Origin: Xylocopilactobacillus apicola
GTDB lineage: Bacteria; Bacillota; Bacilli; Lactobacillales; Lactobacillaceae
Assembly: GCF_033095985.1 (NCBI RefSeq)
Contig: NZ_AP026802.1
Span: forward strand, 1,426,001-1,490,000
Direction of reading: 5' to 3'
Length of the DNA stretch: 64,000 nucleotides
This document shows, piece after piece, positions 1-64,000 of the stretch. A program made the translations under genes and the position numbers. The first letter of the stretch is position 1; each line of letters starts with the position of its first letter. Below the pieces are notes generated by a model. The model searched no databases and was not told the origin of the DNA. It saw only the letters and a list, made by a program, of their open reading frames with translations.

Positions 1-779
1 TAATTGAAGCAATGACTTCAGACGTTGCACTCATCTTATTACCAACAGTTTTGTACCGAAGCGCTCAAGTTCTTGATATGGAGCGAATTACAAAAGCTGC
101 GCACGAAAAAGGAATCATTATTGGTTGGGACCTGTGTCATGCAATTGGCGCTATTAAGATGGACTTTGCGAAAGTTCAGCCTGACTTTGCAATCTGGTGT
201 ACTTATAAGTATTTATCTGCGGGTCCTGGTTCAGTTGCCGGATTATACTTAAATAAAAAACACTTTGATGAAAATCCCGGCCTTGCTGGTTGGTGGGGAA
301 ACCGCGACGATACTCAATTCCAACTTAAACATCAGTTTGAACACCAAAAAGATGTATCTGGCTGGCAAATTGGTTCGCCAACAATGTTAGGAATGGCACC
401 GTTAGAAGGAACATTAAATTTGATTAATAGCATTGGAATGGATAAAATCCGAACCAAATCGCTAAAAATTACTTCTTACTTAATGTTTTTGATCGATGAG
501 AAATTAGCTAAATATGGCTGTACAGTGGGAAATCCGCGTGAAGATGATAAACGCGGCGGACACGTTTGCTTAGAACATCCCAATGCTTTTCAAATTTGTT
601 CAGCGCTTAAAGATCGCAATGTAATTCCTGATTTCCGTGAACCTGACGTTATCCGTTTAGCTCCAATTGCTCTTTACACTTCTTATGAAGATGTTTATAA
701 AATGGTTGAAATATTAGAGGATATTATGGATTCCAAGAGCTATGAAAAGTACAGTTCTAAACGTAGTTTAGTAGTTTAA
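1..779 (+). CDS. kynU: Kynureninase, 3' part (N-terminus outside window)
   Basis: Cytosolic PLP enzyme that cleaves L-kynurenine to anthranilate and L-alanine. The open frame runs in from before base 1 (codons ATT GAA GCA precede the first ATG at 12), so the gene is cut by the window edge; about 258 of the usual roughly 410-430 residues are present. Seen: the aspartate/histidine segment GWDLCHAIG, the PLP-lysine motif CTYKYLSAGPG, and the family segments GWWG and GSPTMLGMAPLEG. It ends with TAA, followed by a strong terminator. Catabolic kynurenine genes are uncommon in lactobacilli as far as I know, so the missing upstream neighbours matter. Identification is firm from the motifs. Confidence 0.93.
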   Translation, partial: IEAMTSDVALILLPTVLYRSAQVLDMERITKAAHEKGIIIGWDLCHAIGAIKMDFAKVQPDFAIWCTYKYLSAGPGSVAGLYLNKKHFDENPGLAGWWGNRDDTQFQLKHQFEHQKDVSGWQIGSPTMLGMAPLEGTLNLINSIGMDKIRTKSLKITSYLMFLIDEKLAKYGCTVGNPREDDKRGGHVCLEHPNAFQICSALKDRNVIPDFREPDVIRLAPIALYTSYEDVYKMVEILEDIMDSKSYEKYSSKRSLVV

Positions 780-785
780 TTAGTT

Positions 786-818
786 ATCCCCCCAGAATCA
801 TACTCTAGGGGGATTTTT
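786..818 (+). terminator. Intrinsic terminator after kynureninase
   Basis: Arms ATCCCCC (786-792) and GGGGGAT (808-814) with a 15-nt loop, followed by TTTTG. It separates kynU from the HicB-like gene. Confidence 0.85.
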
Positions 819-843
819 GTTTAAAGAAACAAAAGGAGAATAA

Positions 844-1245
844 TTGAAATATTTATATTATGCAACATTCCATAAGGATCCCGAATCAGGTTACTATGAA
901 GTTGAATTTCCAGACTTCAAGCCGTATATCGCTACTTTTGGAGAGGATATGGCTCGTGCGCTACGTCATGCCAAGAATGGTCTCGAATTGTATTTAATTG
1001 TTATGGAGGATGATCTGGAAAAAATTCCTCCTGCAAGTAACTATGAAACAATCAAGTACAAAAAAGGCGACTTACTGATTCCTATTGAAGCTGACACCGA
1101 TGTTGCCCGAATGCAAGATAACAGCAAACTTGTCAAAAAAACTGTGATGATCCCCTTTTACTTAAGTTTGGTAGCTAAAGAACGAAAAATAGATCTTAGT
1201 CGTGTTTTAACTGATGCTTTGAAAAAAGTTTTAAATTTAAGCTAA
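844..1245 (+). CDS. Orphan HicB-like antitoxin protein
   Basis: 133 residues beginning at a TTG codon; AAAGGAGAA lies 5 nt upstream, and no ATG fits. The N-terminal half (about 1-75) has the HicB partial-RNase-H-like fold signature: YYATFHKDPESGYYEVEFPDF, then a track of AxxxAxxxLELYL type. The C-terminal part (about 90-133) looks like a short ribbon-helix-helix DNA-binding segment (KKTVMIPFYLSLVAKERKIDLSR...). In complete type II modules a small HicA mRNA interferase lies next door; no hicA-sized frame with its conserved histidine is visible on either side. It may be a solitary antitoxin or a repressor of an unlinked gene. Confidence 0.75.
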   Translation: MKYLYYATFHKDPESGYYEVEFPDFKPYIATFGEDMARALRHAKNGLELYLIVMEDDLEKIPPASNYETIKYKKGDLLIPIEADTDVARMQDNSKLVKKTVMIPFYLSLVAKERKIDLSRVLTDALKKVLNLS

Positions 1246-1280
1246 AAAATACTCCGCCAGTTTATTAACTTTTGGAGTAC
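1244..1280 (-). terminator. Terminator downstream of Cof phosphatase (minus strand)
   Basis: Arms TACTCC (1250-1255) and GGAGTA (1274-1279); on the minus strand the stem is followed by six T. It sits between the convergent ends of the HicB-like gene and the Cof phosphatase gene and may also work weakly on the plus strand. Confidence 0.7.
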
Positions 1281-1284
1281 CTCA

Positions 1285-2106
1285 CTAATTCAAGATGAAT
1301 CTTTCAATTAATTCAGCAACGCTGTCATGATTGTTGTCACAATCCAACACATGATCCGCTGCTTTTTTTATTTCTGGAATTGCATTTTCGACTGCTACCC
1401 CTAAGCCAGCAGCTTCAATCATTGATAAATCATTAGAATTATCTCCAACTGCAATAATTTCTTCCGGTGAGATATCCAATAATTTTGCTAACTGAAGCAA
1501 TCCTTTACCTTTGTTAACCCCGCCCGTGTTAAATTCCAGATAGCGATTCGATGAATAGGTAGTCGTTGTTACATCTAACACGTCCTTCGGAACTTCTTCT
1601 CTCAATGCTTCCAGTTGCGAACGATCTTGATTCATAAACAGCATCTTCACTAAAGGTTGATCACGCAAAAAATCAATAGAAGGTTCATCAAACACTTGAT
1701 AAGGAAATCCCATGCGATCAAGATAGTCTTTTTCGCTTTCGTTTAAATTACAAACATAAATTTCCTCCATGCAATAAATATGCATTGGTAGTGAATGATC
1801 CTCACCGATTTGAAATAGTTGATTAATCAAATCAAAATCCATGAGCGTCTTTTCAATCACTCGCTCATTTTTATTTTCGGTAATAACACTACCATTAAAG
1901 GAAACAACATACTCTCCTGGCTTGTTCAGAGCATCAATTTCATCTAAAGTTTGGCGAATTAGCGTATAGCCCCGTCCACCATTTGGTACAAAAAGCACCC
2001 CTTTCGCTCGAGCTTTTCTAATCGCCTCACGGGTCTTCTCTCCCACGTGCTTATCATCATTTAAAAGCGTTTCATCTAAATCACTCGCAATTAACTTGTA
2101 TTTCAT
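1285..2106 (-). CDS. Cof-type HAD-IIB sugar-phosphate/FMN-type phosphatase
   Basis: 273 residues, the normal length for Cof-type HAD hydrolases. Motif I is SDLDETLL near the N-terminus (nucleophile Asp and acid/base Asp, with Glu at the usual Gly position), motif II is the VSFNGS segment, motif III is the Lys in NKGKGLLQLAKLL, and motif IV is AVGDNSNDLSMIEAA. These proteins are cytosolic Mg-dependent phosphatases of sugar phosphates, PLP or FMN; the exact substrate cannot be read from sequence. It is the third gene of the P-type ATPase/ArsR unit, 30 bp after the regulator and before a terminator, so it is probably co-transcribed with the metal exporter. Confidence 0.88.
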   Translation of the reverse strand: MKYKLIASDLDETLLNDDKHVGEKTREAIRKARAKGVLFVPNGGRGYTLIRQTLDEIDALNKPGEYVVSFNGSVITENKNERVIEKTLMDFDLINQLFQIGEDHSLPMHIYCMEEIYVCNLNESEKDYLDRMGFPYQVFDEPSIDFLRDQPLVKMLFMNQDRSQLEALREEVPKDVLDVTTTTYSSNRYLEFNTGGVNKGKGLLQLAKLLDISPEEIIAVGDNSNDLSMIEAAGLGVAVENAIPEIKKAADHVLDCDNNHDSVAELIERFILN

Positions 2107-2136
2107 TATCTTTCACCAAAAACAAACCCAAAAAAA

Positions 2137-2466
2137 TTATTTTTGAGCTTGTTCATTCTTTTCTTCGATATGGGTCTTTGTCAAATCGTAAATTTGTAAA
2201 ACATGTTCATCAATCAAACGATAATAAATCTGTTTATCAGATCTTTCTCCGACAACCAAACGCTGCTGACGTAATAACCGTAACTGATGAGAGACATTCG
2301 ACGAAGACAAATCCAACAAATTTGCAATCGCTGAAACCGTAATTGGTCCATTAGCGACTGCCAAAATAATCCTCATCCGGGTCGGATCGCTCATCGTTTT
2401 AAAAACATCAACGATCGGCTGAAGCTCTGATTTTGATGGTAAATCTAGTTCATCCATCGCTGCCAA
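2137..2466 (-). CDS. ArsR/SmtB-family metal-sensing repressor
   Basis: 109 residues with a winged helix: DPTRMRIILAVANG, then recognition helix SSSNVSHQLRLLRQQRLV, then the wing GERSDKQIYYRL. The last helix carries D-x-H-x10-H-x2-E (IDEH...KTHIEE), close to the CzrA/SmtB alpha-5 site (Asp, His, His, His) with Glu at the fourth position, so a divalent transition-metal sensor (Zn/Co/Fe-type) is likely rather than an arsenic sensor; the alpha-3 CVC motif of ArsR/CadC is absent. It is 17 bp downstream of the ATPase it presumably controls through the palindrome at 4393-4412. The metal identity is inferred. Confidence 0.87.
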   Translation of the reverse strand: MAAMDELDLPSKSELQPIVDVFKTMSDPTRMRIILAVANGPITVSAIANLLDLSSSNVSHQLRLLRQQRLVVGERSDKQIYYRLIDEHVLQIYDLTKTHIEEKNEQAQK

Positions 2467-2483
2467 TTTCTACCTCCCAAAAA

Positions 2484-4358
2484 TTATGTTTGGGGACGCC
2501 GAACCAGCAACAAACGTAAACTATTAAAAGTTACAATTAGCGTACTGCCCTCATGTAACGCAACTCCCCAACCAATATTAGTAATTTGTAAAACATTCAA
2601 CAATAACAATAATACCACAACTGAAAGAGAAAAAATGATATTTTCTATCACAATCCAGTTCATTTTACCAGAAAGATAGTGAGCAAAAGTTAGACGAGAC
2701 AAATCATTTTTCACTAAAACAACATCAGCCACATCAATCGCAACATCGGTCCCAGATCCCATAGCAACCCCAATATCTGCGTTTACTAACGCAGGAGCAT
2801 CATTGACTCCATCACCAACCATCGCAACTTCTCGATCTTCTTGGTGTAATTGATCAATTACTTCTACTTTTTGATCTGGCATTACATTAGTTACCACTTC
2901 TTCAATCGCCAAATTACCAGCAACGGCTTGACCCGTGATCTTAGAATCACCTGTAATCATCACTGTTTTCACTCCATGATGATTGAAGTACTGGATCGCA
3001 CTCTTGGCAGTCTCCTTCGGTAAATCCATTAACGCAACTGCCCCAACTACTTTACCGTCAATTCCAAGATAAACAACGGTTTTGCCTTGTTCGCTCCACT
3101 TCTTATAACGAATTTTATACGAATCAGAAATTTGATTAAAATTTTCACTTTTACCAATCGAATATTCATGTCCTTGATAACTAGCACTTAAACCTTGACC
3201 AATTTTATTCTCACAATCTAATCCGTTTAATTTCTCAGTTGGTTTAAAACCAGCCACAATCGCTTTAGCTAATGGATGATTGCTCTGTTTTTCCAAGGCA
3301 ACAATCACATTAATTAACTCTTTACGATCAATTGTCTGATCAAAAAAGGAATCTGTCACCGCTGGTTCACCTTGAGTTAAAGTTCCCGTCTTATCAAACG
3401 CAATCGCTTTTAACTGCGAAAGGTTGGCTAAATACGCGCCACCCTTAAAAAGAACTCCATTGCGAGCTAAATTAGAAATACTCGACAGTGTTGCTGGAAC
3501 CGCACTCGCAGCCAAGGCACAAGGAGACGCCGCAACTAAAAAGCCAATCATGCGATAAAAACTCATTTCCCAGGTCCAACCAAATAAAAACGGACCGGCA
3601 AGAAGTACAAATGGTAATAATAGTAATACTGTTTTTACATAAACTGGTTCAATTTTTTGAATAATTGTTGCCGTTTTAGTGGGAGTTTCTTGCGCCGTTT
3701 CAACCATTTGAATAATTTTGGCAAAAACTGTATCCGAACTATTTTTGGTAACAACCATCTCAAAAGTTGAATTTCCGTTAATCGTCCCACCAAAAACTTC
3801 ATCGCCAGTTTGCTTTTCGCGTGGAATGCTTTCCCCACTGATCGAAGCTTCGTTAATACTGGCGCTTCCTTTAGTGATCGTACCATCAGTTGGCACTTGG
3901 GCACCATTTAAAACTTGAAGATGGTCACCGACTGACAAATCACTGACAGCAACTATTTCCATTTTTCCATCATAATTAATTCTCTGTGCCTCTACAGGTG
4001 CCATTTTGAGTAAAGAAGTGATTTCCTTGCGACTTTTATTTTCAGCGTATTCCTCCAGAAAATCTGCGCCAGCGAAAATTAAGATTAATAGTGCAGCTTC
4101 TTCAAAACTACCAATAATCATTGAACCAAGTGCCGCTAAACACATCAAAATATGAATGTTTGGAATAAAACGTTTCTGTTCTTTAGTTTTTTCAACTGTA
4201 TCTGTCAAACCTTCTAAAGTAACGTGATATCCTGCCAAAAGTACAGCTGCGAAAAACAATCCATTTCGCATTATTAACTGATTTTCAGGGACAAATAAAG
4301 CTCCAAAGAAAATTACTAGTCCGATCAAATATGCCCAAACTGGCTTTGACAATTTCAT
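2484..4358 (-). CDS. P1B-4-type metal-exporting P-type ATPase
   Basis: Integral membrane ATPase for divalent metal efflux. Motifs in order: the TGES-type A-domain loop (ASISGES), transmembrane SPCALA, phosphorylation loop DKTGTLT, nucleotide-binding HP (SNHPLA), TGDSK, VGDGVNDAPAL, and the C-terminal transmembrane ALHEGST. SPC in place of CPC, together with HEGS/T, is the signature of P1B-4 pumps (CoaT, PfeT/FrvA class; Fe, Co or Zn). There is no N-terminal heavy-metal-binding domain, as usual for that class. A longer frame begins at 4394, but that ATG lies inside the operator, close to the predicted transcription start, and has no ribosome site; the ATG at 4358 follows GAGAGATAGG and is preferred (624 residues). 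First gene of the operon with arsR and cof. Confidence 0.88.
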   Translation of the reverse strand: MKLSKPVWAYLIGLVIFFGALFVPENQLIMRNGLFFAAVLLAGYHVTLEGLTDTVEKTKEQKRFIPNIHILMCLAALGSMIIGSFEEAALLILIFAGADFLEEYAENKSRKEITSLLKMAPVEAQRINYDGKMEIVAVSDLSVGDHLQVLNGAQVPTDGTITKGSASINEASISGESIPREKQTGDEVFGGTINGNSTFEMVVTKNSSDTVFAKIIQMVETAQETPTKTATIIQKIEPVYVKTVLLLLPFVLLAGPFLFGWTWEMSFYRMIGFLVAASPCALAASAVPATLSSISNLARNGVLFKGGAYLANLSQLKAIAFDKTGTLTQGEPAVTDSFFDQTIDRKELINVIVALEKQSNHPLAKAIVAGFKPTEKLNGLDCENKIGQGLSASYQGHEYSIGKSENFNQISDSYKIRYKKWSEQGKTVVYLGIDGKVVGAVALMDLPKETAKSAIQYFNHHGVKTVMITGDSKITGQAVAGNLAIEEVVTNVMPDQKVEVIDQLHQEDREVAMVGDGVNDAPALVNADIGVAMGSGTDVAIDVADVVLVKNDLSRLTFAHYLSGKMNWIVIENIIFSLSVVVLLLLLNVLQITNIGWGVALHEGSTLIVTFNSLRLLLVRRPQT

Positions 4359-4392
4359 AAATATACCTATCTCTCTAAACTCTTTATTGTTC

Positions 4393-4412
4393 ATATGAAC
4401 AACTGTTCATAT
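4393..4412. promoter_or_regulatory. ArsR-type operator palindrome
   Basis: Perfect 9-bp arms ATATGAACA and TGTTCATAT around a 2-nt centre. This matches the shape of ArsR/SmtB-family operators (12-2-12 type with TGAACA/TGTTCA cores). It lies immediately downstream of the predicted transcription start of the ATPase operon, where a bound repressor would block RNA polymerase. Confidence 0.8.
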
Positions 4413-4422
4413 ATTCATTTAG

Positions 4423-4451
4423 AATATAAGAGATTTTTTGGTTTTTGTCAA
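4423..4451 (-). promoter_or_regulatory. Sigma-70-type promoter of the metal-efflux operon
   Basis: On the minus strand TTGACA (4446-4451), a 17-nt spacer and TATATT (4423-4428). The expected start at about 4416 places the palindrome at 4393-4412 in the first transcribed bases. Confidence 0.82.
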
Positions 4452-4456
4452 GAAGG

Positions 4457-4484
4457 AAAATAAAAAAGGAACCTCATCGGTCCC
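4457..4484 (-). terminator. Terminator of the pcp operon
   Basis: On the minus strand GGGACC-GATGA-GGTTCC (one G-T pair) followed by TTTTTTATTTT. It begins next to the pcp stop codon and overlaps nothing in the divergently regulated metal operon except its far upstream edge. Confidence 0.82.
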
Positions 4485-4487
4485 CCA

Positions 4488-5135
4488 TTAAGCAATGGTT
4501 CCTTCAACGGTTTCAAGATCGTTTTTGCCGTCCCGTTCAACAATTGCATTAATTGCCGCTGTAATTCCCCTAACATCATCTTCTAATGATAACGATGGTG
4601 TTCCTGGGCGGGTAACTACTTGATCGGGTAGAAAAGGAATATGAATAAATCCTGCTTTAATTTTTGGAAATTCTTTGTCTTTCATATACTGAACTTGATA
4701 GAAAATATGATTACAAACGAATGTTCCCGCTGTATTTGATACTTCGGCCGGTAAACCTGCCTCACGGATTGCCCGAGCCATCGCTTTAACAGGTAATTGA
4801 GTAAAATATGCAGGGGCACCGTCTTCATGAATCCGTTGATTAAAAGGTTGATAACCCGCGTTATCTTTAATCCGACCGTCATCTAAATTAATCGCAACTC
4901 GCTCTGGTGTAATCGCAAATCGACCGCCAGCCTGACCAACGTTTAAGACGTAATCAGGTTGATAATTTTTGATTGCTTCCTTTACTACTTCGGCACACCG
5001 ACCAAATTCGGTTGGAATTTCCAGCTTAATAATTTGAGCTCCAGCAATTGAATCTGACAGTCTTTTAACTGTTTCAATTGCTGGGTTAATTTTATCATCC
5101 CCAAAAGGATTGAAGCCTGTTACTAATATTTTCAT
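4488..5135 (-). CDS. pcp: Pyrrolidone-carboxylate peptidase (pyroglutamyl peptidase I)
   Basis: 215 residues, typical length. Cytosolic cysteine peptidase (family C15) that removes N-terminal 5-oxoproline from peptides. Seen: the start [19 protein letters not shown], the Glu segment ITPERVAIN, the catalytic-Cys segment [13 protein letters not shown] and the His of [12 protein letters not shown], giving the Glu-Cys-His triad. It is the last gene of a three-gene unit with the DUF969 and DUF979 membrane proteins, 14 bp downstream of the DUF979 gene. That association recurs in Firmicutes and suggests the membrane pair transports a related substrate such as 5-oxoproline or its peptides (inference). 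Confidence 0.95.
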
Positions 5136-5149
5136 TTTTAGTCCTCCAT

Positions 5150-6064
5150 TTAAAAAGCCAAGAAATACATTAGTATAATATGAGCAAGTAAAAGGATTGC
5201 GGCGATCGGCAATTGCTGTTTAATCACACCCATCTGATCATCCATGTCTAACAGTGCCACTGGCAAACTGTTAAAATTGGCAGCCATTGGTGTCACTAAA
5301 GTACCGCAATAACCTGAAGTCATTCCAAGCGCTGCAACGACTGCGGGATTCCCTCCTTGAGCAACAACAAAAGGAATTCCGACTGCAGCTGTAATTATCG
5401 CAAATGCTGCAAAAGCATTTCCCATAATGATCGTAAATAGAGCCATTGATATACAATAGAGAATCACTCCAAAAAGTCGATTTCCAGGTGGAAAGGCTCC
5501 CGAAATCAACTTGGCTGTCAAATCACCGACACCCGCTGCCGTAAATACTGCACCAAGAGTTGCTAGAAGTTGCGGTAAAATTCCGGCCGTTCCGACTGAA
5601 CGAATCATCCTTTGAGTATCATTATAAACCATTTTTACTGGAGCCTTTGTTTCAACCATTGCAACAATTAAAGAAATAACTGCTCCAAAACCAACCGCGA
5701 CTTGACCACCTAGTTTAGTGAATGACCCAATACAGATGGCGACAACAGCTAAAACGATACTAGGTAAGAAAATCCAACCACCTAATTTTTTGGCAAATTG
5801 AGCTGCATGTTTTCCATCTACTGGTTCAATTGTCCCAACTTTAATTTGTTTAAATAACGCCAAAACTCCAATTACTAACACTAAAAAACCAGTAATTTTT
5901 TTCGGAATAAAATTACCAAAAGCAAAAATTATCGCTAAAATCAACCAGAAAATCCCCGTCCCGATCCGAGCAGGATTTTCTTCATCTTTGAAACTTTCTT
6001 GTGCAGCAATCGCCAAACAAACACCAACTAAAGCATAGAAAAACATCAATAAATTACTTGCCAT
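5150..6064 (-). CDS. DUF979 family membrane protein (putative permease subunit)
   Basis: Very hydrophobic protein of about 304 residues with roughly eight to nine predicted transmembrane segments and the family segments [18 protein letters not shown] and [18 protein letters not shown] frame two codons longer starts with GTG at 6070, but the Shine-Dalgarno GAGGTGA is too close to it; the ATG at 6064 is well placed. It overlaps the end of the DUF969 gene by 11 bp, implying translational coupling and a two-component membrane complex. Transport function is an inference from topology and the neighbouring pcp; no substrate is established to my knowledge. Confidence 0.85.
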
Positions 6065-6728
6065 TGACACTCACCTCGTTAAATTTTCGATCAAAAAGTG
6101 AATTCCAAATTACTCCTACCACAAAAGTAATAACTGCCATTGGAATTGAATATAGAACGATTTTAGTAGGACTAACTGCGTATTTCAGACCATTCATGGT
6201 ACTAGAAATCAGTAAAACTCCACTGGAAGCAATGAACAAATTTTGAGCAAAAAAATTACCCAAATTTTCCACGGCCGCCGAATGTCCTTTGATAAGCTCT
6301 TGCTCACGTTTTGTTAATGGTCGTTTAGTTTCAGCTGCCGCAGTTGTCATTGGAACTACTAGTGGTCTTACAAAAGTAACTTGCCCTGAAAAAGAAATTC
6401 CAAAAATGCCACCAATTTCTCTAATCAACATGTAAATATCGAGAATTGTACTTGGAGTTGCATTTTTGATTCGTTTGATCGCGTTAATAGCTACCTCTTT
6501 TAATCCATGACTCTCAACTAAACCAATCATCGGCAAAGTTAGAAAATACAAGGTTACCATTCTGTTATCTGTAAAACTCTTTCCTAAAATCTCTAGTAAC
6601 TGGCCAAAATCCATCCCCGATAGCAAACCTGTCGCAACCGCTGCAATAATAACAACTGCCGTCGGATCAAATTTTAAAGCAAAACCAATTACAATAATTA
6701 AGATTCCAAGTAGTTTTATGTACTCCAT
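6054..6728 (-). CDS. DUF969 family membrane protein
   Basis: 224 residues, mostly hydrophobic, with about five to six transmembrane segments. The family segments are MIGLVESHGLKEVAI, IREIGGIFGISFSGQVTFVRP and AVENLGNFFAQNLFIASSG. The start ATG at 6728 follows AAGAGGGAG. First gene of the DUF969-DUF979-pcp operon. The glycine/proline-rich discontinuous helices resemble ion-transporter families, so it is probably half of a heteromeric transporter. Function is not proven. Confidence 0.85.
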   Translation of the reverse strand: MEYIKLLGILIIVIGFALKFDPTAVVIIAAVATGLLSGMDFGQLLEILGKSFTDNRMVTLYFLTLPMIGLVESHGLKEVAINAIKRIKNATPSTILDIYMLIREIGGIFGISFSGQVTFVRPLVVPMTTAAAETKRPLTKREQELIKGHSAAVENLGNFFAQNLFIASSGVLLISSTMNGLKYAVSPTKIVLYSIPMAVITFVVGVIWNSLFDRKFNEVSVNGK

Positions 6729-6833
6729 TAATCCATCTCCCTCTTAAAATAACAAATATTTTTTAATTTTAACATAAGTTACTGCTTATTTCTAGTTCTT
6801 TAAATAGTATAGATAAGGCAAACAATTAATAAT

Positions 6834-8120
6834 TTAACTATCGTTTTTTCTTTTGCTAGAGCTCAATATGCCTAATTGTTCTCGATATTTAGCGACTGTG
6901 CGCCGAGCAATTTTTATTCCTGCCTCACCCAACAATTCAACTAACTTTTGATCACTTAACGGATGGGCAGCTTCCTCCTTTGAAATCAATGTTTGTATTT
7001 TCAATTGGACCTGAGGTACTGAATGATCAGATTTAGGATTGCTTCTCTTAGTGAAGAAATATTTCAACTCGAAAACCCCAAAATCTGTTTGAAGATATTT
7101 TCCATTAATAGTTCGACTCACAGTTGACATACTAATATCTAGTTTTTGTGCTACGTCGCGCAGCAAAAGAGGATTCAAAGGACCTGAATGATGCAGAAAA
7201 AAATCTGCCTGTGCTTCAATAATTATTCGGCCAATCATGGAAATAGTCTGAATTCGGCGATCTAAATTGCGTTTTAATGCTTGATATTCTTGATATTTTG
7301 ACTTGACATAAGATTGCACTTCCAAATCTGTACTTTTTTGCAATTCATTATAAGTTTCTTCCGCAAAAACTAAATTAGGATAACCATATTTAGTCACCTC
7401 AAGCGTCAATTTTCCCTTATGATTTCGAACAATCAATTCTGGAACGATGTAATTATTTTGAAGTTTATTTTCCGTAAAAGGATAAGGAGTTAATGTTTGA
7501 ATGACTTTAAAAGCTGACTGAACCTCTGTAAGTGTTACCCCGAGCATCTTTGAGATTTCGTTCCAACGGTGTTCAATGAGCTCATTAGAACAATTGTCCA
7601 ATATTTTTAAAGCAAGGGTGCTGGCAGGAGTTGCAGTTTTAAATTGCAATTGTAAACTCAAGCATTCTAGTAAATTCTGCGCCCCAACTCCTGGTGGATC
7701 CAAATTGTAAAGTAACTCTTTAGCATCCATTAGGGTAACTTGATCGATCGAAAGTTCCTGTAAAAGATCCTCATCTTTTGTTAATAAGTATCCATGCTCA
7801 TCTAGGTGCTCTATTAAAACCAAAACTACGACACTTAAGGGAGTATCCCGCATTGTCAAATGCACCTGATCAAATAAATAGTCGTAAACCGTCTGATGTT
7901 CCTGCTGATTATTGAAAAGCGTCGTTGACATTTCCACTTCCCGTTTGGAAATCATTGGATTTACGTCAAATAGAGGATTTGACATGCTTACATTTTGAGC
8001 ATAATCGCTCAGATCAATTAAATTTGTCTGTAATATTAAAATGGACTGCTTCATGCTCTGTGTTAAAGCAAGGCTGTGAAGCTGTTTCTGGTTTATTTGA
8101 TAACTCTGTTTTAATCCCAT
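6834..8120 (-). CDS. rpoN: RNA polymerase sigma-54 factor
   Basis: 428 residues. The N-terminal region I is Gln-rich (LTQSMKQSILILQTNLIDL) and contacts activator and core; the central part is the core-binding domain with DPPGVGAQNLLECL; the C-terminal part has a helix-turn-helix (KLDISMSTVSRTINGKYLQT) and the RpoN box ARRTVAKYRE near residues 405-414, which reads the -24 element. RpoN needs an AAA+ activator to open promoters. In lactobacilli its targets are usually mannose-family PTS operons; here a matching promoter (23204-23222) and a LevR-type activator lie 15 kb away, on the far side of the CRISPR locus. Confidence 0.96.
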   Translation of the reverse strand: MGLKQSYQINQKQLHSLALTQSMKQSILILQTNLIDLSDYAQNVSMSNPLFDVNPMISKREVEMSTTLFNNQQEHQTVYDYLFDQVHLTMRDTPLSVVVLVLIEHLDEHGYLLTKDEDLLQELSIDQVTLMDAKELLYNLDPPGVGAQNLLECLSLQLQFKTATPASTLALKILDNCSNELIEHRWNEISKMLGVTLTEVQSAFKVIQTLTPYPFTENKLQNNYIVPELIVRNHKGKLTLEVTKYGYPNLVFAEETYNELQKSTDLEVQSYVKSKYQEYQALKRNLDRRIQTISMIGRIIIEAQADFFLHHSGPLNPLLLRDVAQKLDISMSTVSRTINGKYLQTDFGVFELKYFFTKRSNPKSDHSVPQVQLKIQTLISKEEAAHPLSDQKLVELLGEAGIKIARRTVAKYREQLGILSSSKRKNDS

Positions 8121-8141
8121 CTGCTACACTCGTTTTTACTA

Positions 8142-8171
8142 ATTGTACCTCAGATTTAGTGATAGCGGCAA
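8142..8171 (-). promoter_or_regulatory. Probable rpoN promoter
   Basis: On the minus strand TTGCCG (8166-8171), 18 nt, TACAAT (8142-8147), ending 21 bp before the rpoN start. Reasonable but not a strong match. Confidence 0.45.
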
Positions 8172-8192
8172 CAAAACTTTAAGCGGCACAAA

Positions 8193-8220
8193 AAATACCC
8201 CCTGCAAATGCAGGGAGTAC
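8193..8220 (-). terminator. Degenerate last repeat acting as array terminator
   Basis: This decayed repeat keeps the 7-6-4-6-5 architecture, but the stem has become CCCTGC/GCAGGG (a covarying pair). On the minus strand it is extended to CCCTGCATTTGCAGGG and runs into GGTATTTTTTG, an intrinsic terminator. It probably ends pre-crRNA transcription. Confidence 0.8.
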
Positions 8221-8708
8221 CTAGCAATGTCGATACCCCGTTTGAAACCTACAGGATCACCCCCGCTTGCGCGGGGAACACTAGTAGATAGCTACAGAAT
8301 CGAAGATAAGCTGGGGATCACCCCCGCTTGCGCGGGGAACACTGCACGGGGTCAACCTAATCGGGTCTCAGCATAGGATCACCCCCGCTTGCGCGGGGAA
8401 CACTATAAAGCGGTCAGACTGGCAGGGCTTTATAAAGGATCACCCCCGCTTGCGCGGGGAACACCAAGATTTCAAATCATACATGTGTTGAATTGCGGGA
8501 TCACCCCCGCTTGCGCGGGGAACACTTACTTCTATCGTTTCACCATTTTCTGGTGTAGGGATCACCCCCGCTTGCGCGGGGAACACGTCATGGTCATGCC
8601 CCAGGGCGAAATATCCACAGGATCACCCCCGCTTGCGCGGGGAACACAAAAAAACCACTTCGTCAAGTACCCGCCCTCGGGGATCACCCCCGCTTGCGCG
8701 GGGAACAC
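8193..8708 (-). CRISPR. Type I-E CRISPR array: 8 intact repeats plus a degenerate terminal repeat, 8 spacers
   Basis: Eight identical 28-bp repeats start at 8254, 8315, 8376, 8437, 8498, 8559, 8620 and 8681, with a strict 61-bp period and 33-bp spacers. A ninth, degenerate copy (8193-8220, 16 of 28 matches) is separated from the first by exactly 33 bp, so there are eight spacers. Read on the minus strand the repeat begins GTGTTCCCCGCGC and ends GGGTGATCC, the usual I-E orientation, with stem CCCCGC/GCGGGG; transcription therefore runs from 8708 down to 8193. Only 29 bp separate the leader-proximal repeat from the cas2-dnaQ stop codon. Perfect repeat identity suggests an active or recently active array. 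Confidence 0.97.
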
Positions 8709-8737
8709 ACTAAGAAAATCCCACTAAATCAACATTT

Positions 8738-9618
8738 CTAAATCTCCAGATCACCATTTTTTATGAGTTTTTCTGCCAGATCCATAGTTGCATCCGCATC
8801 AGATAGTGACTCATGAGGCTTTAAATTCTCAATCTCATATTTTTCTAAAACTGTCCCTAACCTGTAATCGTCTAAGAATTTATTTTTCTTTTTGACAACA
8901 GGCATCAAATCAATTAGTTTATTTGACAACTCTGATTCATTTAGATTTCTAAACGCCATCGAGATGAACTTATCATCAAACGACAGATTATACCCAACAA
9001 TCGGCATGTCCTCTGCAAATTCTTTTATATCTAATAATGCTTCAGACAATTCAACACCTTCATTTTCTAAAATTAAATTCGTGATACCTGTTAATTTCGT
9101 AATATTTTCAGGTATTTTTTTGTCGGTCTTAACGAACACATGGAACTTTTCTTTGAATCCATCAATATTATTTTTAACTGCACCAATGGAAATTATCTGA
9201 TCTTTACTAACATCTAAACCTGTAGTTTCAACATCAAGTGACATAAAGCTAGTTGGATTATTGGATACGACCCGTTTTTGAGTAAACTTTTTGGCTTTCC
9301 GCCATTTGGCAGCATTGCTAAATCCGTGTTTTACAAGTCCTTCTACCTTATTTAATCGCTTTACTAACGGGATACCGTCAAAATCTACAACCTGATAGTC
9401 AATTCTCGTAGTCCTGATTTGATAACCGAACTCGTTTTGAACATTGAAGACCATCGTTGCCTGACCATTGCCAATATCTCGCATAATTCGATCCCACAAT
9501 TGATCTCGAATTCTAGCACTAAAATTTCCAACATAAACGCCAGTCTGGATTTCTTGACACCACTTGGTTAAGTCACCTCTTAAGGAACGAGGAACTTTTG
9601 TTAAAGTAATAACGATCA

Positions 9619-9619
<1 letters not shown>
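8738..9619 (-). CDS. cas2: Cas2e fused to a DnaQ-like DEDDh exonuclease
   Basis: 293 residues in two domains. Residues 1 to about 95 are Cas2e (MIVITLTKVPRSLRGDLTKW, TGVYVGN), the structural hub of the Cas1-Cas2 integrase. Residues about 122-293 are a DEDDh 3'-5' exonuclease: D129 and E131 in SLDVETTG, D215/D216 in NLSFDD, H269 and D274 in PHESLSDADA. All catalytic positions are intact. The same fusion is known in Streptococcus thermophilus I-E, where the DnaQ domain trims prespacer 3' ends. The start ATG overlaps the cas1 stop (TAATG), so the two are coupled. Last gene of the operon, 29 bp from the array. Confidence 0.95.
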
Positions 9620-11218
<1,599 letters not shown>

Positions 11219-11229
11219 TTTGTTTTCTC

Positions 11230-11940
11230 CTACAACGCACTAAAAGGATCGTGATCTGTCGATTGATCTTTTTCTTGATAAGACGGATTAGTCAATTCAA
11301 TCATATCTCTCTCAACTGGACGATAGTTGAAAAAACGATTCTTTTGACTAAATGATCCGACACTATCTTTTACCATGAAATATTTATCTCCACTAAGTAA
11401 CTTTGAATCAGCCAGTAATTCAACTTTAACCGTTTGCTTATTAGATTTTGATTTTTGATACCAGCGGCTCGCTTGCCATGGAAAATCCTTTAAAACTTGA
11501 ACTGGATTTAACCCAGAAAATTCTTCGATCTGCAAAACTCCTGCTGGTACATTTGCGCGCCGTCCCAAAAACAGTTGATAGCCCGGATGTCTAAGAGCAA
11601 ATTGTATCTCATCGATTAACGAGTCATTATCACTTCCAATCGCTACCGCAAATACTGCATCTTGAATGTGTCCCCGATAAGTCAATTTTCGGGTGTCTTT
11701 TTTCCACTCAACCGTTTGAAATTCAGTAAAAACTCGACCTGGCTGATCAATTCTAACTGCAAAATCAAGACCATTTAAATCTGTGATTTTTTCATCATCT
11801 CGCTGGAATCCAAGTGCCGCAGCAATCATTCCGATCACTGCACTTTTTGAAGGATGAAGACTCGTAGTTCGCTGATTAAATGTTGCTTCATTACCAAACG
11901 ACTGAAGAGGACCGGTTAATTTAATCGTTATCGTTTTCAT
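11230..11940 (-). CDS. cas5e: Cas5e Cascade subunit
   Basis: 236 residues. MKTITIKLTGPLQSFGNEATFNQR is the typical Cas5e/CasD beginning (family pattern LxGPxQSWG); the following SLHPSKSAVIGMIAAALG is also diagnostic. Cas5e caps the crRNA 5' handle in Cascade and contacts Cas8e at the PAM. Its start overlaps the end of cas7e by 20 bp, and it is followed 11 bp later by cas6e. Confidence 0.94.
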   Translation of the reverse strand: MKTITIKLTGPLQSFGNEATFNQRTTSLHPSKSAVIGMIAAALGFQRDDEKITDLNGLDFAVRIDQPGRVFTEFQTVEWKKDTRKLTYRGHIQDAVFAVAIGSDNDSLIDEIQFALRHPGYQLFLGRRANVPAGVLQIEEFSGLNPVQVLKDFPWQASRWYQKSKSNKQTVKVELLADSKLLSGDKYFMVKDSVGSFSQKNRFFNYRPVERDMIELTNPSYQEKDQSTDHDPFSAL

Positions 11941-13015
11941 TTTGGACCACTTGTTGAAGCTCTTCTGATACTTTACTTAGTAACTCATTTAAATCTGTTA
12001 CTTGATCGTCCTTCAAAATACTATCTTTATCTCTTTCAATCTTTTCCATTGACAGTATTAAAGTTTTAATCGGTGTATCCACCATCTTCAAAGTGTTTTG
12101 ATATTCTTCTTCTAGTTTATTAATTGATGGTTTGACGTATCCTTGATTTGATTTCACTGGTTCTTCAAATGCTGAAACCAAATTAACGGGAGTATCAGTT
12201 CTAAGCGTAATCATTACATAATTAGGAAGAGTTTTATTGGCAAAAGTATTCTGCTTACCAGTTGGCATTGATAGTACAAACGATTTGATAAATTCAACTG
12301 CTCCTTCAACTGCCGCTTCAGATCCTAAATTATGAACCAACTCTGGGAAGTTTAAATTCGCATAACGATACAAAGTTGAAGAATTGTATTCGATCGAGCC
12401 TAACATTGTAGCTCCCGTTGTATCTTCTTTTTGGAGATCATCAAGGGCAGTGAAATAGTCAAATTCAGGTACTACTTCATGGGTAGAAATTGCATGGGCA
12501 ACTTGAGAAGATCCTTCGACATTTAGTTCTGGATTATCAGCAACCATCCGACCAAACAGAGCTAAATCTACTGACTGATTACCGTTGAAGATTTCTTTAA
12601 GTTCTTTTTTATCTATTTCTTCATGAGCAAGCACATATTCAGCAATTTTTTCAACTTGTCCTTTACTTATTAAAAGCAAAGCAGCCGTATCTTCACCTTT
12701 TAATTTAATGCCAGTACTTTTGAATACTTCTTTAACTTTATTATCCGCATCACTCTCAGATAAAGAAGAATCTAATGACATGATTTTCTCTTTTAATAAT
12801 TGAGCCAACTTTACTGTTCTTAATCCTGAACCCAAATCTTTACCATTCAACGCATGTCTCATTGCTCGTTTCCAGCTCTGAGAAGATACTCGTGATCTGA
12901 TAACTCCACCATATAAGGCAGTCTTTGGTGCCCCTGTGTCGTCACGATTGATATTAGACGATGGGACAGCTTGAAGGACATTGATGTCCAAGTATAGATT
13001 ATTTTTATTAGTCAT
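11921..13015 (-). CDS. cas7e: Cas7e Cascade backbone subunit
   Basis: 364 residues from the chosen start. Cas7e/CasC polymerises along the crRNA spacer and forms the Cascade backbone. Seen: LYLDINVLQAVPSSNINRDD, the RSRVSSQSWKRAMR segment and VVPEFDYFTALDD, all family landmarks. A longer in-frame start at 13057 would add 14 Lys/Glu-rich residues inside cse2; the ATG at 13015 sits behind AAGGAG with good spacing and gives an 8-bp overlap with cse2, as for other pairs in this operon, so it is preferred. Confidence 0.95.
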   Translation of the reverse strand: MTNKNNLYLDINVLQAVPSSNINRDDTGAPKTALYGGVIRSRVSSQSWKRAMRHALNGKDLGSGLRTVKLAQLLKEKIMSLDSSLSESDADNKVKEVFKSTGIKLKGEDTAALLLISKGQVEKIAEYVLAHEEIDKKELKEIFNGNQSVDLALFGRMVADNPELNVEGSSQVAHAISTHEVVPEFDYFTALDDLQKEDTTGATMLGSIEYNSSTLYRYANLNFPELVHNLGSEAAVEGAVEFIKSFVLSMPTGKQNTFANKTLPNYVMITLRTDTPVNLVSAFEEPVKSNQGYVKPSINKLEEEYQNTLKMVDTPIKTLILSMEKIERDKDSILKDDQVTDLNELLSKVSEELQQVVQNENDND

Positions 13016-13649
13016 TTTTTTCTCCTTTTTCTTCTGCTTTCTTAGCAGCATTTCCATAATATTGTTGACCCCATGATAATCGAACCGAATTTGCCGATTC
13101 GTAACTCATTTGAAACCAATAAAGGTCTTGAGCCAATTTTCCATAATCAATTTTTATCTTCAATTTTTTCGATTTAATGATGCCAACCAAGTGATTAAGT
13201 GAATTGATGACGCTATTAACATCAGTTGTTGACAATGTTTGGCGAACTCGCCGATCCAAAGCTACTTCTAAATCTTCGTTATGTCTCAATTCACCCAAAA
13301 CCGTGAAAAGGTCAACTCCTGGCTCTAACTTGTCATCTGATTCTGAATCAGAATTAGATTCTTTTTTATAGTCAATTGGTCCATAAACGAATTCATCACT
13401 GCCCTGCTGATGAATTGCATACATTCTCAAAGCAGAATATACTGCCTTTTCAGCGTATGATGGTTGACCATTTCTTCCCAATAAATCCTCTCGTAACGCT
13501 CTCATTATAATCGGCCAGGCGGGTTGAGCTCGAGGGCTGTTAAAACTTGCTGCACCACGAATACTAGCCAAAACTCCTCGGTAACTAGCGGTCCCATGTA
13601 ATATATGTATAATTGAACCAGTTACATTTTTAATTTCACTTTGTTTCAT
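13008..13649 (-). CDS. cse2: Cse2/Cas11e small subunit of Cascade
   Basis: 213 residues, all-helical in composition, with the family segments SYRGVLASIRGAASFNSPRA and EKAVYSALRMYAIHQQG. Cse2 forms the belly of Cascade and stabilises the displaced strand. It starts 8 bp after cas8e and overlaps cas7e by 8 bp. An acidic linker (SNSDSESDDKLEPG, around residues 93-106) is inserted in the middle. Confidence 0.92.
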   Translation of the reverse strand: MKQSEIKNVTGSIIHILHGTASYRGVLASIRGAASFNSPRAQPAWPIIMRALREDLLGRNGQPSYAEKAVYSALRMYAIHQQGSDEFVYGPIDYKKESNSDSESDDKLEPGVDLFTVLGELRHNEDLEVALDRRVRQTLSTTDVNSVINSLNHLVGIIKSKKLKIKIDYGKLAQDLYWFQMSYESANSVRLSWGQQYYGNAAKKAEEKGEKND

Positions 13650-13657
13650 AATTTCTG

Positions 13658-15343
13658 TTACCCTTTTATTCCTAGCTTGTTTAGAACACTTCCTAACAAA
13701 CGATTTCTTGCAATAAAAATATTAAGAGACTTATTGTTGTCTTCTTCAATCCCCGTAATATCACGTGGACTGCTATTTTTCATAAATTCTTTAACCTCAG
13801 AATTAACAATATCCCACAATGTTTCTTTCCACTCATTAATTTTCAGATCTCGATCATCATGATCTGATAATGAAGCTAACCACTCTTTGAATGGAAGATT
13901 TAATCGATCATAAAATTTACTCATTTGCTTTTTGTTAAATTCTTTCGAATCAAGACTCCGAATTTTAGATAAATTATCAGAAAATTTCCAATAGCTTTTG
14001 GCAACATCTTGGGTTAAGTCGATTGTATCCTCAATTCGTCGAGGCCAAAAATCTTGTTTATCGTCAAAGATTACATCAAGTCTCATTGTCAAATCATCAG
14101 ATATTTCCGCAAAAGGCGATTGAGATGTCGCATTTCCATCACTAACCAGTGAAACTGAAACTAAAGATACTGGTAATGACCGATCGATCATTCCATCTCC
14201 TTTAAGCCGACTCAACCAACTAACGATCCCTGGTCGATGAGTTTCATTCGATTTATTCGGATTCACGTAATCTCCAAAATTACGCCACATCGCTACATCC
14301 ATATAGTCCTTGTTTTTAACTGCCGGAACATAAATATCAGGCTCTTTTTTTGATTTTTTTCTCCAAGTACTCATCGGTTCAATATCAAAAGCATTATCTG
14401 GACTGTACATTGGGACTCCCGCACTATAAATTGTCGGAACCCCATCAGATGACCATTCAATGTGAATTAGGCGAGACCATGATGTGTACAAAGCTGCACG
14501 ATTATCGGGCAGTAATTCTTTCTTGCGCCATTTAACATATTCCTTAATATCAGTGCATTCCCAAATGGGACGCTCAATGTGATACTCCTCATCATCGAAA
14601 ACCAAGTTCAACATTAATGTCTCAAATAAATTTTTGCCTTTTACGTAAACCGGGTTTAACTTATAGAGCCACCCGGAAGGCGATGAAAACTTTTCTGAAG
14701 TTTCAACCTTTGCCTTGTCTGTTACACCGGTATAGTTTTGATAAGAAATCAACCAGCGGACTAATTCAGGCATATCTAATTCATTTTTAAAATCAGATAT
14801 TTTGGGAGAAAATAGATCTGGCGTATTATTACTCTCTGAAATTTGGCGGTTCATCTGCTTTATAGCAACCGTTCCTGTTCCTTTTTCAATTTTGTACTTT
14901 TCAAGGACCAGTGAATCATAATCTTCTTTTGATACTTGGTAAAAAGGATGTTCACCGAAAACATCAAACTTATCTTGATTATGTTTTAAGTAGTCAATGA
15001 CAACGGAAGTAAACTGACCATTTTGAAATAAACTCTCCCAAGTATCTAATAAGTCCTCCTCATCGTAATCTATAGTTGAATTTAAGACCTGAAAATTATC
15101 TGGATCAATTTCCAACCATTCATAAGGTCTATTTTCATTACTAAAGCGTGAATAGACGGTGTGCAAAATTGCTAGTAAAAATCTCATTATCGCAAGGTCT
15201 TGAGATCGCATTTCTCCTGCCAATTGCCGATAGTTATTGGCATTTTCGAAAAAATCGATCAACGACACTTCGCAAGTTTTTGAATCACTATCAATTACTT
15301 TAATCCAGGGATCAGTGGTTAAGTTGAATTGTTTATTATTCAT
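13658..15343 (-). CDS. cas8e: Cas8e/Cse1 large Cascade subunit
   Basis: 561 residues, the expected length. MNNKQFNLTTDPWIKVI at the N-terminus and FGEHPFYQVSKED (around residues 110-125) are characteristic Cse1 landmarks. The protein recognises the PAM and recruits Cas3. Its start overlaps the cas3 stop by 8 bp. Because it reads the PAM, it is the subunit that would have to accept the AA-type PAM next to the pseudo-spacer target at 18116-18137. Confidence 0.94.
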   Translation of the reverse strand: MNNKQFNLTTDPWIKVIDSDSKTCEVSLIDFFENANNYRQLAGEMRSQDLAIMRFLLAILHTVYSRFSNENRPYEWLEIDPDNFQVLNSTIDYDEEDLLDTWESLFQNGQFTSVVIDYLKHNQDKFDVFGEHPFYQVSKEDYDSLVLEKYKIEKGTGTVAIKQMNRQISESNNTPDLFSPKISDFKNELDMPELVRWLISYQNYTGVTDKAKVETSEKFSSPSGWLYKLNPVYVKGKNLFETLMLNLVFDDEEYHIERPIWECTDIKEYVKWRKKELLPDNRAALYTSWSRLIHIEWSSDGVPTIYSAGVPMYSPDNAFDIEPMSTWRKKSKKEPDIYVPAVKNKDYMDVAMWRNFGDYVNPNKSNETHRPGIVSWLSRLKGDGMIDRSLPVSLVSVSLVSDGNATSQSPFAEISDDLTMRLDVIFDDKQDFWPRRIEDTIDLTQDVAKSYWKFSDNLSKIRSLDSKEFNKKQMSKFYDRLNLPFKEWLASLSDHDDRDLKINEWKETLWDIVNSEVKEFMKNSSPRDITGIEEDNNKSLNIFIARNRLLGSVLNKLGIKG

Positions 15344-18092
15344 TGCTTTCCTCCTTTGTTAATTTTAGCCCAAACTTAGGCGAATAATTCAGATTCCACT
15401 TCTGATTAATTGTAGCATTAAAGTTTTCGTCTAATTTGACCGCTAATTCTCCTTTTAACCACTTACTAGATTCCCATCTTGGAAAGTATTTTCTAGTCGA
15501 CGTTTCTAAATCATTAATAATTTTATCTACATCATAATAAATCGCAGCGGGTAATCGAATAATTTGTTCAGCAATCTCTTTGTCCGAACATTTCTCAATC
15601 GGTCTACCATCAATTAAAAAAGTGTGGTCTTTCTTCTCTTGAATTAAAATGACTTCAAGTGTTTCTTTGATATCACGAACTGCAGCTTGCGCTTTCTGGT
15701 CATCGACTTTACTGTGCGAGTTCCCCAACCAACCATGTAAATTATTTCTTTTAGACGGTCGCTTCAACCGAAATGCTTGTGCCTTAGTCTCAGAGTCTGC
15801 TAAATGAGTTTCAAATTCATCACGAGCTTCTTCAAGCCCCTCTACTTCAGGATCATTTTCTTTGTCATAAACTGCTTGGACCAAATTAGATATATCTTTG
15901 GGCAAATTAATCTGATCATTTAGATAATAATCGGTTTTCATGAGGAGATATTTTTCATAGATAGCCTCATTTCCTGATCCGTAGTTACCCATAGATTCAA
16001 TACCCATTACATATAATTTAGGATCTTTGAACTTGTCAGGTCGTTTAATCGCATGACGATGGAGTCTTCCAGCTCGCTGCAAAAGTAAATCCATTGGGGA
16101 AATATCGGTATAAAGAACATCGAAATCAATATCTAGTGATTGTTCAAGAACTTGTGTGCCAATCACAACCATTTTTTTAGGTCTTTGTACATCTTTGCCA
16201 ATTTTCGATTGCAAATATTTTTCAATTTGTGTTCGTTCAGGGGCTAAAAACGCTGAATGCAGAACAATCAATTCAACATCTTCTTTATCGACGAGTTCAG
16301 CCAACGCTTGAGCTCTTTTAACTGTGTTAACGATCACTCCTGCAACTCCACCGCCAGCGATTTCCGATAAGATTGACTGAACTAGTTCCTCATCTTCTAA
16401 ATTAATTCGTTCAACTTCAAGCGTTACAGGTTTTTGATCTGAATGTCCCGCAAAATTAGAAACTTGCTTGACCTCAGTTCCATCTAAAACCGTCAACAAA
16501 GGATAAGCCTGTGATTTAGTCCAATCTCCACCTACACCTATCGATTTTCCGTATTTTCCACGGTAGTAACTTGCAATTAACTCCTGCCGTTTTTCTTTTG
16601 GCAATGTTGCTGACAAAATCACCATCGGGACCCGATACGCTCCAAGCCACTCAATTGCCATGTACAAATATTGACTCATATAGGCGTCATACGCGTGCAC
16701 CTCGTCAATTACAACCACTTTATTATTAAAACCTAAGTGTCTCAAAAATAAATGTTTTTGTTTAAGCGCCATCAGCAAAAGCATATCAATTGTACCGACC
16801 GTGAAATTAGCTAACGTTGATTTCTTCCCAGAAAACCAGTCATTAACAACTACAGCACCTGTATCTTCGATGTTACTGGCGTTTGGTAGATTTTCGTAAT
16901 CTGAATTGAATTGCGCCTTGCCGTGCAGCAATTTGAATGGGAAGTTTTCGTTTTGATCTTTGGCTAACGTTTCTAACCAACTAAGCACCCTGTTGAACAT
17001 CGCATTACTCGTAGCTTGGGTGGGCAAACCCCAAAACAATCCACTACGTTTAGTGGCATAAGCTAGTTGTTCTGTAGCTACTAGAGAAATTTCAGTTTTT
17101 CCTAATCCCATCGGTGCTTCAATGATCACCATTCCAGGATCATTTGCTTGATCAATAGTTTCTGTGATAACTCTTTGCACTGGTCGAGCATTAAAACCCC
17201 AACGTTTTCGATAAGGATCTTCCTCAAGACTCACCTTTTTCGGTTCCCAATTTTCTCCAATATTCCATGTTTCAATTGCATTTTCAAAACGAGCTTGAAA
17301 ATCAATGTCATCAAAATTTTTATCAAGAGAAATTAACGGAAACAGTTTTTTACTCCGATCATTCCCCAGAAACTCACTCGATGCGAACCAATCGGCTGTA
17401 ATTAAAAGTCCCTCTAAAACTACGGCTCGTGATTGATTAACGTTTGGAATGTCTTTTACGGATTGATACCCTGCTCGACTTAATCCGTATTCAAAAATTT
17501 CTTTCTGAACGTTTCGCCACATCTTACATACTTCCGGAACGCTACTGTCAGATCTAGGATCTTTATCGTATTGATAATAATTAGCTCTATAATCATTGAT
17601 TTGATTATAAGGAACATTTTCTCCAGCATCCCCGTGATGTCCTCCGATAATTGATCCGATTGATTCAGGAACACCTAAGTCCTCTAATATAGCTTCACCA
17701 GCCATGGCATGTGGTGATTTTCTAGGAAATGACAAACTAATCTGATCCAGATCGATAAATTTTGATTGAACCAACTTATCAATCAATTCGTTATCTAATT
17801 CTTTGTCACCATTATATGAAGGAATGGTTTGAAATGCTGGCGTTGCTTTACCAATATCATGGGTAATGCCCAAAAACTTTACTAATTTCCTCAGTTCATC
17901 CTCATCACCAACACCTTCAACAAACCAACTTTTTGTCCCTTCACTTAACCAGTGGTTTAGGAGCCAACCAATCGTATTTTCGGCATCAATTAAGTGTGCC
18001 ATTAAAGGCAACCAAAGTTGCTTCCCGTCCTCATTCGATTTTTTAGCCCACATATTTCGGGCCATTAAATTTACTTTTTTATTTTCTTTCAT
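15336..18092 (-). CDS. cas3: Cas3 HD nuclease-helicase (type I-E effector)
   Basis: 918 residues. The N-terminal HD nuclease has MAHLIDAE, GITHDIGKATPAFQ, SPHAMAG and GGHHGD; the superfamily 2 helicase has Walker A APMGLGKTE, box II VVIDEVHAYD, SAT motif ILSATLP and motif VI QRAGRLHRH. Recruited by Cascade, it nicks and degrades target DNA 3' to 5'. First gene of the cas operon; ATG at 18092 follows AAGGAG. All nuclease and helicase motifs are intact, so interference looks functional and tight control of the operon would be useful. Confidence 0.97.
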   Translation of the reverse strand: MKENKKVNLMARNMWAKKSNEDGKQLWLPLMAHLIDAENTIGWLLNHWLSEGTKSWFVEGVGDEDELRKLVKFLGITHDIGKATPAFQTIPSYNGDKELDNELIDKLVQSKFIDLDQISLSFPRKSPHAMAGEAILEDLGVPESIGSIIGGHHGDAGENVPYNQINDYRANYYQYDKDPRSDSSVPEVCKMWRNVQKEIFEYGLSRAGYQSVKDIPNVNQSRAVVLEGLLITADWFASSEFLGNDRSKKLFPLISLDKNFDDIDFQARFENAIETWNIGENWEPKKVSLEEDPYRKRWGFNARPVQRVITETIDQANDPGMVIIEAPMGLGKTEISLVATEQLAYATKRSGLFWGLPTQATSNAMFNRVLSWLETLAKDQNENFPFKLLHGKAQFNSDYENLPNASNIEDTGAVVVNDWFSGKKSTLANFTVGTIDMLLLMALKQKHLFLRHLGFNNKVVVIDEVHAYDAYMSQYLYMAIEWLGAYRVPMVILSATLPKEKRQELIASYYRGKYGKSIGVGGDWTKSQAYPLLTVLDGTEVKQVSNFAGHSDQKPVTLEVERINLEDEELVQSILSEIAGGGVAGVIVNTVKRAQALAELVDKEDVELIVLHSAFLAPERTQIEKYLQSKIGKDVQRPKKMVVIGTQVLEQSLDIDFDVLYTDISPMDLLLQRAGRLHRHAIKRPDKFKDPKLYVMGIESMGNYGSGNEAIYEKYLLMKTDYYLNDQINLPKDISNLVQAVYDKENDPEVEGLEEARDEFETHLADSETKAQAFRLKRPSKRNNLHGWLGNSHSKVDDQKAQAAVRDIKETLEVILIQEKKDHTFLIDGRPIEKCSDKEIAEQIIRLPAAIYYDVDKIINDLETSTRKYFPRWESSKWLKGELAVKLDENFNATINQKWNLNYSPKFGLKLTKEESNE

Positions 18093-18115
18093 CCATTCTC
18101 CTTACTTCAAACTCG

Positions 18116-18137
18116 AATATTTTAGATAATACTATAG
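18116..18137 (-). promoter_or_regulatory. Putative Cascade target site over the cas -10 box
   Basis: Compared with the pseudo-spacer 18235-18256 it matches 17 of 22 positions: 5 contiguous at one end and 11 contiguous (ATAATACTATA on the plus strand) in the seed half. On the minus strand the preceding bases are AAA, so the flanking PAM reads AAA or AAC depending on whether the first spacer base is counted as PAM-derived. The site covers the -10 element and the start region. Confidence 0.7.
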
Positions 18138-18154
18138 TTTTTTCTTAGAGTCAA
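18126..18154 (-). promoter_or_regulatory. Promoter of the cas operon
   Basis: On the minus strand TTGACT (18149-18154), a 17-nt spacer, TATTAT (18126-18131). The expected start near 18119 gives a leader of about 27 nt to cas3. The -10 box lies entirely within the stretch (18116-18137) matched by the pseudo-spacer at 18235-18256. Confidence 0.82.
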
Positions 18155-18164
18155 TTTTTAATTC

Positions 18165-18200
18165 AAAAAAATAGCGGTTTGACTGCCGCTAATTTTTTTT
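18165..18200 (-). terminator. Terminator between the small RNA unit and the cas promoter
   Basis: Arms TAGCGG (18172-18177) and CCGCTA (18186-18191), with T-runs on the appropriate side in both directions (seven on the minus strand, eight on the plus strand). It isolates the mini-array transcript from the cas operon, so cas genes must rely on their own promoter. Confidence 0.85.
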
Positions 18201-18206
18201 GAAAAC

Positions 18207-18285
18207 TTAATACACCCGCTTATGCGGGGAATACTATATTCCAAATAATACTATAAGGATCACCCCTGCTTATTGCAGGGAATAA
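18207..18285 (-). repeat. Two degenerate CRISPR repeats around a 22-nt pseudo-spacer
   Basis: The copies at 18207-18234 and 18257-18285 share the orientation of the main array. The first has 20/28 identity; the second is 29 nt because its loop is one base longer. Both keep a hairpin, one through a compensatory C-G to T-A change. The 22-nt interval differs from the 33 nt of every true spacer. Confidence 0.88.
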
Positions 18286-18307
18286 ACTTACAAAAAGTTC
18301 CTTTAGA

Positions 18308-18336
18308 AGATTAGTTCTTTCCACTCAAATTTTCAA
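18308..18336 (-). promoter_or_regulatory. Putative promoter of the mini-array RNA
   Basis: On the minus strand TTGAAA (18331-18336), 17 nt, TAATCT (18308-18313). The start would fall near 18301, about 16 nt before the first pseudo-repeat. The -10 matches only the T1, A2 and T6 positions, so the assignment rests mainly on spacing and position. Confidence 0.5.
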
Positions 18337-18354
18337 CCCCTATTTTCATTGCAA

Positions 18355-18393
18355 CAAAAAATCCCTTGTATTAAATCGACAAATACAAAGGAT
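18355..18393 (-). terminator. Terminator of the PTS/GH32 operon
   Basis: Twelve-bp stem (18361-18372 with 18382-18393, one G-T pair) followed on the minus strand by six T. It stops the PTS operon before the CRISPR regulatory region. Confidence 0.88.
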
Positions 18394-18400
18394 TGGTCAA

Positions 18401-19771
18401 TTACTTGACTTTACAAACGCTATTATAAACGGAAATACTTAAAAGATGACTGATATTTTTTTCTATTCGACAACTTAAAACCGTTCCCTCAATATCTAAT
18501 ACAGCTATTGTGTCATCAACCAATAAATTCAAATGATACCAACGATCTGTTTTTAATTTTTTTTGCCGAGTTAACCCAATATTTTGCATTTGAAACCATC
18601 GCAAATTTGGCGTTCGCTCAATCGATATAGCTTGATCAGACATAGAAATATTAAATTCATAACCCTCAAACGTAGCTTCATTTTCAAAGAAAATAACCCC
18701 CAACTGTCCATAATCTTTTTCAAATAAAAAATCCATTGAAAAAAGATAATTGTTTTTTAATTTTTTTTGAACGATTATTTCTTGCCGTTTTGAAAGCGAA
18801 TTTATTTTCAGATCAGAAACAGTGATTTTAGACTCAACCGTCTCAAGAATCGAATCGACCAATTTAGTTTGTAATACTCCATCCGGGGCGGGATAAATTT
18901 CTAAAGGCAAAAACGTGCCTCCCCACAAATAGTTATTGATATCTTTACCTGCTTCTTTTGAAGGAACCCAGCCAAATAAATATTTGCGTTTATCATCACC
19001 ACAACAACGCGCTGCATAATAAGCGCGACCATTGAAAGTATCATCGCGAGGAATTATCCAATTTCCATTTAATTCTCGGCTGTAACAATAGTGGGTCGTT
19101 TTCTTATAATCATATTCCGAATAAATCAGATACCACCATGCTCCAATCCTTACAAGTTGGGGCATTTCCATCATCGTATACATATCCGGCGCAAAAAAAT
19201 CGCCCTGAAAATTCCAATTTTGACAATCATGTGAAGTAAAATAGACGATCCGTCCCGTTTTTAATTTTTTGTTGCCCTTTAACCGGGTTCCTAAAATCAA
19301 TAAATATTCCTGATTTTTTTCATCCCAAATCACATTGGGATCACGCCAATCGTCTCCATCATAGCCTTTTTGCGGTAATAAACTGTTTACAATTCCGAGC
19401 TTATTCCATTTGATCCCATCACTACTAACCGCTTGCATCAACACTTGAGATGGCTTCTCTTTATTTACAAAATTTCGATTATAACCGGTATAGTATGCTA
19501 CTAAATCATGATTTGCATTTAGAAAAACACTTCCAGCGTACACAAACTGATCCTGATCATCATCGCTACCTTTCGGTAGCACCTCCCCATAATTTGTATA
19601 ATTTATAAAATCTTTTGTCGTAACTAATTGCCAGCCAAACGGATCGCCAAAAGGAACCGGATTGCGCGTATCCTTTTGATAATATAGATAAAACAACCCA
19701 TCTTTTTGATTAAAAAATGGCATACAATCTCCAAAAAAACAATTATCGGGTCGAAATAAATATTGTTCCAT
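18401..19771 (-). CDS. Glycoside hydrolase family 32-type beta-fructosidase
   Basis: 456 residues, no signal peptide, so intracellular. A five-blade beta-propeller family: a nucleophile-type Asp in FFGDCMPFF (position of the usual NDPN), the DWRDPNVIW block (RDP motif, about residue 137) and an MEMPQLV block at the place of the usual EC motif (acid/base Glu), then a C-terminal beta-sandwich. The active-site blocks deviate from textbook invertases (GDCMP for NDPN; EMPQ for ECPD), so it belongs to a divergent branch. As the last gene of a mannose/fructose-type PTS operon it probably hydrolyses a phosphorylated fructosyl sugar delivered by that PTS (inference). Confidence 0.8.
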   Translation of the reverse strand: MEQYLFRPDNCFFGDCMPFFNQKDGLFYLYYQKDTRNPVPFGDPFGWQLVTTKDFINYTNYGEVLPKGSDDDQDQFVYAGSVFLNANHDLVAYYTGYNRNFVNKEKPSQVLMQAVSSDGIKWNKLGIVNSLLPQKGYDGDDWRDPNVIWDEKNQEYLLILGTRLKGNKKLKTGRIVYFTSHDCQNWNFQGDFFAPDMYTMMEMPQLVRIGAWWYLIYSEYDYKKTTHYCYSRELNGNWIIPRDDTFNGRAYYAARCCGDDKRKYLFGWVPSKEAGKDINNYLWGGTFLPLEIYPAPDGVLQTKLVDSILETVESKITVSDLKINSLSKRQEIIVQKKLKNNYLFSMDFLFEKDYGQLGVIFFENEATFEGYEFNISMSDQAISIERTPNLRWFQMQNIGLTRQKKLKTDRWYHLNLLVDDTIAVLDIEGTVLSCRIEKNISHLLSISVYNSVCKVK

Positions 19772-19785
19772 AAAGATTCCCTTCT

Positions 19786-20559
19786 TTAAATAAAATGAAA
19801 ATCGGTTAAAGATTTCACAATGCCCAAATTATCATTTGTATCGGTTACCAGATCAACCATTTTCTTGATTTCATCTTTTCCATTCCCCATTGCTACCGAA
19901 TAATTTACTGCCTTGAACATACTTATATCATTGTATCCATCTCCAAAAGCATATGTAGGAATCCCCTGCAAACCTGATTTTTCAATAAAGTTAATAATTC
20001 CTTGCCCCTTAGAATTCCCTTTAGATACAGCATCAATGGTATGATCACTTGTAATAAATAGTTCTAGATTAGGCATATTTTTAATATAGTTATCGTCAGT
20101 ATGATGTGACAAAATCAATAGTTGATTAACAGGATTGGCCTCATAAAAGTTTAAGTTTACTTCAGGAAATGGTTGTCCTTTATGTTCATAGAAGTGCCTA
20201 GATAAATATTGGTCTTTCGATACACATATTTGCTTGTAATTATAAAAGCAAACTACATCATCTCTTTTCAATGAGTAGTCAACAGCCTGCTCACAAATAT
20301 CTTTTTCGATAAAATTATTTTGGATAATTTGTCCTTCGTACTCCAAATATTGGCCATTCATAGAAACTATCGATTTAATATGACACTTCTCCATAATATT
20401 CTTAACCTCAAAAACTGACCTTCCCGTACAAAGAGCTGGTAAATAGCCATTATCTTTCAGTTTAATAATTGCGCTCCTCACTTCTTCTACAAGTGTGGAT
20501 TTACTGGATAACAGCGTTCCATCAACATCAAAGAAAATCAAAGCTTTATATTCGCTCAC
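19786..20559 (-). CDS. Cof-type HAD-IIB phosphatase in the PTS operon
   Basis: 257 residues from a GTG start behind GCGGAGG. Motif I FFDVDGTLL, motif II (VSMNGQ), motif III Lys in SKGNSKGQGI, motif IV AFGDGYNDISMFKA. The Cof cap type is C2B. It lies between the EIID gene (20 bp upstream) and the GH32 gene (14 bp downstream), so it probably dephosphorylates a sugar phosphate generated by the same pathway. It is distinct from the Cof protein at 1285-2106. Confidence 0.87.
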   Translation of the reverse strand: MSEYKALIFFDVDGTLLSSKSTLVEEVRSAIIKLKDNGYLPALCTGRSVFEVKNIMEKCHIKSIVSMNGQYLEYEGQIIQNNFIEKDICEQAVDYSLKRDDVVCFYNYKQICVSKDQYLSRHFYEHKGQPFPEVNLNFYEANPVNQLLILSHHTDDNYIKNMPNLELFITSDHTIDAVSKGNSKGQGIINFIEKSGLQGIPTYAFGDGYNDISMFKAVNYSVAMGNGKDEIKKMVDLVTDTNDNLGIVKSLTDFHFI

Positions 20560-20579
20560 TTGAGTTACCTCCGCTAAAA

Positions 20580-21398
20580 TTAAGCCAAAATTTTAAGAAA
20601 GCTACAAACAAAAGAGAAGACGACCAATATAATAATTATTTTATTTGGGTTGACTTTCCTTTTGACTAAGAAAAAACACCCAAGAGTTAAAGTCAAAGGA
20701 ATGATGCTTAACAGTATTTGATCCAAGATTTCTTGTAATTTAAACGTCATATCTCCCATTTTAAACACAAAAGGAGTTTTTAACGGTACGGTACTAACAA
20801 TCATTGCTCCAACCATGATCATTCCTAATAAACCTGCAGCCTTAGTAACGACTTTTATCAGACCATTTTTATAAGACTTCTCAATGAAGTCGCCTCCAAT
20901 GTTATAACCCAGAGGCGTTCCATAAAATCGACAAATAAAACTAGGTACATTGTAAAGAATTAAAAATAAAATTGGGCCTAAAATGTTCCCGGTCTTAGCA
21001 AGACTGATTCCAATCCCCGCTGCAATAACTCTAATCGTAACCCAAAATAATGAATCGCCAATGCCTGATAACGGTCCCATTAAACTTGCTTTGACGGCAT
21101 TAATTGAACTTGCATCAAAGTCATCTAATTCCGCATTTTTTTCTTCCATGCTGGCTAGTATTCCAACAAGAAAAGTTGAAAAGGCCGGAGTCATATTAAT
21201 ATATGTTTGATGACGTTTTAATGCTTCGACCCTTTTAGGTTTATCCTCGGGATTAGGATAAATCTTTTTAATAAATGGTGTTAGCATGCATAAAATTCCG
21301 ATCCCCTGTCCACTAATATAATTCCATGAACCCTGAATAAGAAATGAGCGCCAAAAAACTTTGTTAAATAATTTTTTGTTTTCTTTTGTCTTAGTCAT
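20580..21398 (-). CDS. PTS mannose/fructose/sorbose-family EIID
   Basis: 272 residues from ATG 21398 (GAGGAGG nine nt upstream; a longer frame to 21416 lacks a ribosome site). Cytoplasmic N-terminus followed by the family blocks FWRSFLIQGSWNYISGQG, FNTHP-like INMTPAFSTFLVGI and GPLSGIGDSLFW, then C-terminal membrane helices. EIID and EIIC together form the sugar channel. The start overlaps the EIIC stop by 8 bp. Confidence 0.95.
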   Translation of the reverse strand: MTKTKENKKLFNKVFWRSFLIQGSWNYISGQGIGILCMLTPFIKKIYPNPEDKPKRVEALKRHQTYINMTPAFSTFLVGILASMEEKNAELDDFDASSINAVKASLMGPLSGIGDSLFWVTIRVIAAGIGISLAKTGNILGPILFLILYNVPSFICRFYGTPLGYNIGGDFIEKSYKNGLIKVVTKAAGLLGMIMVGAMIVSTVPLKTPFVFKMGDMTFKLQEILDQILLSIIPLTLTLGCFFLVKRKVNPNKIIIILVVFSFVCSFLKILA

Positions 21399-22218
21399 TG
21401 AAGAAGTCCTCCTCAATAGTATCGCTACTTTTTACAACAGAATTATTATTGCCTAAAAGTTTCAAATCATTCAAAAAATTTTTATTATCCAATATTTGTT
21501 TATCAGTAGTTGCGATAATAATTGCTAAGATGGTGCCAAGAATCGCAATTGCTATTAAAGGTAGTTTTAAATAGCTCGCCATCAGTAATCCTAAAATCAT
21601 ATACATCGTGTTTCCCTTCTCTTGAATCATATTAAGCAGCATTGCGATTCCTAATGCTGGTAAAACTTTGCTTAAAACCGTTAATCCATCCATAACGAAT
21701 TTTGGAATAGAGTGAACTAAAAGAGAAATTGAAGAATTACCCAAATAAATTCCTAAAAAACCAATTAGCGCATAAATTAATGGTCCGATAAAGATACTTG
21801 CAATTTGTAAATGTTCAATTTTTTTAATATTATCCTCCTCAGCAAATCTATTGAACAAGGGGACCATTAATCCTTTTATAAACATCACTATTTGTTTTAT
21901 GAACACTGCTAAAAGTCCAATTGGAATTGCCAAAGAAAGAGCAACAGAAGTGCTCTGATGATTTAAAATTGCAAAAGCTGTTCCAAAAATTGAACCTGTC
22001 ATCACATCGGCTGGCATCGCGCCACCGATTCCATTTATTCCTAAAAAAATTACTTCTAGTGATGCACCCATTAAGACCCCTTTTCTTAGATCTCCTAACA
22101 GCAGCCCCACAACCATTGCCATTACCAGTGGTCTTCTGATCATTGGATCTGACATTCCTGCGTCAGAAAGATTTCCAAGAAACATAACAAAAGCCACACA
22201 AAGAGCAGGAACTAACAT
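21391..22218 (-). CDS. PTS mannose/fructose/sorbose-family EIIC
   Basis: 275 residues with about seven to eight membrane helices; the family blocks GLLLGDLRKGVLMGASLEVIFLG and GGAMPADVMTGSIFGTAFAI are present. ATG 22218 follows AAGGAGG. It forms the membrane channel with EIID and accepts phosphate relayed by EIIA and EIIB. An acidic tail (DTIEEDFFND) ends at the overlap with EIID. Confidence 0.95.
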   Translation of the reverse strand: MLVPALCVAFVMFLGNLSDAGMSDPMIRRPLVMAMVVGLLLGDLRKGVLMGASLEVIFLGINGIGGAMPADVMTGSIFGTAFAILNHQSTSVALSLAIPIGLLAVFIKQIVMFIKGLMVPLFNRFAEEDNIKKIEHLQIASIFIGPLIYALIGFLGIYLGNSSISLLVHSIPKFVMDGLTVLSKVLPALGIAMLLNMIQEKGNTMYMILGLLMASYLKLPLIAIAILGTILAIIIATTDKQILDNKNFLNDLKLLGNNNSVVKSSDTIEEDFFND

Positions 22219-22229
22219 AATCTACCTCC

Positions 22230-22715
22230 TTATAAAACATCTTTTAAATTTAAATTTTGATCCGTCGGAACCGGTTGGATATTAATTTTGACCCCCGCCT
22301 TCAACAAATCCTGTAAAATTTGTTCTTCATCCTTTTTAACGAAAATATTTTTTCCTAGTTGTCTTTTTTCGTTCATCTTTTCTCCATTAACTCTGCCATA
22401 ATTGCCCAAGTTAACTAAAGGAATTCCATCAACTTTTTGCACAATTTTCAAAGCATCTAATGGCTTATCAACAATTACAAAAATTTTTAATTGCTGAGAT
22501 TTAGGATTGTTTAACAAACTAATTGCTTTATCAACGGTTACAAAAAATGGTTTAATTCCCTCAGGAACTGCCATCTTTAAACTCATGATTTGCATTTCAT
22601 TTTTAACTACTTCATCATTGACTACGACAATCCGATTCACTCCCAAATATCTACTCCAAACAACCGCAACTTGTCCATGAATCAAACGATCATCAACTCT
22701 CAACATACTAATCAA
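22230..22715 (-). CDS. PTS mannose/fructose/sorbose-family EIIB
   Basis: Cytosolic phosphocarrier of about 161 residues. The phosphorylated His is in LRVDDRLIHGQVAVVW. A TTG at 22715 is chosen: it follows AGGAGA with 8-nt spacing, overlaps the EIIA stop by 8 bp and gives the family's usual ISMLRVDD beginning; the ATG at 22724 is too close to the ribosome site. Sequence alone does not separate mannose, fructose/levan and sorbose specificity. Confidence 0.94.
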   Translation of the reverse strand: MISMLRVDDRLIHGQVAVVWSRYLGVNRIVVVNDEVVKNEMQIMSLKMAVPEGIKPFFVTVDKAISLLNNPKSQQLKIFVIVDKPLDALKIVQKVDGIPLVNLGNYGRVNGEKMNEKRQLGKNIFVKKDEEQILQDLLKAGVKINIQPVPTDQNLNLKDVL

Positions 22716-23133
22716 AAAAATCATCTCCTATATCATTGTTATGAGTTTCCTCTTTATTTAATTTAACTAACACAATTGAATTTTTGGCAGACCGAATTCC
22801 TGATTCGATTAATTCCTGAATATTTTTATTTGTTTGTTCTAAAACTAATTCTAAAATCATCATAATATTCATACCCGATATCAAAAAAACTCGCTCATTG
22901 ATAAGTTTGGTTAAACAAGTGTTAATGCTTCCTCCAGGAAAATCAGAAATTAGAATTATTTCCTCGCCAGAATGCTCCTCAATTGCTTTTTCCACTCGTT
23001 GCCTTATTATCTCCGGACTGTCCGTCTCACTCATTGAAAAATCTTGAAGATTATCATGTTTCCCGCTGATCATTTCAATAGAGTTCTTCATCCCTTTAGC
23101 TAATTGTCCATGACTTACTAAAAATAATTGCAA
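22708..23133 (-). CDS. PTS mannose/fructose-family EIIA
   Basis: 141 residues, TTG start behind TAGGAG. The phosphoryl-accepting His is at residue 9 (LFLVSHGQLAKGMKNS), and the SDFPGGSINT block is typical of EIIA-Man. EIIA and EIIB are separate here, as in levan-type (LevD/LevE) and sorbose-type systems, rather than fused as in ManL/ManX. First gene of the operon, downstream of the sigma-54 promoter. Shut-off would come through HPr~P/EIIA control of LevR (known for the family). Confidence 0.94.
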   Translation of the reverse strand: MQLFLVSHGQLAKGMKNSIEMISGKHDNLQDFSMSETDSPEIIRQRVEKAIEEHSGEEIILISDFPGGSINTCLTKLINERVFLISGMNIMMILELVLEQTNKNIQELIESGIRSAKNSIVLVKLNKEETHNNDIGDDFFD

Positions 23134-23203
23134 TGTTTTTCTCCTAAGAATTAACTTTAATAGCTATTAATAACAAAATACACAGGTACCTTACTCCTAT
23201 CTA

Positions 23204-23222
23204 TAAGCAATAACCGTGCCAA
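23204..23222 (-). promoter_or_regulatory. Sigma-54 (-24/-12) promoter of the PTS operon
   Basis: On the minus strand TTGGCAC (23216-23222), then 4 to 5 nt, then TTGCTT (23205-23210): TGGCAC-N5-TTGCT is the RpoN consensus. It ends 71 bp before the EIIA start. An RpoN gene (6834-8120) and a LevR-type AAA+ activator (just upstream) are both in the window. Confidence 0.9.
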
Positions 23223-23257
23223 ATTTTGAATAGCAGACCCCGCTCCAGCAATGTTTT

Positions 23258-23290
23258 CAAAAAAAATAGTGTTGAAATTACTTCAACACT
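23258..23290 (-). terminator. Terminator of the levR-like gene
   Basis: Perfect 9-bp stem AGTGTTGAA (23268-23276) and TTCAACACT (23282-23290), followed on the minus strand by a run of T. It separates the activator gene from the PTS promoter. Confidence 0.9.
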
Positions 23291-23308
23291 AGCCTTTTTG
23301 ATCCAACA

Positions 23309-25783
23309 CTAAGATTCAATTTGTCCTTCAATGATTTGATAAACGTACTCATACTCCTGTAAGGGAATTTTAATATTATATTTGTTTTTAATTGATTGAA
23401 AAATAGCCTCAGCTACTTGAACAAACTTCTGGAATTTAAAGTCTTTAATCTCAATTGAATCTTCACCAATATCACCTAGCAAAATCCGCTCTATCATTGA
23501 AGATAAATGCAAATATAAATTAACACGAATAAAATTCTTAAAAACCACATGATACTGCTGTTCCAAAGCCGTAATTATATCAGAAATTTCGTTAATTACT
23601 TTATCGGGATTTAAAAATTGCAGACGCGAACTTGCTCCTTCAATCGTAAAAAGTTTGATTAGTTCATTGGTAAATTGCTCTAGTTCCTTGGAAGTATATA
23701 AATTGCCCAAACACGTGAGATTCTGGTTTCCATTAACTACTCGTTCAAGGTTAATACACTCGACACCGGGAATCGAAATCTGTGATGTAGCTATAATACA
23801 AAAAGTATTTTTAAATGTTGTGGGATTATTTAAGTCTTTTAGTTTTTTTAACTTATTATAATCAAGCGTTAAAACTTCAACTTCATTTTTCGGTTTAAAT
23901 TTATCTAATATTTCTTTGATTTTTTCAGCAACTCCCTGACCAGACATACATGAAATTACGATATTCTGGGTTCGAGCGATCCCTTCAAAATATTGGCTTT
24001 CGACGTTAAACTGCGTGTAATCTAATTGCGTAAAATATTCCATCGGTTGATTTTGTTTTAACGCAAAACCGACTTCAAGCGCTAAAGCCGTTGAAATATT
24101 ATTTAAAATTAAAAGATCTCCTTGAACGTTATCTTTAATCTCCGAATACATCTTCTCAAGCGAACCCATATCCACCAACAAAATTAAACCTTCTTTGGTC
24201 TCAATTTGCTGAACATATTCATTCACTTTTTTAACTATTTCACGAGTCTTCACCTGGACCGGCATATCAATCGAAGTATAAACATAATCGCCAATTAATT
24301 GATTGGCTTCACTTGCAATACTCGTAGCAGAATTTTTACCATGCATGATTACTAATGCGGGTCGTTTGGTTGTTATCGGTAAATTTGTTTGCAAATAACT
24401 AACCAGCATCAGTTGCATTAATGGACTAAAATTATCCTGATGAGTCAAACGATTTAATTCTTGAATAATGCGAAAATATTTAAAAGAAATTTTCGGTTTA
24501 ATTTCGACATTTATTGATCTGTAATCAAATAATAAATTGATTAAAATAGCAAGTTCCTTTAAATTTTCAAACGAAAACTTTAGGCCAAAGAATTTTAGCT
24601 CATTGAGACCTTTTTCTAAATTGTGCAAAATAATTTGATAGCCTAAATTATCCGACGAACAGTACGGTTTAAGAAGCGCCAAAAACTTACCTAAATTGTC
24701 CCCGATCCCCTCAGCTGTTAAATTGGGAAAAGTTTGCTGAAGAATGTTCGTAATCGTAGATTGATTTAACAAAGTCATTTGTTTGGAATCAATGGTAATA
24801 TAGTTGTTTAAATTTGAAGTCGGGACGTGAATTACTGATGAATTTTCTTGCTGACTGTAAGCTTGCGCACAACTCACCTTAATCTTATTTTGGATTGCAC
24901 CCACATTACCCTCATCATGGCTATGAAATAAATCATCCAGCAATGTAGTTGAAACCAATATTTTACGATTAATTTGTTTAGCTTCATTTTCAAAGAAATG
25001 CCATATTAATTCAAGCTTTTCGTGATAAGATCGAGCCTGAAAATCAGGTAATGTGACTTCTAAAGGAATCCGACGACGAAAAGTTGCTAAAAGAGCAGTT
25101 TTTGTATTCTCAGTCGTTGCTAGAATAATCCGAATCTTTGCTTGATGCCAATTATTATCTTCACCAAGTCGATGAAATTTTTTTTTGTCGATTAGGAGAA
25201 AAAGTTTTTCCTGATTTTCTTGTGACAAATTATGAACTTCATCCAAAAACAAATAACCAGTATCCGCTGCATCCAATAAACCTGTTCTATCTTTAGTAGC
25301 ACCAGTAAAAGCACCAGTAACATAACCGAATAACACTGATGATAATAACTCAGGATTGTTAGCATAATCGGCACAATTTAAAGTAACAAATGGTGCATCC
25401 GGCTGAATAACTCGCTGTGCCAAAGCATATTGATAAATTTTTTTAGCCAACATGCTTTTACCAACTCCACTGCTGCCCCGAATAATAACTGGTAATCCAT
25501 CTGGCGGATAATTTACTGCCGCCCGACATTGTTCAATTATTGGAGCCAAACTATCATGAGCACCAATTACATCAGCAAAAACTTTTTCTTGCAGCGGCAA
25601 CCAAAATTTAGTTGGTCGAGTATTGGCTTTAGCCAAAATTCCAACTTTATATAATTGGTTTAAATAGCCGGAGATCATACTACGCGATAAATGGGTTAAA
25701 GCCAACAAATCTTGAGCCGAAAATTTTTGCCCTGGCCGAAAATTTATCTTAATTTGTTGTTCAATCTGCTTCAATGTTGCCAA
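23309..25783 (-). CDS. levR: LevR-type sigma-54-dependent transcriptional activator with PRD/EII domains
   Basis: About 824 residues. Order: N-terminal winged helix-turn-helix (about 1-65); AAA+ domain with Walker A GSSGVGKSM, the RpoN-contact loop GAFTGA and Walker B YLFLDEVHNLS (about 75-320); PRD1; an EIIA-Man-like domain with VIMHGKNSATS; an EIIB-like segment with ISCMSGQGVA; C-terminal PRD2 with LHLSSMIERILLGD. Such regulators activate mannose-family PTS operons with RpoN and sense PTS phosphorylation. A GTG at 25792 overlaps the ribosome site AGAGGT; TTG at 25783, seven nt from it, is chosen. It sits directly upstream of its likely target promoter. Confidence 0.93.
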   Translation of the reverse strand: MATLKQIEQQIKINFRPGQKFSAQDLLALTHLSRSMISGYLNQLYKVGILAKANTRPTKFWLPLQEKVFADVIGAHDSLAPIIEQCRAAVNYPPDGLPVIIRGSSGVGKSMLAKKIYQYALAQRVIQPDAPFVTLNCADYANNPELLSSVLFGYVTGAFTGATKDRTGLLDAADTGYLFLDEVHNLSQENQEKLFLLIDKKKFHRLGEDNNWHQAKIRIILATTENTKTALLATFRRRIPLEVTLPDFQARSYHEKLELIWHFFENEAKQINRKILVSTTLLDDLFHSHDEGNVGAIQNKIKVSCAQAYSQQENSSVIHVPTSNLNNYITIDSKQMTLLNQSTITNILQQTFPNLTAEGIGDNLGKFLALLKPYCSSDNLGYQIILHNLEKGLNELKFFGLKFSFENLKELAILINLLFDYRSINVEIKPKISFKYFRIIQELNRLTHQDNFSPLMQLMLVSYLQTNLPITTKRPALVIMHGKNSATSIASEANQLIGDYVYTSIDMPVQVKTREIVKKVNEYVQQIETKEGLILLVDMGSLEKMYSEIKDNVQGDLLILNNISTALALEVGFALKQNQPMEYFTQLDYTQFNVESQYFEGIARTQNIVISCMSGQGVAEKIKEILDKFKPKNEVEVLTLDYNKLKKLKDLNNPTTFKNTFCIIATSQISIPGVECINLERVVNGNQNLTCLGNLYTSKELEQFTNELIKLFTIEGASSRLQFLNPDKVINEISDIITALEQQYHVVFKNFIRVNLYLHLSSMIERILLGDIGEDSIEIKDFKFQKFVQVAEAIFQSIKNKYNIKIPLQEYEYVYQIIEGQIES

Positions 25784-25815
25784 AAAAATCACCTCTTACG
25801 TCAACACTAGCACAA

Positions 25816-25829
25816 TGAGAGCGCTTTTA
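25816..25829. promoter_or_regulatory. Possible cre (CcpA) site upstream of the levR-like gene
   Basis: TGAGAGCGCTTTTA fits the TGNNANCGNTNNCA catabolite-response consensus with one mismatch. It lies about 25-35 bp upstream of the gene, in the promoter region, so catabolite repression of the activator is plausible. Confidence 0.5.
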
Positions 25830-25855
25830 CCAATTATTAAATTACTACCCGGATC

Positions 25856-26605
25856 CTAAAACAAATCCCGTTTCAAATGTTCTTTCAAAACATCGCGCAG
25901 CGTTTGCAGCTTGTTTTGGTAGTCGGGACTAAAATTCTTCGGATGCTGATCATTAACAAAACGCCCGGCATTGGTCATCCCCCAGAAATTAGCCGTGTCA
26001 TCATCAAAAACTTTAAATGCACGCATGTACTGATCCCACAATTCGTCATTTTGTCCAATTCCATCGCCTACATAGCCTCGACCGCCGCCTAAATAACCAC
26101 AATTCATGATCGTATAGAGATGCTTGCCGCCAAGTAATCCCACTGGTCCATGTGCTCCATCCTGATAAGCAAAGCCAAAAGCAAAAACTTTTTCAATATA
26201 TCCTTTAACGATGCTGACTGGAGCATCGTGCCAATTCGGATAAGCAAAAATTAAAACGTCAGTTTGCCGCACTAACTCTTGCTCTTTTGCAAGCTCATCT
26301 GGGACTACTCCAATGCCGTCTTTAACATAGTAAAATTCCTCTGGATGTAATACCGGATCAAAATTCAAATCATAAAGATCGCGCAATTCAACTGCCCAGT
26401 CATTATCTTCCAAATATTTCATCGCAGTGTTAACTAAATCATAGGTAAGGCTATATTTGCGAGGCTCTCCGACAACAATTAATGCTTTATGGCGGTTATC
26501 ATTTTCATCAAAACCTTGCGGCACATAAGTTTGCCGTAAATTCTCTGGCACTATCGTTGCCGAAGACCGAACTTCACCTTTTAAAATTTTTTGTTCTTCT
26601 TTCAT
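25856..26605 (-). CDS. NAD(P)H:quinone oxidoreductase, flavodoxin-like fold
   Basis: About 249 residues. After a roughly 40-residue N-terminal extension it has a Flavodoxin_2/NQO1-type fold: KALIVVGEPRKYSLTYDLVN, the AYPNWHDAPVSIVKGYIEKVF substrate/flavin block and GPVGLLGGKHLYTIMNCG. Proteins of this family reduce quinones or azo compounds with NAD(P)H using bound FMN/FAD. ATG 26605 is chosen: GAAGGG lies 10 nt upstream, whereas the TTG at 26614 nearly abuts it. Single gene; the physiological substrate is unknown. Confidence 0.83.
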   Translation of the reverse strand: MKEEQKILKGEVRSSATIVPENLRQTYVPQGFDENDNRHKALIVVGEPRKYSLTYDLVNTAMKYLEDNDWAVELRDLYDLNFDPVLHPEEFYYVKDGIGVVPDELAKEQELVRQTDVLIFAYPNWHDAPVSIVKGYIEKVFAFGFAYQDGAHGPVGLLGGKHLYTIMNCGYLGGGRGYVGDGIGQNDELWDQYMRAFKVFDDDTANFWGMTNAGRFVNDQHPKNFSPDYQNKLQTLRDVLKEHLKRDLF

Positions 26606-27017
26606 GTGAACCAAACCCTTCTTTTATTCTTTTTGTGAAAAGGTCGTGTAACAGCTTGCTAGACAGTTAGTTATTTACGAATATAATCTGGTACAAAATA
26701 ATACTCAAAGCTTTATCCGCGTAAGTCGACTAATTCGGCTTAAGTATTGATCGTTTCCATCAACATGATATCTTTTTATCCTAATTAATTATATTTTAAC
26801 GTAAAAAGCAGTTTTTCTACAATGCGCCAATCGGACTAACTTTTTTCGTCAATAACCACATACAAATGAGGATTACCACTAATTCCATCAAGCCAGGAAT
26901 CAATAAGTCGAGATTTTGTTATAAAATTGTGATTTTGACCTATTTATTGATTAGCTGAGGAATTCCTCTTCTCTTTCAATCAGAGTATGACATTAACTTC
27001 AAAATTTTACAAGTTTT
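26606..27017. other. Noncoding stretch between the oxidoreductase gene and queH
   Basis: About 410 bp with no convincing complete gene. On the minus strand around 26840-26925 a stop-bounded stretch of about 33 codons translates to a hydrophobic segment (PGLMELVVILICMWLLTKKV) resembling the end of a membrane transporter; it has no start signal and could be a gene relic. The rest is AT-rich and holds the promoters of the two divergent genes. Confidence 0.4.
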
Positions 27018-27046
27018 TTGTCACCCGTTTCTTTTTAAGTTATAAT
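27018..27046 (+). promoter_or_regulatory. Promoter of queH
   Basis: TTGTCA (27018-27023), 17-nt spacer, TATAAT (27041-27046), ending 17 bp before the ATG; the leader is therefore very short but includes AGGAAA. Confidence 0.85.
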
Positions 27047-27063
27047 GCATCAATAGGAAAAAA

Positions 27064-27840
27064 ATGATGAAAAATGCAGATGAAATCCTTCAACGGATGA
27101 ACCAAAATCAAAAAATTAATTATGATCGAATTCTTCAAAAGTTAATCCAGAGCTGGCAGGATCTAGAAGAGCGCCCCAAAATCTTAATGCACGCGTGTTG
27201 TGCGCCGTGCTCTACATATAGTCTTGAATATCTTTGCGATTACGCCGATCTCACAATTTACTATTACAACAATAACATTCACCCACGCAATGAATGGGAG
27301 CGCCGCCGAATCGTGCTGCGTAATTTTGTTAATGATTTCAATGAAAAGACGGGTCATGACGTTAAAATGGTCGAAACCGAGTATCAGCCTAACACTTACC
27401 TTAAAGAAGTTACTGATCTGCATGACGAACCTGAAGGCGGCTTGCGCTGTAACGTTTGTTATAACCTGCGGCTCACTTCTGCGGCTCTTTATGCTCAAGA
27501 AAACAATTACGATTATTTTGGAACGTCTCTTACGATCAGCCCTCACAAAAACGCTCAAACAATTAACCAAATTGGTATTGAGATTCAGCATTTATACAAC
27601 ACAAAATGGCTGCCATCTGATTTTAAGAAAAACAATGGTTTCCAACGTTCAACTGAGATGTGTGAAGAATATAACATTTATCGTCAAAGCTATTGTGGGT
27701 GTCTATTTGCTGCTCGCCAAATGGATCAGCTAGATTTAAGACAGATTTCTAAAGATGCAGATCGATTTGTTGAACTAAATGGTGAAAGCCAGTCAAACTT
27801 CGATCTGGTCGAATTTAATTTTCAACACGAAGACTTATAA
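27064..27840 (+). CDS. queH: Epoxyqueuosine reductase QueH
   Basis: 258 residues. Catalyses the last step of queuosine formation in tRNA (epoxyqueuosine to queuosine), replacing QueG in many Firmicutes. Cys motifs visible: HACCAPCSTYS near residue 41, RCNVCYNLRL near 128 and RQSYCGC near 205; these carry the Fe-S cluster and auxiliary iron. The family blocks YYYNNNIHPRNEWERR and SLTISPHKN are also present. Two adjacent ATGs (27064, 27067) could serve. Monocistronic with a strong promoter and a shared terminator. Confidence 0.94.
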   Translation: MMKNADEILQRMNQNQKINYDRILQKLIQSWQDLEERPKILMHACCAPCSTYSLEYLCDYADLTIYYYNNNIHPRNEWERRRIVLRNFVNDFNEKTGHDVKMVETEYQPNTYLKEVTDLHDEPEGGLRCNVCYNLRLTSAALYAQENNYDYFGTSLTISPHKNAQTINQIGIEIQHLYNTKWLPSDFKKNNGFQRSTEMCEEYNIYRQSYCGCLFAARQMDQLDLRQISKDADRFVELNGESQSNFDLVEFNFQHEDL

Positions 27841-27876
27841 AAAAGAGATGACCGTCAAGATCACCTCTTTTTTTAA
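27841..27876. terminator. Bidirectional terminator between queH and ddl
   Basis: AAAGAGATGA paired with TCACCTCTTT (one mismatch) and followed by T-runs on both strands. The two genes converge here. Confidence 0.8.
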
Positions 27877-28923
27877 TTACTGCTGATAAATTCGCACTTT
27901 TTCGTCTAAAATCATTTCAATTAAATCTGGATAAGAAATTCCTTGTGCCTCAGCTTCTTGCGGCATCAACGATAACGGTGTGAGCCCCGGTAAAACATTA
28001 GCTTCAATGATATAAAATCCGTTTTCGTTTAACAGATAGTCCAAACGATAATAGTTAGATAAATTCAAATCACGGCCCGCTTTAATCGATAATTCATCCA
28101 TTTGTCGCTGCAAATCCGCCGAAAAATTCTTTGGAGGAGCAGTAAATACTGTCGTATTACCAGTTTTAAATTTATGCTCAAAGTCATACCAACCATCATT
28201 TACCGTGATTTCAACAGCTGGCAGGGCATGAGTGCCAATAACCCCTTGAGAAAATTCACGGCCTTTGATAAATTCTTCGACAATAATATCATCGTCAAAA
28301 ACAAAATCCTTTTCAATTGCCTGACGGGCCTCTGCGTAACTTTTAGCAATCACCGTACCGACGCTTGAACCACCATTTACTGGCTTTACTACCACTGGAT
28401 AATCAAAAGGAAATTCAGTTGGAATTGGATCACCGCGCTTGATGGAAACAAAATCAGCTGTCGGCAAACCATAATATTTCATGATCTCTTTCGATTTAGC
28501 TTTGTTCATCGCAATTGCCGCGCCAAAATAATCAGAGCCCGTATACTTAATGTTATAAAGATCTAATAAGGCTTGCACTTTTCCGTTCTCACCTGCTCCA
28601 CCATGCAACGCAATGAAAACTATCTCCGCGGAGCTTAAAACTTTAATGACATTTGGACCAAAGTAAGTCCCATCATCGTCTTTCCGTAATTTACGAATCA
28701 TCTCTTCTGTTAAAACTGACGTATCAATATCGATATCGTAGTCAACAACTTCTGAAGAGAATAGGGTCGAGAGGTCGTTTGGCAGTTTCTCAATTCCCAG
28801 AAAAGAATCGACAAATGCAACCTCGTGGCCTTTTTGGCGCAAAGCATTGGAAATTCGTTTTCCTGAAACTAAGGAGACATTGCGTTCAGTGCTAATCCCT
28901 CCGGCTAATACAGCTATTTTCAT
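27877..28923 (-). CDS. ddl: D-alanine--D-alanine/D-lactate ligase (F-type active site)
   Basis: 348 residues from ATG 28923, behind AGGAAGG (a longer frame to 28977 has no ribosome site). ATP-grasp ligase making the D-Ala-D-X terminus of the peptidoglycan stem. N-terminal AVLAGGISTERNVSLVSG, ATP-grasp VKPVNGGSSVGT, C-terminal IEANVLPGLTPLSLMP. At the position of E. coli DdlB Tyr216 (the residue after the ATP-binding Lys) the sequence reads DFEHKF, i.e. Phe. That F-type is known from Leuconostoc and vancomycin-resistant lactobacilli to favour D-Ala-D-lactate. The specificity is inferred from this one residue. Confidence 0.93.
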   Translation of the reverse strand: MKIAVLAGGISTERNVSLVSGKRISNALRQKGHEVAFVDSFLGIEKLPNDLSTLFSSEVVDYDIDIDTSVLTEEMIRKLRKDDDGTYFGPNVIKVLSSAEIVFIALHGGAGENGKVQALLDLYNIKYTGSDYFGAAIAMNKAKSKEIMKYYGLPTADFVSIKRGDPIPTEFPFDYPVVVKPVNGGSSVGTVIAKSYAEARQAIEKDFVFDDDIIVEEFIKGREFSQGVIGTHALPAVEITVNDGWYDFEHKFKTGNTTVFTAPPKNFSADLQRQMDELSIKAGRDLNLSNYYRLDYLLNENGFYIIEANVLPGLTPLSLMPQEAEAQGISYPDLIEMILDEKVRIYQQ

Positions 28924-29006
28924 TTTTGGTACCTTCCTACGTGTTTTTCGAATCTCTATTTTACCATTGATCTGCAAATATATGTTAATTATCCGAAAAA
29001 ATGGGT

Positions 29007-29012
29007 TATAAT
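29007..29012 (+). promoter_or_regulatory. Possible -10 box immediately before a membrane-protein gene
   Basis: TATAAT with TTAATT 16 nt upstream (28985-28990). Transcription would start at about 29019, the ATG itself, suggesting a leaderless or nearly leaderless message. Confidence 0.4.
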
Positions 29013-29018
29013 TTTGTT

Positions 29019-29648
29019 ATGAATATTTGGAATTTATTTGGCGTTATAATGTGGATTTTGGCAATTGCCATTGTTTACTTTCTAATTCGCGGGATCAGAA
29101 TTAGACGCCTAAAACTAGAGATTATTAGTCAGGAAAAAGGAATTAAGCAATTCACGATGATTAGAGATTTTATCGATTTCGTGATTATCTTTGTTTTGTT
29201 GATCTCTTTAACTTTGTTTACTTTCTTTACTCCTCCTGATCTTTCTGATCATGAAAATATCAAGGTCACTTACTCCTTCGATACTTTAATTTTGGAACCT
29301 GGAGAACCCAGTTACTATGTTAAGGCTCGTCTTTCCACAGGTAAAAAACCAATTCAGTACTTTACTTATTGGACTGCTGGCGCTAAACAGGAAACCGATA
29401 GTTGGCATGCATCGATCTCTGATGGAAAAGATCCTATTAACATCGCGGGAAAGCAATACAAATGGCCTACTAAAGAAATTGAGAAATATGAAACTACTTC
29501 CGAAAAAGCTTTCGTTGCAACAATGCTTGCTCGATACAAAAATAATTTTTGGAATGGATTAAAACTTAAAGCTGGCGGCGTAGCTGATGAATATCATCTA
29601 ATTCGCGTTCCGGCCTCATCATTTGTCAAAATTTCGCGGCCAAAGTAA
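29019..29648 (+). CDS. Small membrane protein of unknown function
   Basis: 209 residues from ATG 29019 (an in-frame ATG at 29001 adds six residues; neither has a Shine-Dalgarno). Two N-terminal membrane helices (about 4-24 and 49-70) are separated by a basic, presumably cytoplasmic loop; the rest (about 75-209) is a soluble extracytoplasmic domain rich in beta-type sequence, with FDTLILEPGEPSYYVKARLSTG. It resembles a lactobacillus-specific family of hypothetical proteins (possibly LVIS_2131-like), but I cannot confirm this. No catalytic motif was recognised. Ends at an intrinsic terminator beside the IS110 copy. Confidence 0.7.
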   Translation: MNIWNLFGVIMWILAIAIVYFLIRGIRIRRLKLEIISQEKGIKQFTMIRDFIDFVIIFVLLISLTLFTFFTPPDLSDHENIKVTYSFDTLILEPGEPSYYVKARLSTGKKPIQYFTYWTAGAKQETDSWHASISDGKDPINIAGKQYKWPTKEIEKYETTSEKAFVATMLARYKNNFWNGLKLKAGGVADEYHLIRVPASSFVKISRPK

Positions 29649-29679
29649 AAAAGACATCTTCAAGGATTGTCTCTTTTTT
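29647..29679 (+). terminator. Terminator of the membrane-protein gene, abutting the IS element
   Basis: AGACA (29652-29656) and TGTCT (29668-29672), flanked by A- and T-runs. The T-run merges with the right end of the IS110 element at about 29676. Confidence 0.75.
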
Positions 29680-29739
29680 CTACGATTAGTCAAGTGATTT
29701 TGAAATTTTATTTTAAATATTTTTATTTTGATTAATCAG

Positions 29740-29768
29740 CAAGGGACAAATTGTTCCTTGTTTTTTTA
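29740..29768 (+). terminator. Inward-facing terminator in the IS right end, copy A
   Basis: CAAGG-type stem (arms about 10 bp, one mismatch) followed by seven T on the plus strand, against the transposase direction. It would block read-through from outside into the element. Confidence 0.75.
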
Positions 29769-29978
29769 TAAAGGATCCTGATTTCTGAACTTTTAAATTC
29801 AAACTCAAAAATATTTTAAGTGATCTCAAGTAGAAACTTTGCTTCATAAAGTTCAATTTCAACTATCGCTAATCACTAAAATCTACTGGAATATTCAATT
29901 TTTTCCTGCACCAAATAAACCACCACTGATGAATTTTTTTCTAAATGGTGTTATAGTACTCTTGTAATCAGAAATAAC

Positions 29979-31193
29979 CTATTGGCGCTTTGTCGTCGGA
30001 TGATAAGAATATTTCTGATTTTTAATGATCAGGATGTACATCGTTCTAAGCAGGCGGTGCATCGAAGCAATGGCAATCTTCTTCGTCGAATGAGACGGGG
30101 CTGATTGCTTTTTGTTTCGGTAATAATCTGCAACATGCATCTGCTTAGAAGTTTTACTGCTGGTTGAAGAGACAATATTCATCACCATCTGATAAAGAAT
30201 TTTGCGCCCATAAGGATTCCCCCGTTTACTGATGTGATCGGCTGCTTCGTAATTTCCCGACTCATAATGTCTCAGATCAATTCCAATATAAGCATTCACT
30301 TTATTAGCTGAAGTAAAACGTCTAATGTCACCGATTTCGGCAATTAAAAGAACGGCGGTTACTTCGCCAATGCCTGGAATACTAAGTAAGATCTCATATT
30401 CAGGGAGGTCTTGAGCCAGTTCAATCATTTCTTGAATTAAGTCATGCTTTAAATCTTGAAGTCTGAGTGCCTCGTCAGCCAAGTAACGAACCTGCTTGAT
30501 CATGCTTGAATTACTGCTGACAGCTGGATGACAGGCTTGGGCTAAATCTTGTAGTTTAGCTGCAATCTTTAGTGCCCTGGCTTGTGACATATTCTTATTG
30601 GTAGAATTAAGCACCACTGGTGCTAGTTCTTCAGGATCTCCAGTGGGAACCATCGTACTCAGAGGATATCTCTTAACTAAGTTCCAATAGAGTGTGCCAT
30701 TAGGCGTGCTGAGAATTCTCTCAACACTTGGAAAAGTCATTTGGAGTGCTCGATGAAGCCTCGTCTTCGCTCGAACTAGATCTGTACTGATTTCCTGGTA
30801 GAAACGACTCAAATCTTTTAATTGATCATAAACGGGATCTTGCTGATAACTAGGTTTACGATTTAGTTGAAACTGAGTTTGAGCCAAATTAAAAGCATCA
30901 GTAGCGTCAGTTTTACGAGGACGCAGACTGTCTAACTGTTTCTTGGCAACTAAGGGATTAAGGCAAGTATATTGATACCCGTGATCTTGCAGTAACTTTT
31001 GTAAACTGCGGGAGTAGACCCCAGTGGCTTCAAAGACGATCTCTGGTTCTTTAACCGAGTTAAGATCATTTAAAAGGCGATCAAAACCGATCTGATCATT
31101 GTCAAATTTATATTGGTTCACGACATTTTGATCAACGGATATGGCAACATTTGAAGTCTTGCTGCTGATATCAATTCCGAAAACAGTTCTCAT
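29979..31193 (-). CDS. IS110-family RNA-guided transposase, copy A
   Basis: 404 residues. The N-terminal RuvC-like DEDD domain has D in VFGIDISSKTSN, E in IVFEATGVYS and DD in RKTDATDAF; the C-terminal Transposase_20 domain has the helix-hairpin-helix SIPGIGEVTAVLLIAEIGD and YESGNYEAADHISKRGNPYGR, which includes the candidate serine nucleophile. IS110 recombinases act with an element-encoded bridge RNA that pairs with donor and target DNA (established for IS621). Intact and identical in sequence to copy B, so recent transposition or gene conversion is likely. Confidence 0.95.
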   Translation of the reverse strand: MRTVFGIDISSKTSNVAISVDQNVVNQYKFDNDQIGFDRLLNDLNSVKEPEIVFEATGVYSRSLQKLLQDHGYQYTCLNPLVAKKQLDSLRPRKTDATDAFNLAQTQFQLNRKPSYQQDPVYDQLKDLSRFYQEISTDLVRAKTRLHRALQMTFPSVERILSTPNGTLYWNLVKRYPLSTMVPTGDPEELAPVVLNSTNKNMSQARALKIAAKLQDLAQACHPAVSSNSSMIKQVRYLADEALRLQDLKHDLIQEMIELAQDLPEYEILLSIPGIGEVTAVLLIAEIGDIRRFTSANKVNAYIGIDLRHYESGNYEAADHISKRGNPYGRKILYQMVMNIVSSTSSKTSKQMHVADYYRNKKQSAPSHSTKKIAIASMHRLLRTMYILIIKNQKYSYHPTTKRQ

Positions 31194-31447
31194 TATTTAG
31201 TACATCCTTTCTTGAAGTTGAGTTCATTAAATCTTTATCTATCTAATTTTCTATACCCGACGACATGCGTCCAACATTCTACGAACAGACCTTAATAAAG
31301 ATCATGAAGCTGCCAGTTTTTTTTACGACGACAAAGCGTCAAAAAGACCTACGACTTGTGCAACTTCATGCCTACTGTAACATAAAAAAAGTAGGGAACA
31401 GATGAATTCCGTCGAATCCATCTATCCACTACTAATCTTAGAATGTT
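31194..31447 (-). ncRNA. Candidate bridge-RNA region, copy A
   Basis: Noncoding 5' flank of the transposase with the same predicted structures as copy B (see 48921-49174), read on the minus strand. Assignment rests on family knowledge plus visible hairpins; the RNA boundaries are not determined. Confidence 0.45.
31384..31433 (-). terminator. Inward-facing terminator in the IS left end, copy A
   Basis: A stem of about 20 bp with a GACG loop and one mismatch, followed by T-residues on the minus strand. It also lies 20 bp after the stop of the lipoprotein gene and probably ends that transcript. Confidence 0.8.
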
Positions 31448-31453
31448 TTTTTA

Positions 31454-32389
31454 CTAAAAATCTTCATATTCATCCATTATAGTTTTGGCGTCGATGATAT
31501 CACTTTTCGCTGGCAATTTAATTTTGTCGTTAAATTCTTTGCTCTTAGTATTGACCTGCAATTGAATTTCTCCGCCATCCTTAGGCGCTAAAGTGATCGT
31601 ATAATTAAGCGTGTTTGCTTTAGGATTGTATTTGATGACATAATCAAAAGTTTTGAACTCAGAATTAAAACTATCAATATCCTTTTGATTTAATGGATTT
31701 TCTTTGAGATCCTTATCTTGATCCAGATCTTTCTTGAATTTTTCTAATAGATTTACAAAATCCTTTTTGTGAAGGACTGCAGTGATGACTCCATCTTTTT
31801 TAGTCACTGAGTCTTGCGGCAGGGAATTGATTGCTTCCTTAAACGAAGTAGCTAGATTTTTTTGAAGCTTGACCGTTGATTTGCTGGCCGCGGCTGTTTC
31901 TTTTTGCTGTTTGCTACTAAGTTCCCCGCTTTCTTTTAGTACATCAATCACATCAATGTATTTACCCTTAAATATTGAGGCATCAACATCAGGTTCTTCA
32001 GCGTCAAAATCACTCATCACCTTATATACTGAAGAAATAAAATCACCCTTGAGATAAACTTTATCCTGATTACCAACAAATTCAAGCGGGACTTCTTCCT
32101 CTAAGGCATGAATCTTCATCCTTGCTTTTGCATTAGTTCCATCTGAAGATAAATCACCGGTTAATGAACTACTTTTTAAAATCGATACATAACTACGATC
32201 AGTAGCGCTTATTTTGGTTCCTAGATCAAGTTTAGTCACTTTGACATCAAAATTTAACTGACTATTTTTCTGATTAGCTAAATCATTAAAATGATTAACT
32301 AACGTTTGCTTGTCAGAAGTTCCACATCCTGTTAAAACTAAAAGTACCGATAATAGCATTAAAGCAATAAAACGTTTTTTGTTTTTCAT
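31454..32389 (-). CDS. Lipoprotein of unknown function
   Basis: 311 residues from ATG 32389, behind GGAGGAG (the longer frame to 32425 lacks one). A lipobox is visible: basic N-terminus, hydrophobic core, then LVLTGCG with Cys about residue 22, so it is lipidated and anchored outside the membrane. The body alternates beta-type segments and acidic/lysine-rich linkers, and no enzyme motif is seen; it resembles LolA/LppX-type lipoproteins only in general character. The TAG stop lies 2 bp from the edge of the IS110 copy, so the IS hairpin now serves as its terminator; possible loss of original C-terminal residues cannot be excluded. Confidence 0.8.
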   Translation of the reverse strand: MKNKKRFIALMLLSVLLVLTGCGTSDKQTLVNHFNDLANQKNSQLNFDVKVTKLDLGTKISATDRSYVSILKSSSLTGDLSSDGTNAKARMKIHALEEEVPLEFVGNQDKVYLKGDFISSVYKVMSDFDAEEPDVDASIFKGKYIDVIDVLKESGELSSKQQKETAAASKSTVKLQKNLATSFKEAINSLPQDSVTKKDGVITAVLHKKDFVNLLEKFKKDLDQDKDLKENPLNQKDIDSFNSEFKTFDYVIKYNPKANTLNYTITLAPKDGGEIQLQVNTKSKEFNDKIKLPAKSDIIDAKTIMDEYEDF

Positions 32390-32456
32390 AATCTCCTCCA
32401 ATATAGACTTTATCGTGAAAATCAAAAAATGTCAAAGGTTTTTTGAAAGCGCTAAA

Positions 32457-33353
32457 TCATTCTCCTAGATATCTTTTGCCGTAAACTTCCGCTAAATAGC
32501 TCTCGATTGTTTTTTTCATTCGACAAACTGATGGTGATTTTTGCGTAATTGGATTCATTACTAAACAAAGCGTTCTAAAATACGGTTCTTCAAAAGGATA
32601 GATATTCACATCTCCAACCATCCGTTTAAGTGCTAATTCTGGCAAAATCCCCAGACCCAGACCGGACTCAACCATTGCCAGAATCGAAGGATCGTCAATG
32701 GAATAACTAATCGAATTACTTGAAACTCGGTAACGATCTAAAGCTCTTTTAGTATCGCGATCATAGTCAATCTGCTGAAGCACAAAATTCTGCTTAGCAA
32801 CATCTTTATCGGTAATTGATTTCTGATTATTGGGGACAAAATCTCTAGGCGTAACACAGTAAATTTGATCACGCACGAGCGGTTCCACCACGATTCCCTC
32901 TTCAACAGGTAAAGACGAAAATCCAAGATCTACGCGTCCCTGTTTAATCTGATCAATAATTTGATTAAATCCACCTTGAATTACATTAATCTCGACGTTA
33001 GTATATTTTTCTTTAAATCGTCTGATAATATTTGGAAGCCAATTTGTCGAAACAGAAGAAAAAGCCCCGATGCGCACCGTTCCGGTATTAGAACCATTAA
33101 TATTACTGGCAACCTGCTGCAATTGGTCTTCAAGATTAAGAATACTTTGAACAACTGGCATCAAAGTCTTGCCATCAGCAGTAAGTTCAACGCCAGTTCG
33201 ATTTCTAATTAACAACGGAAAACCTAATTCTTTTTCTAATTGATTAATGCTGTGACTGACAGCGCTTGGCGTCACGTTCAAACTCTGGGCTGCGCGCGTA
33301 AAAGTTCCCTTCACAACTACTTCTCTAAAAACTTGGTAACTAAAATTTGTCAT
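32457..33353 (-). CDS. LysR-family transcriptional regulator
   Basis: 298 residues. N-terminal winged helix-turn-helix (TFTRAAQSLNVTPSAVSHSINQLEKELG, quoted in parts: GTFTRAAQSLNVTPS and AVSHSINQLEKELG), linker helix to about residue 90, then a type-2 periplasmic-binding-like effector domain (TGTVRIGAFSSVSTNWLP). Transcribed divergently from the aminotransferase gene across 113 bp that contain a 10-bp inverted repeat (33392-33416). The usual LysR arrangement predicts that it controls that gene and itself. The inducer is unknown. Confidence 0.92.
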   Translation of the reverse strand: MTNFSYQVFREVVVKGTFTRAAQSLNVTPSAVSHSINQLEKELGFPLLIRNRTGVELTADGKTLMPVVQSILNLEDQLQQVASNINGSNTGTVRIGAFSSVSTNWLPNIIRRFKEKYTNVEINVIQGGFNQIIDQIKQGRVDLGFSSLPVEEGIVVEPLVRDQIYCVTPRDFVPNNQKSITDKDVAKQNFVLQQIDYDRDTKRALDRYRVSSNSISYSIDDPSILAMVESGLGLGILPELALKRMVGDVNIYPFEEPYFRTLCLVMNPITQKSPSVCRMKKTIESYLAEVYGKRYLGE

Positions 33354-33391
33354 TTGATTCTCTCCTATAGATGAACAAAATTCAACTTGCA

Positions 33392-33416
33392 GTGAAATAA
33401 ATGAGTTTTACTTCAC
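33392..33416. promoter_or_regulatory. Inverted repeat, probable LysR-type operator
   Basis: GTGAAATAAA and TTTACTTCAC (9 of 10 complementary) around TGAGT, midway in the divergent intergenic region. It contains T-N11-A-type spacing typical of LysR recognition sites. Confidence 0.65.
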
Positions 33417-33466
33417 ATAAAAATAGAATTAAAATATAACCATTATAGATCAATGGAGATAAATGA

Positions 33467-34654
33467 ATGAATTTTTCGAGCAGAACCGACTTAACAATCA
33501 ACTCTGGACTTAATGATATCTTCAAAACAAGAGATTCTCAAACCATTTCTTTTGCGGGTGGATTACCAGATAATTCGCTTTTTCCCCAAAAAGAACTAGC
33601 ACAAGCTTTTCATGAAGTAATTACCAATGATGATCCAAGTGTATTTCAGTATTCGGCAGAACAACTTCTTCCTCTGAGAGATAAAATTACTCAAAAAATG
33701 AAACGCTATGGGGTAAATGCTAAAAGTGAGGACATTTTATTCACACAAGGTGCTCAACAAGCGTTAAGTCTCGCGGCCCAGCTTTTAATTGACAAAGGCG
33801 ACGGAATTGTAGTCGAAGCGCCAACCTATGTTGGTGCACTTGCCGCCTTCGATGCAGTCGAGCCTTCTTTTTACGAGGTCCCCGTTGACAACGACGGCAT
33901 GAATATTGATGCCCTGGAACATATTTTGAAGCATCACGAAGTTAAGATGATTTATACAATTCCCGATTTTCAAAATCCAACGGGAGTCGTGATGTCAACT
34001 GCAAAGCGCAAAGCAATAGTAGAACTTGCTAATCGTTATGACGTAGTCATTGTTGAAGATGAGGCTTACCGAGACCTTCGATATACTGGGACCCAACTAC
34101 CCACAATCAAACAGTTTGATACTCAGGGCAGAGTTATCTATATTGGCAGTTTTAGTAAGATTTTAGCTCCTGCAATGCGTTTAGGATGGTTGGTCGCAAC
34201 GCCCAAAATGCGAGCAGATTTGGCAGCTTTAAAAGGCAGTACTGATATTGAAACCAGCAGTTTAACGATGCATGCCGTTAATGATTATCTAGCCGCAAAT
34301 GATATCGATCAACATATTGATGAAGTTCGAAATATCTATTGCCAAAAAAAAGATTTAATGTATCAGGCCCTGGCTGAGAATTTACCAGAAGAAGTTGAAT
34401 TTAATAATCCGGAAGGCGGATTTTTCATCTGGCTCAAATTACCAAACAATTTTGACACAGAGGAATTTCTCGATCAATACTTGCTTCCAGAAGCTAATGT
34501 GACTTTTGTCCCTTCAAAAAATCTCTTTACCTCAAAAAATGTCCTTAATGGTGCTCGACTTAATTTTACTCAACCAACCGATGAACAAATTTGCGAAGGA
34601 TGTTTACGGCTTGGTCAAGCCTTAAAAAATTATCGATTACCAATTGCTAATTAG
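33467..34654 (+). CDS. PLP-dependent aminotransferase (class I/II, 2-aminoadipate/aromatic type)
   Basis: 395 residues. Fold-type I aminotransferase: ISFAGGLPDNSLFP at the N-terminus, the TQGAQQALSLAAQLL cofactor loop, YTIPDFQNPTGVVMS, EDEAYRDLRY, the PLP-lysine in YIGSFSKILAPAMRLGW and the C-terminal substrate Arg in GARLNF. It looks like the LysN/2-aminoadipate and MocR-core branch of class I enzymes, but without a regulatory DNA-binding domain. ATG 33467 follows GGAG. The amino-acid substrate cannot be read reliably. Its regulator is probably the divergent LysR protein. Confidence 0.9.
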   Translation: MNFSSRTDLTINSGLNDIFKTRDSQTISFAGGLPDNSLFPQKELAQAFHEVITNDDPSVFQYSAEQLLPLRDKITQKMKRYGVNAKSEDILFTQGAQQALSLAAQLLIDKGDGIVVEAPTYVGALAAFDAVEPSFYEVPVDNDGMNIDALEHILKHHEVKMIYTIPDFQNPTGVVMSTAKRKAIVELANRYDVVIVEDEAYRDLRYTGTQLPTIKQFDTQGRVIYIGSFSKILAPAMRLGWLVATPKMRADLAALKGSTDIETSSLTMHAVNDYLAANDIDQHIDEVRNIYCQKKDLMYQALAENLPEEVEFNNPEGGFFIWLKLPNNFDTEEFLDQYLLPEANVTFVPSKNLFTSKNVLNGARLNFTQPTDEQICEGCLRLGQALKNYRLPIAN

Positions 34655-34661
34655 AAAACAA

Positions 34662-34690
34662 AAAAATCTGAATTACTTCAGATTTTTTTA
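34662..34690. terminator. Bidirectional terminator
   Basis: AAAAATCTGAA and TTCAGATTTTT around TTAC; serves the aminotransferase gene and the first SLAP gene, which converge here. Confidence 0.9.
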
Positions 34691-34694
34691 TTGC

Positions 34695-37184
34695 TTATTT
34701 GAAGTAAGCTGCATCAACCCATTGGTCACCGCCAAGATTGTACATCATCTTGCCTGGTTTATGAGCGACCTTAAAGTATTTCCAGCTTGAACCATCAGGA
34801 ATCTTTTTAGTCCAAGTTTTCGCATCTGGTGAAGTCCAGACGTTAACGCTGTAGCCTGGAGTGAAGTAAACTTTACCAACTCCTGCTTGTTCAGTAATCT
34901 TCCAATCATTTGGATTATCAACGGGAGTCTTGCTTGCATATTCACCTTGAACCCACTGGTTTGTACCCAAACGATACCATGTCTTGCCATCAGCGTAAGT
35001 TGCAACTTGATCATACTTCCAAGCACTGCCATGAGCTAATTTCCGATTAGTACCATCAGCTAGTTGTTCAGCTCCATCAGTTGTGTTGTTGTTCTTCCAC
35101 AAATTAACGCCATAACCAGGTACGTAATTAATGTACACAACACCACTTTCGTTAGTTACTGTTGGAATTTTGGCTGCTTTAATCGTATAAGTTCTCGTAT
35201 GGTGCAAAACAAACGAGTTATCTTTTGGATTAACTACAGTATATTCCACTTTGTAAATACCAGCTTCTGGTTTAAAATCACCTACAGTATTTGTTTTAAC
35301 TGGCTGACCATCCTTAGTGACGCTAACAGAAATCCATTCTTTAGGAACATCATCAGTTATCGGAGTCGAGCTACCCGCATCTGTATAAGTGTACTTAAAA
35401 AGCAACAAACCGTTTAGCGGCACAATCATTGCCGTTTCATTTTCGCTAAGCAATACTTCTTCATTTTGACTTGCACCTTGATAATAAGTAGCCTTTGGCA
35501 CATCAGTTGTCGCACTATTAACCGTCAGATTAATCGTCTTAACCGTCGTCTTCGTTGCATCGTCACCGTTAGCAAATGTGTAAGTTACCTTGTAAGTACC
35601 AACAGTTGTCATCGGAATTGTGCCATCACTATTTAACGCAACCGCTTTGTTACTAGCGTCAACAACTGCTACTTTAACTTTGGTATTGTCAATTTTTTGC
35701 ACTTTACCATCTTTATCGGTATAGGAAGCATCAATTTTGTCAGTCTTCATCGTCGCGTTAAAAGGACTGATTGATTTGTTTTTAACGTTTGACAAAGTAT
35801 AAGTGCCTTCAACAAAGTTATTAACCGTTGGTGCACCGACTGTAACATCTGTCGCAGCAACTGTCACTGTCACTGTTTTAGTTGTAGTCTTAGTTGCATC
35901 ATCAGGGTTAGTGAAGACATAAGTTAGCGTATAAGTTCCGTCAGTAGTTGTTGGCAATGAACCATCAGCATTCATTTTAACATCTGCATTTTTAGCATCT
36001 TTTGCCGTAACTTTGATGTTAGCAACTGCCAAAGTCTGAGTTTTGCCACTCTTATCAACATAAGTTGCCGAAACACCCTTCATCGGATCGATACTCTTAG
36101 TAGTTTTGCTGTTCACATTAAAATCTGCTGGAACCGTCGCAGTAGGTGCAGTCGTGCTCGCTGGTGCATCAACTGGCTTGCCATCACTTGTAACAATCAC
36201 TGGTTGAACGATATAACCCTTTAAAGCTGTGCCAGTTGCTGCCGTTGTTGCTGTTCCGCTAGCATCGACATTGCCAGATCTTAAGAAAACATAATTATTG
36301 TCTGCATAACGAATCGAATTACCGGTATCAATCGACATCTCAATTAATTGATTATACGTAGTGCTCTTAGAACCAGCTTTTAATTCATAAGTTGGCATAT
36401 CAAAAGCTGAAACATATTTAGTAGCTCCTTCTAACCCGTAACGAACACCGTTAGGAATGATCCGACTCTCTGGGAAGGCAGGATTACCAGCACCGTCCAG
36501 AATTTTAGGTGCTAATTGTTTTTCGTCAATATAAGTAGTTGTTTGAGTTCCTGGTTTAACATAAACTGGTGCTAACTTTTGAATTTTCATGTTTGCACGA
36601 TTAAACACTTTAACATTGATACTCTTAACGCCAACCACGTTTCCTGCCGAATTAGTGGTCGTTAAAGTCACCAAGAAACTATCACCATCTGTTAAAGCTC
36701 TTAATTTCTTAGATAGCTCAACTGGTGAACTTGCTCCGCTAAGTTTGTCCCCTTTAAACTGGACAGCTGTTGCATAATCCTCTTTAGCTAAACTCCCAAC
36801 TTTCGCTAACGGATTAGCAAGAAAATTAAAAAGGTGCACATTTAACATATTAGATAAATTTTTATCGCTGTCCCCTGCACCACTAAAAAGTGCATTGTTA
36901 TGGCCCTTACTACTATTGTAAACATTATAGAGTGTAATAGTCCCTTGAGCGTTAAAATTAGCTCCAAAATCATAATCTTCAAGCTTTTGTAACTGATCAA
37001 CTGTGATTTGAGTATTATTACTAAATCCTTCGTCTAATGATTTCTGATAAGCTGGATCGGTTGTTTCAGCTTTAACTACCGTCGTCGGTTGAGCAAAAAC
37101 GCTTACCATACTAGTAGCGAGGGGCGCAACAGTCAAAAGACTTGTCGCACAAATCCCCAAATATTTAATTTTATTTAACGTCAT
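34695..37184 (-). CDS. SLAP-domain surface-layer-type protein, paralog 1
   Basis: 829 residues, secreted. The signal peptide is about 1-40 (KIKYLGICATSLLTVAPLATS, cleavage near KAETT). A unique N-terminal region is followed by three Ig-like repeats of roughly 95 residues (each with a DGT.PTTT/MTT-GTYK.TYTF..PDD/GDD pattern) and two C-terminal SLAP domains (YVPGYGVNLW... and YFTPGYSVNVWTS...WKYFKVA...NLGGDQWVDAAYFK) that bind cell-wall polymers noncovalently. No LPXTG. ATG follows GGAGGAATT. Last of five tandem paralogs; it and paralog 2 lack an insertion of about 60-100 residues before the Ig-like repeats that paralogs 3-5 carry. Confidence 0.9.
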   Translation of the reverse strand: MTLNKIKYLGICATSLLTVAPLATSMVSVFAQPTTVVKAETTDPAYQKSLDEGFSNNTQITVDQLQKLEDYDFGANFNAQGTITLYNVYNSSKGHNNALFSGAGDSDKNLSNMLNVHLFNFLANPLAKVGSLAKEDYATAVQFKGDKLSGASSPVELSKKLRALTDGDSFLVTLTTTNSAGNVVGVKSINVKVFNRANMKIQKLAPVYVKPGTQTTTYIDEKQLAPKILDGAGNPAFPESRIIPNGVRYGLEGATKYVSAFDMPTYELKAGSKSTTYNQLIEMSIDTGNSIRYADNNYVFLRSGNVDASGTATTAATGTALKGYIVQPVIVTSDGKPVDAPASTTAPTATVPADFNVNSKTTKSIDPMKGVSATYVDKSGKTQTLAVANIKVTAKDAKNADVKMNADGSLPTTTDGTYTLTYVFTNPDDATKTTTKTVTVTVAATDVTVGAPTVNNFVEGTYTLSNVKNKSISPFNATMKTDKIDASYTDKDGKVQKIDNTKVKVAVVDASNKAVALNSDGTIPMTTVGTYKVTYTFANGDDATKTTVKTINLTVNSATTDVPKATYYQGASQNEEVLLSENETAMIVPLNGLLLFKYTYTDAGSSTPITDDVPKEWISVSVTKDGQPVKTNTVGDFKPEAGIYKVEYTVVNPKDNSFVLHHTRTYTIKAAKIPTVTNESGVVYINYVPGYGVNLWKNNNTTDGAEQLADGTNRKLAHGSAWKYDQVATYADGKTWYRLGTNQWVQGEYASKTPVDNPNDWKITEQAGVGKVYFTPGYSVNVWTSPDAKTWTKKIPDGSSWKYFKVAHKPGKMMYNLGGDQWVDAAYFK

Positions 37185-37312
37185 ATTTTATAATTCCTCC
37201 ACAAATTAAATTTGTTTTTAATCGTCAACCATTTCATTGTAACCTTTTTTAAAGATTTTTCATACTATAAATTAAAAATATTTTTCTATCAATTACTTAC
37301 AATTAGTAACCT

Positions 37313-39772
37313 TTATTTGAAATATTGCCCATCAACCCACTGATTACCACCAAGATTGTACATCACTTTGCCATCTTTTTTTGCAATTTTAAAATACTTC
37401 CACGTTGTTCCGTGTGCTAACTTCCTACTAGAGGAGCCTTGATCTGGTGAATCCCAAAGATTCACCCCGTAGCCTGGAACATAATTAATAGTCCCGACAC
37501 CACTCACATCAGTGATAACCCAATTAGAATTAATAAGCGGACTCAAACTTACATATTGCCCTTGGATCCACTGATTATCCCCCAAACGGTACCAAATTTC
37601 ACCATTAGGGTAAACTACTTTCTGATCATATTTCCAAGCAGTTCCTGTCAACAAAGTTCGCTGACTGCCATCAGGCAAGGTTTCTTTCCCGTGATTAATA
37701 TCACTGGATTTCCAAATACTTACCCCATAGCCCCATTTATAATTAATGTAAGCAACACCTGTTTCAGAAATTACTTTTGGTTGACTCGGATCGTCTTTAG
37801 AAAATATAAAACTACGACTGTAATTCAAAATTTTATCATTATTTATGGGATTAATTACGGTAATTTCGACAAGGTATTCCCCAATTTCGTCCTTAAACTT
37901 GCCTTCAGAATTCAAAGGAACCTCTTTCCGATCTTTACCTTTTGTAACTTTTACCTTGATATAATTTCTAGAGACTGTCTCAATATTAGGATTCTCATCA
38001 AGATCGGGATCAATGTAATTAAAAATAAAACTTAATCCTTCAAGCGGGTCAATATAAGATCCTTTGCTTAAACGTTCTTCATAACTCTCAAAGCCTTGTG
38101 CGTAAATCGGATTCATCGTTCCAACAGTCGCACTGTTCACTTTTAAGGTTATTGTTTTTGTCGTTGTCTTGGTCGGATCATCGCCGTTAACAAATGTATA
38201 ATTCACTTGGTAAGTACCGGGTTCAGTTAACGGGATTGTCCCATTTGAATTTAGCGCAACGGCCTTGTTATTGGAATCCGTCACATTAACCTTGACATTA
38301 CTATTATCAATTGGCATGACTTTTCCACTTTTATCTACGTATGAAGCCGATATTTTATCAGTATTTAGCGCTTGATCGAACGGACTAATAGATTTAAGTG
38401 AAACATTTGATAGCTTAAAAGTTCCCTCAACAAAATTATCAACTTTTGGAGAATCAAATTTACCATCAATCACTGTCAGTTTAACTTTTTTCGATACTTT
38501 TTTATTTGAATCATCTGGATTTACAAACAAATAGTTGACAGTATAATCTCCAGCTACAGCCGAAATTTTCCCATTAGCATTCAAAGCGACTTCCTTATTA
38601 TTGGCATCAACGACTGACACTTGAATATTACCATTAGGAAAAACTTGATTTTCACCATTTTTGTCATAGTAAGTTGCTGTGATCCCGTTTAACGGATCAA
38701 TTTCTTTAGTCGAAGTAGTTGATACATTAAGAGCACTCGGAAATCTAATGACATCTGGAACTGTCGCCTTCGATTGAGTCGAAGTGGTAACAATCACTGG
38801 TTGAGCAATATATGCAATCTTGGTGCCTTCACTTGGACCATCTGGATCAACATCACCACTACCATCGTTCTTTAAGAAAACAAAATTACTGTTCGCAAAA
38901 TGATCAGATACTCCTTCTGTAAAAGATACTGGAATCAATTGGGTATAAGTTGATTCGGCTTCTCCTGGTTTCAACTCGTAAGTAGTCATTTTTTCAGGAG
39001 TATCATAATGACTATCCCCGACATTTCCGTAGTACAAACCCTCAGTGATTATTTGGTTTCTTGCAAATGCCCGACTACCATTAGAATCCGCAATCCTGTT
39101 AGATTGATCCTGTGCATCAACAGTTTTTACCGTCTTTGTGCCAGGAGTAACAAAAATTGGCGCTACTTTTCTAAATGAAATCTTAGAACGGTCGAGAGAT
39201 TTAACATTAATATCCCTGGATGCAATTTCCTCCCCTGTCCTTGTCGTAATTGTAAGATTAACAAAAAAGCTATCGCCATCTTTTAATTGCTTGAGTTTGC
39301 TTACTAAATCTGCAGAGCTAGTAGCACCAGCAACTTTATCACCTTTTAGCTTAATTGTCATATTTGTTTCAGGCATCGCTAAAATTTCGACGCCTGCATT
39401 GGGATTAGCAAGAATTTTCAAAAGACCATCACGTAAACTAGGTCTTAACGCATCCGGAAGTGATACCTTATCATCAAAAAGATAATTGTCAGTTCCGTCA
39501 TGTAAATCAACAACTTTATAATTAATGTCCCCGTTTGGTAAAAAATTTCCTCTAATTGCATTACTAGCCAACTTTTGAATTTGTTCAAGCGAAATCTGGA
39601 CATGTTCGTTAAACCCATTATTCAATGCATATTGAAAATTATTCAACTCTTCATCAGCCTTAACAACATTAATCGAGTGTGCAGTTAGAGCTGCTGTATT
39701 ACTAACTACTGGTGTAGCGATTAATAAAACTGCGCCGCAAGCCCCTAAATATTTGATTTTCTTTAAGTTCAT
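37313..39772 (-). CDS. SLAP-domain surface-layer-type protein, paralog 2
   Basis: 819 residues. Signal peptide KIKYLGACGAVLLIATPVVS, N-terminal region with repeated LSSG/LKQLKDGDSFFVNLTI features, three Ig-like modules and two C-terminal SLAP domains ending NLGGNQWVDGQYFK. Compared with the other four it is the most divergent: the third Ig-like module is more charged (DPDLDENPNIETVSRNYIK) and its codon choice is less even, suggesting lower expression (impression, not computed). No strong terminator was seen in the 128 bp downstream, so it may be co-transcribed with paralog 1. Confidence 0.9.
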   Translation of the reverse strand: MNLKKIKYLGACGAVLLIATPVVSNTAALTAHSINVVKADEELNNFQYALNNGFNEHVQISLEQIQKLASNAIRGNFLPNGDINYKVVDLHDGTDNYLFDDKVSLPDALRPSLRDGLLKILANPNAGVEILAMPETNMTIKLKGDKVAGATSSADLVSKLKQLKDGDSFFVNLTITTRTGEEIASRDINVKSLDRSKISFRKVAPIFVTPGTKTVKTVDAQDQSNRIADSNGSRAFARNQIITEGLYYGNVGDSHYDTPEKMTTYELKPGEAESTYTQLIPVSFTEGVSDHFANSNFVFLKNDGSGDVDPDGPSEGTKIAYIAQPVIVTTSTQSKATVPDVIRFPSALNVSTTSTKEIDPLNGITATYYDKNGENQVFPNGNIQVSVVDANNKEVALNANGKISAVAGDYTVNYLFVNPDDSNKKVSKKVKLTVIDGKFDSPKVDNFVEGTFKLSNVSLKSISPFDQALNTDKISASYVDKSGKVMPIDNSNVKVNVTDSNNKAVALNSNGTIPLTEPGTYQVNYTFVNGDDPTKTTTKTITLKVNSATVGTMNPIYAQGFESYEERLSKGSYIDPLEGLSFIFNYIDPDLDENPNIETVSRNYIKVKVTKGKDRKEVPLNSEGKFKDEIGEYLVEITVINPINNDKILNYSRSFIFSKDDPSQPKVISETGVAYINYKWGYGVSIWKSSDINHGKETLPDGSQRTLLTGTAWKYDQKVVYPNGEIWYRLGDNQWIQGQYVSLSPLINSNWVITDVSGVGTINYVPGYGVNLWDSPDQGSSSRKLAHGTTWKYFKIAKKDGKVMYNLGGNQWVDGQYFK

Positions 39773-39839
39773 TAGTTATTCCTCCAGTTTATTAACTACA
39801 TTATAAGCGTAATCTTCTCAATTTAGTACCTTATTTAAC

Positions 39840-39869
39840 CAAAAAAAATAGCCTCCAAATGGAGACTAT
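39840..39869 (-). terminator. Terminator of SLAP paralog 3
   Basis: ATAGCCTCC (39848-39856) paired with GGAGACTAT (39861-39869), followed on the minus strand by eight T. Confidence 0.88.
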
Positions 39870-39882
39870 CTAAAATCATTGA

Positions 39883-42744
39883 TTATTTAAAGTAAGTGCC
39901 GTCAACCCATTGGTTACCACCAAGGTTATACATTGTTACACCATCTTTTCTAGCAATCTTGAAGTACTTCCATGCAGTACCATGGTCAAGTTTTCTAGTC
40001 CAAGTTGTTTGGTCTGGAGAAGTCCAAAGGTTTACACCGTAACCAGGAACATAGTTAATAGTACCAACACCTTCGATATCAGTGATTGACCAAGAGCTAG
40101 GAGCAACTACAGCTGTCTTACTTGCGTATTCGCCTTGGATCCATTGGTTCTTACCAACACGATACCAAGTTGAACCATCAGCGTAAGTTGCAACTTGATC
40201 ATACTTCCATGCAGTACCATGTTGTAATTTTCGAAGAGAGCCATCAGCAAGTGCTTCTGCACCATCTTTAGTATTGCTGCTCTTCCAAACATTTACACCG
40301 TAGCCAGGAACATAATTAACGTAAACTATTCCATTTTCAGGAGTAATTGTTGGTCCAACAGGTGCTGGAGTTGGAGCATTAACAGTAAATGTTCTAGTAT
40401 AGTTCAAGACGGTTGCATTATCTTTTGGATTGATAACTGAATAGTTAACTTTGTAAGTTCCAACTTCTGTTGCGAATTTACCAGCTGAATCTAATGAAAC
40501 AGCTTTGCCATCTTTAGTAACACTAACTGAAATTAAATCTTTAGATACATCAGCTGTTGTTGGAGATGAACTTCCGGCATCAGTGTATGTGTAACTGAAT
40601 GTTACTGAACCGTCTGTTGGGTTAATGCTAGGAGTGTCTTTAGTTGTAGTTGTAACATCTTGAGTTGCACCTTGATGATAAACAGCTACTGGCATTCCAG
40701 TTGTTGCAGCATTAACATTAAGAGTTACAGTTTTAGCCGTAGTTTTAGCAGCATCGTCACCGTTCGCAAATGTGTAAGTTACTTTGTAAGTACCTACAGT
40801 TGTCATTGGGATTGTGCCGTCGCTATTTAAAGCAACTGCTTTGTTAGCTGAATCTGCAACTGTAACTTTGACTTTGTCGTTAGCAATTGCTGTCTTCTTA
40901 CCGTCTAAACCAACGTATGAAGCATCAATCTTATCAGTCTTCAAAAGAGCATCAAATGGATTGATTGACTTGCGGTTAACGTTAGACAATGTGTAAGTAC
41001 CTTCAACAAAACCATTAACTGTTGGAGCAACTAAGTTAGTATCAGTAACAGTAAGGTTCAATGTCTTAGTTACAGTCTTAGATGTGTCGTCTGGGTTAGA
41101 GAATACATAAGTAATCTTGTAAGTTCCGTTAGTTGTTGTAGGAACTGTACCATCAGAATTCAACGCAACATCTTTGTTAGCTGAGTCAGTAACAGTAATC
41201 TTGATGTTATCTTTTGTTAAATCTTTAGTCTTACCGTCGCTGCCAACGTAAGTAGCTTTAACACCACTCAATGGGTCAATGCTCTTAGTTGTCTTGCTCG
41301 TAGCATTAAGATCAGCTGTTGGGAAAGTTGTAACTGTTGGAGCTGTTAACGGAGTTGGAATATCAGTTACAGTAACAGGAATCTTAACTGTACTTGTAGT
41401 TCCATTATCAGAATTTGTTATACTTGCCAATACATAAGAAGTAGCTGCTGTTGATTTAATATCAGGCATCGTATACTTGATAGACTCGGTAATTGCACCT
41501 ACACCAGCATCGTTAGTACTAACACTCTTGTATGCTTTAAGATTGCCATTGAAATCCGCACCTTTTACAAAAGTTTCAACTGCATCGAATGTTGTTTGAT
41601 CGTTGTACTTATAAGTCAATTTTTCTTTATCTGTAGAATTCACAGTAAGAACATCACCGTTCTTATAAGTAGGATTTGAACTACCACTAAACAGATACTT
41701 GAATACTGGATAGTCCTTACTTGCAACAGTACCAACTGTTACCTGACGTTTAACGTAAGCAACCTCTCCTGCTCCGGCAGCAGGAACGGTAGCAGTTATT
41801 TTATTAGCGCTGTCTAAGAATACAAAACTGCTTGCATCATAAGTATCAGCAACTGTTCTTGTATATTCAATTGGGATCAATTGAGTATAAACTGCACCAG
41901 TTACTCCGCTAGCTAATTCATATTTTGAAGTTGCAGTACTTGCAGTAAATGCACCAGTAGTATCTACCGCATAGTAGAAAGGATGACCGGCTGCAACAAA
42001 ACTACTGATATCACTTGCTTTGAAGGCTTGTTCCCCACGTGAGTTTTTAATAGCTTTTGCTACATCAGTTGCATTTTCAGTCGAAAGATTAGTTGTAGAT
42101 GTAGTAGCAGTAATTCCAGCAACTGGTGCTAAACCAATTTTAGCTGGTTTAGGACTAACTGTAACATTAATTGTCTTTGTTCCGATTACATCACCACTTG
42201 CATTTGTAGTTGATAACGCAATAGAGAATTTATCATTATCTGTCAAAGTCTGAAGCTGACGAACTTGATCACTTGCACTAGTTGGAGTACTCAACTTAGG
42301 ACCTGTAATAGTCATTTTCGTTTTAACATTAGCTTTTGCCAAGAATCCAACTTTAGAATTTGTAGAAACAAAAAGTTTCAGAAAACTGTCCTGCAAATTT
42401 GTATAAAGATCAGCATCAGCTGCTGGACTACTACTAGTATTATCAAAAAGAACTTTTGTATTAGTAGCAATAGGGCCAACATTATCATAAACAAATGATC
42501 CTTGACTTATTTCACCCTTGATCGCAGTAGAAGCTAAATCAGCTAGTTGACTAGCAGTCACATTAATTGTCGAACCAAATCCATTAGTTAATGAATTTTG
42601 ATAATCTGTATCGATAGCATCCGCCTTGACAACATCACTCGTAATTGGCTGAGACGCAATAGTTACTGCGCTTGTTGCAATTGGAGTTATCGTTAATAAT
42701 GCCGTTGCACACAACCCAAAATATTTTACTTTATTTAAACTCAT
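39883..42744 (-). CDS. SLAP-domain surface-layer-type protein, paralog 3
   Basis: 953 residues. Signal peptide KVKYFGLCATALLTITPIATS; N-terminal domain (about 45-330); an inserted module with YPVFKYLFSGSSNPTYKNGD and a YNDQTTFDAVETF segment; three Ig-like modules; two SLAP domains ending in NLGGNQWVDGTYFK. Its codons are strikingly uniform (GTT, GCA, ACT, CCA types), and it has a recognisable promoter, a short leader and a strong terminator, which suggests the most highly expressed member, perhaps the main S-layer protein (inference). ATG follows TTGGAGGATAATTAATAG. Confidence 0.91.
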   Translation of the reverse strand: MSLNKVKYFGLCATALLTITPIATSAVTIASQPITSDVVKADAIDTDYQNSLTNGFGSTINVTASQLADLASTAIKGEISQGSFVYDNVGPIATNTKVLFDNTSSSPAADADLYTNLQDSFLKLFVSTNSKVGFLAKANVKTKMTITGPKLSTPTSASDQVRQLQTLTDNDKFSIALSTTNASGDVIGTKTINVTVSPKPAKIGLAPVAGITATTSTTNLSTENATDVAKAIKNSRGEQAFKASDISSFVAAGHPFYYAVDTTGAFTASTATSKYELASGVTGAVYTQLIPIEYTRTVADTYDASSFVFLDSANKITATVPAAGAGEVAYVKRQVTVGTVASKDYPVFKYLFSGSSNPTYKNGDVLTVNSTDKEKLTYKYNDQTTFDAVETFVKGADFNGNLKAYKSVSTNDAGVGAITESIKYTMPDIKSTAATSYVLASITNSDNGTTSTVKIPVTVTDIPTPLTAPTVTTFPTADLNATSKTTKSIDPLSGVKATYVGSDGKTKDLTKDNIKITVTDSANKDVALNSDGTVPTTTNGTYKITYVFSNPDDTSKTVTKTLNLTVTDTNLVAPTVNGFVEGTYTLSNVNRKSINPFDALLKTDKIDASYVGLDGKKTAIANDKVKVTVADSANKAVALNSDGTIPMTTVGTYKVTYTFANGDDAAKTTAKTVTLNVNAATTGMPVAVYHQGATQDVTTTTKDTPSINPTDGSVTFSYTYTDAGSSSPTTADVSKDLISVSVTKDGKAVSLDSAGKFATEVGTYKVNYSVINPKDNATVLNYTRTFTVNAPTPAPVGPTITPENGIVYVNYVPGYGVNVWKSSNTKDGAEALADGSLRKLQHGTAWKYDQVATYADGSTWYRVGKNQWIQGEYASKTAVVAPSSWSITDIEGVGTINYVPGYGVNLWTSPDQTTWTRKLDHGTAWKYFKIARKDGVTMYNLGGNQWVDGTYFK

Positions 42745-42792
42745 CTATTAATTATCCTCCAAGTTTTTTAATTTTTTAATTTCCATGGTTCC

Positions 42793-42820
42793 ATTATACA
42801 TATTTTCATTTGCCGTGCAC
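42793..42820 (-). promoter_or_regulatory. Promoter of SLAP paralog 3
   Basis: On the minus strand GTGCAC (42815-42820), 16 nt, TATAAT (42793-42798); start near 42786, leader about 42 nt. The perfect -10 fits strong expression; the -35 is imperfect. Confidence 0.6.
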
Positions 42821-42879
42821 GCCCCGTGACAAAATTGCACATAAACTTCACAATTCTTTAACAATTGGGGCGGGAATGT

Positions 42880-42908
42880 AAAAAAAGCAATCCTCCTTAG
42901 AAGACTGC
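42880..42908 (-). terminator. Terminator of SLAP paralog 4
   Basis: On the minus strand GCAGTCTTC / GGAGGATTGC with one G-T pair and a bulge, then seven T. Confidence 0.75.
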
Positions 42909-42919
42909 CCGAAAGCTCA

Positions 42920-45787
42920 CTATCCTTTTGGCACAAAATATTGAGAATCAACCCATTGATTTCCGCCAAGATTATACATAGTTTTACCATTGTTTGTTGC
43001 GATTTTGAAAAATTGCCACGCTGTACCATCCGGCAATTTCTTCGTATAGAGTTTCTGATCTGGTGTAGTCCAGACATTAACGCCGTAACCTGGAACGTAA
43101 TTAATTACTCCCACGCCAGTTACAGGTTGGACATTCCAGCTATCATCAGTGTTTCCAACCAAGCTAACGTATAAAGCTGAAACCCATTGATTGTTTCCTA
43201 ATTTATACCACTTGCTCCCGTCAGGATAAGTAGCAGTCTGGAAATATTTCCATGCAGTTCCATGTTTCAATTTACGATAACTTCCGTCTGGCAGAGTTTC
43301 GGCTCCACCTGTAACACCAGGCGTTTTCCAAAGATTAACGCCATAACCTGGAACATACTTGATCCACAACACCCCATCTTTATCTTCAAGCGCTGGCGTC
43401 TGACCAGTTGATTGTTGAACAGTCAACGTCCGAGTGTAATTCAAAGTAGTTGCGTTATCTTTTGGATTAGTAATACTATAGGAAATATTGTAAGTCCCTG
43501 CACTTGTTGCAAATGTGTTACTGCTCAAAGGAACGTTAACTCCATCTTTAGTCACCTTAACTGAAACAAAATTATTTGGCACTGTTTCAGTAATTGGTGT
43601 CGTTGGTGTACTAGTAGACGGATCAGTATAACTATAAGTAAATGACATGTTATTTAATACATTAAACGGGGTTCCAGCCATAACCTTCGGATTAGCAGTT
43701 TCACTTCCGCTATATTTAGCAGTAATCGGTTGGCTGACAACCGAATTAATGACCAACGTCGAAGTTTTGGTAACTGTTTTCGTTGGATCATCTGGATTAG
43801 TCCAAATGTAATTAATTGTCAGAGTATCAGGAGTGGTCATTGAAATAAGTTTATTTGAATTAAGCGCCACCGTTTGACCCTGCTTATTAGTAATTTTAAA
43901 AGTCACTTTATTAGGATCGAGAGTGTGGGTTGCACCATCTGAACCGACATAGCTTGCTTTAACATCGCTCATTCCTAAAACCGAAGCAAATGGACTGACT
44001 TCTTTTTGCTGATTATTTGACAAAGTATAAGTTGCATTATCTTTAAAACCTGTGACCGTTGGAGCCACTAAATCGGAAGAAGAGACCGTTAAAGTTAAAT
44101 CTTTAGTTGCAACTTTTGAAGTGTCGTTTGGATTTGTGAAAGTATAGTGAACTGTATAAGTTCCAGAAGTTGTTGTCGGAACTGTACCGTCACTGTTAAG
44201 AACAACATCACTTCCGTTTGCGTTTTTAACAGAAATTGAAATATTAGCTGCCGGAAGAGTCTGAGTTGCACCATTAGCATCAAGATAAGTTGCAGCAACA
44301 TCAGCCTTTGCATCATACTTGGTTGTACTCTTACTGTTAACTGTAACCTGGCTGTTTTCCGGGAACTTTGTAATCGTTGGAGCTACTGCTGCGTTTGGAA
44401 TACCTTTCACAGTTACTGGAATCTTAACTGTCGCTTCAATTCCAGTAGTATTATTAGTAACTGACGCCAAAACGTACTGGGTCCCAGTTTTAGCATCAAC
44501 CGGCGGCAAGATAAACTTAATTGTGCCAACTTCACTATTATTAGAATCAACTGTATCGATGTTATTGTAAGCTTTGAAATTACCAGCACCGTCTGTGGTT
44601 GTTTGGAATTTTCCTTCAAGATAGTTTTTAAGTTGATCTAGGCTATTTTGATCGTTATACGTATAAGATAAGCTAGCAGCATCTACTTTATTTGGCGTCA
44701 AAGTTTGTCCATCTTTGACCGTGGAAATAGTGGTAGTTCCATTAGCATCAGTTGAACCATAACGAAATACTGGATAACTTTTATCAGTAACATTTCCAAT
44801 AATTATTCGACGGATAACATAAGCCACCGCATTACTTCCTGGGGTAACAGGAGTGTTAGTGATCGTAGCTAAATTCTGATCATTGGCGTCTTGAGTTAAG
44901 AAAACAAAATCTCTAGCGTTATAGCGATCAGAAATTTCTTTGGTATAAGGAACTGGGATATACTGCTTAACAACTTCAACAGTGTTATTGCTGGTCAGAT
45001 CATAGTTACGATAATCCTTCGTGATTAACGCACTTGAACCGGTTTTTTGATAGTAATAAGTCGAATTATTTACAGCCGAGTTCAATTCAATTGCAGAAAA
45101 GATCTGCCGACCTGCATAATCCTTGATTACTGCTGCATTATCTGAACCATTCTCCGTCTGACTTGTTGCACTACCATTATCTACTCGCCGAGATGGAATG
45201 CTTCCCAAAGAAATCTTAGCTGGATTGTTAACAACGGTAACATTAATAACTTTTGTTCCTTTAACGTCCCCCGCACTATCTCTTGTAGTTAAGGTAACTT
45301 TAAAAGTCTGACCAGAACTTAACGTCTGTAACTGATGAATCAAATCACCTGAACCTGTCGCAGGAGTTATTTTGTCTCCTGTGACATTCATCGTTGTCCG
45401 ATAATTTGAATTCGAAAGAAAACCAACTATTGCACCATCTTTTACCAACAATCTTAAAAGACTATTATTTAACTTGTCATAAAGTTTTGCGTAAGCGTCG
45501 GTACTGGTGGAAAAAAGCGAATTGCTATTTCCGACATTGTCATAAACAATATTTCCATTACCACTACTATAATCTCCACCTAAATCAGTTAAACCACTCA
45601 ATTGATCCAACGATACACTAGCGTTTGAATTAAAGCCGTTGTCTAAAGAAGATTGATAATCTGAGTTTACTTCAGCCCGAACATCTGTGACTACCGGCTG
45701 AAAAGCGAAGGCAACTGCACTGGTTGCAACAGGAGCAATGGTCAACAATGCTGTTGCACAAACTCCTAAATATTTAAATTTATTCAT
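42920..45787 (-). CDS. SLAP-domain surface-layer-type protein, paralog 4
   Basis: 955 residues from ATG 45787; a frame extending to 45814 adds nine residues containing the Shine-Dalgarno GGGAGG and is rejected. Signal peptide KFKYLGVCATALLTIAPVATS. N-terminal domain with GNSNSLFSTSTDAYAKLYDK, an inserted YNDQNSLDQLKNYLEG module, three Ig-like modules (the middle one has NATYTLSNNQQKEVSPFAS), and two SLAP domains ending NLGGNQWVDSQYF plus the short tail VPKG. Its closest relative in the window is paralog 5, which has the same middle-module variant. Confidence 0.9.
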   Translation of the reverse strand: MNKFKYLGVCATALLTIAPVATSAVAFAFQPVVTDVRAEVNSDYQSSLDNGFNSNASVSLDQLSGLTDLGGDYSSGNGNIVYDNVGNSNSLFSTSTDAYAKLYDKLNNSLLRLLVKDGAIVGFLSNSNYRTTMNVTGDKITPATGSGDLIHQLQTLSSGQTFKVTLTTRDSAGDVKGTKVINVTVVNNPAKISLGSIPSRRVDNGSATSQTENGSDNAAVIKDYAGRQIFSAIELNSAVNNSTYYYQKTGSSALITKDYRNYDLTSNNTVEVVKQYIPVPYTKEISDRYNARDFVFLTQDANDQNLATITNTPVTPGSNAVAYVIRRIIIGNVTDKSYPVFRYGSTDANGTTTISTVKDGQTLTPNKVDAASLSYTYNDQNSLDQLKNYLEGKFQTTTDGAGNFKAYNNIDTVDSNNSEVGTIKFILPPVDAKTGTQYVLASVTNNTTGIEATVKIPVTVKGIPNAAVAPTITKFPENSQVTVNSKSTTKYDAKADVAATYLDANGATQTLPAANISISVKNANGSDVVLNSDGTVPTTTSGTYTVHYTFTNPNDTSKVATKDLTLTVSSSDLVAPTVTGFKDNATYTLSNNQQKEVSPFASVLGMSDVKASYVGSDGATHTLDPNKVTFKITNKQGQTVALNSNKLISMTTPDTLTINYIWTNPDDPTKTVTKTSTLVINSVVSQPITAKYSGSETANPKVMAGTPFNVLNNMSFTYSYTDPSTSTPTTPITETVPNNFVSVKVTKDGVNVPLSSNTFATSAGTYNISYSITNPKDNATTLNYTRTLTVQQSTGQTPALEDKDGVLWIKYVPGYGVNLWKTPGVTGGAETLPDGSYRKLKHGTAWKYFQTATYPDGSKWYKLGNNQWVSALYVSLVGNTDDSWNVQPVTGVGVINYVPGYGVNVWTTPDQKLYTKKLPDGTAWQFFKIATNNGKTMYNLGGNQWVDSQYFVPKG

Positions 45788-45887
45788 TTTTCTATAATCC
45801 CTCCCAGGGAACATTAAAATAATTTCACTTAGTTATTATAGCAATCAAACTCCGCTTTTGAAATACTTCACATAAGGTCCTTGATTC

Positions 45888-45913
45888 AAAAAAACAACCT
45901 CCTAATGAGGTTG
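45888..45913 (-). terminator. Terminator of SLAP paralog 5
   Basis: CAACCTC (45895-45901) and GAGGTTG (45907-45913), followed on the minus strand by seven T. Confidence 0.88.
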
Positions 45914-45928
45914 CTCAAAAATTTATTT

Positions 45929-48796
45929 TTAAGAATTAGGGAAGAAGTAAAGACCGTCTACCCATTGATCTCCACCTAAATTATACATTGTTTTACCATT
46001 TTTAGTTGCAACCTTGAAATACTTCCAAGCGGTTCCGTGAGAAATTTTCTTAGTCCAAGTTTGTTGATCAGGAGAACTCCATACGTTAATACCGTATCCT
46101 GGAACATAACTTACTGTCCCAACCCCTTCGCGATTAACTGTAGCCCAAGTATTTGGACTTGCCACTGCCGTCAAACTTGCATAAGTTGATGGAATCCATT
46201 GATTAGTTCCTAGTTGGTACCACTGACTACCGTCAGCGTAAGTTGCAACTGCATTGTATTTCCAAGCAGTTCCATGTTGTAATTTGCGCAAGCTTCCGTC
46301 AGGATTTCTTTCAGCGCCACCGTTGTAATTATTGTTTAGCCAAAGATTAATTCCATACCCCGGAACATAATTAATCCAAACGACTCCTTCTGAATATTGA
46401 ATTGTTGGACTCGATGGAGATGGAGTAGGATTTGGAGTTGGCTTAGCAGAGGCGCTTTTTACCGTTAGCGTTCTCGTATAATTCAAAGTAATAACATTAT
46501 CCTTTGGATTAGTAACTTTATAAGTGATTGTGTAAGTTCCCTCAGATGGAGTAAACGCATAATTCGTTAGTGCTACTTCTTTATCATCTTTAGTAACCTT
46601 AACGTCCACGAAATTATTTGGAACCGCCACAGTCGTCGGAGTTGTTGGCGTACTAGAATTTGGATCTGTATAAGTCAAATTAAAAGATATGTTGCTTAAA
46701 GTGTTAAAACTCTTAGTATTAGTGTCAATCGTCGGATCAGCCACTTGATTATTACTGTATTTCGCAGCCATCGGTTCACTAACCACTGAATTCACAATTA
46801 AAGTTGAACTCTTTTTAGTAGTTTTTGTTGGATCGTCTGGATTAGCCCAAATATAAGTAATTGTGTAAGTGCCCGGAGTAGTCATTGGAATACAATTGTT
46901 AGAATTTAAGGACACTGATTGGCCATAAGAATTTTTGATATCAAAAGTAATATTTTTTGGATCAATCGTATGATTTGCACCATCAACACCAACAAAAGTA
47001 GCTTTTACGTCCCCCATGCCTAAAATTTGTGCAAGCGGGCTAACTTCTTTTTGCTTATTATTGGATAAATTATAAACTGCGCTATCTTTGAACCCAGTAA
47101 TAGTTGGCGCACTCAAATCAGCTGAGTTTACCTTCATCGTCAAATCTTTTTTGACATTTTTATTAGCGTCGGATGGATTTGAAAAGACGAAGTGAACCTT
47201 GTAAGTTCCAGCAGTAGTTGTCGGGATTGTCCCGTCGTAGTTAAGGCTCACCGCTTCGCCCTTAGAGTTCTCAACGGTAACTTTGATGTAGCGGCTTGGT
47301 AGATCACGAGTCTTATTATCAGCACCAACGTAAGTAGCAGCAACAAGACTGGTTGGATCAAGCTTTGTTACCAACCGACTGTTAACGATAACGTCCCCAG
47401 ACGGAAACTTAGTTACGGTTGGCGCCACGGAAGGATCTGGAATATCTGTAACTTTTACAGGAATTTTGATGGTTGAAGTCGCACCAGTATCTGCATTAAA
47501 TGCCTTAGCAATGACATTTTGTGGACTTGTATTAGCAGTCAAATCTGGTAATTCAAAAGTAATTGCTAATTTAGTTCCAGTCGGACTATCTTTATACGCT
47601 GTTAACTTCCCAGCTCCATTGGAATCAGTTTTAAAATCACCGTTTAAGTAATCCCTTAATTTCGCCAAGCTGCCTGAATCATTGTAAACGTAAGTCAATT
47701 TAGTTTGGTCAACTGAATTAGGTGCTAGAATATCACCATTTTCAAGAGTATTAGTTGCTGAAACTCCTTGATAAACTGTGGTATATCTAAATATTGGATA
47801 GGCTGGGGTTCCAACAACAACTTTTCTTTGAACATAAGCAAATGTTGTCGGACCCGGTGTTGGAACAATTTTGGTTATTTTACCACTATTGTCAGTGTTA
47901 AGAAAAACAAAACTGCTTGGATCAAACTTAGAAGCAATCGTATTTGTATATTTGATCGGTATCAACTGATTAACAACTGCACCAGTTCCATTTCCCAAAA
48001 CATTCAAATTAAACGTATTGAGCTTAGCAAATTGGTTTTTTCCGTCAACTGCATAGTAATAGTCTGTAGCTGCGCCAAAAGCCTCTGCATGGAAAGCCTG
48101 ATTACCACTTGCGTCCTTAATATCAGCTGCCTTAGCTACTTTATCAGCCGTATTACTACTAGCTGTAGCTGTAATATCATCAGGGGCAGCTAATTTAATT
48201 TTATTTGTTGGATCAGCAGTAACAGTGACGTTGATTGAGAACGATCCTGTTTTAACAGGTGTCGAATTATCACTCATAGATAAATCGACTTTTACCTGAT
48301 CTCCAGCCCGCAAACCTTGTAATTTAGTTACTAAATCTGATTCACTAGTTGGAGCAGGGGTAAGTTTAGTACCTGTAATCTGCATTGAGATACTTGTGCC
48401 CAAAGTAGCCAACGTTCCCATCTTAGCTCCGCTTTTAACGAGCAGCTTCAAGAAAGGAACTTCTAGATTATCATACAGTGAAAGATTATCTTTACCTTGT
48501 CCAGTTTCTTTATACATTTCACCAGCAGTAGTTGTTGAGTACTTAAAAGTCTTATCAGACTCCATTGCTTTTTTAAAACTACCAGTAGACAAATCTTTAA
48601 TTTGACTCCTAGTTAAATTAACATCGGAACTAAACCCTGCTTTAAGAGCACTAACAAAAGTTGTCTCCTCGTCAGCCCTAACTGTTTCCGTTCTAATTGG
48701 TTGACCTGCCAAAATTACTGCCGAATTTGCTACCGGAGCAATTGTCAACAAGGTTGTGGCACAAAGGCCTAAATATTTAACTTTATTCATTTTCAT
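45929..48796 (-). CDS. SLAP-domain surface-layer-type protein, paralog 5
   Basis: 955 residues; ATG 48796 behind TTGGAGGAAAATT. Signal peptide KVKYLGLCATTLLTIAPVANS. N-terminal domain with the LYDNLEVPFLKLLVKSG segment shared with the paralogs, the YNDSGSLAKLRDYLNGDF module, three Ig-like modules, a Pro/Ser/Thr linker (KPTPNPTPSPSSPT) and two SLAP domains ending NLGGDQWVDGLYFFPNS. The Pro-rich linker before the SLAP pair is specific to this copy. First gene of the tandem cluster; its upstream region is cut by the IS110 copy 119 bp before the start, but promoter room remains. Confidence 0.9.
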   Translation of the reverse strand: MKMNKVKYLGLCATTLLTIAPVANSAVILAGQPIRTETVRADEETTFVSALKAGFSSDVNLTRSQIKDLSTGSFKKAMESDKTFKYSTTTAGEMYKETGQGKDNLSLYDNLEVPFLKLLVKSGAKMGTLATLGTSISMQITGTKLTPAPTSESDLVTKLQGLRAGDQVKVDLSMSDNSTPVKTGSFSINVTVTADPTNKIKLAAPDDITATASSNTADKVAKAADIKDASGNQAFHAEAFGAATDYYYAVDGKNQFAKLNTFNLNVLGNGTGAVVNQLIPIKYTNTIASKFDPSSFVFLNTDNSGKITKIVPTPGPTTFAYVQRKVVVGTPAYPIFRYTTVYQGVSATNTLENGDILAPNSVDQTKLTYVYNDSGSLAKLRDYLNGDFKTDSNGAGKLTAYKDSPTGTKLAITFELPDLTANTSPQNVIAKAFNADTGATSTIKIPVKVTDIPDPSVAPTVTKFPSGDVIVNSRLVTKLDPTSLVAATYVGADNKTRDLPSRYIKVTVENSKGEAVSLNYDGTIPTTTAGTYKVHFVFSNPSDANKNVKKDLTMKVNSADLSAPTITGFKDSAVYNLSNNKQKEVSPLAQILGMGDVKATFVGVDGANHTIDPKNITFDIKNSYGQSVSLNSNNCIPMTTPGTYTITYIWANPDDPTKTTKKSSTLIVNSVVSEPMAAKYSNNQVADPTIDTNTKSFNTLSNISFNLTYTDPNSSTPTTPTTVAVPNNFVDVKVTKDDKEVALTNYAFTPSEGTYTITYKVTNPKDNVITLNYTRTLTVKSASAKPTPNPTPSPSSPTIQYSEGVVWINYVPGYGINLWLNNNYNGGAERNPDGSLRKLQHGTAWKYNAVATYADGSQWYQLGTNQWIPSTYASLTAVASPNTWATVNREGVGTVSYVPGYGINVWSSPDQQTWTKKISHGTAWKYFKVATKNGKTMYNLGGDQWVDGLYFFPNS

Positions 48797-48920
48797 AATT
48801 TTCCTCCAAAAAAAATAAATCGTTTTAGAGCACGTTCTAGTTACTATTATACACGATTAAATTATTTTTAATTGTTAAAAATCTTAATTTTTTTGACAGA
48901 AGCCAAATAATATTCAAAAA

Positions 48921-49174
48921 AACATTCTAAGATTAGTAGTGGATAGATGGATTCGACGGAATTCATCTGTTCCCTACTTTTTTTATGTTACAGTAGGCAT
49001 GAAGTTGCACAAGTCGTAGGTCTTTTTGACGCTTTGTCGTCGTAAAAAAAACTGGCAGCTTCATGATCTTTATTAAGGTCTGTTCGTAGAATGTTGGACG
49101 CATGTCGTCGGGTATAGAAAATTAGATAGATAAAGATTTAATGAACTCAACTTCAAGAAAGGATGTACTAAATA
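48921..49174 (+). ncRNA. Candidate bridge-RNA region, copy B
   Basis: 254 bp noncoding upstream of the transposase. Visible structures: a stem of about 20 bp (48935-48954 with 48959-48978); CATGAAG paired with CTTCATG enclosing an inner hairpin near GACGCTTTGTCGTC; and AACATTCTA (48921-48929) paired with TAGAATGTT (49087-49095). The 13-mer at 49030-49042 is the exact reverse complement of 50370-50382 at the 3' end of the transposase gene. IS110-group elements encode the bridge RNA in this flank (known); exact ends and loops are not established here. Confidence 0.5.
48935..48984 (+). terminator. Inward-facing terminator in the IS left end, copy B
   Basis: Stem of about 20 bp with one mismatch and GACG loop, then six T. 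It would stop transcripts entering the element from the left. Confidence 0.8.
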
Positions 49175-50389
49175 ATGAGAACTGTTTTCGGAATTGATAT
49201 CAGCAGCAAGACTTCAAATGTTGCCATATCCGTTGATCAAAATGTCGTGAACCAATATAAATTTGACAATGATCAGATCGGTTTTGATCGCCTTTTAAAT
49301 GATCTTAACTCGGTTAAAGAACCAGAGATCGTCTTTGAAGCCACTGGGGTCTACTCCCGCAGTTTACAAAAGTTACTGCAAGATCACGGGTATCAATATA
49401 CTTGCCTTAATCCCTTAGTTGCCAAGAAACAGTTAGACAGTCTGCGTCCTCGTAAAACTGACGCTACTGATGCTTTTAATTTGGCTCAAACTCAGTTTCA
49501 ACTAAATCGTAAACCTAGTTATCAGCAAGATCCCGTTTATGATCAATTAAAAGATTTGAGTCGTTTCTACCAGGAAATCAGTACAGATCTAGTTCGAGCG
49601 AAGACGAGGCTTCATCGAGCACTCCAAATGACTTTTCCAAGTGTTGAGAGAATTCTCAGCACGCCTAATGGCACACTCTATTGGAACTTAGTTAAGAGAT
49701 ATCCTCTGAGTACGATGGTTCCCACTGGAGATCCTGAAGAACTAGCACCAGTGGTGCTTAATTCTACCAATAAGAATATGTCACAAGCCAGGGCACTAAA
49801 GATTGCAGCTAAACTACAAGATTTAGCCCAAGCCTGTCATCCAGCTGTCAGCAGTAATTCAAGCATGATCAAGCAGGTTCGTTACTTGGCTGACGAGGCA
49901 CTCAGACTTCAAGATTTAAAGCATGACTTAATTCAAGAAATGATTGAACTGGCTCAAGACCTCCCTGAATATGAGATCTTACTTAGTATTCCAGGCATTG
50001 GCGAAGTAACCGCCGTTCTTTTAATTGCCGAAATCGGTGACATTAGACGTTTTACTTCAGCTAATAAAGTGAATGCTTATATTGGAATTGATCTGAGACA
50101 TTATGAGTCGGGAAATTACGAAGCAGCCGATCACATCAGTAAACGGGGGAATCCTTATGGGCGCAAAATTCTTTATCAGATGGTGATGAATATTGTCTCT
50201 TCAACCAGCAGTAAAACTTCTAAGCAGATGCATGTTGCAGATTATTACCGAAACAAAAAGCAATCAGCCCCGTCTCATTCGACGAAGAAGATTGCCATTG
50301 CTTCGATGCACCGCCTGCTTAGAACGATGTACATCCTGATCATTAAAAATCAGAAATATTCTTATCATCCGACGACAAAGCGCCAATAG
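49175..50389 (+). CDS. IS110-family RNA-guided transposase, copy B
   Basis: 404 residues, identical to copy A at 29979-31193. It keeps the DEDD catalytic residues (GIDISS, FEATGVYS, KTDATDAF) and the C-terminal serine-containing domain (YESGNYEAADH, SKRGNPYGRK). ATG 49175 follows AGAAAGGATG. Complete reading frame, so potentially active. Confidence 0.95.
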   Translation: MRTVFGIDISSKTSNVAISVDQNVVNQYKFDNDQIGFDRLLNDLNSVKEPEIVFEATGVYSRSLQKLLQDHGYQYTCLNPLVAKKQLDSLRPRKTDATDAFNLAQTQFQLNRKPSYQQDPVYDQLKDLSRFYQEISTDLVRAKTRLHRALQMTFPSVERILSTPNGTLYWNLVKRYPLSTMVPTGDPEELAPVVLNSTNKNMSQARALKIAAKLQDLAQACHPAVSSNSSMIKQVRYLADEALRLQDLKHDLIQEMIELAQDLPEYEILLSIPGIGEVTAVLLIAEIGDIRRFTSANKVNAYIGIDLRHYESGNYEAADHISKRGNPYGRKILYQMVMNIVSSTSSKTSKQMHVADYYRNKKQSAPSHSTKKIAIASMHRLLRTMYILIIKNQKYSYHPTTKRQ

Positions 50390-50599
50390 GTTATTTCTGA
50401 TTACAAGAGTACTATAACACCATTTAGAAAAAAATTCATCAGTGGTGGTTTATTTGGTGCAGGAAAAAATTGAATATTCCAGTAGATTTTAGTGATTAGC
50501 GATAGTTGAAATTGAACTTTATGAAGCAAAGTTTCTACTTGAGATCACTTAAAATATTTTTGAGTTTGAATTTAAAAGTTCAGAAATCAGGATCCTTTA

Positions 50600-50628
50600 T
50601 AAAAAAACAAGGAACAATTTGTCCCTTG
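50600..50628 (-). terminator. Inward-facing terminator in the IS right end, copy B
   Basis: CAAGGAACAA (50608-50617) and TTGTCCCTTG (50619-50628), followed on the minus strand by seven T. It blocks entry of transcripts from the DUF1129 side. Confidence 0.75.
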
Positions 50629-50688
50629 CTGATTAATCAAAATAAAAATATTTAAAATAAAATTTCAAAATCACTTGACTAATCGTAG

Positions 50689-50715
50689 AAAATAGACCTC
50701 AATATCTCAGGTCTA
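50689..50715 (-). terminator. Terminator of the ychF-DUF1129 operon
   Basis: TAGACCT (50693-50699) and AGGTCTA (50709-50715), then TTTT on the minus strand. The T-tract coincides with the end of the IS110 copy. Confidence 0.82.
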
Positions 50716-50723
50716 TTTGTAAA

Positions 50724-51398
50724 CTAGAAAATTGTTCCAACAATATGGTACTTGCGTTTCAAATAATAGTGCGCTCCGAACAGTAAGGCTGCCAGAACTA
50801 AGTAAATAAAGGCGTCAAATGTTGGATTGAACGCAGGCGGAATAATTGCTGCAATTCCCGTCACAACAAGCAATCCTAAGAATCCGAGGATAATTACACC
50901 AATTAATTTAAGCCAGGAAGCTCGCTCTTCTTTCGGCTGAGACATCCAGCGCGTGAAATATGCCCACGGACAGCCAAACTCCGCTGACATTAAAATAACA
51001 GTCACAATTCCGCTCGCACTAGAGGCCGACTTGGTTTTGGACGTCAACAGCACTAAACAAGTCATTGCGCTAAGCAGGAAGGCAAAAATCACTGAGTTAT
51101 CTAGCCAAAGAATGCTAAATTTACTTGCTGGCTTCGATTTTTCGCCTTTAATATGATCACTTGCTTTTTTCCGAGGTGTTCCATAAAGACGATTAGCTGG
51201 CATCCCTTTGCGCTGAGCTTCGATAATTTCGCCTAAAATGCTTTCGACATATTCGTCAGCTTCTTGTTCGCTGTAATTTTCTTCATTGACCAAAACTTTG
51301 CGTAATTGAAAAACGTAATCACTGTTTTTCTTTGTCAATTCATCTTGCGAATGTTTTGGAGCTTCTTGCTCGATAACTTTCTCTTTTTTATCACTCAT
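50724..51398 (-). CDS. DUF1129 family membrane protein
   Basis: 224 residues. Cytoplasmic charged N-terminus (about 1-90, with a YSEQEADEYVESILGEI helical segment and a Lys-rich stretch) followed by four to five transmembrane helices (about 95-220) and a basic end. This family is regularly found next to ychF in Lactobacillales; its function is unknown. Its ATG overlaps the ychF stop (TAATG), so the two are translationally coupled. Confidence 0.85.
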   Translation of the reverse strand: MSDKKEKVIEQEAPKHSQDELTKKNSDYVFQLRKVLVNEENYSEQEADEYVESILGEIIEAQRKGMPANRLYGTPRKKASDHIKGEKSKPASKFSILWLDNSVIFAFLLSAMTCLVLLTSKTKSASSASGIVTVILMSAEFGCPWAYFTRWMSQPKEERASWLKLIGVIILGFLGLLVVTGIAAIIPPAFNPTFDAFIYLVLAALLFGAHYYLKRKYHIVGTIF

Positions 51399-52498
51399 TA
51401 GACATTAAACCTAAATTCAAAAATATCTCCGTCTTGAACAACGTAATCCTTGCCTTCAATTCTTAATCGACCTGCTTCTTTTACTGCTTCCATACTGCCA
51501 TACTGATCTAAGTCACTAAAAGATACAGTTTCTGCTCTAATAAAACCACGCTCAAAATCACTATGAATTATTCCAGCAGCTTGTGGTGCCTTGGTTCCAA
51601 CTTTATAGGTCCATGCACGGTTTTCTTTACCGCCAGCAGTGAAAAATGTCCCAAGCCCCAACAAACGATAAGTTGCTTGAATCAATTGATCAAGTCCTGA
51701 CTCTTTTGCCCCAAGGTCCGCTAAGAAATCTGAGCGATCACTTGGATCAAGTTCTGAAATTTCCTCTTCAGTTCTCACTGAAATGGCTAAGGCAGGTGAG
51801 TTCTCACTATCGGCAATTTCTTTAACCACTTTAAAATATGGTGACTGCATCGGATCAGCAATACTTTCATCACTAATATTTGCAACATAGATTACCGGCT
51901 TAGTGGTTAAGAGGAAGAACCCTTTCACAATTTTCGCTTCATCTTTATTAAATTCTAATGACCGAGCGGGCTTGCCCTCCTCTAAAGCCTTTTTAATTCT
52001 TTGTAAGAGCGGTAGTTCAGCCATTGCCTCTTTATCATGAGCTCGAGCCACTTTTTCTACTCGTCCTAATCGCTTAGTAACGCTATCTAAATCAGCAATT
52101 TCTAATTCTAAATTGATTGTTTCAATATCATCTTTCGGATCAACTGTTCCCGTCACTGAAGTAATATTAGGATCATCAAATGCTCGAACAATGTGAACAA
52201 TCGCGTCAACTTCCCTGATATTTGCCAAAAACTTATTTCCTAATCCTTCACCTTTACTGGCACCTTTTACAATCCCAGCAATGTCGGTAAACTCAAAAGT
52301 AGTCGGAATAATCTTTTTGGCAGGGATAATTTCTTGAAGTCGATCTAGCCGTTTGTCCGGAACTTCAACAACTCCGACATTCGGCTCAATCGTTGCAAAC
52401 GGATAGTTTGCCATTTCCGCTCCGGCATTTGTAATTGCATTAAACAATGTGGACTTTCCAACGTTGGGTAACCCAACGATTCCTGCTGTTAAACTCAT
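51398..52498 (-). CDS. ychF: Redox-regulated ATPase/GTPase YchF
   Basis: 366 residues, standard length. Obg-family P-loop protein that prefers ATP and binds ribosomes. G1 GLPNVGKSTLFNA, G2 YPFATIEPNVG, G3 DIAGIVKGASKGEGLGN, the NISDES segment at the place of the G4 NKxD motif (as expected for YchF), and a C-terminal TGS domain ending DYVVQDGDIFEFRFNV. It lies in the conserved parB-DUF951-ychF order. Confidence 0.97.
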   Translation of the reverse strand: MSLTAGIVGLPNVGKSTLFNAITNAGAEMANYPFATIEPNVGVVEVPDKRLDRLQEIIPAKKIIPTTFEFTDIAGIVKGASKGEGLGNKFLANIREVDAIVHIVRAFDDPNITSVTGTVDPKDDIETINLELEIADLDSVTKRLGRVEKVARAHDKEAMAELPLLQRIKKALEEGKPARSLEFNKDEAKIVKGFFLLTTKPVIYVANISDESIADPMQSPYFKVVKEIADSENSPALAISVRTEEEISELDPSDRSDFLADLGAKESGLDQLIQATYRLLGLGTFFTAGGKENRAWTYKVGTKAPQAAGIIHSDFERGFIRAETVSFSDLDQYGSMEAVKEAGRLRIEGKDYVVQDGDIFEFRFNV

Positions 52499-52728
52499 TT
52501 ATCTCCTAACCTATCAATTATTACTCGCCCTGAACCATCAGTACTTTCAGGGGTATGTTCAATTTTTTTGCATTTTTTTAAAAAATCAGCTCGCGGCAGC
52601 ACAATTTTGTGCTGACAGGCAAGGCAAATGATTCCAATATCCGCACCTACTCTCACTATTTGCCAGTGATTTTTTCCACAAGCATGTGGTTTTTTCATCA
52701 CTACCTGATCATTAAGCCAAATCTCCAT
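52495..52728 (-). CDS. DUF951 family protein
   Basis: 77 residues. Short beta-rich protein with two Cys pairs or near pairs (KKPHACGKNHW and GIICLACQHKIVL) suggesting a zinc ribbon. It overlaps ychF by 4 bp and the parB stop by 1 bp. The family is conserved next to parB/ychF in Firmicutes; the role is not known. Confidence 0.88.
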   Translation of the reverse strand: MEIWLNDQVVMKKPHACGKNHWQIVRVGADIGIICLACQHKIVLPRADFLKKCKKIEHTPESTDGSGRVIIDRLGDK

Positions 52729-53603
52729 TAATCAGCCTCAACGTTTAACAAACCGATAATCCGCGCTAAGTCATCCTCAGAGGCAAAATCAATTTCAATT
52801 TTCCCTTTTCCGCGCATCGACTGCTGAATTTTGACCTTCGTATCTAACAAATCTTCAAGTGAACTGCGCGTACTTCTGACAAAAGGAGTTGGCTCAACTG
52901 CAGTCTTTTTCGCTGCCTTATTCACACCTTGATTTTCATCAATATATTTCTCAATCTGCCGAACAGTCAATCCTTCATTAACGACTTTTTTTGCTAATCG
53001 TTCAATTGCCTCAGGATCTTGTAGTTTCAGCAATGCGCGCGCTTGAGCGTTTGAAAGTTTTCGAGTTTCTACCAAGCCCTTAACCGAGTCTGGCAACTGT
53101 AAAAGTCTAATATAATTAGTAATATACGGTCGACTTTTACCAACCTTTTTGGCCACTTCATCTTGCGTTAAATTAAGCTTCTTGATTAACGTCACAAATG
53201 CTTGACCCTCTTCAATCGGCGATAAATCCTCACGCTGTAAATTCTCCAAAACCGTAATTTCTAAGACCTGTTCGTCGGTATAATCGCGCACAATTGCTGG
53301 AATTAAGGTTTTGCCTGCCAGTTTTGAAGCGCGAAATCTCCGCTCCCCAGCAATTAATTCATATCCGTTGACACCTTTTTTTACGATAACTGGCTGGAAA
53401 ACTCCACTTTGAGCAATTGAATCTGCTAATTCTTTTAATTTGTCTTGATCAAAGATCTGCCGCGGTTGATAAGGATTGGGACGAATTTCTTTTAACTCAA
53501 TTTCTTTAATACCTTCCGAACTTTGATTTAAGTCCTGCAGGGGATCATTTGAAAAAAAGGCATCCAAACCCGTGCCGAGCCCTCGATTTTTTTTAGTTGC
53601 CAT
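52728..53603 (-). CDS. parB: Chromosome-partitioning protein ParB (Spo0J)
   Basis: 291 residues. N-terminal CTPase/ParB box (IRPNPYQPRQIF, ELIAGERRFRASKLAG), central helix-turn-helix (TQDEVAKKVGKSRPYITNYIRLLQLP) and a C-terminal dimerisation domain. It binds parS, slides as a CTP clamp and loads SMC. It overlaps the parA 3' end by 11 bp. No canonical parS 16-mer was noticed in the window by eye. Confidence 0.95.
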   Translation of the reverse strand: MATKKNRGLGTGLDAFFSNDPLQDLNQSSEGIKEIELKEIRPNPYQPRQIFDQDKLKELADSIAQSGVFQPVIVKKGVNGYELIAGERRFRASKLAGKTLIPAIVRDYTDEQVLEITVLENLQREDLSPIEEGQAFVTLIKKLNLTQDEVAKKVGKSRPYITNYIRLLQLPDSVKGLVETRKLSNAQARALLKLQDPEAIERLAKKVVNEGLTVRQIEKYIDENQGVNKAAKKTAVEPTPFVRSTRSSLEDLLDTKVKIQQSMRGKGKIEIDFASEDDLARIIGLLNVEAD

Positions 53604-54366
53604 TTGCTTGAAGTACCTCCTTGGCTAACTCAATATAGGCGATTGCCCCCTTTGAACGACTATCATAATAATAAATTGGCATTTGATGACTTGGCGCCTC
53701 CGCTAAACCAATATTGCGAGGAATAATCGTATCGTATACTTTATTATAAAAATAATTACGAACATCGCCAATTACTTGAGCACCGAGCAATGTCCGTGCA
53801 TCATACATCGTAATCAAAACACCCTCAATTCCTAACTGAGGATTCGAGCGGCGACGGACCTGATCAATAGTATTAAGTAACTGGCTAAGTCCTTCCAGAG
53901 CATAAAATTCACTTTGCAAAGTGATCAAAACTGTATCTGACGAAGTAAATGCTTGAATTGAAAGCATTCCAAGCGAAGGAGGACAATCAATGAAGATAAA
54001 ATCGTAAGTATCTTTTACTTGATCAAGAATGTCTTTTAAAAGTAGTTCACGACCCTCAACATTAGCATATTCAGTTTCAATGGTTGCCAAACGATTGCTG
54101 GCTGCAGGTAAAATTGAAACATTTTCAAATTTTGTTTTGATAATGGTATTTTTAACTGGAACTTGCTTAGTTAAAGCATCAGTTACATCCTTTTGGATGA
54201 TCGTCTTGGCCGAGCCCAAAAAACCAGTTGTCAAATTACCCTGCGGATCAAAATCAACCAGCAAAACATTTTTACCTAATTGGCCCAGTGAAGCTCCTAG
54301 ATTCGCAGTAGTTGTCGTTTTTCCAACCCCGCCTTTTTGATTTGCTATCGCTATTATCTTCCCCAT
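53593..54366 (-). CDS. parA: Chromosome-partitioning ATPase ParA (Soj)
   Basis: 257 residues from ATG 54366 (GGGAG just upstream; the longer frame to 54402 runs into noc). Deviant Walker A ANQKGGVGKTTTTANLG, Walker A' LVDFDPQGN, Walker B FIFIDCPPSLG. Membrane/nucleoid-associated ATPase that works with ParB and influences replication initiation. Sits between noc and parB as in related genomes. Confidence 0.95.
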   Translation of the reverse strand: MGKIIAIANQKGGVGKTTTTANLGASLGQLGKNVLLVDFDPQGNLTTGFLGSAKTIIQKDVTDALTKQVPVKNTIIKTKFENVSILPAASNRLATIETEYANVEGRELLLKDILDQVKDTYDFIFIDCPPSLGMLSIQAFTSSDTVLITLQSEFYALEGLSQLLNTIDQVRRRSNPQLGIEGVLITMYDARTLLGAQVIGDVRNYFYNKVYDTIIPRNIGLAEAPSHQMPIYYYDSRSKGAIAYIELAKEVLQANGN

Positions 54367-54373
54367 GATCTCC

Positions 54374-55273
54374 CTAGTTACCACCATTATTCTTCTTGGC
54401 ATCCAAATTTAGCGGATCTCCATTATTTTTCTTGAGTTCAATTACCATCTCAACCTGATCTTTACTAACTTGCTTAACTTTCTGGCTCACTATTATGCCG
54501 TTTTTTTCAATAACATCGAGTGACTGTTTGACCGTCTGAGTTGCCAAAAGTAAGCTATCCATTTTATTTAAAATATTAGCTCGCGGCTTATTTTTAGCTT
54601 TTTTAGTTGGTTTTTCAACCTTATTTAACCTTTGATCAATCAAATCTTTCGTTTGTTTTACATTGAAATTGTTTTCAATTACTTCTTTTAATACAGATTT
54701 TTGATCTGTCTCACTCAAACGTAAGAGTTCGCGCCCGTGACGCTCTGAAATTTTACCTTCAGCAATTGATTGTTGAACCTCTTGATCAAGTTTTAATAAA
54801 CGCAGCTTATTTGCAATAGAACTCTGACTTTTTCCCAGCTGGCGCGCTAACGATTCCTGCGTACCCTTAGTCATTTTTAACAATTCTTGATAGGCCTGAG
54901 CTTCTTCAATAACTGAAAGATTTTCCCGTTGCAAATTTTCATTTAGAGCTTGAATGGCAGAAGCAGTATTATCAAATTCTCGTACAATTGCCTCAATCGC
55001 AGGCCATTTAAGCGATTGAACTGCCCTAAATCTACGTTCACCAGCAATTATTTCGTATTTTTCAGGCTCGTACTCACGCACGACAATTGGTTGGAGCAAA
55101 CCATTTTTCTCAATGCTTTGCGCCAATTCTTTAATCTTATCTTCTTGGAAAATTTTACGTGGCTGATGCCGATTAGCAGTAATGTCTTCAACATTAATCT
55201 TCATTAAACGGCCTTCATCTTCACGATTATTTTCTTCTTCAGGCTTGAAAAAATTAAAAAAATTATTTGGCAT
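54374..55273 (-). CDS. noc: Nucleoid occlusion protein Noc
   Basis: 299 residues; a ParB paralog. An amphipathic Phe-rich N-terminus (MPNNFFNFFKPEEE) matches the membrane-targeting helix of Noc. The ParB box EIIAGERRFRAVQSL and the helix-turn-helix TQESLARQLGKSQSSIANKLR follow, then a Lys-rich linker and C-terminal domain. Its position between rsmG and parA separates it from the Spo0J-type ParB. It links chromosome occupancy to division-site choice. Confidence 0.92.
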   Translation of the reverse strand: MPNNFFNFFKPEEENNREDEGRLMKINVEDITANRHQPRKIFQEDKIKELAQSIEKNGLLQPIVVREYEPEKYEIIAGERRFRAVQSLKWPAIEAIVREFDNTASAIQALNENLQRENLSVIEEAQAYQELLKMTKGTQESLARQLGKSQSSIANKLRLLKLDQEVQQSIAEGKISERHGRELLRLSETDQKSVLKEVIENNFNVKQTKDLIDQRLNKVEKPTKKAKNKPRANILNKMDSLLLATQTVKQSLDVIEKNGIIVSQKVKQVSKDQVEMVIELKKNNGDPLNLDAKKNNGGN

Positions 55274-55997
55274 GAGTTCCTTTCATATCAGCTTTAATTT
55301 GACTGTTAGAGCGCGGATATTTCTTGGGAGTTGGCTTTATTTTTTTAATCAAAAATAAAGTCCGAAAATCATCATTATCTAAAAGATCGAGATCCAATTC
55401 TTCTTGAACCTGACCGCCCAGTAAACTTATGAGATCCTGCGCCTCAGACAATTCTTGATGCCCGTTTTTCCCTTTGTAAGCTAAGAAATACCCGTTAGTT
55501 TTGACCAATGGCAAACAATACTCGCTTAACATCCGCAAATTAGCCACCGCTCGTGAAACTACCAAATCAAATTCAGCACGTCCACGGGCCTGACCAAATT
55601 CTTCTGCCCGCTGCCAAACGAAATCGACATCAGTCAAATGCATTTGGGCGGATAAATTTTTTAAAAATTGCAATTTTTTCTGGGAAGAATCCAGTAAACT
55701 TAATTTTACATCTGGATAAATTATTTTTAAAGGGATCCCAGGAAAACCTGCCCCCGTTCCGACGTCACAAATTTTCATTTCAGGCCGAAATACGGTTGAC
55801 CCCCACTGTAAAGCTGGGATAATAGAGTCATAAAAATGCTTCAAATAAGCTTCTTTTTGATCAGTTATCCGCGTTAAATTATATTTTTGATTTGTCTCAA
55901 TCAACTCTTGATAGTAAAAAGAAAATTGCTGCATTGCAGCTTGTACATCAAGTCCTGGCATCTGTTTAAGAATTGTTTCTAGTTCATCTGGATCCAA
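55263..55997 (-). CDS. rsmG: 16S rRNA (guanine527-N7)-methyltransferase RsmG
   Basis: 244 residues. SAM-binding motif I CDVGTGAGFPGIPLKI, motif II LLDSSQKKLQFL, and the family segments YNLTRITDQKEAYLKHFYDS and SRAVANLRMLSEYCLP. It modifies G527 of 16S rRNA; loss gives low-level streptomycin resistance. It overlaps noc by 11 bp. Divergent from the 5-formyl-THF cyclo-ligase gene. Confidence 0.96.
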   Translation of the reverse strand: MDPDELETILKQMPGLDVQAAMQQFSFYYQELIETNQKYNLTRITDQKEAYLKHFYDSIIPALQWGSTVFRPEMKICDVGTGAGFPGIPLKIIYPDVKLSLLDSSQKKLQFLKNLSAQMHLTDVDFVWQRAEEFGQARGRAEFDLVVSRAVANLRMLSEYCLPLVKTNGYFLAYKGKNGHQELSEAQDLISLLGGQVQEELDLDLLDNDDFRTLFLIKKIKPTPKKYPRSNSQIKADMKGTHAK

Positions 55998-56082
55998 TTT
56001 TTCCCTCTTTGTGAAACTATTGTTTTACAACTACTTTAGCGAAAGAAATCAAACTGGTCAATAACTAGATTAAAGGAGAACG

Positions 56083-56634
56083 ATGATAAATAAAAAAGAA
56101 ATTCGCCAAATTCAAATCTCTAAATTACAAAATCTCCCTGCAGACGAGCGAATTACTCAGGCAACTCAAATTTTTGCTAATTTCAAAAACACGAAAAATT
56201 TTCAGCAAGCTAAAAACATCGCAATGTTTTGGAGTACTGAACTTGAATTGCCGACTCATGAATTTATAAATGAAATTAAAACGCACAAGCACGTTTATCT
56301 ACCCGTTGTTGCCCCTCAGCACCAATTAATTTTTCGAAAATTTGTTTCGGAAGCTACCATGCAAACTAATCGGGGAATCGATGAGCCAACCCCAGATTCC
56401 CCTACAATTTCGCCTAATGATTTAGATTTAATTGTTGTTCCTGGATTAATCTTCTCCCGCACAAAATATCGAATCGGCTTTGGCGGAGGTTATTACGACC
56501 GTTTTTTAGCGAAATATGATAATTTCTCCACAGCTCTTTCTTTCAAAGAACAATTTGTTTCTGATCCGACTTGGGAAATTGACTCATTTGATCGACCCGT
56601 AAAACAATTAATTACCCCGAACGCTATTTACTAA
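56083..56634 (+). CDS. 5-formyltetrahydrofolate cyclo-ligase
   Basis: 183 residues. ATP-dependent conversion of 5-formyl-THF to 5,10-methenyl-THF. Visible: N-terminal KKEIRQIQISKLQ, IAMFWSTELELPTHEF, DLIVVPGLIFSRTKYRIGFGGGYYDRFL (shown in parts: DLIVVPGLIF and RIGFGGGYYDRFL), which is the family signature. ATG follows AAAGGAG. Followed 13 bp later by the phosphoglycerate mutase gene, forming a two-gene unit. Confidence 0.93.
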   Translation: MINKKEIRQIQISKLQNLPADERITQATQIFANFKNTKNFQQAKNIAMFWSTELELPTHEFINEIKTHKHVYLPVVAPQHQLIFRKFVSEATMQTNRGIDEPTPDSPTISPNDLDLIVVPGLIFSRTKYRIGFGGGYYDRFLAKYDNFSTALSFKEQFVSDPTWEIDSFDRPVKQLITPNAIY

Positions 56635-56647
56635 GGAAAGGTACCTA

Positions 56648-57319
56648 ATGTCTAAACTAATTCTTATCCGCCACGGAGAAAGCACCTCAAATCGCGACAA
56701 TATTTTTACCGGCTGGAACGATGTTCTGCTAACCGAAAAAGGAATTGCGCAGGCAATTTCTGCCGGACAGAAGATCAAAAATAGTCAGATTCAATTTAGT
56801 GAAATCCATACATCTGTTCTCGCGCGGGCAATTCAAACCGCCAATATAATTGCCGATACGATTGACCAAAGTTATTTGCCGCTTTATAAAAGCTGGCGCT
56901 TAAATGAACGTCACTATGGCGCACTGAAAGGAATTAATAAAGATCGTGCACGGGAAATTTATGGCGCAAATCAAGTTGCTTTATGGCGGCGTAATTTTGC
57001 TGCGACACCTCCACTTTTAACCAATCCTGACTTTGATCGAAGATACCAAAACGTTCCAAAAGATAGTTTGCCGCTTGGCGAGAGCCTTGCTACTTCCTTA
57101 ACACGCGTATTAGTCTACTATGAAGACATAATTGCCCCAAAATTAAGAACTAATCAAGATTTGCTGTTAGTTGCTCACGGTTCGACAATTCGCGTTTTAA
57201 TCAAAAATTTTGATCAAATTAGCGGCTCTGAACTAGATGGAGTTAAAGTTGCCAACGGATCTCCGATTGTTTACGAGTTTGATCATGCTTTGAATGTCAC
57301 GAAGAAGTTCTCACTTTAA
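56648..57319 (+). CDS. 2,3-bisphosphoglycerate-dependent phosphoglycerate mutase-type enzyme
   Basis: 223 residues. Histidine phosphatase superfamily: LIRHGESTSNRDNIFTGW with phospho-His at residue 9, ERHYGALKG, and the second His in VAHGSTIR. The NIFTGWNDVLLTEKG block and RHYGALKG are typical of dPGM (GpmA), which interconverts 3- and 2-phosphoglycerate. It is slightly divergent, so it may be an additional paralog rather than the main glycolytic enzyme (inference). Confidence 0.88.
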   Translation: MSKLILIRHGESTSNRDNIFTGWNDVLLTEKGIAQAISAGQKIKNSQIQFSEIHTSVLARAIQTANIIADTIDQSYLPLYKSWRLNERHYGALKGINKDRAREIYGANQVALWRRNFAATPPLLTNPDFDRRYQNVPKDSLPLGESLATSLTRVLVYYEDIIAPKLRTNQDLLLVAHGSTIRVLIKNFDQISGSELDGVKVANGSPIVYEFDHALNVTKKFSL

Positions 57320-57330
57320 AAAATTGAAAA

Positions 57331-57374
57331 AATAAACGCTGATGAAATATTTTGTCTCTCATCAGCGTTTTTAT
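57331..57374. terminator. Bidirectional terminator
   Basis: AAACGCTGATGA (57334-57345) and TCATCAGCGTTT (57359-57370), with A- and T-runs. It lies between the convergent mutase and WxL-protein genes. Confidence 0.92.
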
Positions 57375-57391
57375 TTACGTATAACCAATCA

Positions 57392-60001
57392 TCATAGTCC
57401 CGCCACGTCCGTCAAAGTAAAAGTTATCTTCGACTGATATTTCCCGCTTGCTGGAACAAGGCGCGGATTTAGCTTGATCTTCAAATTCCATGGCAAGCTC
57501 CAATTGTCTTGAAACAATAGCCCAGGAACTTGTTGTTCGCCCAGCACGGTTGGAGTTGCACTTAGAGGATGATCACCCGCAGTGTCTGTATAGATCAAAG
57601 GATCTGAGGCAATTACTAGCCCGCTATTATTCTTGAATCTTGTTGCCTCCGCTTCCAAGTGCCACTTCTTGTGCTTACGGATATTTCTCGTATCAGTAAC
57701 CTCAACATTTTGATTTGCACTTGTAGCGATAAATTCTGAAGATTTCAGCTCGTGTCTACCAAACTCAATTGAACTTGGAACCGTCATCGTACACCGTCCT
57801 GTCTGATCCCAAACGTAAGTTCTCACTGTCGTACTCGTTTGTGAATCGCTGATGATCTGAGCAGCAATTCTTACTGCCCCTTTAGCGTCATGATCGCTTC
57901 CTGTACCGACTTCCCGCCACTGAGGATCAGTACAATAATACGTCTCGCCCCCATCACTAATTTGATCCTGAATATTAGGATTTGGTAGACCTGTCGTGGC
58001 TGAGAGCTTTGTTTCGGCTCCAAGCGTTAGCTTCCACAATCTATTAGTTCCACTCAACATTTGATCAGTGCTGGCACCATTCTTTACTTTGAAGTTAGTC
58101 AGATCAAGCGTTTTAAGGTTATTACAATTCTGAAAGATCGAACTATAATCAGTCACATTGCTGGTATCGATAGCTGTCAACCCATCAATAGAAGTCGCTG
58201 AACTTAAATCAGCAAACAGATTCTTTAAAGATCCCGTTGCTGTAACGCCTGGCTTCATTACAACTTTAGTGATTTCACTTGCCCGATTGTGCCACGGCCA
58301 CATTAAGTTAGTGTTATCTACTGCTCCATTTAGTTCATGAGGAAATATTGTGAGAGCTTTAGTAGTTGGATCAATTGACCACCACAAATAATCACTCAAA
58401 CTTATAGTCTTTACATCCGACACGTTATTGGCATTATCGACTGCTACAATATGAAGATATTTTCCTGCACCATCAGCGCGATCAATATTTAATGACGCTT
58501 GATCATCACTCGATGAATTAGGATTAAGATTAATGTTAGTGACCTCACCCGTTACAGAATTTTTATTTATCGATGGCATACCCAAAGGATCATCATCTAT
58601 CTGGTAAACATAACCTTTTAAACCACTTTTTAATAACACCTTAACCAAATCGGAAATTTTAGTTGTAAGAAGAGTTTTAGCTTTCACTCGATAAAGATAC
58701 TCAACTCCATTGTCACTTGTATTAATATTTAAATTAAGTCGATCGCTATCTTGTGATACAAAACCTATTTCAGGTATATCAGGGGCAGCATCATCTTTTA
58801 CCGTCCGGTCAACCCCTTTAGTCGTTGTATTTAAGGTACTTGTATGATAAGTCATATTAGCAATAATTTTAGCTTCATCAGGCGTACATGCACCTGTCGT
58901 ATGACCTGTTTGGATCATCGCGTAATTATTTTTGCTTACTAAATACCAATTATCGTCACCAATGATGTTTCCATTCTGGTCATAGGCATAATGAGTAGTT
59001 CCAGAGTTAGGGAAAGTCACCGTTCCAGGAGAAAACTGCATCCAGCGAGTAGCACCGCTTGTGTAATCAAAATATTGCATAACGCTGTGAGCTGGGCTTA
59101 TTTTATAAATTTTAGTTGGGTCTAATTCATAAGGGTATTGATTCAACAAACCAACGGTTGAAAATGATACTCTATTTGTTCCCATAGCATGGTCAGCAAT
59201 TGCAATGTCTGTTGTAGATCCACCATTAGCTAAAACTTCATTTCGAAGTTGTAAGCCTATTTTATTTGCAAATTTATTAAAATAAGGGTGTGCTGGATTG
59301 GGTTCACAAACTAAGGTATCATGACCAAAAATTAATGATCTTCCACTCCTGCCAAAAGCCTCAACTTTTAACTGAGAGTCAGCGGTCAAATCAGTAATTA
59401 CCGGCTGCCCGCCACCATTACTATCGGCAGAACCAAAATAAATCCCATCAAAAGCATATTTACCTGTGCCATCTTTCATATATCCATCAGGATTTTTGTT
59501 AAATTCTGCCAAAGAAACGGGAGTGACATCAATTAGCCCCATTGATACTGGCTGTCCAGTATTCGGATCTATTTGATTAAACCAAGTTTTAAGAAAATTA
59601 CCATTTGGCGGGTAAACATTTAATATTTTTATGTGTTTACCATAATTTGTAGGCGGGACCACCCAAGTATAGCCATCAGTCGTTCGCTCAACAATGTATC
59701 CATCGTCAACATCAGATACTGCATCCCAAGATAAGGAAACATAACCATTATTACCCGAAAAGTTACTCTCTGCGCTAAGACGGAAAACTCCATTATTTAC
59801 AACAGTGGAGGATTCACGAGGACGAAGCAAGCTATTTCCAAAGGAGTCAGCTAAATGCCCCCCCCTGAAATCGTTTACACCTACAACATTATCCGGAAAT
59901 TCAGCTCCGCGGCTGCTTGTTTTATTATTTAAAGCAAATCCAAAAGTCCAAACACTAAGTAAACCTACTAACAAATATCCAATTCTTTTTAATCGTTTCA
60001 T
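57392..60001 (-). CDS. Large surface protein with BspA-type leucine-rich repeats and C-terminal WxL domain
   Basis: 869 residues from ATG 60001 (AAGGTG is 4-5 nt upstream; the GTG at 60007 overlaps it). The signal peptide is about 1-35. The N-terminal region (about 60-400) has a GYIVERTTDGYTW fibronectin-like strand pair and an HIKILNVYPPN...LKTWF segment like DUF5057-type proteins. A short BspA/DUF285-like leucine-rich stretch (VTDYSSIFQNCNNLKTLDLT) lies near 640-670. The C-terminus has the WxL signatures KKWHLEAEA and SLPWNLKI, so it binds peptidoglycan noncovalently. No neighbouring WxL/DUF916 cluster. Probably an adhesin-like or glycan-binding protein; ligand unknown. Confidence 0.8.
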   Translation of the reverse strand: MKRLKRIGYLLVGLLSVWTFGFALNNKTSSRGAEFPDNVVGVNDFRGGHLADSFGNSLLRPRESSTVVNNGVFRLSAESNFSGNNGYVSLSWDAVSDVDDGYIVERTTDGYTWVVPPTNYGKHIKILNVYPPNGNFLKTWFNQIDPNTGQPVSMGLIDVTPVSLAEFNKNPDGYMKDGTGKYAFDGIYFGSADSNGGGQPVITDLTADSQLKVEAFGRSGRSLIFGHDTLVCEPNPAHPYFNKFANKIGLQLRNEVLANGGSTTDIAIADHAMGTNRVSFSTVGLLNQYPYELDPTKIYKISPAHSVMQYFDYTSGATRWMQFSPGTVTFPNSGTTHYAYDQNGNIIGDDNWYLVSKNNYAMIQTGHTTGACTPDEAKIIANMTYHTSTLNTTTKGVDRTVKDDAAPDIPEIGFVSQDSDRLNLNINTSDNGVEYLYRVKAKTLLTTKISDLVKVLLKSGLKGYVYQIDDDPLGMPSINKNSVTGEVTNINLNPNSSSDDQASLNIDRADGAGKYLHIVAVDNANNVSDVKTISLSDYLWWSIDPTTKALTIFPHELNGAVDNTNLMWPWHNRASEITKVVMKPGVTATGSLKNLFADLSSATSIDGLTAIDTSNVTDYSSIFQNCNNLKTLDLTNFKVKNGASTDQMLSGTNRLWKLTLGAETKLSATTGLPNPNIQDQISDGGETYYCTDPQWREVGTGSDHDAKGAVRIAAQIISDSQTSTTVRTYVWDQTGRCTMTVPSSIEFGRHELKSSEFIATSANQNVEVTDTRNIRKHKKWHLEAEATRFKNNSGLVIASDPLIYTDTAGDHPLSATPTVLGEQQVPGLLFQDNWSLPWNLKIKLNPRLVPASGKYQSKITFTLTDVAGL

Positions 60002-60104
60002 GATCACCTTATCCTATGAAATTAAGCAACTTTTGTTTCTTTCAGTATATCAGATTATCATTCAGATTATATTTGAAAATCGAAAAAAATTATACACAGA
60101 TAAT

Positions 60105-60151
60105 CAAAAATCCCCCTGAAATTAACGATTAAATCGTTTTTCAGAGGGATT
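60105..60151 (-). terminator. Terminator of the rplJ-rplL operon
   Basis: AATCCCCCTGAAA (60109-60121) with TTTCAGAGGGATT (60139-60151; one G-T pair). A T-run follows on the minus strand. Confidence 0.9.
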
Positions 60152-60164
60152 AATTTTAAAACAA

Positions 60165-60533
60165 TTATTTAAGAGTTACAGTTGCGCCAACTTCTTCTAA
60201 TTGTTCCTTAATCTTGTTAGCTTCTTCTTCAGTTGCGCCTTCTTTAACGATTGAAGGAGCACCATCAACAAGACCTTTAGATTCTTTCAAGCCTTGGCCT
60301 GTGATTTCGCGAACAGCCTTGATAACTTTAACTTTTTCTTGGCCTGCTTCTGTTAACTCAACATCAAATGAGTCCTTAGCAGCACCGTCGCCGCCGCCAG
60401 CACCACCAGCTGCAGCTACAGGAGCTGCGGCAGTTACGCCAAATTCTTCTTCAATACTCTTAACTAAATCATTTAATTCAAGGATTGATGCACCCTTGAG
60501 TTGTTCAATAATTCCTGCTACATCTAAAGCCAT
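60165..60533 (-). CDS. rplL: 50S ribosomal protein L7/L12
   Basis: 122 residues. N-terminal dimerisation domain ([20 protein letters not shown]), Ala/Gly-rich hinge ([14 protein letters not shown]) and C-terminal factor-binding domain ([36 protein letters not shown]). Stalk protein that recruits GTPase factors. 27 bp downstream of rplJ. Confidence 0.98.
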
Positions 60534-60560
60534 TATTATAATTCCTCCGTTAATTTTTAT

Positions 60561-61097
60561 TTATTCTGCGCTAGGAGTCTCTGCTCCTGCATCTTCACCG
60601 TTAGCTGCTTTTTGTTCAGAAACAGCTTTAACAGCATATGCAACATTGCGAACTGGTGCCTGTAATACAGAAAGTAACATCGAAAGAAGTCCCTCTCTGC
60701 TTGGCATCGTTGCTAGTTGGTTAATTTCTTCAATGGAAGAAACTTTACCATCGATATAACCGCCCTTAATTTCTAAGGCTTCAGCAGTTTTTGCAAAATT
60801 AGCTAAAACTTTTGCTGGTGCGATAATATCTTCATTTGAGAAGGCTACAGCCGTTGGACCCTTGAAAAGATCATCGATACCTTCATAACCAGTCTCATCA
60901 GCGGCTCTTTTCAAGTAAGTATTCTTGATTACTTCATAGTGAACGTCAGCTTTTCTTAGTTCCGTACGAAGCTGAGTATCTTGTTCAACCGTTAAGCCAC
61001 GATAATCAACGACAATAACTGCCTTTGCAGCTTTAAACTGTTCAACGACTTGGGAAATAGCTTTTCCCTTTTTCTCTAAAATCGCTTCACTCGCCAA
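60561..61097 (-). CDS. rplJ: 50S ribosomal protein L10
   Basis: 178 residues, TTG start behind [26 protein letters not shown] is the rRNA-binding part; the C-terminal helix binds L12 dimers. A family-typical acidic Ala-rich tail ([16 protein letters not shown]) is present. Expression is controlled by the upstream leader at 61135-61228, to which the L10-L12 complex binds. Confidence 0.98.
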
Positions 61098-61134
61098 ATG
61101 TATTTCCTCCTTTTTTTATTTTGGTAATTATCTG

Positions 61135-61228
61135 CAAAAAAAGTGAAGCCGAAGCTCCACTTATTTTAATAAATCGAACTTCCTCGGCAGGGTATTAAGG
61201 CTAACGCCACCTGAGTCTTCGGCAGAAA
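61135..61228 (-). promoter_or_regulatory. L10 leader RNA with attenuator (rplJ-rplL autoregulation)
   Basis: On the minus strand the leader shows CTGCCGAAGACTCAGGTGGCG and CCTGCCGAGG, the paired elements of the ribosomal L10 leader, then an attenuator hairpin AGTGGAGC-TTCG-GCTTCACT (61142-61161) followed by seven T. The L10(L12)4 complex binds such leaders and promotes termination (known for Firmicutes). Confidence 0.85.
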
Positions 61229-61273
61229 AATCACTCTCATTTATTGTAACTTATTTTTTTGAATTAACAAGTT

Positions 61274-61963
61274 TTAAATTGTTGAAGCATCAACCTTAAT
61301 GCCAGGGCCCATTGTTGAATGAACTGAAACACTCTTCATGTAAATTCCTTTAGCAGAAGAAGGTTTTGCTCTTAAAATTGCTTCATTAAGTGCTTTAAAG
61401 TTTTCACTTAACTTATCAGCATCGAATGAAACTTTACCAATTGGTACAGAAATAATTCCTTGACGATCAACACGATAGTTAACCTGACCAGCTTTAACAT
61501 TTTCGACAGCTTTTTTAACATCAGCTGTAACTGTGCCAGTCTTAGGGTTAGGCATCAAACCGCGAGGTCCTAAAATCTTACCTAACTGACCAACTTTAGC
61601 CATCATTTGCGGTGTTGCAACAACAACATCAAAATCCATGTAGCCGTCTTTAACTTTTTGAAGTAAATCATCATCACCGACTTCATCAGCACCAGCTGCT
61701 TCTGCTTCACGAGCTTGATCTCCTGTTGCAAAAACAATTACTTTCTTAGTTTTACCAGTACCATTTGGTAATACTAGTGCACCTCTGATATTTTGATCAG
61801 CTTGCTTTGGATCTACTGAAAGATTGTATGCAACCTGAACTGATGAATCAAATTTTGTGTAAGATGTTTCTTTTACTAATTTAATTGCTTCTTCAGCAGT
61901 GTAAGTTTTACCTTTTTCAATGCTTTCTAAAGCCTTTTTGTAATTCTTTCCTCTTTTTGCCAT
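61274..61963 (-). CDS. rplA: 50S ribosomal protein L1
   Basis: 229 residues, full length. [19 protein letters not shown] at the start, the [12 protein letters not shown] signature and the [22 protein letters not shown] end ([13 protein letters not shown]). It binds 23S rRNA at the mobile stalk. 54 bp downstream of rplK. Confidence 0.98.
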
Positions 61964-62017
61964 TATATCCTCCTTGCTGTGGTTAAACGAGTATTAACTC
62001 TTCCACTTGCCTGCCTT

Positions 62018-62443
62018 TTAGTCTTCAACCGTAATTCCCATTGAACGGGCAGTACCTTCGACCATGCGCATAGCTGCTTCAATATCAGCTGCGTTTAAGT
62101 CTTGCATTTTGGTTTCGGCAATTTGTTTAACTTGGTCACGTTTAACTGTTGCCACTTTGTTGGTATTTGGTTCACCAGAGCCCTTTTCAATCTTAGCTGC
62201 CTTCTTTAAAAGAATAGCAGCAGGTGGTGTCTTAGTGATGAAATCAAAAGAACGATCTTCATAAACTGTAATCACAACTGGAATGATCATTCCAGCCTGA
62301 TCAGCCGTCCGAGCGTTAAAATCTTTTGTAAATCCAACAATATTAACTCCGGCTTGACCCAAAGCAGGTCCAACTGGAGGAGCAGGTGTAGCTTTACCTG
62401 CTGGTATTTGCAATTTAACTACGTTTGCAACTTTTTTTGCCAC
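62018..62443 (-). CDS. rplK: 50S ribosomal protein L11
   Basis: 141 residues from a GTG start at 62443, which follows AAGGAGG; longer frames exist to 62533, but the family begins with [36 protein letters not shown] and the C-terminal rRNA-binding domain ([20 protein letters not shown]) are present. Part of the GTPase-associated centre. Confidence 0.98.
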
Positions 62444-62497
62444 GGTAATTACCTCCTTATCCGTGTGTGGTTTAATGATCAGAAGATTTGATCTCCC

Positions 62498-62517
62498 ACT
62501 GTATGAAAACATACAGT
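62498..62517 (-). promoter_or_regulatory. Hairpin in the rplK leader
   Basis: Perfect stem ACTGTATG / CATACAGT around AAAA (TTTT on the minus strand), in the 5' leader between promoter and GTG start. No T-run follows, so it is not a terminator; it may stabilise the mRNA or take part in L1 autoregulation (speculative). Confidence 0.5.
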
Positions 62518-62521
62518 TTAA

Positions 62522-62549
62522 ATGATAACACACCTCTTAGATACTTCAA
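62522..62549 (-). promoter_or_regulatory. Probable promoter of rplK-rplA
   Basis: On the minus strand TTGAAG (62544-62549), 16 nt, TATCAT (62522-62527). The -35 overlaps the last bases of the yigZ gene. Confidence 0.55.
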
Positions 62550-63187
62550 GTTAATTTAAGCGGCAAAATTTCTTCATTCAAAATTTTCAGCTGATATTTC
62601 CCACTGAATCGATTAGTTAGTTGCTCCGAAAATCCTGCAGTTTCAGTTTTTTTCAGTTGAATTTTAACGGTAACTACCTCTGAGTACTCCTCATCTAGGG
62701 TAACAATCTCAGCTTGATTCAAAAAATACTTAAGTGCGTCATGATCACTATATTCAACTTTAATTTCAGCGACTACGAAATAATCGTAAACTGCAAGTTC
62801 AGCGTTAGAAAGTGCCTCTGTTACACCTTTGCCATAAGCTCTAATTAAGCCGCCTGCTCCCAACTTGATTCCGCCAAAATAGCGCGTAACCGTCGCCAAA
62901 ATATTAGTCAGTTCGTTTTTCTGTAAAGCATTTAGAATTGGGGCTCCAGCGGTGCCTTGCGGTTCACCGTTATCAGAGGACTTCATCTTTTCAATTTCTT
63001 CATTAAGAATATAAGCGTACGCAACATGAGTTGCTTCCCGATTTTCAATCTGAACTATCTTTAAAGCGTCCCCTACTTCCGATTCATTACTAACAAAAAA
63101 GAGGTCGCCAATAAAGCGGGACTTCTTAATAGTAAACTCACCACTTGCTCGTTTGGTCGCTAAACTTTTATAAGGAATTTTTTGCAT
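62546..63187 (-). CDS. YigZ/IMPACT family protein (UPF0029)
   Basis: 213 residues. IMPACT N-terminal domain with HVAYAYIL, SSDNGEPQGTAGAPIL and TVTRYFGGIKLGAGGLIRAYG (in parts: TRYFGGIKLGAGGL), then a DUF1949 C-terminal ferredoxin-like domain. Cytosolic; the bacterial role is uncertain (translation-associated or proline-peptidase annotations exist). Its start overlaps the tadA end by 20 bp. Confidence 0.93.
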   Translation of the reverse strand: MQKIPYKSLATKRASGEFTIKKSRFIGDLFFVSNESEVGDALKIVQIENREATHVAYAYILNEEIEKMKSSDNGEPQGTAGAPILNALQKNELTNILATVTRYFGGIKLGAGGLIRAYGKGVTEALSNAELAVYDYFVVAEIKVEYSDHDALKYFLNQAEIVTLDEEYSEVVTVKIQLKKTETAGFSEQLTNRFSGKYQLKILNEEILPLKLT

Positions 63188-63644
63188 TCTTCTGTCTCAA
63201 ACGAATCTCCCGAAAGAACTTTTTCATGATCTCTTGACACTCTGTTTCTAAGACGTTGCCCTCATAAGTGACATGATGATTGAATTTCGGATTATCTAAA
63301 ATTCGCTCTAAACTTACTACCGCTCCCGCTTTTGGGTCAAGAGCGCCAAAAACTACCCGCTTAATCCGGCTATTAATTAAAGCCCCCGCACACATCGGAC
63401 ATGGCTCAATTGTGACAAAAAGTTCACAGTCAATCAAACGCCAATATCCAATTTTCTTGCAAGCATTGCTGATTGCAATCATTTCAGCGTGGTGAAGTGC
63501 ATTTTCATTAATCTCTCTTTGGTTATAACCGCGCCCGATCACTTTGCCATTTAAGACAACGACGGCACCGATGGGCACTTCAGCTTGACTGCGAGCAATC
63601 TCTGCTTGCTCCAAAGCTTTTCGCATCCAAAATTCATCCTGCAT
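63168..63644 (-). CDS. tadA: tRNA-specific adenosine deaminase TadA
   Basis: 158 residues. Zn-dependent deaminase that makes inosine at the wobble position of tRNA-Arg(ACG). The catalytic HAEMIAI and zinc-binding PCPMCAGA motifs are intact. N-terminal MRKALEQAEIARSQAEVPIGAVVV is the usual first strand/helix region (in parts: ALEQAEIARSQAEVPIGAVV). It overlaps the methyltransferase gene upstream by 11 bp. Confidence 0.96.
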   Translation of the reverse strand: MQDEFWMRKALEQAEIARSQAEVPIGAVVVLNGKVIGRGYNQREINENALHHAEMIAISNACKKIGYWRLIDCELFVTIEPCPMCAGALINSRIKRVVFGALDPKAGAVVSLERILDNPKFNHHVTYEGNVLETECQEIMKKFFREIRLRQKNAKNSL

Positions 63645-64000
63645 GCTGTGACCTTAAAATATAGTAACCTTTATTACGTTTTAAAATTTCGCAGTTACCA
63701 AAAACTTCCGCCATTTTCTCCTTAATTGTTGGCTCACCTTGTTTGCGCTGAACGACCAAAATTAACTGACCACTCGGCTGAAGATGCTTAAAACTATCCT
63801 CAATCAGTTGATTAATTACTGATTTACCTGCTCGAATCGGCGGATTGGTTAAAATTAAATCAAAATTGTCAGTAATTTCCGTAAATAAATCTGACTTGAC
63901 CAAGTTAATTCGATCTTGACCGTTGGTAGAAAAATTTTTCTTCGCAAGCCCGATTGCCCGTTCATTGACCTCGCTTGCAGTAACCTCTGCTTGTGGATAA
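63634..64000 (-). CDS. Class I SAM methyltransferase, RsmC-like (5' end outside window)
   Basis: C-terminal part only; the frame continues to the window edge at 64000 without a start. Visible: EVTASEVNERAIGLAKKN (motif II/acidic loop), DLILTNPPIRAGK (the NPP[FI]RAGK catalytic block of RsmC/YbxB, 16S rRNA G1207-type methyltransferases), and the C-terminal VVQRKQGEPTIKEKMAEVFG. Overlaps tadA by 11 bp, so probably one operon. The exact rRNA target is inferred. Confidence 0.88.
   Translation of the reverse strand, partial: YPQAEVTASEVNERAIGLAKKNFSTNGQDRINLVKSDLFTEITDNFDLILTNPPIRAGKSVINQLIEDSFKHLQPSGQLILVVQRKQGEPTIKEKMAEVFGNCEILKRNKGYYILRSQHAG

Follow-up and report, generated by a model that had tools for sequence, protein, structure and literature searches.

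A candidate Cas-regulating RNA guide upstream of the type I-E cas operon of Xylocopilactobacillus apicola covaries with the cas3 promoter among Lactobacillaceae

A two-repeat mini-CRISPR was found on the reverse strand at positions 18207-18285 of the window, the 64,000-nucleotide stretch of Xylocopilactobacillus apicola DNA that was analysed, upstream of a complete type I-E cas operon. Its anatomy, complementarity to the cas3 promoter, PAM, covariation in relatives, and mismatch pattern were observed in this analysis. With a probability that we estimate at about 0.88, the element encodes a CreR-type RNA, whose guide would be loaded into Cascade and autorepress the cas operon via the cas3 promoter. 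A CreR-like guide had been proposed in a first-pass annotation of the sequence, and this reading is supported by the covariation, the AAY PAM, and the mismatches at guide positions 6 and 12 described below. According to review accounts of Cas-regulating RNAs (CreRs; Liu et al., 2023, as described in PMC12737573, PMC13131331, and PMC12948488), such RNAs repress their own type I-B, I-E, or V-A systems through a guide that is partly complementary to the promoter (PMC13131331; PMC12737573). As in those accounts, the X. apicola locus combines a mini-CRISPR near a cas operon with one guide that partly matches the cognate cas promoter, and carries no toxin; unlike for the CreRs reported there, expression and autorepression are predictions from sequence.

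The cognate effector is complete and encoded in cis, in the order cas3-casABCDE-cas1-cas2. On the reverse strand, the operon comprises cas3 (15336-18092; TIGR01587 and TIGR01596 above cut-off), casA/cse1 (cas8e; 13658-15343; TIGR02547), casB/cse2 (13008-13649; TIGR02548), cas7/casC (11921-13057; TIGR01869), cas5e/casD (11230-11940; TIGR01868), cas6e/casE (10568-11218; TIGR01907), cas1e (9619-10566; TIGR03638), and a cas2e fused to a DEDDh 3'-5' exonuclease domain (8738-9619; TIGR01873 at residues 1-85, DnaQ-type hits at residues 113-287). This DEDDh (DnaQ-like) domain probably trims new spacers. The operon is followed on the same strand by a canonical CRISPR array (8254-8709) of eight identical repeats, GTGTTCCCCGCGCAAGCGGGGGTGATCC, with a 61-nt period and 33-nt spacers. 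The hairpin geometry of this repeat implies an 8-nt handle, GUGAUCC+N, so that the first spacer base corresponds to the PAM-derived -1 position.

Other repeats were seen at G000:C1:2056374-2056522 (approximately positions 6375-6523 of a 19-kb stretch), where a second small array of four to five repeats has the slightly different repeat GTATTCCCCGCGTGAGCGGGGGTGATCC and no cas genes were present among the listed ORFs of that stretch. A solitary I-E repeat, GTATTCCCCGCGGATGCGGGGGTGATCC, lies at G000:C1:1629495-1629521 (positions 1996-2022 of a 5-kb stretch) within a fragment of a LexA/S24-like gene, close to an integrase; its handle is followed by TTTTTACAGCGAGCCCATGACC, and the ORFs of that stretch included no cas gene. 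It may be what is left of an array, or a further ectopic guide.

Read in crRNA sense, the mini-CRISPR has the sequence TTATTCCCTGCAATAAGCAGGGGTGATCC - TTATAGTATTATTTGGAATATA - GTATTCCCCGCATAAGCGGGTGTATTAA; it adjoins the cas genes, about 115 nt before the cas3 start codon. Both repeats are degenerate. Repeat 1 (R1, TTATTCCCTGCAATAAGCAGGGGTGATCC; 18257-18285, reverse strand) has an intact 5' handle, GTGATCC, at 18257-18263, and its hairpin is preserved via the paired changes CCCTGC/GCAGGG. Repeat 2 (R2, GTATTCCCCGCATAAGCGGGTGTATTAA; 18207-18234, reverse strand) has retained its hairpin and 5' half and lost its handle. Between them lies a pseudo-spacer of 22 nt (TTATAGTATTATTTGGAATATA; 18235-18256, reverse strand), the first base of which occupies the PAM-derived handle position, leaving a 21-nt guide. 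An intrinsic terminator (TAGCGGCAGTCAAACCGCTA followed by seven T residues; 18165-18191, reverse strand) is located between the mini-CRISPR and the cas3 promoter and, by its position after R2, separates the mini-CRISPR transcript from that promoter. A stem-loop with a T-run likewise occurs in a sister species of the same genus (G009). The predicted 140-nt mini-CRISPR transcript folded much better than shuffled sequences (z -6.0), partly owing to the terminator. A candidate promoter for this transcript may lie at 18308-18336 on the reverse strand (TTGAAA at 18331-18336, a 17-nt spacing, and TAATCT at 18308-18313); its consensus is weak, yet the block is conserved in the sister species in a partial alignment. 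An Rfam search gave no real match, the best hits scoring far below gathering thresholds.

The pseudo-spacer (18235-18256) agrees with a segment of the cas3 promoter (CTATAGTATTATCTAAAATATT; 18116-18137, reverse strand) at 17 of 22 positions, 11 of them contiguous; these counts, as well as the claim that the target includes the whole -10 box, were already made in the first-pass annotation and were reproduced here. The promoter concerned, TTGACT-17-TATTAT (18126-18154, reverse strand), scored highest among sigma-70-like sites (10/12), and its -10 box lies inside the target. Two PAMs, AAA and AAC, had been considered, with the contiguous match placed at spacer positions 2-12. The repeat-spacer register and the array spacer starts (8/8 T or C) imply that the first spacer base is PAM-derived; the target PAM is thus 5'-AAC-3' on the non-target strand (18137-18139, reverse strand), guide positions 1-11 are paired, and position 12 is mismatched. 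The AAC alternative accordingly held, and the numbering had to be shifted to guide positions 1-11. AAC conforms to AAY, the PAM of lactobacillar I-E systems (PMC11288051; PMC8482600).

Several comparisons addressed the specificity of this match. When approximately 128,000 positions were compared over the two strands of the window, a guide match of at least 17/22 was found at a single non-self site, the cas promoter, and AAY plus the 11-nt seed occurred a single time in the 2.31-Mb genome, at the cas3 promoter. Against 2000 dinucleotide shuffles, the guide's best match within its own promoter had a p value of 0.0005, and spacers of the canonical array, used as a control, showed no match to the cas promoter above 10/17. 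Assignment of the element to a canonical array or an ordinary self-targeting spacer was considered and rejected, its repeats being degenerate and unequal, its spacer 22 nt long, and its match partial.

A decayed CRISPR array remnant, with a spacer that is similar to the AT-rich cas promoter only by coincidence, would also show degenerate repeats in AT-rich sequence (GC 37%). The first-pass annotation had named beforehand a comparison of related genomes, in which independent drift of pseudo-spacer and promoter would speak against a CreR. In a Cas3 search over 398 Lactobacillaceae genomes, the DNA upstream of cas3 was taken at 75 loci and scanned for degenerate I-E repeat pairs, from which candidates were chosen by eye; guide matches were then sought on both strands, with no PAM requirement. 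Mini-CRISPR candidates were present in 22 of the 75 upstream regions, and 13 of these 22 matched their own cas3 promoter, with guides that differed among loci. All 13 best matches were on the same strand and between the mini-CRISPR and cas3, with agreement at 13 to 16 of 17 positions. For the permutation test, every candidate was included, matching or not, and one near-duplicate was dropped. The resulting 21 own pairs had a mean of 12.9 matches, vs 10.8 (sd 0.22) for permuted promoters (z 9.6), and none of 100,000 promoter permutations reached the own-pair mean. In a wider scan of 355 repeat-like units, the null rate was 4/7004 swapped pairs. Guide and promoter thus covary across genera, the opposite of the independent drift named beforehand.

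Named genomes with guide-promoter pairs include Secundilactobacillus odoratitofui, S. silagei, and Lentilactobacillus parafarraginis. Within the named genome collection, an alignment query gave 80 named loci and a single-protein search no confirmed relative. The other 9 of the 22 candidates had no clear cas3 promoter match, a point in favour of chance remnants; some of them match other nearby sites, and for others no match was found.

The closest comparison was provided by the sister species, the Cas3 of which is 90% identical. Its guide (TTATAAAATGATTTGGATTGTG) and promoter (TTATAATATGTTATAGATTGTA) agree at 17/22 positions, whereas crossed pairs between the two loci gave only 15/22 and 12/22, with 7-8/10 in the seed. 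Although the promoters of the two species differ at 9/22 positions and their guides at 6, pairing has been retained, which, at the level of sequence, is direct evidence for guide-promoter coevolution.

Target PAMs and mismatches at the 13 loci followed a regular pattern. With no PAM imposed, every target was flanked by AAY (AAT in seven, AAC in six), and 206 of 213 array spacers start with T or C. Guide positions 1-13 contained 19 mismatches in 169 cells, of which 7 were at position 6 and 10 at position 12, an enrichment (17/19) with a hypergeometric P of 5e-15. We know of no expected source of such a position 6/12 pattern other than an R-loop made by Cascade. In type I-E Cascade, crRNA positions 6, 12, 18, and so on are flipped out (PMC5965380), and position 6 is less important than positions 1-5 for Cascade binding in vivo (PMC5904413). 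AAT is the catalogued PAM of Lactobacillus I-E systems (PMC8482600). A study of Ligilactobacillus salivarius validated it, observed AAY PAMs, and also showed repression of a reporter by Cascade (PMC11288051).

Repeat retention was similarly selective. The R1 handle GTGATCC was conserved at 7/7 positions in 12 of the 13 loci and at 6/7 in one, vs only 2-5/7 for the R2 handle, and the 5' half GTATTCC was retained at 6-7/7 positions in R2 and at 4-7/7 in R1. Hairpins were kept by paired changes (CCCTGC/GCAGGG and CCTTGC/GCGAGG vs CCCCGC/GCGGGG). A single guide needs the 5' handle from R1 and the 3' hairpin from R2, and both are retained. Conservation of handle and hairpins, along with the covariation across genera, the universal AAY, and the mismatches at positions 6 and 12, argues against a remnant with a fortuitous match; statistically, that explanation is already refuted, and we regard it as extremely improbable.

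A self-targeting spacer of the ordinary kind, picked up accidentally from the cas promoter and later crippled by mutations that allow escape from autoimmunity, would more readily account for the 5 of 13 loci with full-length pseudo-spacers (33-34 nt, compared with 33 nt in arrays), and self-targeting I-E spacers with AAY PAMs occur in Ligilactobacillus (PMC11288051). Full-length complementarity was however found in none of the 13 cases, pseudo-spacers at the other 8 loci are only 21-23 nt long, the same short seed match has been reached in many species by unrelated guides, and the sister species keep their pairing instead of losing it. An accidental self-targeting origin is therefore considered very unlikely. 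The element is better described as a Cascade guide on which selection acts to maintain binding to the promoter of its own cas genes, most likely for autorepression.

The short guides fall approximately 12 nt below normal length (33-12 = 21), which equals two Cas7 steps. It is conceivable, if on balance doubtful, that guides of 21-23 nt form a smaller, four-Cas7 Cascade that acts as a dedicated repressor unable to license Cas3. If so, one operon would give rise to two effector forms, full-size for defence and short for regulation. In type I-F systems, shortened guides bind DNA without triggering the nuclease, and type I-E is stated to be less restricted (PMC7296934).

The architecture also resembles that of CreA, the antitoxin guide of CreTA/CrePA modules (type I-B, Haloarcula), in which two degenerate repeats surround a pseudo-spacer that partly matches a promoter and Cascade serves as the repressor (PMC9458426). 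Cascade is proposed to have the same role here; CreA, in contrast, represses a toxin, and the gene proposed to be repressed here is cas3. That the X. apicola element is itself a CreA-type guide, directed at a toxin instead of the cas genes, would agree with this shared architecture (PMC9458426), with mini-CRISPRs that target sites other than the cas3 promoter, and with one relative (G088) in which the target region precedes a 91-aa HTH-like ORF ahead of cas3. At the present locus, the targeted promoter runs straight into cas3 through a leader (18093-18125) that leaves no room for a toxin gene, which makes a CreA-type function highly improbable. Membership of CreTA or CrePA was rejected, as no toxin-sized gene lies between promoter and cas3. 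In G088, where the guide target and ORF fall within positions 884-1416 of the extracted region (L032), the HTH-like protein could be a regulator or a CrePA-like partner. Another relative (G299) has a further repeat approximately 1093 nt upstream of cas3, with a guide that matches a site approximately 906 nt upstream, next to an AAC PAM.

A guide that acts on the promoter for a non-repressive purpose, for example as a decoy or in priming adaptation, was also considered, since partial matches with a good PAM allow Cascade binding without interference (PMC5904413). Against this, most of the 13 loci have a target that overlaps the predicted -35/-10 region, and priming at the host's own cas promoter would presumably be harmful. 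Such a role is judged to be quite unlikely, and autorepression by a CreR-type guide is preferred.

In the proposed mechanism, the mini-CRISPR would be transcribed and cut by Cas6e at both degenerate repeat hairpins, and the processed RNA, with handle GUGAUCC+N and a 21-nt guide, would load into type I-E Cascade. The complex would bind the cas3 promoter at the AAC PAM, with pairing of guide positions 1-5, 7-11, and part of the remainder, and by covering the -10 box would block transcription of the cas operon through promoter occlusion. Complementarity of this length would probably not suffice to recruit Cas3 and elicit cleavage. Competition for Cascade would come from canonical crRNAs, such that cas expression would be expected to rise when crRNAs are abundant or Cascade is inhibited; this relief by competing crRNAs or anti-CRISPRs is proposed by analogy with CreR reviews (PMC12737573; PMC13131331). 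In Escherichia coli, PAM-distal mismatches weaken repression by promoter-bound Cascade and off-target binding is transcriptionally inert (PMC5904413), so partial pairing need not repress strongly. A further caveat comes from G184 and G088, whose targets lie on the margin of the best predicted promoter core or beyond it.

Repression by a CRISPR effector with a dedicated short guide has counterparts in class 2 systems. The tracr-L guide of Streptococcus, which is tracrRNA-derived, directs Cas9 to repress the cas operon. Repression of host genes in Francisella by scaRNA-Cas9, again with a short guide dedicated to the task, is outlined in a study of CreTA (PMC9458426). Both differ from the present locus in using a class 2 effector and a guide of different origin.

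Mini-CRISPRs with other targets were observed within and beyond the family. In G129 (L074, also L110) and Limosilactobacillus fastidiosus (G288; L059/L100), the guide has its match immediately before the first repeat of its own mini-CRISPR, with an AA-type PAM and a position 6 mismatch, as if it regulated its own or a divergent promoter. In Kineothrix alysoides, a Bacillota MAG, and Lactobacillus agrestimuris (L117, L123, and L109), mini-CRISPRs upstream of cas3 carry guides whose matches, again with AA-type PAMs, lie ahead of the element itself or, close to cas3, on the opposite strand. Two Gardnerella vaginalis loci (L124 and L126) and one of Arcanobacterium (L128) have mini-CRISPRs before cas3 with a 49-nt repeat spacing and a guide start, TTCT(G/A)TGTTTCG, common across genera. 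The seeds of the two Gardnerella guides match, instead of the cas3 promoter, a site on the antisense strand at the 3' end of cas3, with an AAC PAM and a position 6 mismatch. Judged by these predicted elements, the mini-CRISPR guide phenomenon extends outside the Lactobacillaceae.

This analysis contributes the covariation seen throughout the family, the PAM, the mismatch signature at positions 6 and 12, and the division of guides into two length classes. Covariation and mismatch positions together allow the requirements of Cascade for regulatory binding to be gauged through selection. The findings suggest that RNA guides autoregulate the type I-E systems of many lactic acid bacteria, in which anti-CRISPRs or crRNA overload would be predicted to raise cas expression, and offer a possible natural handle by which endogenous CRISPR systems of food and probiotic bacteria may be tuned.

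Follow-up and report, generated by a model that had tools for sequence, protein, structure and literature searches.

The 64,000-nt stretch of DNA analyzed here (the window; G000:C1:1426001-1490000, from a 2.31-Mb host genome in one contig) carries, upstream of cas3, a mini-CRISPR that is very probably a CreR-type, Cascade-guided autorepressor of the cas3 promoter, judging from its sequence and from those of its relatives. At 18207-18287 on the minus strand, two diverged type I-E repeats enclose a 22-nt spacer. The spacer matches the cas3 promoter next to an AA PAM, the mismatches in such pairs are concentrated at bases that Cascade leaves unread, and guide and target have changed together between the window and its nearest relative.

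A mini-CRISPR beside a complete type I-E cas operon

The cas operon is complete and of type I-E; on the minus strand it runs from cas3 through cas8e, cas11, cas7, cas5, cas6e and cas1 to a cas2e-DnaQ fusion, next to which lies an array with I-E-type repeats (Table 1). The named cas3 relatives nearest to the window are mostly from Lactobacillaceae. In the working array, GTGTTCCCCGCGCAAGCGGGGGTGATCC recurs in 8 exact copies at 8254-8708 (0 matches are expected from shuffled sequences), and the period of 61 nt therefore gives spacers of 33 nt. We noted that the diverged last repeat of the array (8199-8219) has the stem CCCTGC/GCAGGG, a stem change identical to that of the first pseudo-repeat (psiR1) in the mini-CRISPR. 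The array as a query against a phage collection returned five matches, which we read as repeat-driven, hence a PAM was not derivable from protospacers. An Rfam scan of 5000-25000 at E 0.1 gave no match.

Table 1. Features of the cas locus, in window coordinates
Feature	Position	Strand	Remarks
psiR1, first pseudo-repeat, GTTTATTCCCTGCAATAAGCAGGGGTGATCC	18257..18287	-	compensated hairpin CCCTGC/GCAGGG, intact GTGATCC 5' handle; handle exact in 15/15 validated elements
Guide/spacer, TTATAGTATTATTTGGAATATA, 22 nt	18235..18256	-	its first base is the last of the 8-nt handle; 21 nt are read
psiR2, second pseudo-repeat, GTATTCCCCGCATAAGCGGGTGTATTAA	18207..18234	-	5' flank and CCCGC/GCGGG hairpin kept; handle lost (TGTATTAA)
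Candidate guide-RNA promoter, TTGAAA-17-TAATCT	18308..18336	-	weak -10 (3/6); read from sequence, conserved in G003
Terminator-like hairpin (both strands)	18172..18191	-	separates guide unit from cas3 promoter
Guide target in cas3 promoter	18116..18137	-	AA PAM at 18138-18139; over TTGACT-17-TATTAT; sequence match
cas3 promoter	18126..18154	-	-35 TTGACT, 17 nt, -10 TATTAT
cas3	15336..18092	-	first gene of the operon
cas8e/casA	13658..15343	-	TIGR02547
cas11/casB	13008..13649	-	
cas7/casC	11921..13057	-	
cas5/casD	11230..11940	-	
cas6e	10568..11218	-	
cas1e	9619..10566	-	
cas2e fused to DnaQ-like exonuclease	8738..9619	-	PF09707 and PF00929
CRISPR array	8199..8708	-	8 exact repeats and a diverged terminal repeat, 33-nt spacers

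The initial annotation had described psiR1 as retaining GTGATCC together with one compensated pair in its stem, and the second pseudo-repeat (psiR2) as retaining its CCCGC/GCGGG stem with a handle altered from GGTGATCC to TGTATTAA; both descriptions agree with what is seen in the sequence. The unit is also present where it had been placed, but its end, given as 18285, lies two bases further, at 18287. The loop of psiR1 is 5 nt rather than 4, and its 5' flank has diverged. Hairpins are predicted for psiR1 (-11.7 kcal/mol, z -2.7) and psiR2 (-9.8 kcal/mol, z -3.3), and the folding of the 143-nt stretch at 18170-18312 has a z of -4.4. The candidate promoter of the guide RNA, TTGAAA-17-TAATCT, is absent from the listing of a consensus promoter scan.

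Guide and target in the cas3 promoter

We numbered the guide with the first spacer base as position 0, since this base completes the 8-nt handle. Compared with the promoter strand AA-CTATAGTATTATCTAAAATATT (18116-18137), the guide TTATAGTATTATTTGGAATATA is identical at positions 1-11 and differs at 0, 12, 14, 15 and 21, and the target site overlaps the -10 of TTGACT-17-TATTAT. The first mismatch after the seed, at position 12, is at a base that Cascade leaves unread, and a G:T wobble is possible at positions 14 and 15. When every position was scored and only sites with an AA PAM were admitted, the match between spacer and promoter reached a z of 4.3 against 200 shuffled guides (p 0.005), and a z of 5.7 when unread positions were omitted and wobble was allowed. 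As a control, 200 of the 245 distinct ordinary array spacers of related loci were put through the same scan and gave a z of -0.02 ± 1.07; four of the 200 were above z 3, and one of these four, L082, was judged to be a further CreR element and counted as such. The AA-flanked seed pattern AANTATAGNATTATNT, with positions 6 and 12 free, occurs at two sites in the whole genome of the host, one of which is the cas3 promoter. The other (G000:C1:190755-190770, L095) lies between two longer converging ORFs.

A guide of this kind might also act as an antitoxin, as in CreTA, by repressing a small toxin whose release makes cells Cascade-dependent, in which case the cas genes would not be the target. CreA guides share the build of the unit and target promoters via an 11-bp seed (excerpt of PMC10989794). 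The targeted promoter in the window, however, runs straight into cas3: the 23 nt between the target and the cas3 ATG, with a ribosome-binding-like AAGGAG, leave no room for an ORF, although the leader might hold a toxic small RNA. We regard a CreTA-like antitoxin as highly unlikely here.

Guide/promoter pairs in related loci

A Cas3 search of 397 genomes of the family gave a match in 73 of them, at 74 loci. A contig scan with a single Cas3 protein as query returned no relative; an alignment as query did find relatives. The first scan covered up to 1.2 kb upstream of cas3 and required a hairpin and, after it, TGATCC in which one mismatch was tolerated; it yielded 25 first repeats outside regular arrays, 24 with distinct spacers, 23 scorable and 12 with z > 3 by plain scoring. 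From these 12 we dropped L089, before the 15-pair count, as its site is in distant, coding-like DNA far from the promoter (the footprint described below was also computed with L089 included), and added L082, leaving 12 Lactobacillaceae loci. L093, L051 and L056, the last with the same spacer as L051, have mismatches at positions 6 and 12 and are convincing by eye; they were dropped for a z < 3 with all positions scored, as was L062 (z 2.8). The remaining lone first-repeat candidates had no clear site within 1.2 kb. The second scan, free of any rule on the handle sequence, covered 55 of 80 named loci (the 25 left out are mostly more distant MAGs) and added Lactobacillus agrestimuris (L111), Kineothrix alysoides (L119) and a Bacillota MAG (L134); L114 and L142 of the named set duplicate L086 and L061, and each locus was counted once. 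Guide/promoter pairs thus number at least 15 with the window included, 12 among the 74 Lactobacillaceae cas3 loci and 3 others, and all locus counts are lower bounds. A plasmid search gave one match, in Fructilactobacillus, only under its cas3.

A clear sigma-70 promoter is not present at every target. In L043 (about 900-1416) the target precedes a small ORF (1141-1416) with weak helix-turn-helix matches, ahead of cas3, and the guide may therefore also control a regulator. In L111, L119, L051 and L056 the best target is upstream of the mini-CRISPR itself, so that a single autorepressed promoter may serve both the guide RNA and cas3.

Over positions 1-15 of the 15 pairs, mismatches occupy 19 of the 30 cells at positions 6 and 12, as against 8 of 195 elsewhere (Fisher p 4e-14). 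The 14 pairs without the window gave 18/28 versus 6/182, and none of the other 6-nt phases was enriched in the same 15 pairs. The choice of pairs did not favor this footprint because scoring weighted positions 6 and 12 like their neighbors. Type I-E Cascade flips out every sixth crRNA base, which stays unpaired, and position 6 is less important for binding in vivo (excerpt of PMC5904413). A guide that is read by Cascade would explain the footprint, and we know of nothing else that does. If the spacer were instead a copy of the promoter, and the match a product of common descent and not of selection, it would likewise resemble its own promoter; but decay of a copy would not put 19 of the 27 mismatches within positions 1-15 at the two unread positions, nor would it yield the four identical co-changes described next, and this explanation is extremely improbable. 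The guide may nonetheless have originated as a promoter copy.

Among relatives that have the locus, G003 is the nearest (Cas3 90% identical); it has kept the unit with an altered guide, and it shares with the window a conserved block that includes the candidate guide promoter. The two guides differ within positions 1-20 at 5, 6, 9, 17 and 19. Position 6 is unread, and the changes at 5, 9, 17 and 19 are all four accompanied by the identical change in the target; this count was taken from the guide/target pairs, the MAFFT alignment of the two cas3 promoters being poor. Within the first 11 positions, G003 has one uncompensated mismatch at a read position, 10. In a swap test on 10 loci, true guide/promoter pairs scored a mean of 12.9/15 and swapped pairs 8.5/15. 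The true pair of L082 scored low (7/15) because its site is 0.9 kb upstream of cas3 and the test took in just the last 125 bases. With the PAM filter off, the best site was still preceded by AA in 15/15 (background 0.12), among pairs that had been chosen with the filter on. Target position 0 is C or T in 15/15, as is the first base of array spacers in 237/245. Collectively, these comparisons argue that the guide/promoter match is maintained by selection in relatives, a property that we ourselves demanded of a CreR.

The two repeats have decayed unequally. In the 15 validated elements, window included, TGATCC is found in repeat 1 of 15/15 and in repeat 2 of 0/15; for 12 of the 15 the search itself allowed no more than one mismatch to TGATCC, so that the count for repeat 1 is partly ascertained, and in L111, L119 and L134, which were found without a handle rule, the handle of repeat 1 is also exact. 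Repeat 2 has kept its 5' flank (64/75 positions) and each stem arm (81/90), and only 34/90 of its TGATCC positions. Repeat 1 has diverged in its 5' flank (44/75 kept) and 5' stem arm (57/90), figures that are depressed by changes in stem or loop length, as repeat 1 was aligned at the handle. All repeat figures are from a stricter table; an earlier one omitted L083. What is kept would be the parts that make up the mature guide or allow its release, and what is lost, the discarded ends. The proposal of the initial annotation that this asymmetry marks a functional single-guide unit, for which it had suggested an alignment across relatives, is supported by such an alignment; equal decay of both repeats in relatives, which that annotation had named as a refutation, is not what the 15 elements show. 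The decisive evidence was absent from that annotation: the promoter match, the mismatches at unread positions and the co-change.

The same data bear on whether the unit is a decaying, functionless remnant of an old CRISPR array, with an accidental asymmetry and promoter match. Both of its repeats have indeed diverged from the array repeat, and other lone repeats occur in the same genome. Against a remnant, the promoter match exceeds those of shuffled guides and ordinary array spacers, 14 other loci have the same architecture with different spacers that each match their own upstream region, and neither the concentration of mismatches at unread positions, nor the co-changes with G003, nor the handle in 15/15 first versus 0/15 second repeats fits such decay. 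We consider a remnant very improbable.

The spacers of the 15 elements are 21-23 nt long in 9 and 33-34 nt in 6, with none between; the 12-nt step equals two 6-nt Cas7 footprints. At positions 27-32, three of the six long spacers match at five or six further bases, and the other three at hardly any. The initial annotation had suggested that the short spacer of 22 nt might favor binding over Cas3 cleavage. Going by its title, an E. coli study among the references of the Haloarcula paper cited next reportedly finds that Cascade with a shortened spacer can still interfere. In the I-B system of Haloarcula, spacers no longer than 24 nt bring about repression but neither interference nor priming (excerpt of PMC10989794), a precedent for the suggestion; a short spacer as an essential feature is rejected, given the six elements with 33-34 nt. 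The common factor is limited complementarity and not shortness alone, as long spacers mostly pair no further than short ones.

Known regulators and a proposed mode of action

CreRs autorepress I-B, I-E and V-A systems through partial promoter complementarity (excerpt of PMC13131331). By its sequence, the unit in the window fits a CreR on every point tested, and the kind of regulator is already known: a mini-CRISPR with diverged repeats and one spacer adjoins the cas operon, and its guide is partially complementary to its own cas promoter, with a PAM. A CreR would further be processed by Cas6 and bound by Cascade, for which the unit has kept hairpins and handle, and would repress cas transcription until relieved by competing crRNAs or by anti-CRISPR proteins. 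CreRs (Liu et al. 2023, Cell Host Microbe; known here via excerpts of the citing papers PMC13131331 and PMC12737573) are likewise cas-adjoining, mini-CRISPR-derived guides with partial cas promoter complementarity, type I-E included, and no difference emerged in any feature compared. A literature search on CreR in Lactobacillus CRISPR yielded nothing related. None of the titles and abstract openings found names a 6-nt footprint in CreR-type guides; primary CreR papers were outside the scope, so no novelty is claimed. We would describe the unit as a known type of regulator with an unusually clear evolutionary footprint.

CreA of CreTA resembles the unit in its two diverged repeats, in a spacer through which Cascade is directed to a promoter and in a first repeat that is more diverged, which has been linked to specificity for its own CRISPR-Cas, but CreA represses a toxin, whereas the promoter in the window is that of cas3 (excerpt of PMC9458426). 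The type II long-form tracrRNA, also an RNA of CRISPR origin, represses its own cas operon too, though it is based on Cas9 and tracrRNA and not on Cascade (excerpt of PMC8730458).

Transcription, Cas6e processing, repression and feedback most likely proceed as follows. A short transcript would start from the unit's own promoter, for which the candidate has a -10 (TAATCT) that is a poor match to the consensus. Cas6e would cut both hairpins and release a single crRNA-like guide: the 8-nt handle GUGAUCCU, then 21 nt of read guide and, 3' of these, the psiR2 hairpin. Once loaded with this guide, Cascade would bind its AA-flanked site, which overlaps the -10 region in the cas3 promoter, and thereby block transcription of the cas3-cas8e-...-cas2 operon. 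Since pairing is mostly PAM-proximal, Cas3 would, we propose, not be licensed to cut the DNA of its own cell. When Cascade is scarce or occupied by other crRNAs, repression would ease, giving a negative feedback on Cas levels. More tentatively, the I-E autorepressor of Firmicutes may be long-lived, with guide and promoter drifting together except at the flipped-out bases, and most guides, being 12 nt (two Cas7 steps) shorter than those used for immunity, may provide the cell with a Cascade population that is smaller, does not cut and serves regulation only.

Sequence alone makes it very likely that a CRISPR system regulates its own level through a guide aimed at its own promoter, and evolution respects exactly those positions that structures call unread. 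Other genomes can be searched cheaply for such regulators by this footprint, a strong signature, and the guides themselves would be natural examples of binding with no cutting, of use for gene silencing in lactic acid bacteria.

Solitary CRISPR-repeat RNAs are also known as Racr anti-CRISPRs of phages; these are mobile-element-encoded inhibitors of effectors, in contrast to the unit, a regulator encoded at the cas locus (excerpt of PMC10651486). A lone I-E-type repeat of the host genome, GTATTCCCCGCGGATGCGGGGGTGATCC at G000:C1:1629495-1629522 (L091 796-823), lies within an S24-peptidase-like, phage-repressor-like reading frame; it may be solitary in the manner of Racr, or simply stray. Distant from the cas operon of the window, at G000:C1:2056374-2056523 and beyond (L092), lies another small I-E-type array, whose repeat, GTATTCCCCGCGTGAGCGGGGGTGATCC, is a different one.
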